Below are positions 1-64,000 of a stretch of 64,000 nucleotides of DNA, in pieces. Numbering within the stretch: the stretch's first letter is position 1; each line of letters opens with the position of its first letter. The DNA comes from Daphnia pulex (Eukaryota > Arthropoda > Branchiopoda > Diplostraca > Daphniidae): NCBI RefSeq assembly GCF_021134715.1, contig NC_060022.1:5089001-5153000 (forward strand), in the 5' to 3' direction. The translations under genes and the position numbers were made by a program. The notes under the pieces were generated by a model. It had not been told where the DNA came from. It saw only the letters and a program-made list of their open reading frames with translations, and ran no database searches.

Positions 1-3000
1 TTGCGTTTGAATTGATAGTGACATTTCTGAAAGCGTCGCATATTCTCTATAATATGGAACTGCTGCCAGCGTTTGCCAAAATTAATCCGGTTGTCGCTTA
101 ACGTGTCCGGATTGCCAATGTGTACGAAGGTCAGGTCCTGCAGGATAAGGCCAATGTACGGGATACACGGGGGCTGCGTTTCAGCCAATGCCTGTCGGTA
201 AGCTCGGAAGGAAGACGAACTGTCAATCAGCGCACAATATTCCTGAATCAAATAAGAATAATGAGCATTTCAAGTCACAATGAATGACGAGCTACGATGC
301 AGTCATTTACCTGTAGTCCGTCAGTGATGGATTTTTGCCACTCCAATCGACGCACGGGCGCTGAATCGAGTGCGGAGAGCAAGGCAAGATACGAATTGAA
401 ATTGTTCAGTCGCCTCAAATGCTTCATGATCTTGATGTATTTAACGACGTATCGCTCCCGGTCACGGGCTTCTGCTTGTTCCAATATCCTCGAACGGGCC
501 CAGTACGACATTTTGTTAAAGTGCTCGGTAAACAACGTCAAATTCGGCGACTTTTCTTCGTTCTGCTCCTGCGCCCATACAAGCACCTCGGGAATTTCGA
601 TGCGCAAAAACAATTCAGCATCCAACAGAGTCATTTGTTCAGCCAACTCGCTCGATTTAAAGTCCAAAAGGTGACTCTGTCGCGTCGTTACACCAAGGCT
701 GGCTGGCACCGGAGGAATTTGAGCGACATTAATTCTTAATCGGCGGGCAGTGCATTTTTCCAGGAACTTTTTCCTGAGCGCCTTGGCCAGGACTAAATCT
801 CCGCTGCGGATGAGTTGGCTTTGAAAGTCGATGATTTGACGCATCAATTTGTCTTCCAATTCCGACAGGGCCAGATCGTCCACCACGCCAATCAGCAAAG
901 AGAAAGCGCTGCGGCCAACCCGCTGGAGGTGGACATCTGGCGACCGCAGAAAGTGATGGAACCTGTGAATGAGTTTGCGAGTCAACTCGGATGGTGTGAT
1001 GAACGTTCTGTATGTCGTCAAGAAGGCCGTCTGATAGAGGTAGTCGTCCTTGTTGAGTTTAGCTGCGTGCGTGATGAGCGCATCGAGGCCGCCACCTCGA
1101 ACTTCAGGGCCTTCGTCTTCTGGCTGCTTGAGGACGAGATCTGCGCTAAGGTCAATCTGTTCCATTCCATCTTCGTTGTCCGATTCAGGGTCGATTTTGT
1201 CTGCTTCATTAGTGGTGATGGGAGGTGGTCCTTTGATTGCGGCCATAACGCGGGGTGGAGTTGTGGGTCGCGAGTCGGCTTCGGGCGTCGTTGTCGGGAT
1301 TTCAGGTAGGGCCAACGCCGCGCTGTAGCTGATGGACGATCGGCCTTTTTTGGGTGGCAGTACTGGCGGCAAAAGCGACGGGGTGGCCATATAGCTATTG
1401 CTCCGCGATGGAAATGATTCGCACTCGCTGTGAGTTTGCCATTGCGCAGCCTTTTGATAATAAGCTTCCATCGACTTTCTAAAAATCTCGACTTCGCTGG
1501 GTTGCGAATACTTGCCCACAGCTGCCATGTATTCTTTGACGTGTCGCTTTTTGGGCGGAAGTGGTGGAGCATTTCCGCTGCCACTGCTATTAATCGTCAC
1601 CAGTTGCTCGACGTGGCTGCTGTACTCGCGGTGCATTTGCACCGTCGTACTGGTAGCGCCACCCGTTGAAGATGTTTGAACTCGCTTCTCTTCGCTGAAA
1701 TGAAACGCTTCTCTGTAACACGGGAAAAACAAAACAAGAGTCATCAAAATGGCGATAAGACACGAATGGCTAATGAATTTACATTTCCTCCTGTTTGACG
1801 GCCATAAAACCGGCTAACGACGAACACGGTGAAGTGCCGCAATCTGCCTGATCGACGTTATCGTATTGAGATGGCAATCTGTTGGCTCGTTGGCGGCGTT
1901 TGGCCGGTAAGGCTGGCGGCACGGCAAGAACGTTCACGTTATCCTCGCTGGATGACATTTTCGTCGAGGCTAAAGTGGTGGCTGTAGAAGTCGAACACTG
2001 GAAAGCGGATGAGGACGATTGGTGATGAGATGTGTTGTACGATGCGTATGAAGATGTCGACGATGAAGAGAAAACGCTGGTGGAACTTGCTGCCATCGTT
2101 ACGTCTCTACGGCGCTCCTGAGACGAATCCCATCCCGATTGAGTCTATGATAAATGATTAGTTGATTCATTCACACCGTCTTTTAGTTGGTAAACAGAGA
2201 TATTTACCTGACGTTCAAACATTCCGTGCATGACAAGCGAGTTGCTGTGCATAACCGAATCAAAGCTCTCGTTCAACCAGGGTTGACTGGGTACCAAATC
2301 TGGGAGCGCAGGTGGATTCCCCCAGCCTGGACTGAATGGACTGATGGACCAGCCGCCCATCGGCGATAAACTGCCTCCTATAGATCTCTTTTTAGGCGGC
2401 AACGGAGGTGGAGTTAGAGGATCCTGGATGGACAAGGCGGCCATTTCGCCTACTTAATAATAAAACGGATTTTTTTGTTTAAACAGAGGTTGCCCCAATT
2501 GTTTCAAACGAAAAATCTATACCAAAATCACTAAGTAGGCCTTTAAGAGGTAAAGGTGGTTTCGGTGGCGGGGATTGATCCAGCTCCTCGGGCAACGAAT
2601 CTGAGCTCCAATCTACACTACCGGGTGCGTCCTCTAACAAACTTCCGTCTGAGGATTTTGAAACGCGATTGAGGCTGGGCGCGGGTAACAAACCATCAAC
2701 ACTAGTATCAAAATAAAGAAAAACAACACACATGTTAGATTTGTCAATGCAAAAACGGATCGGTTAAGTCATTCAACATACGTATCCTTGTCGCTGAGTG
2801 GCCTCAGCGGAGATGCGTCGTATAAAGCTGGCGAGGCGCACTGCGGAGTTGACGGTGGAGGTATCTTGTTTGCCGCTTTGTGTATAACGACCTGGACGAG
2901 ATCGTTGATGGCGATTTTGAGGCCATCAACGACCGTCCTAACTTCTGATTGCAGTGAAGATTCGGCAGTGATTGTAGGCGTTGACCTGCCATCGTTTGTC

Positions 3001-3563
3001 GTGGTTTGAAGAAGAATGTCGTCTGACCATCTAATGAGTTGAGAAAGTGCTTGGTGCACCAGATTTGTGGCAGATATAAGTGAAGAGCTGTGCTCCCCCG
3101 ATGGAGGTGAGACATTCCCCAATGCTGTCAAAATACTGAAAACATTCTCCAAGACAATAGAGGCAGAACCGGCCACCAATTCCAGAGTATTTTTCACCAC
3201 AACATCTTCGTAGAACTTCAAGGCGTACCTCACCTAAAAGAAAGATGAGGGACTCAACGATAAATTCAAAAGAGTGATGTCTGTGGCAATTCAATTTACC
3301 TGAAGTATGTTTTTGTTGATTACGTTGGTGAAGTGCTGATTGAGGGTGATGCACGAAGGCAGGTCTTCAATGAGACAAAGCAATTCTTTCTTGTGATCTT
3401 TCTCGTTTCCGTTGGTCACACTGGTAGTGATTGGCAGTGCCTTTGGTTTGACGGTCACTTGGTTGGTGTTTGGGGGTGAACGAAGGTTGGAGAGTATATC
3501 GATGATGTCCTCTTTGAAGGACTTGGCCCTCTTGGCCAACCTACCCTTTTTCACCTTATCCAT
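1..3563 (-). CDS. C3G: C3G / RAPGEF1 ortholog, Rap guanine nucleotide exchange factor (C-terminus beyond left edge)
   Basis: Exons read on the minus strand: 3563-3300, 3233-2782, 2701-2523, 2449-2208, 2144-1783, 1712-311 and 242-<1. All have GT/AG borders and reading phases that join, giving 1,047 residues so far. The start ATG at 3563 sits in a good context (agccATGG). Crk-type SH3-binding proline motifs recur: TPPPLPPKKR (~residue 312), PPALPAKRR (~457), APPLPPKKR (~548) and PPVLPPKKG (~615), which is the hallmark of C3G. A RasGEF_N region starts near residue 707 (DALITHAAKLN, YLYQTAFLTTYRTF). The catalytic RasGEF region starts near 849 (LLDAELFLRIEIPEVLVW) and the last exon carries PPCIPYIGLILQDLTFVHIG. 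Known role of the family: it is recruited by Crk adaptors to the membrane and loads GTP on Rap1 in adhesion and receptor signalling. The final ~75-100 residues of the GEF domain are outside the window. Introns are only 63-80 bp. Identification is firm; exon borders were read by eye. Confidence 0.93.
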
Positions 3564-6500
3564 GGCTGCTCATCCTATAGATCGCCTCCGTCTCGAGACG
3601 CGCTTGTTCTGACGCCAAACACCCTTCCTCGACTCGGATGGGATAACGACCTCATAATGTGGGAATTGGAACACTTAACTGTACAGCAGGTGCCATACAG
3701 AACAACGGTAAAGTAGTAGAATGTGCGTAAGAAAGAGAACACACACAGAGTCACACAGAGGGAAGACGTTGAGAGAACTCTTCAACCAGGAGGCAAACAA
3801 CTGAGCACAGCCGAGACAAAACGCAGGAGGCTTGAAATGCGTATTTTTCTTTCGTTCACCAAGGATATGAGATAAAAAAATTGAGTGTAGGTGTATAATA
3901 AAACATGACGTGAAACTCCACCCGAGCAAAAAGACTCGCCTGGTGTGTGTTTTCCCTGTGTTGCCCTTGGGTTCTGGCAACGTTGCCATCAATAGAAATA
4001 AAAAGAATTGGTTTTTTTCTTTTTCTTTCGCAAATAAAAATAATGCCACCATGAGTTGCCATAAATGGTCTCCTATTCTTTCAGTTTCATGGGAGAATAT
4101 TTTTGTGTATTGGTGGGGCAAGACGAAGTAATCTCTTGCGTCATTCGCCTCCTTTTGACTTTTATATAAACACACACGCGCAGCAGCGACGCCAACACTT
4201 GCCCTAATCTGGGCGGCTCCGCCTCGATATGGCTTCATCTTACGGCTAAATTTTCAAAATAAAAATATATTCTCGATAAGACGATGATTCCACTTGAAAA
4301 GCTGACGTCACCCGACCCAAAACTTGTTTTTTTTTCTGCTCCCATAACGAAGCCTCTAGGGGCAAATAGCAGACAAATCACGCATCGATCCAACAGTCCG
4401 TGTAAATAGACGACTCTCGTCTATAAACGCACGCAAACATGCAGCTGCTGCTGCTTGCCCCCCTGGATTAGCATATCATTCCCCCCGGTACATGTCCATC
4501 TTGAAGAATAAACGAGGCCCACTTGACTTTCAAATTCAATAATAACAAGATACAGAACTCGGTGTATTATATCTCGAAAAAAAATAATAGACAAAATCTA
4601 ACTGGAAATCAATTCGACGGCGGGATTTTGTCTATACAGAAAAATCTTCAATTATACAACCACGCTGCCACTACTTTGTATGGAGCTCTGCACTATACGT
4701 CGTGTTGTTGGGAGGGAAATCTGGGCAAACCGCACGCGGAGCAACGGCCCCGATCGATCAAACCACCAAAGGTTTTTCGGGGCTGCGGTACGACGTGTGC
4801 GTGATCAGCTGCTGGCTTACATACACACACACACACACAGGTAAACGTTATTGCTGTGTTATTCTACACACGATGCGAGACTCCCGGATCGGAAGTGGCC
4901 GCGGAACCGCGAAGGCGCAACTCCCGACACATAAAAAAAACAAAAAAACGAAAAACGAAACCAAACTTTTTCTTCTTCCCGCCACAGACGGACGGAATTT
5001 TGCCATCGGATATATACACACAGAAAAAAAAGAGTTCATTGACGTCCGATGAAATGATTTAGCTCGAGGGCAAAAATCAAAAAGGCGTAGGAAATATAAT
5101 CAAAACTTGTTGTATGCAAAATGAAATAATAACAAGAGACTATCATGAGACAGTGGGAAAAAATGATATTTTTCTAAAGGAAAACAAAATTCCTTTTTCC
5201 TCACAACAGTAGCTGCTGGCGCAATCATTCTCCCACCCAACGCTGGAAGAATAAATTGATTGCGGGGTCGCATTTGTTCCACCGATTTTTCCTGGTCATT
5301 GACTATACAGGTGAAAAAATGTTCATTTTTCCAATATAGGCATATATAAAAATGTTTGCCTGGACAAAAAAAAAAGCCATCGACTTTTAAAATCAATCAA
5401 AGTTAACCGAGAGTCACTGATGGGAACGATATGGGGACGGCTCAAACATGTCCCACGCCATCTGGTCTGTGCCTTTACAGTTGGACTATCAGTCCAGAGT
5501 CATCGACATGGTATCAACTTTCTACCTCGTTTAACTTTGGGGAAAATCATGGGCGATGCCTATCGCGCTCACTACAGTTTTCCCTCAACTGGTAGGTCAA
5601 AAATTCTTTTCCACCAGCTTCAGTCAGGTATAATACCGTCCCTGTCATTTTTGCAGAGTGCCTCTAGACGACTTTTTTATCGGTTCAATCTTCCATATGT
5701 ACCTACTATCTGCGCTCCTACATCTCGAGTAGGAAGATTTTTCGAATTGTAAGGAAAACCTACAAGTGGTGTCAATCACCACCGCTAGGTGGCAGCTGGC
5801 GCAAAAACCATTCACGTTATATAAAATTCGGCGAGCGTGATTATTCGACAGGTTTTCGTGACATTAGTGCACGCCATTCTTTCGCGAGAAAAAAACAAAA
5901 AGGATTTACAGGAATTTCCTTGACTGGACGCACTGGACTCACCTGCGTTTGCATCTACGCGTCCATCAGTTTTTACACAGTCGTCGCCCTTTTTCGAGGT
6001 CGGGAGCAACAGGAACGCATATAAAAAGAGGAAATTGAAACGCCATTTAATCGCGCGAATTTAAGACACACACAAAAAAAAACAAGTAGTCGAACAGCTT
6101 TTTTCTTTTTTCTTTCAAAATTCTGTCGCCCTTTTAGTATTTTTTACGACGTTTGTCGCCTGTATATAAAAATATGGCGCGTCAGCCATAAAAATATATA
6201 CATATCTCGAACCGAAATCCATTTCGGTAGTTGGACGAAGGGAAAATTGGGGAAAACAAAACGAGTTTTGCGCTACATTGTAGTAGTACATTTTGAAAAA
6301 ATAAAAAGCAAACGCCCTCCTATCTACTTTTTTAAAAAAAGAAATGGCAGCGGCTACTGGACACTATTAGGCCCCTGTATAAAAAAACCGCGCTGTCAAT
6401 CTTTTGGCCAATTGGTGGTGGTATGGTTGAAATAAATATAAAACATTAAAAAAAAAGAATTTGACCCTGGTGGTAGTTCTGGCCTTCGACCACCGACTTT

Positions 6501-9500
6501 TTCTTTCCGTCAAAAAAGGTTTTATGAGTTCAGCCAAGGGCGGCTGAGACTGGCGGATTTTTTGGCGACCGCCAATCACCAAAATTAAAGAAAAAAAAGG
6601 AACGAATCGATAGAATAGAGAGATGCTGGCGAGGTGATTAAACTACCATATACGCATAAAAAAAGATACGACTGGAAAGAAAACCCTTTTTTTTTTTGTC
6701 CATCTATTTGAACCTATTCACCGAAAGTAAATTTTTTTGCGGCCTTATTTATATTTGCAAGGACGGTATTAACCTACATTTTTCAAACAAGGGGTCGTGT
6801 GTCTGAAAATAGCACCGGGTTAACACGGTCGTACGCGTTTTTTTGTCTCCTCCCAATTGATGTGGCCAACAATTTATTCTTAGCAAAAAATGGCTAATCC
6901 CGTTTTTTAAAAGATATTACGTAGACATCTAAAGAGAGTTATTATCGGCGGGATTAATGACCGTGAAAAAGGGATAGATATACATTGTTCGTCCGTCTAC
7001 TTGCCATTTCTTTCGATGTCGTGTGTACTATAATATATTTATTCCTGGACGGGCGGAATGATTCACGTGCCGGCCCACAATATCTATAGGAGCATTAGCC
7101 AGTCACATCATTTTGCGGTGGCCGTTCCCGCGGGATACCCTACAATGCAACGGAGTTAAAATTTAAAAAATAAGACAAAGAGCACAAGAAGAAGAAGAAG
7201 AAGAATAAGAAGTACCATCGTACTTTACTGCTGTTGCGGTCACTCACGCTAGTCCCGTTCTTCTTGGTCCGTGCAAGGAAAAAGGAAGGAAGGAAAAGCG
7301 CAACAGCAGGTATGTACACTTGTTGTTTTAGGAGGAGAAGAAACCACACACACACAAAAAATAAAGAAAATCGAAAATGATATTATATAGAATTCCTTGT
7401 TGCTGCTACTGCGGTTGCGGTCGGTTGTTCTTTTTCTTTTCTTTCTTGTATTTTTGTGCTGCACGAATTGTCAGGCGAAATGAACGCGGATGAGATATTC
7501 CGCACCGGGAAATATTTCTCGTTCTCTGCTGTGTTGCTCTTGAACTTGATCTACTTGTCTCTTTACCACCACAGCACAGCATTGAAATATGTTTGATTCA
7601 ATTCTTTAAATTATTGCTACTGATGGCTGGACGTTTGAAATAGTTTAGAAAAAAGTTTCATATTATTTCAGTTTTCATAATAAATCAAACGGTCAATGTC
7701 CAAATATCCAGCACAATCGGAATGAGAAAGTTATTGATGCGCTGCTGGATGAGATGACTCCGGACGTTTGACTGAACACGATGAGCGTTTATGCGTTGCA
7801 AAGGTTTTTGAACTTTATTTCCCAACGTTTGAAATACATCATCATTATCCCGTTGGCTATACCTATTATATATACATACCCATCCTAATCCGAGAAATAG
7901 GCCTACACAGAACGCATAGCTAGGACGACAGCAGGTGTAATAATATCAAGAAGTCGGTGATACGCAACTAGATATACTGGCGGCTATATAGAATTCACGC
8001 TAGATACACCTGAGACTATAGACGCGCTGATGTTCAGCTCTCTAGAACTTGTTCAACTGAGGTTATTGGCCTTTCCCTTTTCATCGACTTGTTTTTTGGG
8101 ATCTCGTCCCCCCTCCCGATAGACTTTCTGACTCCCGGCGTGTCGTTCGTTTAATCGCGTTACATCTTATTATAATATCTTTTAGCTTTAGACTAAACAA
8201 AACGATGGATATAATCAGTCTACTATGATAGACAACCGAAAATATAGCATTGTACATATTATAAAGATTTGTTTTTTGGTGGGGTGGTGGTATAAATCTG
8301 AAAAGAAAAGAGTCTGAGCACGGAACCGTGAGCAGCGAGCTTGTTCCTGACTGAATTCCTCATCCAGCAGCAGCATCTGATTATTATGACGATACGGGCG
8401 CGATGGAAATCCGGTGGTGGAGCGGAACAACTATCGTCATGACGCTCTTATATATTCGCCTTATTGTATATTGTGTGCTATGTGCGCCAAAAGGCATTCG
8501 TGTTTCCTGCAGCGTGAATCACGGACTTGGGTATCTATATGTACACGACGCGCAAGTTCCCATCCCCCCCGAAGGAAAAATGAAGAGGGGGGGGGGAGGG
8601 GGAATTCTCTCGGGCGTCGCGATGCTTCCCGACGTTGCTGAACATGACAGCAGTCGGCCGGTTGTTGAACTTTGGCCAAGAAAAGAAGAAAAAAGGGAAA
8701 AGGCGACGACGAGCTTATATCTAGCTATAGTCTTTTATTTCCTAAGGAGAGCCCTCCAGCTGTTATATAAAGACGGAAGTAAAAATAAAAATAAAAGAAG
8801 AACAAATTCTCTTTTTTTCTTAAATCCGCCCAGGCAGCGTCGTCACTCTTCCTGGTTCCCGCCGACAGTGCTACGCACAGTAACCGCAATGTCGTCCATC
8901 TTATCAGTTTATTTCTCCATTCAATTATCAATTTCAAAAAAGAAGAAGAAACATAGCTACACACAAACGAGTAGTAATATATATTTAATTCTTTAGACGA
9001 ATAAAACTAAAAAAATTCATTTTACCTTTACGAAAATGATCCGCAATTTGAATAATATATAAATGACGCACTCGGATGGTTATATATACATGCAAACAAT
9101 ATAGTTTTGCCCCGAAACAAAAAATTAAAAAATAAAAACCGTTGAAGTATTTTATTCTCTGTGGTGCGCTCGATTGAACGCGCGGCAAGTGACGAGGTCG
9201 ACTGAGCGTGAAACGTCAATTTCCCGATCTATTTTTTTTCTTTTATCTTTCGAATGATAACATTTCTTCTTTCTATTATTCCATGTGAACTGTATAGACA
9301 TTGAGTCTTGTGTGCCGCATCATTCGCACGGAGAATTGAATTTCGCGCGGAAACGACGATAGTATATTACTATACACGCAATAATCCAGACGAATAATAA
9401 TGATCATTTATAATACCCGCCGTGTATTATACGTGATATTTCCTTTTGACGGAATGATAATCATAGAGGATGGAATATCACACACATGTGGGTATTCTTA

Positions 9501-10323
9501 TATACATGTTCCCCATGATCAATTCGGTCTGCTGTATAAATAAACATGGGGATAGAGAGGGGCTAATTATTAAATGACCATAGGCGCGCACATCACTATA
9601 GTAGTATACGTCTGTCCGTTTCCTGGTTGGTTGACGACACGAGGCAATAGCCAATCTCTTGTAAAACATATGGGAGACGGAAAGGCTATTTTTGTCGGAT
9701 GGAAGTTGAGGATTTGTGACGTCGATAAGAGTCATCGACCCTCTCTCCATATGATGATATGTATGTACCTATATACCATCACAAGCTGCTTGCCTGCCCT
9801 GCTGCTGATGGTCGAGTATTACGACTAAATAAAGCCATAGGCGCATGAGCATCAATTACTTGTGGCCTCTTATGTGATGTCTGCCCGTCTGCCGGCTTAT
9901 ACCGGCAGCAGACAGCAGCAGAGAAATGAACGAACGAACTCGAAAAAAAAAACGCCCGCGTCCGAAACACACGCGGCAACAGATGGGCTCTCACGACGTT
10001 CACATCCCTCCAGCTAAAATGTTTTAAATATTTCATTTCATCCGCCAATTGTATTGAATTTAAACATTTTTTTTTTCATTTTTTTTTTAAAGAAATAAAT
10101 GTCATCACGCTCGGCTGGCGCAAAGCGAATAATAATAATAATAATATCAAACATTCTGTGTGTGTGTGTGTAGGATAAAGAGAAGAAGAAAAAAATATGT
10201 GTGTAATTCTCATGGCCACTTGCTCCCGATATATTTCTGCGGCAAAACACAAAATTCCGTTATAGATAGACATCGGGCGCAGCAAATTGAAAAGGAAAAT
10301 TTCCATTCCATTTATTATAATTA
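3564..10323. other. Intergenic / 5' region between C3G and the Helitron
   Basis: No coding region can be supported here. The part next to 3563 must hold the C3G 5' UTR and promoter on the minus strand, but I cannot place a transcription start. The rest is AT-rich with homopolymer runs and short simple repeats: CA around 4820-4840, GAA around 7188-7205, and a G-rich run at 8586-8601. Many TATATA-like strings occur but none is tied to a gene. Open frames of 60-197 codons (for example 5420-5752 and 8403-8996 on plus) have no recognisable motifs and are biased toward simple sequence, so I treat them as chance. Confidence 0.6.
5782..5795 (+). promoter_or_regulatory. CTCF-like insulator motif
   Basis: The sequence CCGCTAGGTGGCAG matches the core CTCF consensus CCASYAGRKGGCRS at all but the third position. 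CTCF and its core motif are conserved in arthropods. It lies between the divergent C3G and ovo genes, a sensible place for a domain boundary. A single motif match in 64 kb can be chance. Confidence 0.35.
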
Positions 10324-10429
10324 CTAGTAAATTTTAGCCCGTCCAGGGCCGGTCATCAGTGGGCCTAGTGTAAAGTCGTACTTTTTCTTAAAAGGCCTTC
10401 CTTGATCAATCAGTGTTGAACGTAAAAAG

Positions 10430-11340
10430 GAAATTTGAGTTTGCATCTGCTTTGCGATTTTTGCTTTTGAGCTGCTTGTATCGTCATTTTCTTATGTCGT
10501 ACGTGATTTGCAACTTCGGTCACGGGCCCCCTTCGGGGGCCCGCGCCCGAAGTTGCCAAAATTTTTAAGGTTGCATCTTTTTCTTCATTTTGTAAGTTAC
10601 CCAAATCTTCTTGAGCAATCATTTTTTTTGTTTCTTGGCAAGACTGTTTCTGCTTTGCGGTTTCCGCTCTGTTTATATCGTAAGCTATAATTTTTTTTTT
10701 TCAAATTAAAAGAACTTCATTGGTGATAAACGTTAAGTATATGTTAATCAATTTTTACACATTTCCGTCATGATTCTTCACTTGATATTTATGCTGTTTA
10801 ACATCGGTGCTTTTTACAATATGCGTAATTCTCGTTTGTTATGAATAGTTATTGGTGAAGTTATTTTCAACTTTGAAGTTGCCCTGGTCTTATTCATCTG
10901 CGTTGAGTCAATGTTCTTTTGAGTAAAAAATTTAAATTTAGCTTGGCAACGTTATCTATTCAGCCAGGGTTCCGCTCTTTAGCCGCGTGGATCAGTGACA
11001 AATGTTAAAAAAAAATTTTTTCACCACTTTTTCTGCTTTGCTGTTTCTGCTCTTTTTTATCGCAATCTTTAATTTTTGTTTTTCCAAATTTAAAAGAATT
11101 TTATTGGTAGCTTACGTTAAAACGACAATTAATTTTTACTCATTTCCGACGTGATTGTTCACTGGATATTTATCCTTATTTTTTTCATTGTTGCTTTTTA
11201 CGATAGCCGGAATTCTCGTTTGTTTTGAATTGTTATTGGTGAAGTAATTTGCAACTTCACCAAAAGTTGCCCCCGTGTTTATCACCGGCCTTAAGCCAAC
11301 AGTGTTTGGGGTAAAAAAAATCTCGCTTGGCAACGTTACC
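10430..11340. repeat. Diverged tandem repeat, ~385-390 bp period, in the Helitron 3' region
   Basis: Several blocks recur in order. A 'ctgctttgcggtttccgctc' type block is at ~10651 and ~11031. 'gaattctcgtttgtt' is at ~10825 and ~11210. 'gcttggcaacgtta..ccgctctttagccgcg' is at ~10940 and ~11328. A third partial copy is marked by the 'tttgcaacttc..aagttgcc' block, seen at ~10507, ~10862 and ~11251. Identity is visibly imperfect, so the duplication is not recent. Each unit carries a gcaactt/aagttgc inverted pair. No coding potential is seen. Confidence 0.65.
10510..10556. repeat. GC-rich double hairpin in the Helitron 3' region
   Basis: The outer stem is perfect: GCAACTTCGG (10510-10519) with CCGAAGTTGC (10547-10556). 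The inner stem is also perfect: GGGCCCCC (10524-10531) with GGGGGCCC (10535-10542) around a TTC loop. It stands out strongly from the AT-rich surroundings. It is about 185 bp inside the proposed 3' end, so it is not the terminal hairpin; it may be an older terminus or a transcription-stop structure. Confidence 0.7.
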
Positions 11341-11396
11341 TATGCTGCGCGGGCTCCGCTCTTTAGCCGCGAGTATCTCCAGCACTCCTCTCGCGG

Positions 11397-11433
11397 CCGC
11401 GGGGGTGCCCCTCCGGGGCCCCCACCCCCGCGG
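11397..11433. repeat. GC-rich palindrome in the Helitron 3' region
   Basis: CCGCGGGGGTGCCCC on one side mirrors GGGGCCCCCACCCCCGCGG on the other with a small bulge. The inverted symmetry extends outward, less perfectly, to the gagtatctccag (~11371) and ctggaggtatcctc (~11446) pair. It lies about 350 bp past the stop codon of the Helitron ORF, where a 3' UTR or terminator-like fold would be. Confidence 0.6.
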
Positions 11434-11781
11434 GCTCGAGTCACGCTGGAGGTATCCTCGCTGCATCCGCTCCGCGGCCGCTTGCATCGGCAAAGTTAGT
11501 GGCAGTTGTTTGTATTTTTTTGGGATAGAGTTGTCGTTGTGTCAAGGTTTGAATTTGCTATTTTTGAATTTTTTTTTCACGGTTGAGCGCACTTGGGTAC
11601 TGCCCCCAAGGCCCTGCCCGTGCTCCTTATTGAGTCCGTAGACCGAGGCGGAAGTTATTTCCTCACAAAGAGTTAGTCATTTAGTCTTTCACTTGGGCTG
11701 TGATTGCTTATAGCAAGACTTCTTTGTATGCGATGTTTCTGGTGAATTTTCTGATTTTTTTTGTGGCGTCTGGATGATTGC

Positions 11782-14700
11782 TTATAGCAAGACTTCTCTG
11801 TAGACGATGTTCCTGGTGAATACTCTAAGTTTGTCCTCTTCGGTGGCGCCTGGACGATTTCTCAGTAGTTTCCCGTGGTAGTCTGTTTCCTTAACGACAA
11901 CCTTGACACCTTCCCTGGAAGTTGCTCGAGAGAATGCAACGTAGAGCTGACCGTGACTGAAAACGGGTTCCGGGAGATAGATGCCAACTCGATCGAAAGT
12001 CTGTCCCTGCGACTTGTTGATGGTGATGGCAAAGGCCAAAAGTACAGGGAACTGCAATCTTTTGAGTTTGAATGGCAAGTCAGAGTCGGTGGGTGACATG
12101 GACATCCGTGGGAGGAATACGGATTCGCCTTTGTTTTTTCCAGAAGCGATCTCTGCTACAATCAGATTGTCGGTAAGGTTTTTGAGGATGAGCCTTGTTC
12201 CATTGCAGAGTCCCTGGCGCGTGTCAATGTTCTTGAGGAGGATGACGACGGCACCAACTTTGAGATGTAGTGCATGAGGAGGAAGGCCAGAGACATCAAA
12301 GGTGTTGAGAACTTCCGCGGGGTAGTCTGCAATTTCTCCGGGGTCTTCCGAATCGATAGTGTCGATACTCTTGTAGACTTTGATGGCACCAGGCATTTTT
12401 GAAACGATGGTGTTGTTGATGCGGAGACAATCAATATTTTTCGGGCAAAGAATAGCTCTTGAAGAAATTGTTTCTGCCACTTCTGGGTTCAAGAGTTGCG
12501 ACGGGTGACCAAAGACGTGGTCAATCAAATGTGTCGGCAACTGGAGAAAATCTTGCGGAATTTCAATGAGCTCTGGATCGTTTAGGGTCGGTATCGAAGG
12601 CAAAGATCCGTTTCCCAGTTGTAAAAGCCAATCGGCATAGTCTTGACTACCAGCTGTTGTTCTCATGTTCTGTACCAATCGAAGTTGACGGAAGAGTGGC
12701 CAAGTTTCGTTGGTTTTGATGGTAGATTCGACGATTTTCACCCGGTTTCCATGCCTAACAACTGGTAAGCACTGCCTAAAGTCGCCACCCAACAGGAGCA
12801 CTTTATTGCCGTACGGATCATCTCGGTTCTTGGCCACCATTTGGAAGAGATGATTCATTCCGTCGAGAGCGTAGTTCAACTTCAGCGTGGCTTCGTCAGA
12901 GATGTTTAGACTTGCATCTCTGATTATCTTGGCACTGAAGCTGCTTTCTTCAATTTTCGATCTTGTGGTTTCAGTTATCGGAGGGTATAACTTGTACTTT
13001 GAGTGGTACGTTGAACCATTGATCAGCAGAGTGGAAGCGATGCCTGTAGAAGCTACTGCGACGACTGATTTCCCTTGACCTTGGAGAACGGTGATGAGGG
13101 TGTTGTAGAGGAACGTCTTGCCCGTTCCGCCTGGGCCGTCGAGGAAAAATAGTCGTGGCTGATTTGCGTCTTGGATAGAGGCCATGATTTGGTCAAAGGC
13201 TGCTCGTTGACCTTCGTTGAGTTTTGCCAACATCATTTGCCCCAACAATCGCTTTTCATGCGTGTCTACTTCGTTGTCGGATGCAATCTGAGCTTGGATG
13301 AGCTGGTTGATGAGCTGAAAATCGGGAACTGGCAAAGAGTAATTTTCCATCAGTTGGTTGTTGAGAAGCAACTTGTCCTGTATCCACTTTAACGCCAAGT
13401 TCTTTGCAACTTCTTCTTCATGACCGATTCGGACATAGTCTTCCATGAGATGAGGAAGATTGATTTCAAAGAGTTGCAGAGCGTTGGTCGGGTTGCAATA
13501 GAGACAAATGTCGACAAAGAGCTGCCTCAACTGAACAGGCATTTGGAAAGTGGCCGCTTCTTCCAACGTCTTTTCCCAAGCTCTGTCGTCCTCTAGCAAA
13601 TTCAATGCAATAGCTGCAGCTTTAAATGTGGGATAGACAATGTCGTCGACGGTCCGTAAATGCTCGAAACTTGTTGCACCCTTGACATTGATAAGAAGCA
13701 TTCGAAGGCAATACCGTTCAACTTGTTTGACGCTCACCGTGTAAATCCGGCCGATGATTTTCGCTCTCTTCTTTCTGGGCTTCCACTTTTGCAGTTTCTT
13801 GTCAAACAGGTAGTGATGGGGGATTTCCCGATAGAAATACTGCCTGGCGCCTTCTTGTTGCTCGTTCAACTTGAAATAGGCAGTAAGAGTAGTGTTTCTT
13901 GTGGCGGCGTTGATGACTGCTTGCTCTTCGTTACCCGGTTGAAAAAAGACGGATTGTCCTTCAGGTAAATGAACAGCCAGTCGGCTAATGGAGTGAGAAC
14001 GATCAGTGAGAGGGAACTTTAAGATTCGCCAGGTGGCTTCAGGCGCACTAACAAAACGGGCATCCAAATGGCTCGTGATTTCGTCGTAGACAACTGCCGG
14101 TACTTCGCCTTCAGGTCCTGCCTCTTGCTGCTCTTGGTACGTTCCTACTTTGTTGTCCGTTTGCACGCAGTCGTAACCCTTGTAAACATATTTGCAGATG
14201 TACTTAATGCAGACGATCGATGCGCAGTATTCGAGGTTAATGTGCGAATCGTACTTGAGTGACAACCAAGGGTTATAAGGGACGACCCAACGGTTATCTA
14301 CTTCAAAGTCTGATTGCCCTCTTTTCAAACGATGCGTCACTCCGGTGTCTCTTCTCCTGTAAGTTGGGTAGCCGTTGTCGTTGACCATAGTTTCTTCACA
14401 GAATGCCTTGGGAAACTTTTTGGCGCACTTTTCACCGTCCATACAGGGGGAATTCTTGTTGATTGCTCCGCAAGGTCCATGAATCATGTGGGACATGACA
14501 ATTTCATAGAGGCGAGGATGGGTTCTCTTGTCTGGTATTTCTGCGCAGATGGTCAAGTCAATGTCTTCCCCTGTCGTTGGGACGTCACGTTTGTCAACCC
14601 AAAGAAGCAAGTGAGCGTGGGGAAGACCGCGTTTCTGAAATTCAATCACATGAATCCTCGCCAAAGCGAAGCCCAAAACTTGGCGCCTGTCAATGTCGTG

Positions 14701-16974
14701 GACCAACTCGTTCTTCTTTAGGTTGTAGACTCTTGCTACCATATCTGGCCGATCGGAAGCCGTGAGGTAGTTGGGGATGTTTGCCGTTATCTCCTTCCAC
14801 TTTGGGTTACAGGTGAACGTCAGAAAGTAGGTCGGTTTGCCAAATTTGCTACAAATTGACATGGCATCTTGGTACGCTTGCTTCATGGCTCTTGGACTGC
14901 CGATGAAACTGGAGGGGAGAATATGAATTGTGCCGACCGTCTTATTTTCTCTCTCTGCGCGATTAGCGACATAGTCCATGAGTCCGTCGTACTGGGCAAC
15001 TCGCAGCTCGGCTTGATGTTCCCTAATGTACTTGACACGATTGGCTTCAATCTTCACGTACGAATCTACTATCCATTGCTGTGTGAGTGGTCCTCCGGCC
15101 AACACTTGGTTGAAATAATTGCGAATGGATATGAGATAGCTGTAGAATTCGCACTGAGTTACTCTCTTCCTTTTTCCACTGCCTCGGTTCAATCGATGGG
15201 GATCGTTGTCATCATCCCCTTCAATTTCTTCTTCGGCATCAGGTTCTTCTTCTTCGTCTAAAACTTGCTGCTCTTCACCTTCGTCAACATCCATGGCTGC
15301 AGCTTCCTCTCTCTCTCTCCGTGTAGTGGTGGTATAAGGCATATTTGAATGCCAACCATCCTCACCGTTTGGGAAGAGCAAGGGATAAGTCATTGGATCG
15401 CACATTGGTTTCTGGGGATTGATCTGGATGAATTTTCTGCCTCTGCTTGGAATAATTAGATGGCCTCGAATGTCCCTGTCTACCGGTGGCTCTCCGTTGA
15501 CGCTCTTGAAAATGATGGCAATATCATCCGTCGTTGGGCTGTTGTAGCGTCTCTGATCCAGATTTTTCCGATCACTGCTGATGATCATGCCCACAAACTG
15601 ATGAGGACGATTTTCAGCTTCGGCTTTAAGGTACTCTTCTTCCAGAACTTGCCGCATTTTCTTGTAAATGGCTGCATAGGGATTGTTTTCTCGCAACATC
15701 TCGTCCAATTCTTCCATCAGATCCCTACAGCATCCTCCATTCGCTTCAACATTCGCTCTGTAACTACTGGCCTGTGCCGCATCCATAAAGTAGAGATCGG
15801 CGTACTTTGGATTATCAGTAGTACCAACGGCAGCCGTGTTGTGATACACTTGGCCATGGATTCTGAAGCAGTATGGTCCACGACCGGGAGGTGAGTTCAT
15901 TTTGGCTCCCATCGAAGCAAAGGCATGAGCGCTGTTATAGTTGCGGATTTTCGACATAAAGTGTTTTGCTTTGGGATGATCGTTCTGCAATAGTTTTGCC
16001 AGAGGTTCAGGGCACTCTTTTGGAGGTGGAAGAATGACTTTTCCCTTTTTGCAACATTTTTGAAATTTCTTGTCTTGCGGCCTTTCTGCTTTGAAATGCT
16101 TGGCGTCACATTCCTCGCAAATCAAGTTCATTTCTCCACAGTAGTGGATTGGAACGTTGGCTTCAGACTCAATCTTTTTGCAAGCTGCGCGATGAGTCCT
16201 TGGAACACCGGCCCGGTTGCGCTCTTCCAATATCTTTTCTCGATGGGACCGTTCTTCTTCAGTTTCAATCGGGATCATTTCGGCATGCTCAAATGCATCC
16301 ATGGCTCGCATCAGCTCTTCATTTTCCTCTCTTTCTTCACGGAGAAGTTCCATACGAATTCGACTATCTTCTCGACGTTCTTCCGCTTCCTCTTCGTTCT
16401 CAGTTGCTCTGTAAGTTACCGTCTGTTCTCTATTTAATTCCCTTCGCACTTCAGCTTCTTCCTGGGATTCTTCATTGAGATACAGTTGGTGACGCAATCT
16501 ATCTTCTATTGCTACTCCAATTCTTTCTTCTCCTGTCTGTTGAGCACGCAGGACTTGATGCCGTTCTTTGTCTTGTTCCTGCCTTGCCCTCCTTTCTTCT
16601 TCATTTTCTTCGGCTCGAAGGATCATCTGCCGCAACAACTGCTGCTCTCGCCTGACTTGCTTCGCATTCTCTGTTTCTTTTTCTCGGCGCTTCCTTTGTT
16701 TTTCGGCTTCAACTTCAAGTCTCGCCTCTCTATCTACTGTACTTTGACTACGACGTAGTTTCTTCTTTCTTTCTGCTTCTTCTTTATTCGCCTCTTCTTG
16801 GTCTACCTGTCTCTTTTTCTGTTCACGAACATACTTCGCTCTTTCCCTATTCTCTTCTAATCTCTTTGCCTTCGCCTGCGGATCCTGCTGTGCTCTCTTT
16901 TCTCGCAACTTTCTATTCTTCTCTTCTTTTTCCTCTTCCGTAAGTGCACGACGCGGTGCCATTCTTACTCGCAA
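11782..16974 (-). CDS. Helitron replication initiator-helicase (RepHel), 1,730 residues
   Basis: One uninterrupted frame. Residues ~1-250 are highly charged with many E/K/R repeats, probably coiled coil. A Cys-rich zinc-finger-like segment follows near 275-310 (CGEMNLICEECDAKHF...KCCKKGK). The HUH-type Rep nuclease is marked by FLTFTCNPKW, the two-His motif RGLPHAHLLLW (~785) and the tyrosine motif YICKYVYKGYD (~928). The C-terminal part is a Pif1-like SF1 helicase: Walker A GPGGTGKT (~1281), Walker-B-like SDEATLKLNYALDGM, LLLGGDFRQCLPVV, and a closing motif QLYVAFSRAT (~1683). Rep nicks and joins DNA and the helicase unwinds it during rolling-circle transposition. There is no fused OTU or endonuclease domain. 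The start could also be the ATG four codons later. The lack of stops or frameshifts in 5.2 kb suggests recent activity or a young insertion. Confidence 0.95.
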   Translation of the reverse strand: MRVRMAPRRALTEEEKEEKNRKLREKRAQQDPQAKAKRLEENRERAKYVREQKKRQVDQEEANKEEAERKKKLRRSQSTVDREARLEVEAEKQRKRREKETENAKQVRREQQLLRQMILRAEENEEERRARQEQDKERHQVLRAQQTGEERIGVAIEDRLRHQLYLNEESQEEAEVRRELNREQTVTYRATENEEEAEERREDSRIRMELLREEREENEELMRAMDAFEHAEMIPIETEEERSHREKILEERNRAGVPRTHRAACKKIESEANVPIHYCGEMNLICEECDAKHFKAERPQDKKFQKCCKKGKVILPPPKECPEPLAKLLQNDHPKAKHFMSKIRNYNSAHAFASMGAKMNSPPGRGPYCFRIHGQVYHNTAAVGTTDNPKYADLYFMDAAQASSYRANVEANGGCCRDLMEELDEMLRENNPYAAIYKKMRQVLEEEYLKAEAENRPHQFVGMIISSDRKNLDQRRYNSPTTDDIAIIFKSVNGEPPVDRDIRGHLIIPSRGRKFIQINPQKPMCDPMTYPLLFPNGEDGWHSNMPYTTTTRREREEAAAMDVDEGEEQQVLDEEEEPDAEEEIEGDDDNDPHRLNRGSGKRKRVTQCEFYSYLISIRNYFNQVLAGGPLTQQWIVDSYVKIEANRVKYIREHQAELRVAQYDGLMDYVANRAERENKTVGTIHILPSSFIGSPRAMKQAYQDAMSICSKFGKPTYFLTFTCNPKWKEITANIPNYLTASDRPDMVARVYNLKKNELVHDIDRRQVLGFALARIHVIEFQKRGLPHAHLLLWVDKRDVPTTGEDIDLTICAEIPDKRTHPRLYEIVMSHMIHGPCGAINKNSPCMDGEKCAKKFPKAFCEETMVNDNGYPTYRRRDTGVTHRLKRGQSDFEVDNRWVVPYNPWLSLKYDSHINLEYCASIVCIKYICKYVYKGYDCVQTDNKVGTYQEQQEAGPEGEVPAVVYDEITSHLDARFVSAPEATWRILKFPLTDRSHSISRLAVHLPEGQSVFFQPGNEEQAVINAATRNTTLTAYFKLNEQQEGARQYFYREIPHHYLFDKKLQKWKPRKKRAKIIGRIYTVSVKQVERYCLRMLLINVKGATSFEHLRTVDDIVYPTFKAAAIALNLLEDDRAWEKTLEEAATFQMPVQLRQLFVDICLYCNPTNALQLFEINLPHLMEDYVRIGHEEEVAKNLALKWIQDKLLLNNQLMENYSLPVPDFQLINQLIQAQIASDNEVDTHEKRLLGQMMLAKLNEGQRAAFDQIMASIQDANQPRLFFLDGPGGTGKTFLYNTLITVLQGQGKSVVAVASTGIASTLLINGSTYHSKYKLYPPITETTRSKIEESSFSAKIIRDASLNISDEATLKLNYALDGMNHLFQMVAKNRDDPYGNKVLLLGGDFRQCLPVVRHGNRVKIVESTIKTNETWPLFRQLRLVQNMRTTAGSQDYADWLLQLGNGSLPSIPTLNDPELIEIPQDFLQLPTHLIDHVFGHPSQLLNPEVAETISSRAILCPKNIDCLRINNTIVSKMPGAIKVYKSIDTIDSEDPGEIADYPAEVLNTFDVSGLPPHALHLKVGAVVILLKNIDTRQGLCNGTRLILKNLTDNLIVAEIASGKNKGESVFLPRMSMSPTDSDLPFKLKRLQFPVLLAFAITINKSQGQTFDRVGIYLPEPVFSHGQLYVAFSRATSREGVKVVVKETDYHGKLLRNRPGATEEDKLRVFTRNIVYREVLL

Positions 16975-17534
16975 AACACCCTAACCAACGCAAATTCCTA
17001 CTTCTCAGTGGTGGGCTTTTAGGTGTTGGGGTCTTGGAGGACTTTACACGTTATACAGTTTCAAAAGCTTAAGACTAAGGACGGAGTTTGGAAGGGATTT
17101 TTTGGAGGGCTTTACACGTTATGCAGTTTCAAAAGCTTAAGACTATACACGTATTCGAAAATGAGACATGAATTAAAAAATACTCACGTCCGAGGACGGG
17201 ATGTTTGGGCTGCTGCCAGGGCTCGATGGTCTTCTTTTGAAATCTGTAGAAAAATGATAGAAAACAAATGAATTAAGTAATGTGTTTGAAAGTAACGTAA
17301 GAAATCACACAAATTCATACAATTGGTAAATATCAAGGATCAACCAGCACTTTTCATAACTTAAAGGGAACGGTTTCTAAAAATGTTGAGATACATCTCT
17401 TTGTTATCTGAAATTTCAGAGACCGCTTTCAAACTTCCAAATTTCTTACAGCTAATAGAAAGAAAATGATCAAACTATCAAACATGAATTTCTTATCTGA
17501 AATCTAAGAAACCTGTGTCAATGTTTCCTTTTTT

Positions 17535-18815
17535 TCTAAAGTAAGATATCGGTCTCTACAAACTTTCACACATCTTACTACTTTTCACCAAAAATTGAGA
17601 GACCGGTGTCAATCTTTCAATTTTTTGTGTAAAAAGGAAACGCAGTCTCAAAATGACATGAAATTTAATGACAGTGTCTCAAATGTGTCATGTTCAGATT
17701 TTGAGAACGCTTTCTCAAAATCATCACTCAAACATCTTACTGTATACATTTGCCATGTGGCACACATTTATTGCAGAAAAGTTGTTACCTAATTTCTGTA
17801 ATATTCTTGCACGAAAGGTTTTCCCTGTAGACCCGAAGAAGGGTGCTGGGAAGATTCTAGATGGCGAGGATTCCTTGTGGTCGATTTCCTCTTGAAGTCT
17901 ATTGAGAAAATAGCGAAATTAGTTAAGCAAATGACTCATATTTATACAGTTTGAGAAATATGAGCTTGTGTAAGGCCAACCATTAGATTTTCTCTACACT
18001 AAGGGAACGGATTCTCAAAATTTTTACATGGGCCAACATATGTTGATTTTCTTTAATGTCAAGGACCGGTTTCAAACTTTAAATTTTCTTACAACTAAGG
18101 GAAGGAAACTGTAAACTCTCTCAAATATGGGTTTGTAAATTTAATTCGAAGAAACCGGTGTTAATCTTTCATTTTTATCTAAAGTGAGATATCGGTCTCT
18201 ACAAACTACCACACTTAGGCTACTTTTCCTACATTTGATAGACCGGTGTCAATCAATCAATTTTCTTACAACTAAAGGAAGGAAACTTAACAAACCATAA
18301 AACATGGACTTGTGATCTTAATTCTAAGAAACCGGTGTCATTCTATCAATTCTACCTAAAGTGAGATATCGGTCTCTACAAAGTGGCACACATAGCCTAT
18401 TTTACCAATATTTGATTGACCGGTGTCAATCACTCAATTTTCTAAAAACTAAGGGAAGTAATCTTAACAAAGCATCAAACATGCACTTGTGATCTTAATT
18501 CTAAGTAACCGGTTTCATTCTTTTAATTTTCTATAAAGTGAGACAGCGGTCTCTACATACTGGCACACATGGACTATTTTAACCACATTTGAGAGACCGG
18601 TCTCAACCTTACAATTTTTTTTTTTTTTTAAAAGAAAAGTGGCTTAAAGAAAAGTAAATTTGGAATGAAATGAGTCATGGTCTCAAATGTGGCATGTTTT
18701 GATTTTGAGAACGCTTTCTCAAAATCAGCACACAAACAACTTAATCTATACATTTGCCCTATGGCACACATTTTGCAGAAAAATTGTTACCTATTTTCTG
18801 CAGTCTTTCAGCACG
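17535..18815. repeat. ~177-bp tandem repeat nested in a ~1-kb duplication
   Basis: The landmark AAAGTGAGATATCGGTCTCT starts at 18181 and 18358, with a variant at 18535: exactly 177-bp steps. An isolated related copy (AAAGTAAGATATCGG) is at 17538. Every unit carries one or two quasi-palindromic GAxACCGGTxTCAA cores, up to the perfect TTGAGACCGGTCTCAA near 18593. A longer segment is also duplicated: the 'ctcaaaatgacatg...gcagaaaagttgttacct' stretch at ~17645-17790 reappears diverged at ~18655-18795. This gives a two-level structure of about 1 kb containing 177-bp units. Confidence 0.8.
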
Positions 18816-19299
18816 AAGTTTGGGTCGGCTAAAGTCTTGAAGAACACAAATTAAAGTTTGTTGATGCAGTGTTAAGCACGTGCGCAATCATAAACGTCGA
18901 AAATATGTGAATCAGCTGTTAGGCTTTAGCTATCACACATTCCGTTATTGGAAGCCCTTTCTGCGCCCAAAAATGGCTCGTCTCTGCTGAAATTCGAGCC
19001 ACCAATCTTTTCGTTTCCGTAAATGTTGATTGTTTCACGATATATCGTCCGTTTTAGTTGTGCCACATATCACCCGGCGGTAAATTTTCATAATAGAGAA
19101 TATTCACGCAATGCCTACTACGGGTAATCTGTCGAGAAAAGATTGTCAAGCATGGCCACCGTGTTTTTTCTGTTAAATCTATGCTTTTTCTTTTTAATTT
19201 AGTAAGAAAAATATTTTTTTCGTGAAATTTTGACTTGTCTGAGTGATATCTAACAAAATCATAGGTCAAAACAATATTTTATGCTTAAAAAAGATTAAT

Positions 19300-19370
19300 C
19301 TTTAATGGGATTAGAACCATAAACCTCAATATTACCAAGCCAGTGCTATAACCACTACACCATTTCTTGC
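19300..19370 (-). other. tRNA-like relic 1
   Basis: On the minus strand a box-A-like TGGTGTAGTGGTTATAGCA is followed at the right distance by a box-B-like GGTTCTAATCCCA, the internal promoter pattern of a tRNA. The anticodon arm and acceptor stem do not pair, so this is not a functional tRNA gene. It may be the 5' part of an old tRNA-derived SINE or a captured fragment. Confidence 0.4.
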
Positions 19371-19530
19371 CAATAAAAATTTACAATTTTCGATTCCACT
19401 TTATTGTTGTGCGTCAATATCGTGTTTTTCGTGCGTGAAAAATTTTTTATCACGATATTTCGTCGGTACCGATCCTTGGCAACACGTACACATCCCCTGT
19501 CACGCCGATGTACACGATAAACGATGTTGG

Positions 19531-19602
19531 CGGGAGGCTGACTTGAACCACCCCTCTTCGCGTCATGAAGCCAGAGCCATAGCCACTACACCAAGAGCTA
19601 CT
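19531..19602 (-). other. tRNA-like relic 2
   Basis: Minus-strand TTGGTGTAGTGGCTATGGC (box-A-like) and GGTTCAAGTC (box-B-like) in tRNA spacing, about 230 bp from relic 1 and clearly related to it. Stems are degenerate. The two relics appear to belong to a duplicated unit that also includes cacgatat-t-tcgtc and ccggcggtaaattt blocks on both sides. Confidence 0.4.
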
Positions 19603-19634
19603 ACTATCGGGCAACGTCTGCAAGAATGCATTAG

Positions 19635-19848
19635 CCTCCGGCGGTCAATTTCCAGGGTAGAGATGTTCACGCATTGCCTCCGGCGGTAAATTTGCACGAC
19701 AGAGGACATTCACGCATGGCCTCCGGCGGTAAATTTGTAGGGTAGAGCCATCCCACACGGCCTCCGGCGGTGAATTTGTAGGGTAGAGCGGCCTAGCCTC
19801 CGGCGGTAACCTTGTAGGATAGAGGTGGTGACGTATTGCCTCCGGCGG
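19635..19848 (-). repeat. Six-copy CCTCCGGCGG array near the Helitron 5' end
   Basis: The exact 10-mer CCTCCGGCGG starts at 19635, 19677, 19720, 19761, 19797 and 19839, spaced 36-43 bp. It is usually followed by taaatttg and then a tagggtagag block. A degenerate copy (CACCCGGCGG) is at 19071. The array ends about 105 bp from the proposed 5' terminus. Regular spacing of a conserved short core suggests binding sites or simple amplification; I cannot tell which. Confidence 0.8.
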
Positions 19849-19955
19849 TAAGCTGGACGACCAATCACAGCGCGCGCTCACACGGACTTACAAACAGACA
19901 GATACACAAACAAACTCCGCCCCCTTTTTCCCCTTTCCGTTTTATAGACAAGAGA

Positions 19956-22900
19956 TTTCAATCACCCCAAAGATGTATTTAAAAAAAATCAACTTGAATC
20001 AAACATTAATAGGTAAATTGAATTTTTAGCTATACATGTATAATTATCGGCCTATGCTAGTAGGCAACCGGAACCGGGAATAATCGCCTCAAGGAAATCC
20101 TAAAAAGTCTGACGACATTTGCTAAGAGTCTAACGAAATACACATACAAGCCTATACGTACTTGTACACTCACACAGAGGTAAATTCAAGGTCACTGCAC
20201 CAACCAGAAGGAACACCGACGACGAAGAAAATGATTATTAGCTATTATGGCCTTTTTGTGTGTGTGTGCGCGCCGGGACTCACGGAAAGAGAAAAAGAAA
20301 ATAGCGCGCGTGAACCGCAACATGTACATATAAAAGTTAACTATCTCCGCGCAGCAGCAGAAGAGCCATGTTCCGCTATAACCGAGTCAAACCATTTCGG
20401 TCGGTTTCTTCTTCTTCTTTTTCCAGCACTTTCCTCGTTTTCACGCGGAACCCGCCACCAGCAGCAGCAGCAGACGGTGAACAGCAGCAGCAGCAGTCGA
20501 GGAAAAACCCGATGAAGAGTGTAAGTTGAATAACGGTGTGAACAACAAAAAAAAAGAAAAGAAAGTCACGCAGTTCTCTTACTCCCGCGTCCACCATTTT
20601 TTATTTTGTTTCAGGTGACGTGACCGACCGTCGTCGTGTCATCATCGGCACCACAAACCGCGCAACCCATTCTCCCTGCTGACTGCTGCTGCTATACAGC
20701 GAAGGTGATTCATTTCGGTTTTTCTCTTGCGGTTAGTATATCAAAGTTGATTACATCTTTTTCTATTATTATTATTTCAGTCTGCTATCAATTAAAAAAA
20801 GTATATTGGATATCTTTTTTTTGTCTGGCCGGAAGGCGAGAGTCAATCACTGCGTGACTTGTGCGTTCGGCACCGGTTCATTCCACTTTTTCTTCTTGTT
20901 ATATTTCCTTTTGGGTAATTATATAGTCGACATTATGTTGTGTGGACTGGCCGGAGCTGGATCTTGGTTTTTTTTAGGCCTATATTGCGTCCAGCATTAT
21001 TTCAGCTGCGGCCTACCACCGCCCATTATATTATTACATTCGATTCACATGTGTGTTGTTGTCCGTTTCCAGTTGTTTCCTGAATGGTTATAACCAAGGG
21101 GGGACAATGTCTACGACCTTATTATTACGACATCACTTTCTAACCTCAATTATAACTGAACAATGCTATATCTCTTTTTACTTTTAGATCTAGTATATTA
21201 CAGCCTATACCAGCTGTATATATATATAATTTGGTGTGTGTATACTAGATATCCAGACGGCTAATACAGTTATGATAATTCGTCATGTGTGTGTGTTCTG
21301 TGTGGGTTTCTTCTGATCTATTAATTTTTCAAGGTTTATGGTTCCACGATCCAAAAAACTCTCCCTCTCTTCTGTGTGCTGTGTGTCTATAATTTCATTT
21401 CATTGTCAAGGGGTTGTGCTAGATGTACATAGAGAAGGGGGGTGGATTGTGTCCGGCGGATATCTTGTCATTTAATTTCAATTCAACAAAAAAAAAGAAA
21501 TGACAAAACGAACGGTTGTTTTTTTTCTTTCTGTCGGGATAGAAGACGGGAGTCACGCAGCAGCTGACGACAACCCAACGAATAATAGGGAAATATACTC
21601 GTTTTTGATATCGGTTGCGGTAAAGTGGAAGTATCAGAATCGAAAATAGTTGTTCTTCCCACACAGACACAACAGACGATCTTATACATTAAAATGAAAT
21701 GAAATTCACTTGAAAGGTAGTTTGGTACACAGCACAAGGCGCTGTTGTGTTTCCGGTTCATTTAACTCTTGGCTCGCGCGCGTTCCAACCGAAAATGTCG
21801 AATATTTTCCCGTTGCTTTTTCTTCTTCTTCGTGTAATCGTCTACCGCAAAAAAAAACAAGCCATCCAGTTCTTCTTCTTCTTCTTCTTCTTCTTCTTGT
21901 TTAGACCGATGGGAAATCACGGCACTAAGAATGAGGAAGTGGCCCAGCAGTCTACACGTTAGTCGAATAGTTATTCGCCTATTGTATTAGTGTCTTCTGG
22001 GCGACCAAAAAAAGAAAAGAAGCCAATAATAACAGCAGCTGATGGATATGTTGCCCAGCTCCCCAAATGACTGTCTATGTGTTTCTGGACTTTTCTTATA
22101 GTACGGTCCGTCAAACACCTGTATATACTGCGTGTAGTATAGCTATAGCTATGCCCGGCTGTTGTGTATACATTTCTCTCTCCCTCTGCTTGAACAAGTT
22201 ATGATTATGAATGTGTGACAGCAGCATGGGGCAGTTGGAGCAAGAGAGCGACGTACGGAAATAACCTCAAACAGCACAGCAGCAGCAGCGGCGACTCATC
22301 ATTGGACATCACAACAATTTTCAGACGCACGACCATCTGTCGCTGACGTCTGCGCTGCTATCAGATAAAAAAGAAAAAAAATCTCTTCAGGAAAAAAAAA
22401 CAATCATCTCCAGTCGAGATTATTATTATATTCTCCTTGGGCGCTACACACACATACATTCGCCATATGGTCGTCAACAATAACTTTTGATTTTATTCCA
22501 AGTTCAAGTTCAACCTCCCCCCTCCTAAATCAAAAATTGTTCTTTTAAAATTGTCCATCATAAAATAATTTTGATAATTTTCTACAGTCGGTTTTGATAA
22601 ATCCTTGAAGAAAAATGGAAAGTCTATTTTGTCGCAAAGGCCGACCGATAATCACTTTGCGGTATTATATGCAACGCCATTGAAATTATCTTTTCTTTTT
22701 TGTTGTGTAAAAGGTCCCGGAATTCCCCACTAAACCGCACGACGAAAAAGAAAAATTGCGTTCAAAACATTTCGAATGGAAAATGGGAGTAGTAATTTTG
22801 CACTTCCTACTTTGGTCTCAACGATGCCAAGGTCAGCAGACCCATACAAAGAGGTAGACTCTGTGTGTGTGTGCGCGTGTATTATGTATATACACACGCT

Positions 22901-25900
22901 CTCGATCATCATCATTATAGACGCTGATACATGTAGAGTAGAGATACACACCCAGCCGAAAAGGCAGTTCAACTAGCTACAATAAGAAAAATGAAAGATG
23001 ATGGCGAAAAATCCTTTTTGCCGCCGTGAGTCGGCGTGAAATGATACACATAAAAAGAGATTACTGTACAGCCTTGAGCTGCAATGGTTGGGGTATAGTA
23101 TAGTATACACTAATAACAGCAACAAACCGGCTGGACGAGAAAGAAAGAAAAATGTCGACAAAAAGATAAATGGTTCGGTCATCGTGATTCATTTGCAGAT
23201 GCTGCTGCTGCTGCTGCCAGAGAGAGAGGGGAATTGTATAGTTAGTTTGTCTGCGGCGGTTATTTCGACTGGGAAAAAAAGAAGAAAAAAGCCTTTGTTA
23301 TAGAATCATTTCTTTTTTTTTTGCAAACACGATTGGCTGAGCAGCACGAAGGCCATCGTGATGTTCGCCTTGAATTTTCCCGTGGCCGTCCAAACAACTT
23401 TTTTTTCTTTTATTTTTCCAAACAAAAGAAAAAAAAAACGAAAATTTTTGTCGAAAAAGTGGTGGAACTCGTCTCGGCGTGAACAAATGAATCTCGTTTC
23501 ATTTTTTAACTTTTTTTAATTAAAAAAAGAATAATAATATCGAAAAGTGTTGATGAATTCATCAGCAACACGACACATTTTGATTGCTGTTGCTGCTTAT
23601 TACAACAGCGAAAAATAATTATATTATAAGACAAATGGAATTACAATCAAACTGGGAAATATGATGACGATAATTGCTGCTGCGCTGCGTGAGAAGAGGC
23701 TCTAATCACTTATGAGAAAAAAGCACAAGGAAAATGATTTCACAGTGTCTCACTGCTGGAGATGATGATGATGGCGTCGACTTGTTTCACACAAAACAAA
23801 AGTATTGCCAACCCGAAAATGTCGTGACCGAGATGAAGTTCAAAGTTCATTCCCGCGGTACGCACCCCAGCGTATAGCTAAGAAGTTGTGATGCTATAAC
23901 CAACAATTGCTATAATATATATACAAGGGGGTCCCTCGTTGCGGTTTTCCATTCTCCCTTTTTTTTCGTTTTTCCCGAAACGGTTCTTCTTCTTCTTCTT
24001 CTAGAAACTCGAAAAAGGAAAAACTGTAAAGGTCGACTCGACTCGGTGCGATGACGATACAAAGAGAAAGTTTCCATTTTACCTTTTTTTCATGCCTCCG
24101 CATTTTCAGGGTCGCCCTTCAAAACACTCGAAGAATAGGAAAAGAAAAGAAAACATTTCCCAACTTTTGTGTAGTCTACCTGTCTAATACTTAACATTAT
24201 TTTCCCCCCTCTATTTTTTTTTGTTTGGGGTGTATACAAGTCACTTTTACCTGTTGTTGCCTGGTTGTAGCGGCACCTGGCGTACGGTAAGTTGCTCTCC
24301 CCCCCCCTCCACAGTTTTTTGGTCGAATCAAAGAAACAAGTCGAGGAAACGGAAAGCAAAAGAAAAAAGTGTTTTAACCTTCACAAAATGTTCCAGTTCA
24401 TCAAGAGTATGGCAACCAAAATAATAGAAAAAAGAGAATATAACCGAGTGAAACGAAAAGAGAAAAATGACGGCAAACAAAATAAAGACCCGTTCGCTCT
24501 CCGGAGCAACCAATGCTGGTGAATCAAAACAAAAGAGCGACGATAGCGAAATCAGTGGAACGTACTAGGAAGCCGTTCTCTTTTATTTTATAATTTATAT
24601 ATCTTCAGAGCTTACTACTACTTGATGATCAAGGCCGAGCCAATGTATTTTCATATTTAAACGCGCAGGAGCAGCTGATTAATCACGGCAGTTATTCGTA
24701 TCGATGACGGGCAAGTTTCAAAATATGGGCGTGGATATACTACTACTACCTATGAAGTGCATTTCCCATCAATACAGTTAATACAAAAAACAATTGCCTT
24801 AAAAAGCGATAAGGGAAATGTTACAAGTTTCAGATGTGTGGGGGGACCCATTCCAATCGATTTCTTGTTTTATATTTTTAAAAACAGTCAAATATGTAAA
24901 CCTGTTTTGCACACGGTGGATTAGCGTGCCGAGATAAAAACAGAGATCCTTCGACTGGCCATAAAAACAGGACCCATAGTTGTTGTAGCGAGTTTTTTTC
25001 CGTCAGCTCTCAGCAGCAACGGGGTCAAGAGAGTTTATTTAGACGTTTAGTCATCAGCAAACTTCCTGGTCGTCCAGTTATTATATATGCTTTTATTTCT
25101 CTTCACTCTAGCTATCCCTTTTGTAATTGAAACTGGATTGAATGTTGATTTGTTTTCAAGGATTTCAAGTGTGTGTATACTACTGTATAGGTAGATTATA
25201 TTTGATCGTGATTGGCGCACTGCATTGAATATCGAGTGAGTAACACAAGAACTGGGTTGCATTTGTTGGCGGTGTGTCACGAATGCAAAAGAACCTTTTT
25301 TTGATTGAATAATTTCAATCTATTCAATTCTCTCTCTTTTTTGGCGAAGAAAGACGCCAATGTCAGATGGACTGATATGTAACAAGCGCGCAGCATAGAA
25401 ACGAATAACATTAACCAACATTGGTTGATTGCGCGCTATTTTACGGTAACTATATAGCAAAAATGTCAATTCCGTATGCACACAACAGATTGCCGTTGTT
25501 CTTTTTGACTATGGCAATTCTCCGAACCGGTTTTGATAGTATATACCTTTTGATTTAGTTGGAAACGAACATTTCTGGAATCAGTGTGCAGAAAAACTGC
25601 TGCGCGCTGTGAGCAAAAGGTGAATTATCATTGCTAATATAAGGAAACCAAGAGAGGGCCCCTATCTATTTTCAAAAATCTCTATGTGTTCCAATGTGCA
25701 AGGACGTTGGGCAAACAAAAAACTAGCAATAGACCCGGACATAGTATATATAATATAATTTACAACATGCGATTACCAGTGAACTATCACACCCAGCCAA
25801 AAGCCTATACTTGGAAATGTATATAAGACGGATTGCGTCTTATTCATGAATATAACTTAGTGCCCGCAAGACACAAGCCAAATTGTGTAAATCAGTTTCA

Positions 25901-28468
25901 AATTATTAACTACTCGGATAGAAACAAAAATTCCAATGTCATCTCAAAAAAGATGGAAACTTTCACCGAGGCCTAGTTAAGACCCCAAAAAATATAGGCC
26001 GACCATCATAGACCCTGTAAAAAAAAAACGAAATAACGTAACCAGCGACCTCAATTCCGGATTCTAACCCAAGTGAAAATATACACTCTTCTTTTACCCT
26101 CATTTTTTCCCAGTTGCCGCTAGGGTAGAAAAAAGGACGATAGGCCTAGTAGTAGACGCCGAGGTTACGAGCTGAAAAAAAGAAAGTTGAAGGGGACCGA
26201 AAGAAAGTGGGAGAAAAAAACGAAAATGAACCGTAGTATAGTAACTGTATAGACCTCTATAGTTATTATTATAGGTTCTACTATGCATCTTCCCTTTTTT
26301 TTCGGTTGTATAACCTAGTAGGAAAAAATATATATTTTTTAAAAAAAGGAAAAAAAAAAGAAGAAGTTGACCGTTATTATGTGCATGTCATTTCGGGGAG
26401 GATGACCCAGACCTAGAACGAGTTCTTCTTTTTACCTGCTATGTGTGTGTGTATCATTACAGCTTTCTTTTTTTTTGAATAACAGAAAATATTGTTTTAT
26501 TTTTTAGTTGGTTTAAATCCCCCGCCGAAATAATAAGAAAATGGCGATTTGCCAATTTTGCCGATTTGTGTCGATATTCTGTAGGCCATCGGGTCACGCA
26601 TCGAAAGTCAATTTAGCGAATAAATTGCGAAATTTGTTTATGATCGATTAATCGAACCTTGACACCGATATTGCACTGTCCTGCTGGTGTCATCGTCTGC
26701 TCACGAAATAAAAACAACGGTGGACTGGATTTTTACACAAGAAGAAGATTATCCAACTAAAATAAAGCGCCGTTTTATTTTATTTTTTCCAGTTTCCTGG
26801 ACTTTCAATTGACGACAACCAGAAAAATTCCGACGAGAGAGTTAAAAAAGAAAAAGAACTTATAGCGGCCGAGTCCGTGCATCGACTTCTTCTATGAGAT
26901 TCCATTGCCACAGTCGTGGAAGGAGAACCAATGGCAAGACTCGACTTTGAAAAAAAAATAAAATAAAAACGGGTGGTGGGTGGTTGGGTTGGGATGGGAG
27001 TGAGACCACTTTCGCCCAACGGGCTGGCAGGCAGCTCCTTCACGGTCAAAAATCCCACCCACCGCCCGGAGAGGAGCTCACGCACACACACAGGCCCCCA
27101 TCTTTTCTTTTTCTTTGTGTTATCGGCCACCACCTGTGTGTCTTGTATTCAAGTTTTTCTTCTTCTTCTTCTTCCCTGCACTTTTTCACCATCTTCTTCT
27201 TTTTCTTCCATTCGCCCGGAAGAGAAAAAAACTGAAAGGGCGACGATCGTGACACACAACGTCAAAATTGATTCAAACATTTTTGTTTCTTTTTTGGCTC
27301 ATTTCGTGTCTAGGCCATTTTGATAAACACAAAAATGCGTCAGGAGCTCCTGATTTATTAGGCGACCTTGTGTCGTTCACCCGACAGAGATTAGGAGAAC
27401 TGCGGGATCTGACGCGCTCGGGATCGTTTTTTCTAGATTTTTTTGAGACTCGGCCAAAAAATTCTGAAATTATTATTTATTTTAGCAAACTGCTGAAATT
27501 CCAAGGTTTTTCTTTTCTGAATAGAAACGACTTGACTTGATTCTTTAGGCCTTGAAGGAGCCCAAACGTTTTGTGTGAATTTCTCTCTCTGGTTTTCGTC
27601 TGCAGAAACAAAATGGAGACCCTGAAAAAGATGGTTTCGTCTGCTGCAAGAGAGTAGAAGAAAACGCATCATCATCTCTTCTTTTGACTTGAAGAAACTA
27701 TCCGCTAGGTTTCTTCACGTTCGTTCGTCTCTCTCGTTGATTGTTGAGGTTCCCCGAGTATGGAACCCCTTGAGGCTACGGGTGGTGGTGGGTTGATAAG
27801 CAACGGCACTTTTTGTTCTTTTTTCTTCCCTTCGAGCGGGTGGTGGGTGGGTGGGTGAGAAGCCCGGCCTGCCTAGTGCTAGCTCAGCGTGGTCGACAGG
27901 GTAAAAGGTAGGTAGTGTCTAGCCGGTGGGTGATTCAAGTCACTTGTCCTTCAGCTTTCGTCGGAGGTAGACCAAACCAACGACGACGCTCGTGTACCAA
28001 ACAAATTAAACAACAGTTTTTTTTAACTATATCACATCAACACATATATCAATCGGGTTTTCAGTTAACAGTGTTTTGTGAGTGCGATATATCGAAAAGT
28101 GAATCATCGACTATTATTTGGGTAGCGTGACCGCGTGCACACACATCAAAGATGGCGCGCCACCAGTGATTTCAACGTCCGAACTTTGTTGTTCCGACCC
28201 ACCACAATATGTCAGATCGAGATATTGAATTTGGTCGTGTGATTGAACGGAATCTATCGAAACATTCAATTCATTTCAGCTAGTTAAACGCCGAAATTCT
28301 CCCCTTTTTATTTTGAGCGAGAGAGAGAGAAAGAGCGAAAAACAAAAGAAGAACTAGAAGCGCGTTCGTTCGTTCACCAGAGACCTTGAAAAAAGAGACG
28401 AATAGAAGGAGAGAAGGAGATAAGAAATATTTGGGGGCAAGTAGCGTGAAAAGAAGAAGAAGAAGAAA
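19956..28468. other. Upstream / regulatory region and 5' UTR of ovo
   Basis: No protein-coding region is supported in these 8.5 kb. The stretch directly before 28469 should hold the ovo 5' UTR on the plus strand. An initiator-like TCAGTT at 28061 is a weak candidate start. Simple repeats include CAG/GCA runs around 20455-20500, a CTT run at ~21868-21900 and CA/TG runs around 22862 and 26440. In flies the matching region of shavenbaby is a large array of epidermal enhancers, so regulatory content is expected, but nothing in the sequence shows it directly. Confidence 0.45.
21868..21900 (+). repeat. CTT microsatellite
   Basis: Uninterrupted run of ttc/ctt triplets in non-coding DNA upstream of ovo. 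Shorter trinucleotide and CA/TG runs occur throughout the same gap. Confidence 0.8.
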
Positions 28469-35274
<6,806 letters not shown>

Positions 35275-38200
35275 AACAACACCAACAAATCATTCATAAT
35301 CGTAATCAACGTACATATAATAACCCCCTTTCCTTTATTGTGTCTTTTACGCTCTTTCTACACGACACGACACTACATAAACACGGCGATTCAAAAAAAC
35401 AATTATGAGCAAATCGGTATATAATAGTTTTTTGCTCGGGTAACATTTTTCTACTTTTTATTTGAACGGTGGCGGGAAACCAAAAGATTTTTGAAAAATC
35501 GAAAAAATTAGAAAAGGTATACATACATATATACTATTACTACTATACAACAGACGCACAAAACGTTTGTTCCTGTCTTTCTTGTAGACTGTTTTGATAT
35601 GTCTGTCTGTGTGTGTGTGTGGGTGGGTTGTGTGTGTGTTTTGACTATTTGGATAAGGAGGGAAAGCACATAGGAAATATTTTACTCAAACACACACACG
35701 CACATTACCTTTTGTTTTTTTGGTTCTATGTATAGTTTTTCATTTGCGATAAAAAGCACCGGGCAGAAAGATAAAACAAAAAAAAAATCTTACCAGTTGA
35801 ATATTTTCTGGGGGAAGCAGGTTAACTTAACAACGAAACACACCATCACAAACACACACAGACACACGATACACACACATTTAATGAGTAAAAAAGCTAC
35901 ATATTATATCTATGAAAAACAATATCTCTGGTTGGGACTTGCGCATCTTTTCAGCATTTTAAGACTGAGCAAGGGAAAAAAAGAACGACAAATCTTTCTA
36001 AAGGAATTCAGGGGGCTCATGGCTATTTTTCCTTATTTTTTTTCCAATTTAATTTGATGTTTGTAATCATCTCACACATATCTCCTGTCTCTCTTGTTTC
36101 TCTCCCTATATAGTGGCTGTCGAGCGATTTTCATGAAACATTTTTAATATTATGTATTTGCGGTGCGATTATTCAGTTTTATTTGTGTGGTCTTTCCCTA
36201 TATCCCCCCCAATCCAAATCGATAAAATTAAAACAATTAATGATTGAAAAAAAGGTTAAAAGAAGAAAAAAAAAAACGAAAATTCGGCGAGCGATTTGTT
36301 TTTTGTGTGTGGTTTTCGGTTGTGGGGTTTCGTTCACCTGGCGGACGTTGGGTTTGTGACGATTCGGGAGTGTGCATCCATGTTGTGTCGTGTATGTGCT
36401 GCTGGGGTTTTTATATAGGGTCAGTGGAATATGATTCTACCGTTTTATGCAACCAAATAATTTATATATTTTTTCCTCCTTCCATACACCAACCATTTTT
36501 CCAGCAATCCCCCCCAATTGTAGTCTCTCCATCTTCTTCGTATTTTGATCCATACCGACACACACCCTACAAAAAACTATATCAACTGAAATTTTACTCT
36601 TTTAGATCTTCCCATCTCTTTTATTCAAATGATCGCTCTGATGATTTATCCTGCATTTTTTTTTGAAAAAAAAAAAGCTGTCACAATCATGTACGTCTCG
36701 TCATATTCTTTCGAATAATAAACACATATATCTGAGACATGAACGGCAGCTGTTGCTGCTTATTGCGTTCAAAACAAAATTTACTTTTATTCTTTGCGTA
36801 CGACGACATGTGTTTCTCTCGTCGGCAAAATATTTACCAAATAATATAATCCCGTTAGTTGGGTGTTATTTCCTTAGAAGCGATTGAGAGGGAACGGCAT
36901 TGAAGTGGCGACATTGCGAGGGGCTCATGTGTCGCTCGGCACATCGCGCTATCATGTGTTGCCATAAATGGACGGCCATCGGTGACTCATTTTGGCCGTT
37001 TTCCACATGTTGAACAAGTGATAGACGCAGATTTTTTTTGTTTTGTCCATGTTAGATGCGATAGTGTCCCAATATATGGAGCTAGTGTTGGCCTTTCGTG
37101 ATTTATTACTCCTTCTTGAAGAGCTCAAGGGGCTTCCAAGGCCTTGCAAAATATTTGTAGCCAGCAGACTTTTGGCGACAATCATGAAAATGTTTTTTTT
37201 TTTAAAGCAATTTCATCCTCCCAAACAAATAAGTCATAACTTAATTTTGTTACTTATTTATTTAAATGCGATATAATCTTATTTTTGGCTTGGTTTTCTA
37301 GGTTTCACTGGAGTATGCTCGTTGCTCCACTCACCCGAACGATCAAGAAGAAATTTATGCATTCACGCGCACCGTTACATAATTATTATAAACTTTAATG
37401 ATACGTTTATTAATTGTTTTATTTTTATTTTTTTGGTTTATTATTTTTATTTTGAATGAAAACTGGCATCTTTTCATTTTTTTTTCTGTAGCAGACCTCT
37501 GGTGAGTGAATTCAACTTCTTCATAATTCAAATTTTCTCGTAGTTTTTTGCAAACCCGTTTGACATTTGGCATTTTCCATTTTTAAGTAATTGGCAGCCG
37601 TATTTAAATATTACTTTGTAGTTATAACAGTTTATTGTACTAGAATAAAAGTTTAGTCAAATTAAATCCGAAACATTCAAATTAATTTAATGGCTTTTCC
37701 GTATTTTACCGCTAAAAGTCAAGGTCAGATTATCAGCTGATTCCCTTCCCTACTTAAGTCGTCGTCACTTCGTTAGACATCTGGATCGAATTCCACTTCA
37801 TTTACTGTATCTGATCGTCTCTGATCGACTCTTAAAGAGTCACCAGCTTATGTTCAGCATGCTCTATTTTTCCACTCATTAGTTTGGATATGTTGGTGTT
37901 GTTTTTAATGTGGGAAAGGTTTCTGTTAAATGTTGTAATAGATTAAATATAACGCAAATTTAATATGATATTGAATGTTTGTCGAGACTGTCATGAAGCG
38001 TTAACTAGTTATGATCACAGTGCCCACGTTGTCATTCGCGGGTTTTATGAGTTACGACTAGGTGTATGGTATTATTATCGTAATTCGTAATGGTAATTCT
38101 GGTGAGATGCAGTCGTGATGTTCGTTGAGTGATTAGTGCCCATCTTGATGTGGATATGGGTATAGTCACAATATTTTCACTAATTAAATAACATTTCCCT

Positions 38201-38414
38201 CGTAAAATGGGAATACCTATTTAATAACCAGCTAGCCTATAAATTTCCGTACCATTCCGCAAAACCCCAAATACAGGATGACAAATCATGTCAATTAAAA
38301 ATTGACTGTTGCGCTTCTGTTATCTTGAGTAATCAAAAAAGATAAAGGTAAGAATAAGCAGTGGATAAAAAAAAAAAGATTTCAAAACTTCGACCATGGT
38401 CCGTCCTACCATGG
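35275..38414. other. ovo 3' UTR and following intergenic DNA
   Basis: The proximal ~1.4 kb is AT-rich with TG/CA runs (for example ~35608-35640 and ~35860-35880), as expected of a 3' UTR. Beyond ~36.9 kb there are short frames (37043-37276 plus, 37355-37573 minus) with no family I recognise; they may be transposon remnants. Nothing else is supported. Confidence 0.5.
36717..36722 (+). terminator. Candidate polyadenylation signal of ovo
   Basis: An AATAAA about 1.44 kb after the ovo stop codon, in an AT-rich context. It is a plausible end for a long 3' UTR but not proven. Confidence 0.35.
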
Positions 38415-38642
38415 GTATGGAGAGGTGGTTCCCAATGACAGTGTTAAATTCCCCATAAAGGAGGGATCCGGCCATTTTACTAAAAGGCCCCTTTGAATGT
38501 CCATATGCCGCGAGCCTAGATGGCGCTGATTCAAAGGGGCCGCCGTATCATACCCATACAAATGTCGCTAGTATAAAGTAGCGTCCCGTCGAATCCCCTT
38601 ATGGGAAATTTATCACTGTCATTGGGAATCACCTCTCCATAC
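38415..38642. mobile_element. MITE-like element, copy 1
   Basis: Starts GTATGGAGAGGTGGTTCCCA and ends with the inverted form of GTATGGAGAGGTGATTCCCA. The terminal inverted repeats are about 50 bp with few mismatches. Length is 228 bp with no ORF. Flanks ACCATGG and ACCTGGG may be a decayed target duplication. It is clearly related in ends and body to the elements at 38930-39188 and 52435-52693. Confidence 0.7.
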
Positions 38643-38929
38643 ACCTGGGTCCTACTACTACCTACTACAGTAGCCTACTACTACTACCCGACTACCGAGC
38701 GCTCGGCCAGGGATCGGATTGTTCTTTAGTGATTGGCAAAGATGGAATTTCTATCTAGGAAAATGCGAAAAGCGCGCCAGTTATACAAAAATTTTCTCCT
38801 GTTATCGTGACCTCGGAAAAATGAGGGGGGGGTGTTGGTGGTATAGGGGATAAAAGAGTCAAGAGTCTTATTTCCATTTGAGAAACCTAGGTCATGTCAT
38901 GTAAATATGGGTAATTGAGTATGGTCAAG

Positions 38930-39188
38930 GTATGGAGAAATGGTTCCCAGTCTCCATGTTAAAATTTCCGGGTCGTCCGCTCATTTTAATAAAAAGGTCT
39001 TTTTGTATGTCAATAACTCCATATGCCGCAACAGCCTAGATGGCGTGGCATTCGGACTTCGGAGAGACCTCCCTATGCCTCCATACAAAAGTCGTTAGTA
39101 AAAACAAGTAGCTTCCCGTCGCTTTCGAATCCCCTTATTATGGGAAATTTAACATGGTCATTGGCATTTGGCAACCATCTCTCCATAC
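38930..39188. mobile_element. MITE-like element, copy 2 (left arm)
   Basis: Ends GTATGGAGAAATGGTTCCCA and the inverse of GTATGGAGAGATGGTTGCCA; 259 bp, imperfect terminal inverted repeats of ~45 bp, no ORF. The mirrored copy in the right arm is at 52435-52693, so it was present before the arms duplicated. Confidence 0.65.
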
Positions 39189-39194
39189 CCCTGG

Positions 39195-39649
39195 CATAGA
39201 CAAAGACCACTGGTTTATTCTCTCCATAAGAAAATTAACATGGCCAACTGTCGCCAGAATTCTTGCTACCCTTCCTCCGATTTCTCCAACCCCGTATTAC
39301 TTGTCCTGCCCTCTAGTGTACGTTTTCATCTCTACACTCTGCTTACTTCTATTCAATTGCAATGATTCAATTGATTTCTCTGCTTTTGTAATTAGCTAAT
39401 GTCAAAATTTAATACAATTTGACTTCTTAATAAAAATTTTTAAGGCAAAATTACCTAAAACTATTAAACGCCAGCAAAGAATTTTACCAAGACAGAAGGA
39501 AAACAATCTTCGTCTGCAAAACCCTTCGTAGCCTCGGTGCAGTACAGTACTTTGTCCGCTAGAGGCACTACAATCGATACGGGAGCTCGGGGTCAGTAGG
39601 GATAGGGCTAAAAGGATAGCACAGCATCAACCAGTGGTCTTTGTCTATG
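39195..39649. mobile_element. 455-bp inverted-terminal-repeat element present in the left arm only
   Basis: Bounded by CATAGACAAAGACCACTGGT and its exact inverse. The sequence CCCCTGG flanks both sides (39188-39194 and 39650-39656). The right arm has a single uninterrupted CCCCTGG at the mirrored point (52429-52435), a clean empty site. It is non-autonomous: no ORF shows a transposase motif. The family cannot be named from the ends; the duplication can also be read as 5 bp with slightly longer inverted repeats. Confidence 0.88.
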
Positions 39650-39977
39650 CCCCTGGGTGAACGAAGCTATTTTTGTTGATGCATTTGCATAATTCATAAT
39701 AACGAGTTGGCAACCCTGTTGGTATTCTTCTTAATCATATGACTCAGTCTGAATTTGCATTCACTAATCACTATTCAACCGCTGACAGGTAATGGTGGAA
39801 CTCCTTACACTGTTCATGGGGTAAGAACTAGAAACTAATAAATCTTTTTTTCTCTATTCTTTTATTACTTAAATGATACGTGTAGTTGCTGATCATTGTT
39901 GGAATGACGAGTTGTGCGCCATTGCGTCATTAAAATGTAATAACAAATTTAAACCAGTTGAAACAATTGTTTGAAAT

Positions 39978-40055
39978 GGTCAAGTGATGATTCTCCATGG
40001 TTCCTGAAATTAAAAAGGTTGACAACATTGCTTGAACTAGGGCGAACTGATGACC
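39978..40055 (+). ncRNA. Candidate box C/D snoRNA (left arm)
   Basis: Stem GGTCA (39978-39982), C box GTGATGA (39984-39990), an internal CTGA usable as D' (40004-40007), D box CTGA (40047-40050), then TGACC (40051-40055), which pairs perfectly with the 5' stem. Total length 78 nt, in range for the family. The C' box is weak. I could not match either guide stretch (upstream of D' or D) to rRNA from memory, so the target is unknown. A splice-acceptor-like tract follows within ~45 nt, compatible with an intronic snoRNA. Confidence 0.45.
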
Positions 40056-40934
40056 AGTAAGTATGTGTTGGTTTTATTACACTGACACATGTCAGAAAGC
40101 TTAGTTACTACTATTTAGAGTGATATCATTTAAAATATTTTAATCTATACTGATTTGGGTTATTTTTTCTGTTATTTAGTAGATGAAGACTAGTAAGCGG
40201 ATAGTTACATCCTGTATGCAGATCATGAGATGTGCCACACTGTGTTCTGGAAGTCCTGAGAAGTGCCCTCTTTGCTAGTATGCATTGTGTCCTGCAAACA
40301 AAGGTATATCATATGTGTTATTTTGTTATTGATGTATGTTATACCATGCTGATGACACGCTTAGGACACCTAAATATTTACCATGATTGTTGCTAATTCT
40401 GGATGAATGGAGTCTTATCTTGAAAAAAAGGACCCCTATCGGTAGAGAAAACTAATAGTTTAATAATAAGACAGGTGCTGAAAGGTGGTTACAAGTTGCA
40501 TGACGTGTCTTCCGCGGTGTTTTACTAGATCGCCGAACTTGGTGTTTGCGTATATGCCGGTCGGAGGCCTTCGTGATTTGGTGTGGACTGGTTCGTAGTT
40601 GGACTACTTGCCGTGTCTTTGTAAAGGTATTGCATGTTTTATACTGATCCATTCGAGCCTCAGAGTCACCGGTTTGACGTATGCCTAGGATTCCGGTGCT
40701 AGAGGATCTCGTAAAGTAAAGGGCTAACCACATATGCTCGATCACATAACTCGTCTCAGTGGTTGATCACCTCGGTTAGATACATATGGTCGCTGTGATT
40801 GGAGTTCACTAATCCATTTATGTTCTTAAGGGTGGACTGGTGTCATTCTGCTGTCCGATGTTCTCTCGCGATACGTAAATCGATATATCTACCATGCCTG
40901 ATGTGAGTTTCTTTAGTGGCATTGATATTATGAC

Positions 40935-41010
40935 TGCAAGTGATGATAATCTCAAGAGCCAATTTATCTGTATGAATTTAAATGAAATTGAATGATAGGA
41001 CTGAATCAAA
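40935..41010 (+). ncRNA. Second candidate box C/D snoRNA (left arm)
   Basis: C box GTGATGA (40940-40946) and D box CTGA (41001-41004). The ten bases directly before the D box, AATGATAGGA, are complementary to TCCTATCATT, a conserved stretch of eukaryotic 28S rRNA as I recall it. A second stretch, AGAGCCAAT (~40955-40963), complements another 28S segment (ATTGGCTCT) but is not next to a clear D' box. The terminal stem is poor, so confidence is low. Confidence 0.33.
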
Positions 41011-42639
41011 TTTTTTTTACTGTCCACAAGCACTATGAAGATGGAATCTAATAAATTTGTCTATGTCCAGGTATGAGCAGTATTGCGTTTCGTGGACGTC
41101 AATGGTAAGGATGTTTTAATTTTTTCTGATTGCCATTTAAAAAAATTGAAGTGATGAGAAAGCTTATAAAGCAAATTCAGAATAGTACTATGCTGAATCA
41201 AACTGCCTTCCTTTTGATCGCTATCATTTCGCATTTCCATCCTACGGTTTGTGGAGCAGTAATGCAATATACTTTTCCTTGACTATTTAGATGTGGAAGG
41301 CGTTTTCTTCTGTTGGCTTCATTTGAATTTATCATTCCCTGCACTTCTGTCAAACATTAGGTAACACGAAATCCGGACTTCATCATTTTGGTTATATTAA
41401 ATATGATGAAAACGAGTTACCGTTTGAATTTTATGAAACGTAATTTAGACTGTATGTTAACTGACCACTGACAAGTTAAAACTGTCGTTTGTCTATTTTT
41501 ACTTCCTTAGTAACACTGCTTTAACGGTCTTTTATAGTTGCTGATGAATACCGACCGTTGATAGCTGCTTGGTACTGGCGATCAACTTTCGCAGTTGTAA
41601 TTTGCTTCACATCTATCATCTTTTCATTTACTCAATGTTGCTAATCTTTGATCCGTTTAGTCCAAATTTTTATGAGGCTGTGTCCATTTATAAATGTTAT
41701 TTTTTGTAACATGTTGGTTTAGTTGCGTTGAAATTTAAACGAAAGTGAATATATGACATGCTGTATACAAATTTTTTAAAATATGAAGTGCTTTATAATG
41801 TGAAAATTCTAATATTTTTCTGTTAGTATGTTTAAATGTTTAATCTAGAATTTTTGTGTAATTTCCGAAAATTTTTTAAGCAACAACGAATTAAACAAAT
41901 CACAGCACGAATATGAAAGAAAACAGAGTCATTGACCATCTTTGTTCTTTGATTTCAGATCAGAGTTCGTGAATTTCACGGCTCGATCCAAAGGAGTTAA
42001 TTGGGTTGTTTTTGGAGATAACAAATACGGTGAAGAATTCAGTCCAGAAAATGCTGCATTGGAATCGACATTTGGGAGGGCCATTAATGTAAAATTTCTA
42101 TGCTTGCATCCACGAGACAATTTGAATAAGCAAGCAAAGTCTTCACATTCGCTGATCCTGCTGATTACAACCGCATTCAACCCTATCGAGACCCTATTCT
42201 ACTCCTCGGACTTACCGTACTTAACTTAATATATAAGAAAGACCTAAAAACATTTTTCTGTTTTTTGTTTAGGAATTACGTGACAGGTTGTACTATTGCA
42301 TTTCATGTGTGTTTTCGGTGTGTAATCCTGGAATTTTGCTGATTTTATTACTAGCTCCGGTCAACATTTGTTCTAGTTGCAGATGCATATTTCCATAACA
42401 CTTTCCCGCCCAGAAGCCGTTCTTTAGTGGACAGTCAGAGGATCGAAAATCTGGTAAGACGCAAAAATCTTATTTTTGTTTAAGTTTCCTTTAAATTTCC
42501 TACTCGTTTATACAGCTCTATATGTAACGTGCCTAATATCGGGAGTCGGCCACCGATGTCAATCTACAACGCAGTTTCTTAATTGGAGCTGGTGTTTCCT
42601 GCGATGTGTTGTTGCGGATTTGTTACACTATCATGTTCA

Positions 42640-44800
42640 AAAAGGTAACTGTGTTCATTAATTTCTCTTTTAGAAAGCTTCAGATTAAGTAACGGAAGAC
42701 CAGAGAATAGATCCCTTTGTTTCAGTATTGTAACTTTCAGTGAAATCTGTGGATGTGTGGTTTTACATTATTTGATTTTCATCCTTTTAATTTTTTTTCA
42801 TTAATTGAAAAACATGTTTACTATAGATTTTTCTGTAAAATTTCTAATATCAAAATAATTTTGAGGAATTTTGGTGATTCAACTTTACAGTCTTTACTCT
42901 TTAGACTCTTTACTCCTGTCCTGTCATCTTGCTTGCTAATCTTATGCAAATTTTCTGGAATATGGCGCTAGGTAAAATTTTGTCCGCCAGGTGGTGGAGT
43001 GCCTGTTCGTGAGTGACGAAGCCGCCATTTGCTTTTGAGACAGCGTACGGGAATATGTTTCTGCTAAATGACGGTGTTCTTCGCTTTTACATTTTAAAAA
43101 ATGTTTCCACGCCATTCGACCAAGTTGAAACGAAAGTGAACAATTCTAAAGCATGTAAGTGAATTGTGAGAGTTTTTACTTTTCGAAAAGTTCATTTTCT
43201 AATCTATTTTAATTTATTTTGTATAAGCATGTCGAAGATCTTGCCATTATCCACGTGATCGCTGCCATGAAGGTGTGTCTTTGAGAGGGTCTCTACTATA
43301 TTGCAAGACAAAAATGTGAAGAAAACAGGAAATCTGAAATGGTTGTACTTAAAGGTAAATCAAGTAGGTTGTCACTTGTTTTCGACATCAAGAACAAAAT
43401 ACTATCTTATTTCCGTGCTTCCAAATAAGACAGCTTTTGTGGAAAGTTTGGTCAGTTTCTAATCAATCAGTACAGATATTCCCCTTCAACTTAAAAAATT
43501 CAAAGAAAATTTCACAAAGTGATCTTTGGTCATCTTCAATGACTTCTTTTTCTCTTGTAATCTAAATTTTAAGTATATCATTGCCTCAACTACAACATGT
43601 TACAACCACTTATGATACAGTTGCAAGCTAAAGTGAGCACTCTTCCAAAATAGTGTTCTTATAGTTTTGAGGGACTGTTAAGTTTAACTTTATCCCTTTC
43701 ATTATATTACATCACACAAGACATCTCCTTCTCAATATTGATTTAATATTTTCCATTGTTTTAACGGCATCTGAGTATGAGCTGCAGCCAGTTGGTGGAA
43801 GTTGTGGATATGTTAGCTGTTGCAATCAGTTTGTGAGGCATCTCATGCAGAAACCAATAATGATAAGGTAACTATGTTCATTTATTTCTCTTTAAGAAAG
43901 CTTTAGATTAAGTAATGGGATACCAGAGAGTAGATTTCGTTGCTTCAGTGTTGTAACTTTCAGTGAAGTCTGTTAACGTGTGGTTTTACATTAATTGATT
44001 TTCATCCTTTGCATTTTTTTTTCACAAATTGGAAGTTTAAAGAAAATTTTCACAAAGTGATATTCGGTCATCTTCATGATATCTTTTTCTCTAGTAATCT
44101 AAATTTGAAGTACATCATTGCCTTAACTACAGTACATTGCAACCATTTATTGATCTTGCAACTATCTGCAAGATAAAGTCAATTATCATTTGCATATAGT
44201 TTTTGTGTTTTGCTTTGCAATTTTTTTATTCATTTTACTAATCTACTTTAATTTTGTGACAAGCATGTCGGAGATCTTGCCTTTCTCAACGTGCGGTGCC
44301 ATGTCAACAAGATGTCTCTTTGATGAGGTCTCTACTAGATTGCAAAACAAAACTGTGAAGAAAACAGGAAATCTGAAATGGTAATGATTTACTTGTAAGA
44401 TAGATCAAGTGGGTTAGATTAGCATTTTGCTTAAACTTGGTCTACGTTTGTGTGCTACCTATGCGTGATCTTTGTTTAGAGTTTACCTCAGTTAAACATT
44501 TGGTTTATTAGATGAAATTTGGCTAATTCCTGCTTCTAAATAAGACAGCTTTTATGAAAAGAACATCAGCTTATGAAGAGATGTAATTTTTTTTTATCAA
44601 ACAGAACAGAAATTCCCTTCATTCTCAAAAACTTGAAATGAAAACATTATCTTTGGTCATCTTTTTGATTTATTTTTCAATAGTTTAATCTAAATTTGAA
44701 GAAAATCTTTGCCTTAATTACTAAATGTTTGAAACATTTATTTTACGATTGTAAGCTAAAGTTAAACATCACTTGCATTTTTTCTTTTGCTTTGTAAATT
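42640..44800 (+). repeat. Diverged internal duplications within the left arm
   Basis: Several segments recur in order. 'aaggtaactgtgttcatt...gtggttttacatta' is at ~42650-42770 and ~43864-43995. 'aagcatgtcgaagatcttgcc...ggaaatctgaaatgg' is at ~43227-43345 and ~44262-44382. 'cacaaagtgatctttggtcatctt...gcaagctaaagt' is at ~43512-43635, ~44050-44180 and, more diverged, ~44640-44765. The whole set is mirrored in the right arm, so it predates the palindrome. Confidence 0.75.
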
Positions 44801-45302
44801 TTATTTTATGGTATCTTTTTTCACATTTCAAAATGTTATTGGTTCATTAAAGTTCTTTTGCTTTGTAGGATTCCATGGTCCGTTTGATGTTTGAGCTGTT
44901 TGTGGTGTTGCTGTTTGGTGTGAAGTGGGTTTGCAGTCATTTTCAACTTGAGAGATGCGCTGAAATGGAGCTTCGTCAGACTTGCAGTTCAACATCATAC
45001 TTCAATGTGTTATTTCCCTATGTTTGTGTCCGTGCAGTGTTGAGCTGTTGGGCAAAACGGTCAATGTTGTCTGATGGCTGTCAGGCATATTTATCTGCTG
45101 CATTTTGTCAATATGTCGTCTCTTGCTACCTGTACGTTGAGGTAGTGCTTGATGAACAGTATCATTTAATTTTTCAGTCGTTATTGCAGCCCAAGCTGGT
45201 GAAAGATCTTTTTGTATCAAGTAAATCTGACTGTTTTTTTTGTGTTGTTGGAGTGTTACGAAAGTTGCGTCATTATTGTGTTGAATTGTCATTGTGACTG
45301 CA

Positions 45303-45963
45303 GTTCACCGTTTATAATTTAGGAAGGGAAAAAAACAGAATTATGGGGAATTTATGTCAAACAATAATAAACTTGCTTTCGGGATTGGGAAAGGAATGTG
45401 GAGGTTGTCAGGTGGCAGGGTGGTGACTTGAATTTTCATATCTCAAAATATAATGAGGTATGTTAAAATGTGCTGATGCGAAAAATGTGGATAAAATCTT
45501 TATAAATCCACAACAACTTCTATAATGTTAAAACCTATTACCTAATTACCCTAAAATCATACAACTTCTAAAATCCCATTACACAGTAATTTTATAATCT
45601 CCTAACTCACTATCCTAAAACAAAATACCCAACTAAACCATATCCCTACAACATCCATATTCCTTCAACCTATTACCTAATATACCTATAAACACAACTG
45701 TTGTATGATTTTTGGTCAATTAAATAATATGTTATAACATTATAAAAATTTTTGTAGATCTATAAACTTAAATCCTCATTAATCGTTACATAACATTTTA
45801 ACAAACTCCATTATATTTTGAACTATGAAAATTCAAGTTAACAACCTGCCAACTAACAACCACCACATTTTGTTCCCAATCTCGTAAACTTGTTTATTAT
45901 TTGCCATAAATTTTTCATAATTCTTTTTTTTCCCCTTTCTAACTTATGAACGGCAAACAGCAG
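45303..45963. repeat. Nested foldback element at the inner end of the left arm
   Basis: About 165 bp starting tgactgcagttcaccgttta at the outer side recur inverted at the inner side, ending acttatgaacggcaaacagc; they share the ttcatagttcaaaatataatgg-type and gaattatg blocks. The middle is AT-rich. Mismatches between these two ends are many, so this foldback is older than the arm duplication. Confidence 0.7.
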
Positions 45964-45969
45964 TTACAA

Positions 45970-46111
45970 AGACATGTCTGCATAATAAATAAACAACAAT
46001 ACACCAAGTAAAACCAATTAATAATTATTTAATAATATATCAATAAATAACCTAATCATAGAAAAAAGAAATTTAATTATTTTATATTATATTAATTTTA
46101 TGTTACATTGT
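45970..46111. other. AT-rich spacer at the palindrome centre
   Basis: The 142-bp unique sequence between the two arms, rich in taataatt and aataaat strings. No feature is recognised. Its presence shows the palindrome is not a perfect hairpin. Confidence 0.8.
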
Positions 46112-46119
46112 TATTGTAA

Positions 46120-46790
46120 CCGCTGTTTGCCGTTCATAAGTTAGAAAGGGAAAAAAAAAGAATTATGAAAAATTTATGGCAAATAATAAACAAGTTTACG
46201 AGATTGGGAACAAAATGTGGTGGTTGTTAGTTGGCAGGTTGTTAACTTGAATTTTCATAGTTCAAAATATAATGGAGTTTGTTAAAATGTTATGTAACGA
46301 TTAATGAGGATTTAAGTTTATAGATCTACAAAAATTTTTATAATGTTATAACATATTATTTAATTGACCAAAAATCATACAACAGTTGTGTTTATAGGTA
46401 TATTAGGTAATAGGTTGAAGGAATATGGATGTTGTAGGGATATGATTTAGTTGGGTATGGTTAGTTGGTTTAGTTAGGATAGTGAGTTAGGAGATTATAA
46501 AATTACTGTGTAATAGGATTTTAGAAGTTGTATGATTTTAGGGTAATTAGGTAATAGGTTTTAACATTATAGAAGTTGTTGTGGATTTATAAAGATTTTA
46601 TCCACATTTTTCGCATCAGCACATTTTAACATACCTCATTATATTTTGAGATATGAAAATTCAAGTCACCACCCTGCCACCTGACAACCTCCACATTCCT
46701 TTCCCAATCCCGAAAGCAAGTTTATTATTGTTTGACATAAATTCCCCATAATTCTGTTTTTTTCCCTTCCTAAATTATAAACGGTGAACT
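46120..46790. repeat. Nested foldback element at the inner end of the right arm
   Basis: Mirror copy of 45303-45963. The core differs between arms: the right copy has a ggtatggttagttggtttagttagg stretch near 46455-46480 where the left has a shorter, altered sequence near 45615-45635. Confidence 0.7.
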
Positions 46791-49700
46791 GCAGTCACAA
46801 TGACAATTCAACACAATAATGACGCAACTTTCGTAACACTCCAACAACACAAAAAAAAAACAGTCAGATTTACTTGATGCAAAAAGATCTTTCACCAGCT
46901 TGGGCTGCAATAACGACTGAAAAATTAAATGATACTGTTCATGAAGCACTACCTCAACGTACAGGTAGCAAGAGACGACATATTGACAAAATGCAGCAGA
47001 TAAATATGCCTGACAGCCATCAGACAACATTGATCGTTTTGCCCAACACAACACTGCACGGACACAAACATAGGGAAATAACACATTGAAGTATGATGTT
47101 GAACTGCAAGTCTGACGAAGCTCCATTTCAGCGCATCTCTCAAATGGAAAATGACTGCAAACCCACTTCACACCAAACAGCAACACCATAAACAGCTCAA
47201 ACATCAAACTGACCATAGAATCCTACAAAGCAAAAGAACGTTAATGAACCAATAACATTTTGAAATGTGAAAAAAGATAACAGAAAATAAAATTTACAAA
47301 GCAAAAGAAAAAATGCAAGTGATGTTCAACTTTAGCTTACAATCGTAAAATAAATGTTTCAAACACTAAGTAATTAAGGCAAAGATTTTCTTCAAAATTA
47401 GATTAAACTAGAGAAAAATAAATCAAAAAGATGACCAAAGATAATGATTTCATTTCAAGTTTTTGAGAAAGAAGGGAATTTCTGTTCTGTTTGATAAAAC
47501 ACATCTCTTCATAAGCTGATGTTCTTTTCATAAAAGCTGTCTTATTTAGAAGCAGGAATTAGCCAAATTTCATCTAATAAACCAAATGTTTAACTGAGGT
47601 AAACTCTAAACAAAGATCACGCATAGGTAGCACACAAACGTAGACCAAGTTTAAGCAAAATGCTAATCTAACCCACTTGATCTATCTTACAAGTAAATCA
47701 TTACCATTTCAGATTTCCTGTTTTCTTCACAGTTTTGTTTTGCAATCTAGTAGAGACCTCATCAAAGAGACATCTTGTTGACATGGCACCGCACGTTGAG
47801 AAAGGCAAGATCTCCGACATGCTTGTCACAAAATTAAAGTAGATTAGTAAAATGAATAAAAAAATTGCAAAGCAAAACACAAAAACTATATGCAAATGAT
47901 AATTGACTTTATCTTGCAGATAGTTGCAAGATCAATAAATGGTTGCAATGTACTGTAGTTAAGGCAATGATGTACTTCAAATTTAGATTACTAGAGAAAA
48001 AGATATCATGAAGATGACCGAATATCACTTTGTGAAAATTTTCTTTAAACTTCCAATTTGTGAAAAAAAAATGCAAAGGATGAAAATCAATTAATGTAAA
48101 ACCACACGTTAACAGACTTCACTGAAAGTTACAACACTGAAGCAACGAAATCTACTCTCTGGTATCCCATTACTTAATCTAAAGCTTTCTTAAAGAGAAA
48201 TAAATGAACATAGTTACCTTATCATTATTGGTTTCTGCATGAGATGCCTCACAAACTGATTGCAACAGCTAACATATCCACAACTTCCACCAACTGGCTG
48301 CAGCTCATACTCAGATGCCGTTAAAACAATGGAAAATATTAAATCAATATTGAGAAGGAGATGTCTTGTGTGATGTAATATAATGAAAGGGATAAAGTTA
48401 AACTTAACAGTCCCTCAAAACTATAAGAACACTATTTTGGAAGAGTGCTCACTTTAGCTTGCAACTGTATCATAAGTGGTTGTAACATGTTGTAGTTGAG
48501 GCAATGATATACTTAAAATTTAGATTACAAGAGAAAAAGAAGTCATTGAAGATGACCAAAGATCACTTTGTGAAATTTTCTTTGAATTTTTTAAGTTGAA
48601 GGGGAATATCTGTACTGATTGATTAGAAACTGACCAAACTTTCCACAAAAGCTGTCTTATTTGGAAGCACGGAAATAAGATAGTATTTTGTTCTTGATGT
48701 CGAAAACAAGTGACAACCTACTTGATTTACCTTTAAGTACAACCATTTCAGATTTCCTGTTTTCTTCACATTTTTGTCTTGCAATATAGTAGAGACCCTC
48801 TCAAAGACACACCTTCATGGCAGCGATCACGTGGATAATGGCAAGATCTTCGACATGCTTATACAAAATAAATTAAAATAGATTAGAAAATGAACTTTTC
48901 GAAAAGTAAAAACTCTCACAATTCACTTACATGCTTTAGAATTGTTCACTTTCGTTTCAACTTGGTCGAATGGCGTGGAAACATTTTTTAAAATGTAAAA
49001 GCGAAGAACACCGTCATTTAGCAGAAACATATTCCCGTACGCTGTCTCAAAAGCAAATGGCGGCTTCGTCACTCACGAACAGGCACTCCACCACCTGGCG
49101 GACAAAATTTTACCTAGCGCCATATTCCAGAAAATTTGCATAAGATTAGCAAGCAAGATGACAGGACAGGAGTAAAGAGTCTAAAGAGTAAAGACTGTAA
49201 AGTTGAATCACCAAAATCCCTCAAAATTATTTTGATATTAGAAATTTTACAGAAAAATCTATAGTAAACATGTTTTTCAATTAATGAAAAAAAATTAAAA
49301 GGATGAAAATCAAATAATGTAAAACCACACATCCACAGATTTCACTGAAAGTTACAATACTGAAACAAAGGGATCTATTCTCTGGTCTTCCGTTACTTAA
49401 TCTGAAGCTTTCTAAAAGAGAAATTAATGAACACAGTTACCTTTTTGAACATGATAGTGTAACAAATCCGCAACAACACATCGCAGGAAACACCAGCTCC
49501 AATTAAGAAACTGCGTTGTAGATTGACATCGGTGGCCGACTCCCGATATTAGGCACGTTACATATAGAGCTGTATAAACGAGTAGGAAATTTAAAGGAAA
49601 CTTAAACAAAAATAAGATTTTTGCGTCTTACCAGATTTTCGATCCTCTGACTGTCCACTAAAGAACGGCTTCTGGGCGGGAAAGTGTTATGGAAATATGC

Positions 49701-51074
49701 ATCTGCAACTAGAACAAATGTTGACCGGAGCTAGTAATAAAATCAGCAAAATTCCAGGATTACACACCGAAAACACACATGAAATGCAATAGTACAACCT
49801 GTCACGTAATTCCTAAACAAAAAACAGAAAAATGTTTTTAGGTCTTTCTTATATATTAAGTTAAGTACGGTAAGTCCGAGGAGTAGAATAGGGTCTCGAT
49901 AGGGTTGAATGCGGTTGTAATCAGCAGGATCAGCGAATGTGAAGACTTTGCTTGCTTATTCAAATTGTCTCGTGGATGCAAGCATAGAAATTTTACATTA
50001 ATGGCCCTCCCAAATGTCGATTCCAATGCAGCATTTTCTGGACTGAATTCTTCACCGTATTTGTTATCTCCAAAAACAACCCAATTAACTCCTTTGGATC
50101 GAGCCGTGAAATTCACGAACTCTGATCTGAAATCAAAGAACAAAGATGGTCAATGACTCTGTTTTCTTTCATATTCGTGCTGTGATTTGTTTAATTCGTT
50201 GTTGCTTAAAAAATTTTCGGAAATTACACAAAAATTCTAGATTAAACATTTAAACATACTAACAGAAAAATATTAGAATTTTCACATTATAAAGCACTTC
50301 ATATTTTAAAAAATTTGTATACAGCATGTCATATATTCACTTTCGTTTAAATTTCAACGCAACTAAACCAACATGTTACAAAAAATAACATTTATAAATG
50401 GACACAGCCTCATAAAAATTTGGACTAAACGGATCAAAGATTAGCAACATTGAGTAAATGAAAAGATGATAGATGTGAAGCAAATTACAACTGCGAAAGT
50501 TGATCGCCAGTACCAAGCAGCTATCAACGGTCGGTATTCATCAGCAACTATAAAAGACCGTTAAAGCAGTGTTACTAAGGAAGTAAAAATAGACAAACGA
50601 CAGTTTTAACTTGTCAGTGGTCAGTTAACATACAGTCTAAATTACGTTTCATAAAATTCAAACGGTAACTCGTTTTCATCATATTTAATATAACCAAAAT
50701 GATGAAGTCCGGATTTCGTGTTACCTAATGTTTGACAGAAGTGCAGGGAATGATAAATTCAAATGAAGCCAACAGAAGAAAACGCCTTCCACATCTAAAT
50801 AGTCAAGGAAAAGTATATTGCATTACTGCTCCACAAACCGTAGGATGGAAATGCGAAATGATAGCGATCAAAAGGAAGGCAGTTTGATTCAGCATAGTAC
50901 TATTCTGAATTTGCTTTATAAGCTTTCTCATCACTTCAATTTTTTTAAATGGCAATCAGAAAAAATTAAAACATCCTTACCATTGACGTCCACGAAACGC
51001 AATACTGCTCATACCTGGACATAGACAAATTTATTAGATTCCATCTTCATAGTGCTTGTGGACAGTAAAAAAAA

Positions 51075-51150
51075 TTTGATTCAGTCCTATCATTCAATTT
51101 CATTTAAATTCATACAGATAAATTGGCTCTTGAGATTATCATCACTTGCA
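51075..51150 (-). ncRNA. Second candidate box C/D snoRNA (right-arm copy)
   Basis: Mirror copy of 40935-41010, with the same boxes and 28S-complementary stretch. Confidence 0.3.
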
Positions 51151-52029
51151 GTCATAATATCAATGCCACTAAAGAAACTCACATCAGGCATGGTAGATAT
51201 ATCGATTTACGTATCGCGAGAGAACATCGGACAGCAGAATGACACCAGTCCACCCTTAAGAACATAAATGGATTAGTGAACTCCAATCACAGCGACCATA
51301 TGTATCTAACCGAGGTGATCAACCACTGAGACGAGTTATGTGATCGAGCATATGTGGTTAGCCCTTTACTTTACGAGATCCTCTAGCACCGGAATACTAG
51401 GCATACGTCAAACCGGTGACTCTGAGGCTCGAATGGATCAGTATAAAACATGCAATACCTTTACAAAGACACGGCAAGTAGTCCAACTACGAACCAGTCC
51501 ACACCAAATCACGAAGGCCTCCGACCGGCATATACGCAAACACCAAGTTCGGCGATCTAGTAAAACACCGCGGAAGACACGTCATGCAACTTGTAACCAC
51601 CTTTCAGCACCTGTCTTATTATTAAACTATTAGTTTTCTCTACCGATAGGGGTCCTTTTTTTCAAGATAAGACTCCATTCATCCAGAATTAGCAACAATC
51701 ATGGTAAATATTTAGGTGTCCTAAGCGTGTCATCAGCATGGTATAACATACATCAATAACAAAATAACACATATGATATACCTTTGTTTGCAGGACACAA
51801 TGCATACTAGCAAAGAGGGCACTTCTCAGGACTTCCAGAACACAGTGTGGCACATCTCATGATCTGCATACAGGATGTAACTATCCGCTTACTAGTCTTC
51901 ATCTACTAAATAACAGAAAAAATAACCCAAATCAGTATAGATTAAAATATTTTAAATGATATCACTCTAAATAGTAGTAACTAAGCTTTCTGACATGTGT
52001 CAGTGTAATAAAACCAACACATACTTACT

Positions 52030-52107
52030 GGTCATCAGTTCGCCCTAGTTCAAGCAATGTTGTCAACCTTTTTAATTTCAGGAACCATGGAGAATCATCA
52101 CTTGACC
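52030..52107 (-). ncRNA. Candidate box C/D snoRNA (right-arm copy)
   Basis: Mirror copy of the candidate at 39978-40055, with the same stem and C and D boxes. Confidence 0.42.
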
Positions 52108-52434
52108 ATTTCAAACAATTGTTTCAACTGGTTTAAATTTGTTATTACATTTTAATGACGCAATGGCGCACAACTCGTCATTCCAACAATGATCAGCAAC
52201 TACACGTATCATTTAAGTAATAAAAGAATAGAGAAAAAAAGATTTATTAGTTTCTAGTTCTTACCCCATGAACAGTGTAAGGAGTTCCACCATTACCTGT
52301 CAGCGGTTGAATAGTGATTAGTGAATGCAAATTCAGACTGAGTCATATGATTAAGAAGAATACCAACAGGGTTGCCAACTCGTTATTATGAATTATGCAA
52401 ATGCATCAACAAAAATAGCTTCGTTCACCCAGGG

Positions 52435-52693
52435 GTATGGAGAGATGGTTGCCAAATGCCAATGACCATGTTAAATTTCCCATAATAAGGGGATTCGAAA
52501 GCGACGGGAAGCTACTTGTTTTTACTAACGACTTTTGTATGGAGGCATAGGGAGGTCTCTCCGAAGTCCGAATGCCACGCCATCTAGGCTGTTGCGGCAT
52601 ATGGAGTTATTGACATACAAAAAGACCTTTTTATTAAAATGAGCGGACGACCCGGAAATTTTAACATGGAGACTGGGAACCATTTCTCCATAC
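52435..52693. mobile_element. MITE-like element, copy 3 (right arm)
   Basis: Mirror of the element at 38930-39188, with the same terminal repeats. The two copies are orthologous by duplication of the arm, not by separate insertion. Confidence 0.65.
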
Positions 52694-53119
52694 CTTGACC
52701 ATACCCAATTACCCATATTTACATGACATGACCTAGGTTTCTCAAATGGAAATAAGACTCTTGACTATTTTATCCCCTATACCAGTATACCACCACCCCC
52801 CCCCCCCCCCTCATTTTTCCGAGGTCACGATAACAGGAGAAGCGCGCGGCACAATCAGGCAATCAGCCAAAGCGGCAAAAGTCCGACAGTGAACTGTGAA
52901 TACAAAATGGGTTCACTTTCTCTTACAAAATGGTCCATATTTTCTTAACGAGATCAACTTTGAGAGTATCGAAGAACAGTAGCCTACAAAAATGTGATTT
53001 TCCTTAAACGAGCGAACGGACAGAATATTTCTATAAACGTGCAGTCGTGCATTCGTCAGCGTGAAAACGACGTGAAATACGGGATGTGAAAAAAAAATTC
53101 TTTGTACTGAATAGAACAA

Positions 53120-53179
53120 TTTATTGCTCTTGGTAAATGAAAAATTGGAGGATTTAGCAGCATTATGACATCATTTATT
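53120..53179 (-). terminator. Candidate polyadenylation signals of the 53-kb gene
   Basis: AATAAA on the minus strand at 53179-53174 and 53125-53120, 13 and 67 nt after the stop codon. The second spacing is more usual. A very short 3' UTR would end before the palindrome boundary. Confidence 0.4.
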
Positions 53180-53191
53180 TACAAAGGGCCG

Positions 53192-55697
53192 TCAACATGC
53201 ACTTGATTCAATCGGTTGAGGTGAGCTTGCCACAAGTGCATCTGTGACAGCAGTAGGAGGCGACAAAAGCTGAAGAGTTGGTGATGATGGAGGAATCATT
53301 GCTTCAATTTGCGGAGGTTCAGGCGACCCAGGTGGAGGTGGGGGAGGTGGTAAGAGATCAAAAACGGGATCGAAATCGTCTCCAACAATCTTCTCCTTTT
53401 TGGGCTTTTTACATTTCTTTTTCGGAGACGTTTCGATAAGATGAACTGGTTGAACCACGGGCGGTGGTGGTGAGCGTCCATGTTCGTCCTCGTCTTCCGA
53501 AGAAGTTCCGTAACCGGGACGAACACTGTCGGCAAACACGACAGCTTTTTTCTGGTTTCCGCTTTTCTCATCAAGTAAAGATATCCGTGGCATCACCAGT
53601 ATTCCTTTTCCAGCTTCCTTGAGCTCCACTGGAGGTGGTTTAGAGCGCTTCCCTTTTTTGACTACTTTAGTTTTATCATTCTTAGCTTCGAATGTTGGCG
53701 ATTCACTACTGCACAGGAAAAAAATAATAAGAAGAATAATTCAGGGTAGTTTTAGAAATTTGCGAATTAATTCTTACCCAGACAGCAAGATGTTGGAAGT
53801 TTCAAATTGCATCAATTTCTCTTCTAATGCCTCCAGAACAGTTTCGTCTGCCACCTCCAAATTACTGGCCACAGCTTCCAGATTTTTGAGCTCCTTGTCC
53901 CAATCCTTTTTTATTTCTTGATCAGGTGCAAGATCCTGTGACTGGGTGTCAGTTTTATTAATCTCGTTCTCCTCACGGTGAACATCGTTTGTTTTATCAT
54001 CTTCTGTCTTCGGAGGAATGGTTCGCACCAGTGGCTGATACAGAACACTTTGAAGGTGTGGGGGAACGTAAGGAGCGGCAGGAAGAGCTCTGTTGCGACA
54101 ATGTAAAATCCATGGCCCGAGTGGTGCAGCCTTTGGTCCAAAACCTCTTGCTCTAAATATGAATAAGTAAAAGTGAAATAAAAAAAACGTTAGGAAACTT
54201 TAGCTTAAAATTATTTTGTTACCGCTTAACGGGACTTGTTGACATGCCGCATGAATCGAAACTCCACGAGTACTGATCAGTGACGGATTGAGGTGAAAGC
54301 ACTGATGTTGTAGTTGGTATCTCAGATTCTACTTTGATTCCTAACTCCAGTTCCAAACGTTCATCTAAGGAAATTCTTTTTGCGTCTGACATCAATCCGT
54401 CAATTGCATCAATATCTCCAAGTCTGCTGCATTCCTTTCCACCTTCCCAATCGTTTTCCTTGCTATTTTCATCGGGAGTGTTTGGCTCTTTTCTTGGGAT
54501 AGGCGAAGTACCACTTGTACTTTCGCGAGAAGGTCGATAGCGTGAAGATCGCCACTGTTCGTCCCAGTCGGGGCTTGGAGCAGATCGTTTTCTAATTCCG
54601 TTGTCTTTAATTTCACTTGACATTACTCCATCTTCAAAATTCCGATCCACTGCTTTTGGAGATTGGCTTGGCTCGAACTTAATTTCATTCCTTGTTTCGA
54701 TTTTGTCATTCGTATTTTCCAGACTTAAGTTAGGCGAATAGCTTTTTCGAACTTGCACATATTTACTCTCCTTCAACACTTCCTTTTCGTCTCCAATATT
54801 TTGAGAGACAGCAACGGGCAATTCAATTGGTTCCTGCTTTATAACACGTTTTTCATTGATGTTTTCCAGGCTTGACATGAATGCAGAGTATTCTTCTTGA
54901 ATAGCCTTAGTTTCGGATTTCGACGGTTCCAAAATTATTTCCTTTTTCACTTTCGATTGGGAGGAAATGAGACTTGTGAGAAAGTCATCATCTTCAAAGA
55001 ACGGCAGTTCTACTTTATTGATTTTCACTTTTGAAACAACCGTTGTGTTGAGTAGGCTAGGAGGTGGTTTAGGAAGGAACTCGTCATAGTCGGTATTATC
55101 TCGATAACTGGACTCATCTTCTGAATCAGTTTCCCAATGAGTAGAAAAAGACATGTTTTCAGAATCTTCTAAAGACTTGCCCACAAACATCTTCTTGCTT
55201 ACATACCACTTCCTGTATCTTCCAGCAAATTCCCGATTCTGGTATAGAGGAGTGGTACTATTCATTATGGAATTCATAATTCTTTTGGTATCTTCATCAG
55301 CTGCATCAAAAATTTCTTTTCTAGATTGAAACACTCCTTTAGCATAGTGAGGGTTCTCACAATAAGAAATTTGGGGCTCTGTTTTAGTATACTGGATTAT
55401 GTGAGCAGGAAAACTGATTTCTTCACAATCTTCTCCTTCAACAACATAAGTGTACTTAAGAATTCCATGGCGGTTTGGTCGTTTCTGTAGGTTATTGTCC
55501 GTATTTAAATTCTCCTTTGTTTTGTTCAATTGCTGGGCAAATGCAAGCAATCTTCTCTTTGCTTGCTCTGGTCCTAAGACCACCTTTGAAGGAGATGAGC
55601 CTTCATTTGATGCAGAATCACAATTGGGTAGTTGTTGAACATTTTCTTTCCTCTTTTTTGAATTGAGATTCAAGGGAATTACCATATCCATTTCCAT
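53192..55697 (-). CDS. Uncharacterised, largely disordered nuclear-type protein, 788 residues
   Basis: Exons read on the minus strand: 55697-54223, 54152-53778 and 53708-53192. GT/AG borders and phases close to exactly 789 codons. I do not recognise the family. Visible features: a basic N-terminus (NSKKRKEN), a well-ordered stretch RPNRHGILKYTY...KEIFDAADEDTKRIMNS...GRYRKWYVSKK (~residues 70-180), and long Ser/Glu/Lys-rich segments with several IKxE-like sites that could be SUMO sites. A Pro/aromatic segment GPWILHCRNRALPAAPYVPP follows the first splice. Next comes VVFADSVRPGYGTSSEDED, then an acidic and proline-rich tail with a run of seven prolines. A basic KKKCKKPKKEK patch suggests nuclear location. 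A 5' UTR intron just before the ATG (ttcag|agcaATG) is possible. The coding call is strong; function is unknown. Confidence 0.82.
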
Positions 55698-57113
55698 TGC
55701 TCTGAAGTTTAGGCGGTAAACGTAGACCGCCTATAGAAATAGTTTTTTTGTAGCGGTAAGGTACCGGCTGAATATTTTTAGGAAATGGATTCGAATACCT
55801 ATTTTCAATTACAATTCAAAATTTTCGGAGTTAAACATCATGAAATAAATAACAGTACGTTGATTCACCAAAAACGAAAACAAAAAATAACGACAACTTT
55901 TTGTATGCCAAAGAAAATTTGACAGCGAAGACCACGATTTCCTGTAGACATCTATGAAATAAAATAGAAACTTGTAGTGGTGCAGTATTTTAGGGAAAGA
56001 TGGCGTACTGAGACGACATTCGAGTAATATGCGAATATGCTTAGAAAGTGCCATGGCCATGCCACGTTATTTAATATTTACGCACATTAATATGACAACG
56101 AAACTATAACATCAACAATCGCCAATTTAATCGCTTTCAATTAGCAGCATGTGTCGACATTTTCCTCGTCTCCCGCTTATCTGGGCTCTCGCTTAATTCA
56201 GCTTGAGTTATAGATCAGCAGATCCGTCTCTTTTCTTGTTGTCAGCTTGTAAATTGTTTTGTAAGTGAGGAATTTTGTAAAGGAGTTCAGACTACCAGTT
56301 AAATAAATTCTTTTTTAACCGCTCAATCATTTTTGGAACAAACCTTCGCAAACCACCGTAAACTGATTCTACAAACAATAAAGTTTTTTTTTTTTTTTCG
56401 AAAAATAATAACGACGAATGCTTTAAATTACGTTTACTTAATCCTTTTGTTCTCGCGGCACACACAGACACGTAAAGACACAAGTTCAAGTAAATGAATA
56501 AACCGACAGCCGGCGAATAAATCAGGAAATAAATCGCCAGTATGAAAAGCGATTTATTTGTCAAATATCAAGTCATGGGGAATAAATCACGAGCAACTTA
56601 ATAAGATGGGAATACAGGACAGAGATACAGAGAAAGAGATAGATAGATGAGAGGTGTTGGACAGTGTTCATTTTTGACGATTTCGTAAAAATGGGATTCT
56701 ACAACGGAAAAAAGGTAATGTTCAGAGGGAAAGATAAGACGAGAAAAATAAATCTAGGGGAGGATTTTTATTCATTATTAGGCCAGATGATACCAGAAAA
56801 ATTTATATACAAGAAATTCAGAAACAATTCACGACAAGGTATTTTTTAAATGATATAAATACGTCTAAGAAATAATCAGAAAAATGGGGTGGTGTGGCTT
56901 AAATTTTTCTTTCTCCCTTATTTTTCGCATTTCACGGTCGCAAGAATCAGCTGAATGGATGAGATTAACTGGTGTCCACACACACACGCACAAAAAACAG
57001 AGAATCAGATTAAGCAGCAGCACAATGTGTAGCACATTTCCTTCAGATATTCTTGTATCTACTTTCTTAGAAAATTTTTTTGTTGTTTTTGTTTTTTAAA
57101 TTTTATTAATTTT
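55698..57113. other. Short gap between the 53-kb gene and kismet
   Basis: Should hold the promoter/5' UTR of the 53-kb gene and the kismet 3' UTR, both minus strand. A possible kismet polyadenylation signal (AATAAA, minus) is at 56772-56767, ~340 nt after its stop; another lies 7 nt after the stop (57107-57102) and is too close to be likely. The 55809-56060 minus frame has no recognisable motif. Confidence 0.5.
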
Positions 57114-60100
57114 TTATTCATCCAGTTTGAGCTTATTAGGGCTCTTTTTATGCCCTTTACTGTCATCATCAGCCGCGTGACGGCTCCTCCGTTCTCGTTC
57201 TACCGGCTCGCCTCCACCACGAGTCCTGGCCGGCGTCAAGTCTAGTCCATGAGAGCTCCGTTCCGATTTGGAGCTCCTTTCCTTGGAGGGACCTTCACTA
57301 CGATCACTGCGATCGCGCTCAGCTCGCTCGGCTCTTTCGGCTCTTTCAGCACGATCAGTACGGTCGGCACGATCGCGACGTGAAGACGATGAGCCACGGT
57401 GAGTATCAGATGAAGTGCCACCTCCTCCCGAAGCGGAAGCAGTTGTTTTGGTGGAAGTCGAGCCCGGATCGTTAGCCATAGTTGTCGTCAGTCCATTCAT
57501 GAAACCTTGGGCCCCCAAATTGGAAAAAGCTGTGGATAATGGGATGCCTGCTGGCAAAGAAAACGGGTTGAGGCCCCCTAGTCCCAGATGGCCGTACAGC
57601 ATACTCGGATTGGGGAAAAGGAAAGGAAGTGAGGCTGCAGCAGCTGCAGCGGCGTTAGCATTGGCATTGGCGCTAGCACTAGACGACGATGTAGCTGGTT
57701 TCTTGCCTTTATCTTCGCGACGAGATGCCGATGAAGATTTGGTGGTTGTATTCGTGGTTGATGCACTAGGTGCGCTGCTAGTTGGCATGTCGGGCATGAA
57801 TCCAGCCAGGTTGGAAAAGAGATGTTGCATACTGCCCATGTTGCCCATGGCCCCCATGTTACCCAAGGCTCCAAAGCTACCAAGTCCTCCCAAGGATCCT
57901 AGACCGGGAAATCCACCAAACATACTTAAAGCGTTTTTAGGATCCAAACCGGCCAGCGGATTATTCTTCGGATCGAGTGATGCACCAAACAGGGCGGCCG
58001 TCTTGGGGTCTAAGGCACCAAACATCTTTGGATCAAAAGCAGCCAACAAAGGATTCTTCGGGTCGGCTCCTAGATGATGAAGAGATGAAAGGAAATTGGG
58101 ATTGAGGCCGGCAAAGTTGGCTAAATTCAGTCCCGATGTTGAAGCAGAAGCACCCGACGACGTGCTGGCCATGGCTGAAGATGTCGCACCACCACCTCCA
58201 CTGTTTCCGGTTCCCCCTCTTCCACTGGAGCCTGCGGCTGCAGTGGCATTAGTGTTGCTTACACGGCTTGTACCGCGCTTCCGATCACTGGCGCTTGGGG
58301 TAGAATTGGACGTCGAGGTGGAAGCAAGGTTGATCACTGGAGCGTTTGCGGCCAAGGGGACGGATGGAGATCCGGTAACGCGGCGCTGAAGATCACCTGG
58401 TAAGTTGCCTTTTTCTTTTACCAGGTCGGACCATTTAGGATCCACGTCAAACATGGGATTGGCAAGCAACCATTGAGCCAAATTGCGCAAGTGAGGGGCT
58501 TTATTACCCGTAATTTTCTTTCCAGTCAGTCGGTTGATGACGCTGACATTCTCGTCTCCGCTTAAACGGTTCCAGTCAAGCAGAGCTGGGTCGATACGCG
58601 GCTTACGACGTCTTTTCGAGTCCAATAGGTCAGCGTCAGGGCTGGCCGGTCTTTCAGGTGTAATACCTTGTTGGTCGGCTAACCACTTGGACACCTTGAG
58701 CTCGTGAGGTGGTGTGTGGCTATAGGCGTCAAGTTTCTGCAACAAAAAGTCAGGCAATTTGTTGATTCCGGCAGTAGCAGCCAAGTCACTAACCGTGGCA
58801 GCTGCTGCACTATTCGAATTATTCCTTAGTGGTTCAATTGAGATCCTAGGAGCTTCGGTACCACTGGCTCGTCCGGGAGTAGATGGACTGGCAGAAACAC
58901 CAGGAAGACGACTAAGACCAGCCAGCAAAGCTTCGGCTTGCATTTTGCCCATCTTTTCATCCTTGTCTTTGTCCTTACTGCACGGCATGATTGTTATTCC
59001 GGAAGAACGAGGAAAACTCAAACCAAGAGGATCGGCCGAGGTAGATGCTTTTGGTGTGCGTGGCGAAGCGAACAGAGCTCCAATTCCGCCTTGTCCTTTA
59101 GCGGCCGACAAACCTTTAACAATATCATCCAACTTGCGACGCTTCTGGTTCTTTTCACCACCCGGTGGGGGCATCATTTCGTCAGATTTACGTTTTCGGT
59201 CTTCTCGTTCTTCTCTGTCCCCATTCACTTCCGAAGCCCGTGATTTGCTTAATCCTCCTGAAAGATCCATCGGAGCGGATGAGTTTTCAGATCCTTTGAC
59301 AGTCACGGACACTGAGATGGAAGGCGGCAATCCCAAAGCAGCCATCGAATTGGCAATTACTTGAGCCGCTGCTGCGTTGTTTTGCGCCTGGGCGGCTTGC
59401 ATTACTTGGGCCTGTGCCTGAGCGGCCTGTGCCAGCATCAGTTCAAGGGTATGGGCAGAAAGTGCTTGTGCTTGTGCTTGGGCTTGAGCTTGTGCTTGTG
59501 CTTGAGCCTGGGCTTGTGATTGGGCCGATCGCGAGGAAGAAGACGATCCATGCTGATGAGCTGGAGGTGGTAGCGAAGAGCGTTGCTTGGAACGAAGAGA
59601 GACAGAAGTTTCTGATGGAGTGCTTCGGTCATCTTCTCGTTCATCCATCAGGATAGGCTTTCCTGTTAACTGTTGAGTCAAACTTCGCTGCATCGAGTGA
59701 TTTAGGCTGAGAAGAGCACGAAGTTTAGCTCGCTCCTGTTCTACGTCCATATTGACATTTCGTTGGCCACGACCTCTTCCACGACCACGACCTCTGCCGC
59801 GTCCTCCACGTCGCGAAGATGGTAACATGCCAAGACCGAAATCACCAGATCTGTCCATACCAGAGTTCATCATCATAATGTCCGATGCATCAGATAGCGA
59901 CATGGCCGAAACCGACGGTGCTGGGGTTGGTGGGTCACGCACAGCAACTGTGGCGACCACAGGTGGTGGAGGAGGCGTACTAGCCTGCTCTGGCGTCAGA
60001 CTCTCCATTTCTACGACGCCATTGGCGAACGCGCTGAAGTCACGACCGACGGGCCATTCGCTTTTCTCGACGGCATGAACGATGTGCTGCAACCGAGCTT

Positions 60101-63100
60101 CAATGGCGCGATCTTTGGGCCAGTTAATAGGATTTTGGTAAGTTTGTGCCAAGATTTGCAAAACGGCAGGATCTCCATTGGCCAAGAGTTCGGGATCTAG
60201 AAGTAGCCCTTGGCGCGCCATGGCTTCGTCCATCTGTGCCAAACTGGCAAGTGGTGGTGGAACAAACTCTTTTTCTTTTGTCTTTCCTTTGGCTTCTCTT
60301 TCTCTGACGCTTCTTTTCTCGACTTTTACTTCGATAATTTCGGCATCTGGGCTGGACAACACAACTTCTTCTTTCTTTACAGTTTTCAATTTGGTCACTT
60401 CCTCTTTAACATGCACTGGAGTATCTTCAGTAATTTCTTCCACTGTCGTAGACTCTGGTTTGATGACAACAGCTTCTTTTTCATTTTCACTGGTATCATT
60501 CTTCACCTCTTCGTCCTTTTGGGATGATTTTGGTTCACCTTCTGTTGATTCAGCCTTCTTTTCGAGAGTTTTGGATTCATCTTCTGATTCAGATGGATCT
60601 TCAACATCTTTGGACTTCTTTTCCTCCTGTTTGTCATCATCCTTGTTTGAATCAGATGGCTCCTCCTGATTTGATTTTTCAACGTTTTCCACACATTCCT
60701 TCTCTTCCGGCTTGCTGACATCCATTGCCTCAGGAGCAATTCCTTCGACATCGGGAGATTCTTTGGTGGAATTCTCATTTTCGACTTTTTTGCTGGTAGT
60801 TGTTGAATCTGTTTCTTCTCCCGTAATTCGTTTTGATGTTACGTCTAAGGGTTTTTCGTCTTCCTCAACCTCCATGGCTTCTTCGGATTTGTCATCAGCA
60901 ACTGTCGCCTTGTCGGTTATCTTTTCAGATTTCTCATCAACCATTTTTTTTACATCTTCAACGTCTTCATCCATCTTTTCAGCGGAATCCTCTTCGTTCT
61001 TTTTCTTGGACTTCGTTTCACTCGTCTCTGTATTAATTTCCGCTATAGTCGAAGAGTTTTCTTCAGGAGTTTCTTTGTCATCTTTCTTTGTATCGTCGTC
61101 GGATTTATTTTCGTCGTCCTTTTCGGAATTTCCATCAGCAACTTTAGTTTCTTTGACAGAAACTTTCGGGGTTTCACAATCAGCGAGGGAATTTTCCACT
61201 TCAGTGCCTTCGATGTCTTTTTGGGTGTTGGCCACATCATCGCAATTAGTTTTTTTGTCATGTGATTTTGAAAGATCGGTAGCCGTTTCGAGAGAAGTTA
61301 CTTCTGAGTCATCGTCAACTTTTTCAACTTTTTCTTCCTTTTCAGCAGCAGACTCTTTTTCATTTTCTTTATCTAGTGCCTTAATGCTTTCATCTAATTC
61401 TTCAGCATTTTCGTGTTTTATCTTTTCCGGAGATGTCTCATTTTTTATCTTCTTGCGTCGATGATCTTCTTCGGTTTTGGTCTTTTTGGACCTCACTGGT
61501 TCTTCTTCATCCTTGATCTTAACTGGTGACAGTTCCAAAATATCGTCAATTTTGGTCGGATTTTCTATTCGATCGCGTTCTTTCTTTTCGAGAGGATAGA
61601 TCAATGGTTCACCAGCGTAATGACGACGTAGGATTTCGCGGTAACCAAGTTCAGGATCGTGAACATAGTAGAAATCTGTCCTGCCGAGTCCGTGCCGAGA
61701 AGCACCCATCAACAAGTCTCGATCATGCTTTCCGCAGACCCACCAATCAGGCAAATCGAGGGATGGCTGGCATAGTTTCAACCTTTCTTCCAGATCGGCG
61801 TGAGGTAAAACTTCTTCACGAATCTTACAGAGGAGTTCCAAACGTTCCAAACAACGTCTAGCACGTTCTTCACTGATCGGCTCGACTGTGGCTTGAGCAA
61901 CCTCCTCTTCTTCGGACAGTTTCCTGCCACACGCTTTTTTGCACATGGCGCAGAACGCTCTTAAGTATTCGGTTAGAGTTTCGTCATACTTGCGCTCCAG
62001 ACGCGAGATGGCTCTGAATTTAGTCCAGTCGTAGCGACCCAGCTTTTTGTTGTACTCGACTCCAAAATTGGAAATGGTGCGGAAGAAATCGCCCTCTTCA
62101 CGGCGCGTCCAGCGTCTTTGTTGCAATTCAATCTTTTGTTTCTCTCGTTCGCGTACGATGGTTTCAATCTTCTCTCGCCTTTCCAGTCGTTTTGCCTTTT
62201 GAGCCATTTTCATTTCCTCCTTTTTGAAATTTCGCTGATAGGAAGTGATTAACCGACGGAGTCGAGTGTTTAATTCGGATGCTGGTGGGAACTGGAATTT
62301 GTCACCAGGAGCTATACAAATGGAAAGATGAAAAAGTTTTTTACTCATATTTCAACTACTTCGATCAACCACTACAATCTTAACTTACCACCGGAAGTAG
62401 TGGGCGCAACTGCAACAGCCTTTGAAGCATTGTTTGCCGCAGCTCCTTGAGTTTTCGTTGTGGTTGTACTACTGCTGTCATCGTCAATGTCTTCATCATC
62501 ATCGGGCGCTTTATCGAGCTCGTCACCATTAGCTTCAAGTGAGGCCATTTCTGACAACAGCTCTTGTTTGTCAGGTGGTCCACAACGTACCAAAAAGCAA
62601 AGTGTCGGATCAAGTCGCATAACCGCATAACGTTCGTAACCGTGTTTGTATGTTCCAACAAGCAGAGATATATCAGCTTGGGAGTCCCACCAAGGAGTAG
62701 GAGGTTGGTCGCAGAAAGGCGGTGCAATGGGCAATGCGGTAGAAGCGACGCCAGCATTTACCTGATTCAAACCAAACAATTGTTTATCGAAAATGAAACA
62801 ACAACAAACAAAAAGAAAAAATCTTACCTGAGATTCCAGATCACGAATGATCTCTTGCTTGATATAATATAGCATGCGTATCCGCAAAAGAACTTTGTTG
62901 GCGTGTCTGGTTACATGACGCCGGTATCCGGAGTCTAGATTTTGTTCGGGATCGTATTTTTCGTCGCGCGTCCACTCGGCACCCTCAACTAAAGGTGCAT
63001 TAGGAGTGGTAGTGGTGGCAGCGGCCGCTGATCCTTTACTGGCTCTTTTAGATTCTTTCTTGTTCTTGCGACCACCACGTTGGATCGGTGCAGCCAATCC

Positions 63101-63955
63101 ACTATGGTTTCGATCAACGCGAGCCTCTCCATTTTCCGAGGGGGCAATCAGTTCCCAAATAAAGCTTTTCATTTTTTCGTCACCGCGGAAGTTCAATAGA
63201 CAGTAGACCATCTAAGTATGAAAAATAATATGTTAAATATCTGAAATAAAGAGGGCAAACAATGGTGATTACAAACAATATTTCCATCAGTCAACTGAAA
63301 TTCTCAACTCACAGCGCGCCTAAAGCGCCCTCTGTATTAGCATGGCAACTCATCACACGGACAAAAGCTTTTAGATAAATCTCTATTTACAATAAAACAG
63401 AGAGAAAACTCACCATCATCCTAGCGCAATCCTCGACATCAGATTCACGCCAGCCTTTACGGAACTGTCCATGTGCCATGATTTCGCGCCATCTACCCCA
63501 ACTGCTCGTTTAAAAGCAAAGTGAAAAAACATAGATGATTAAAAAACACACCACAAAAGCTGTTCGATGAATTAATAAGAAATTGTTTAAAAATCAGAAA
63601 GTAAAGATCAATCACAAATTTCCTAAAGAAATCTCCGAATTAGCATGAAAGTCATCACGGGAATAAACCAAAAAATATGAATTCAGCAAACAAAAAAGTG
63701 GGAAATAACATACCCAAAAGTCATGAGACCCTTTTCCACTTTGAAGCACTCGGTTTTCGTCCAAGCACCATATTCGACTTCTCCTTCTTCAGGCGCAAAA
63801 TCTTCATCGTAGTTGCCACGTCTTGATCTTCGCAGAGATCGACGACTGCGGTCCTTGCGGCCAGCTACTTTAGAGCGCGTGGAGGGTACTCCAGGTTCCT
63901 CATCGCTATTGCTGGTAGTCTCCAACTCACTGACTCCCTCTAAAACAGCTTCGTC
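57114..63955 (-). CDS. kis: Kismet / CHD7-CHD8-CHD9 chromatin remodeller, C-terminal part
   Basis: Exons read on the minus strand: 63955-63714, 63501-63414, 63211-62828, 62761-62389 and a 5.2-kb last exon 62311-57114. Phases close to 2,095 codons. EYGAWTKTECFKVEKGLMTFGWGRW...VYCLLNFRGDEKMKSFIWELI matches the SANT-like segment after the CHD7 helicase. WTRREEGDFFRTISNFGVEY...TLTEYLRAFCAMC matches the SLIDE-like segment. A BRK-type region is at about 58.45-58.6 kb (INRLTGKKITGNKAPHLRNLAQWLLANPMFDVD). The rest is low complexity: a long acidic K/E/S segment, a GRGRGRGR run, an AQ run, DPK repeats and an R/E/D-rich tail. Known role: Trithorax-group ATP-dependent nucleosome remodelling in transcription elongation and development. 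Chromodomains and ATPase lie beyond 64000. Identification is firm. Confidence 0.93.
59365..59520 (-). repeat. Ala-Gln dipeptide repeat in kismet
   Basis: The coding strand alternates GCN/CAA codons, giving an AQAQAQ run of about ten units near 59470-59515 and a looser A/Q-rich stretch down to ~59365. The repeat is in frame and uninterrupted. Confidence 0.85.
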
Positions 63956-64000
63956 CTGTAAGCACAATCGATGCAGTCGTAAGCACAAAAAGAGCTACTG
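63956..64000 (-). other. kismet intron, right edge of window
   Basis: Acceptor ttacag at 63961-63956 precedes the 63955 exon. The upstream exons, including the helicase, are outside the window. Confidence 0.7.

Follow-up and report, generated by a model that had tools for sequence, protein, structure and literature searches.

The window analysed here is the 64,000-nucleotide stretch C6:5089001-5153000 of the Daphnia pulex genome, C6 being a contig of 7,255,302 bp. A large palindrome occupies the interval between a C2H2 zinc-finger ORF and a CHD6-9-type ORF (Table 1). The ORF 54222-55697, which stands beside the palindrome, shares 99% identity with a protein of Daphnia pulicaria and 59% with one of D. 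carinata; a protein search with the CHD-like ORF gave 718 proteins, of which the 120 listed included none from Daphnia. Elsewhere in the window, a 1730 aa ORF on the reverse strand (11782-16974) combines Helitron-like N-terminal and PIF1 helicase domains and is possibly an intact Helitron, a 177-bp unit forms a tandem array of ~3 copies (18064-18606), and a snoU6-53 C/D snoRNA match exceeding the gathering score adjoins the CHD6-9 ORF (63282-63361, reverse strand).

Table 1. Features of the window and related palindromes in the genome. Positions are those of the window unless a contig is named; pairs are given as convergent/divergent/direct.
Feature	Position	Strand	Remarks
C2H2 zinc-finger ORF	34413-35039		neighbour of palindrome
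Left-flank piece	38105..38183	+	in line with C6:4914159-4914239, 88%; right-flank counterpart not found
Left arm	38794..45974	+	7181 bp; inverted-repeat search, BLAST, global alignment
Outer arm, putative former left flank	38794..42637	+	mirror now ~49448-52841; very little arm divergence; outside core common to most relatives
MITE-like insertion, left arm only	39195..39649	+	455 bp, inverted ends, 7-bp duplication on either side
Segment with snoRNA-like sequences	39670..41108	+	paralogue C6:4914348-4915796, 84.8%
C/D snoRNA-like	40344..40407	+	SNORD58, E 0.15
H/ACA snoRNA-like	40651..40787	+	ceN100 E 6.4e-7, SNORA3 E 0.0011; mirror 51298-51434 (-)
Possible C/D snoRNA	40941..41008	+	ceN53, E 1; weak alone
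Core common to six other palindromes	42638..45974	+	left copy; mirror ~46109-49447
Module B	43078..43371	+	best 40 of 131 candidates; pairs 10/0/1
Cluster of 17 arm differences	44585..44950	+	inner part: left arm close to C6:5262k/4255k, right arm close to C6:4583k
Module D	44795..45180	+	best 40 of 201 candidates; pairs 12/0/0; reading frame not conserved
Repeat H, copy 1 of alternating four at centre	45272..45565	+	
Repeat H, copy 2, inverted	45700..45974	-	predicted long hairpin with copy 1
Central spacer	45975..46108	.	134 bp, A+T rich; alignment, direct reading
Right arm, mirror of left arm	46109..52841	-	6733 bp; inverted-repeat search, BLAST, global alignment
Repeat H, copy 3	46109..46383	+	
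Repeat H, copy 4	46527..46820	-	
Relic of family outer end	52857..52917	+	short; just outside right junction
CHD6-9-type ORF	57114-62348		neighbour of palindrome
Core palindrome	C6:461135-469509		
Core palindrome	C6:4252174-4261832		
Core palindrome	C6:4581097-4589279		
Core palindrome	C1:3370881-3378666		
Core palindrome	C6:5260369-5267068		more diverged or broken
Core palindrome	C1:3970266-3974614		more diverged or broken
Palindrome with related modules	C2:4046523-4064265		arms 8.3 kb, 99.4%
Palindrome with related modules	C10:15892917-15899358		arms 2.0 kb, 97.7%
Palindrome with related modules	C4:2010051-2023771		arms 6.0 kb, 99.5%

The arms and spacer were recovered in three ways, by inverted-repeat search, BLAST and global alignment of the arms. 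The global alignment gives 6673 identities over 6710 aligned positions (99.45%), bearing out the giant near-identical palindrome described in an earlier sequence-only reading of this DNA, and the mirrored coordinates sum to 92085 across the main block, as had been stated for most of the arms. The two-arm layout of that reading also stands, but with a spacer of 134 bp instead of 142 bp. A 4946-bp mirror block (39644-44589) carries three arm differences, at 40689, 42867 and 44585, two of them within 39644-44584, and a block this exact excludes chance as the origin of the palindrome. Here as in the relatives, the element consists for the most part of long inverted repeats, which is an arrangement of the foldback type. 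Sub-modules recur as direct copies inside each arm, ~77-86% alike by BLAST.

The arms differ in length mostly by one 462-bp gap (39188-39649), and the left arm alone contains a 455-bp insert with the inverted ends, target duplication and many similar copies of a MITE. Read directly, its 7-bp duplication CCCCTGG stands at 39188-39194 and 39650-39656, and a genome search with the first 449 bp of the insert as query gave 43 matches. Because 11 other copies among these are 97-99% alike, the insert looks recently active and appears to have entered after the mirror had formed. A second MITE-like repeat with inverted ends (38409-38660), by eye kin to the outer-arm repeat at ~38930-39194, served as a control in the orientation analysis described below.

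Aligned position by position, the arms diverge unevenly, with 7 of the 37 substitutions in 38794-44584 and 30 in 44585-45974. Divergence between the arms is thus 0.13% in the outer part and 2.2% in the inner part, where 17 of the 30 substitutions crowd into 44585-44950. Likewise, the arms differ at 1 position in 42100-44349 compared to 25 in 44600-45849.

The genome surveyed for relatives comprises 133,188,837 bp in 13 contigs. Outside the window palindrome, the inner 3.3 kb of each arm is found again in six palindromes of contigs C6 and C1. These hold window 42638-45974 in whole or in large part, with main blocks 80-96% alike, and sit in differing flanks. Arms of this kind had been thought rare; these six core palindromes, together with the 29 convergent pair loci found among the scored matches, show that they do not stand alone. 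The window core aligns with C6:4253587-4260419 over 6979 columns, spacer included, and since relatives align with it through the spacer, the palindrome itself has been copied between loci. The copies are paralogues of one genome: the arms of C6:4580k are nearly identical to each other, as are those of C6:4251k, and the two copies are ~10% apart. There is no single, clean outer end common to all core copies, C6:460k, C6:4580k and C6:5258k having one outer type and C6:4251k and C1:337k another. No target-site duplication was seen by eye at the outer junctions 38794/52841, in agreement with the sequence-only reading, nor at the outer ends of the seven core palindromes, which may be grown ends.

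Besides the palindromes with related modules on C2, C10 and C4, a further one (C6:365769-370200) was seen in part. In the C2 palindrome, repetitive tyrosine-rich ORFs with PKYYTEAP-type units are mirrored in both arms (~4362-6305 of the extracted C2 stretch). The 2.4-kb spacer of the C10 palindrome (C10:15892001-15900300) holds ORFs, of which the one tested has no Pfam match; an ORF there is presumably 'MRPS35-like', resembling a mitochondrial ribosomal protein. The majority of strong C4 outer-arm matches lie on C6, the contig of the window.

Apparently, the outer part of the right arm of the window palindrome has recently been overwritten by the left arm together with ~3.8 kb of left flank. 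The copying would have run from left to right, because the C6:4914k paralogue continues across the left boundary only. This is the one long paralogue of the 5' part of the outer arm, which has four short partial matches in addition. The relic of a family outer end at the right junction (52857-52917) has 22 other short matches in the genome, of 35-61 bp each, and a 40-bp match of 87-90% to the nearest palindromes. Relic-type ends also flank some other pairs (C6:4252705/4261262, and C1:5221040/5238241 around a D pair). At C6:5260k, 130 kb away, the main blocks of the arms are 84-93% alike and the outer arms are unlike, the left one being of the window type from 42219 inward and the right one of the other type. 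The earlier proposal of an inverted duplication of a genomic segment suits the outer 3.8 kb (38794-42638), which look like a recent inverted copy; the inner 3.3 kb are a repeat present in six further palindromes. The C4 palindrome also looks grown into its flank like the window copy: its arms run ~2.35 kb beyond the common outer end, and C6:1745016-1747927 matches its left side across the palindrome edge. With the D. pulex mutation rate given in PMC12926508 (2.30-4.53e-9 per site per generation), the 2 substitutions in ~4940 bp (39644-44584) place the last identity of the window arms roughly 45,000-88,000 generations ago, if no later conversion occurred.

Within the core, the two arms resemble different relatives. 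Compared with C6:4580k over 44600-45849, the right arm has 3 differences in 1258 positions and the left arm 26 in 1250. Arm blocks matching different relatives are the pattern expected of exchange between palindromes, and the earlier suggestion of a palindrome maintained by gene conversion survives in this form, as exchange of gene-conversion type seen as a pattern. The same blocks bear on an assembly artefact, in which two haplotypes or repeat copies would have been joined in mirror, a wrong joining of haplotypes having been raised already by the sequence-only reading. Near-identical arms are indeed difficult to assemble; however, an insertion in one arm only, unlike flanks, clustered arm differences that match different relatives and the recurrence of this layout at many sites of a 13-contig assembly make this origin highly improbable.

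The orientation of neighbouring copies was compared by classing module matches less than 20 kb apart as convergent, divergent or direct. In the large searches the best 40 candidates of each module were scored; the pair counts are therefore minimum values, with a possible bias towards pairs that are alike. Modules B and D pair as given in Table 1, and module E, from the C10 palindrome, forms 7 convergent, 0 divergent and 1 direct pairs among the best 40 of 509 candidates. For the C4 outer arm (1023 candidates), the counts are 8/0/5 on all 42 of 95 matches that exceed 1000 bits and 8/0/1 on 33 selected matches; both the E and the C4 counts include the query's own palindrome. Two of the five direct C4 pairs are pieces of split copies, and two consist of sequence beyond the common outer end, that is, flank repeats only. 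Jointly, the four modules give 29 convergent mirror-pair loci and 0 divergent ones among the scored matches, which are not 29 independent events, as the core palindromes share ancestry. Sixteen of the 40 scored matches of module D are unpaired. The control MITE yields 0/2/1 among the best 40 of 74 matches, the others being mostly the same copies found via the inverted ends, and the inserted repeat (39195-39649), also used as a control, yields 0/1/2 on 43 matches. The H repeat gives 0/5/0 on 30 short matches of 93; in the C4 palindrome its direction is contrary to that of E, and orientation is therefore a property of the module and not of every repeat. Among the 42 C4-arm matches, 31 begin at query 3395-3412, within 18 bases, which suggests a fixed outer end of C4-type arms; three begin ~375 bp further out.

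At the 29 pair loci the modules converge, and it is this orientation that turns read-through from an outer end into a hairpin. It would fit a hairpin-RNA locus, putatively transcribed from the outer end through the spacer to give long dsRNA and siRNAs by which related repeats are silenced. Pairing between the two H copies at the arm end is mostly preserved; of 209 predicted pairs, 13 have changes on both sides in one sequence or more. However, the covariation term is unfavourable (+3.78 kcal/mol) and conversion between H copies would yield the same double changes, for which reasons the hairpin was rejected as proof of RNA function; the orientation, too, may descend from few ancestors. We regard such a locus as improbable.

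A protein-coding core was likewise rejected, as the 142-codon ORF 44869-45294 is broken in several relatives where the DNA is still alike. Among 10 ORFs tested against Pfam, none scored above the cut-off (one weak match, E 0.034) and no transposase was recognised. One 20-base pattern had no match in viral contigs.

The outer arm contains a segment with snoRNA-like sequences, which are so named at 40651-40787 and 40344-40407 because they fall below the Rfam gathering score: the best window match scores 48.3 bits and the best in a relative 60, compared to 80. In six relatives picked by DNA similarity, ceN100 is found in 6/6, SNORD58 in 3/6 (best E 0.003) and ceN53 in 2/6. One arm difference lies within the ceN100 match (40689/51396). 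The presence of these sequences in the window copy could point to a non-coding RNA gene family spread by segmental duplication, its mirror pairs kept, like the palindromes of Y chromosomes, by gene conversion between the arms, and its arms being genes selected for sequence or dosage. The convergent module pairs would agree with this, as would splice-like sequences, the acceptor-like TTTTGCTTTGTAG preceding module D and the exon/donor-like GGAGAAAATATTACGTGAGT at the C4 outer end. On the other hand, an Rfam search of 9 sources (core copies and relatives) gave no match at E<=1, which led us to reject the core as a cluster of known snoRNAs, and none of 20 sources had a match at the gathering score. 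Conservation across the core copies falls in broad blocks of hundreds of bases each, and the candidate counts of module E and of the C4 arm fit a repeat better. Such a gene family thus seems rather unlikely.

Taken together, these comparisons make it probable that the palindrome belongs to a high-copy family of non-coding, foldback-like palindromic repeats in the D. pulex complex and has recently grown by left-to-right arm copying. A repair event would have begun in the core near 44585/47500 with the left arm as template, and copying would have extended outward across the core and a further ~3.8 kb of left flank. The copy would then have been connected to right-flank sequence at 52841, taking the place of the outer portion of an older right arm of unlike sequence, and the flank with its snoRNA-like sequences would have been doubled as a passenger. 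Mechanistically, fold-back priming or break-induced copying from one inverted arm to the other seems the likeliest route, and the H copies that alternate at the centre, four in number, are plausible fold-back primers. A break in or near the core followed by outward copying from the other arm would account for the two-level divergence, the loss of the right arm and the dissimilarity of the outer flanks. In its behaviour the family resembles a selfish, or at least a mobile, repeat. Any benefit to the animal is hypothetical, and so is transposition, given that no transposase was recognised and no target duplication seen by eye.

More tentatively, giant palindromes may form a genome-wide population that spreads both by the copying of entire palindromes to new loci and by growth, any one of them being able to mirror its own flank and thereby to capture and double host sequence (here snoRNA-like genes); selection for hairpin RNA may lie behind the convergent orientation. 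Giant palindromes are chiefly associated with sex chromosomes and cancer amplicons; in the present genome they occur as a dispersed family, in which one relative (C6:5260k) resembles the state before growth and two copies (window, C4) look grown. The system allows the study of palindrome growth, arm homogenisation and capture of flanking genes in a genus with mutation-accumulation lines. Judged by titles, no report of giant palindromes in Daphnia was recognised in the open-licence literature, where we also found none on a snoRNA host gene with palindrome and gene conversion, or on arm-to-arm gene conversion in invertebrates.

Several known systems share part of this picture. Ampliconic Y/W palindromes have multi-kb near-identical arms, for which PMC3403216 gives gene conversion as the cause in known cases; in contrast, the Daphnia copies are dispersed on several contigs and their tested arm ORFs have no protein domain above the cut-off. 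In yeast and cancer, fold-back priming at a break near a short inverted repeat is described as leading to a large palindromic duplication (PMC7999016), whereas growth in Daphnia would be read from evolutionary traces and the core was already palindromic before it. The Drosophila hpRNA loci Nmy and Tmy are described in PMC10292708 as inverted repeats of high complementarity with kinship to other loci, while the Daphnia palindrome is known here from DNA alone. Foldback-like transposons, which also include FB and Tetris, appear to be the nearest known kind found. As reported for Galileo (PMC3573991) and Tm1 (PMC3169594), the bulk of such an element is long inverted repeats that contain internal repeats, many copies lack protein genes, and recombination and chimeric copies occur. 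The Galileo inverted repeats span 18 to 1250 bp in that account (PMC3573991). Compared to these elements, no transposase (10 ORFs) or target duplication (7 core palindromes, by eye) was found in Daphnia, and the arms of ~2-8 kb are far longer than the reported ones and in two copies reach into the host flank.
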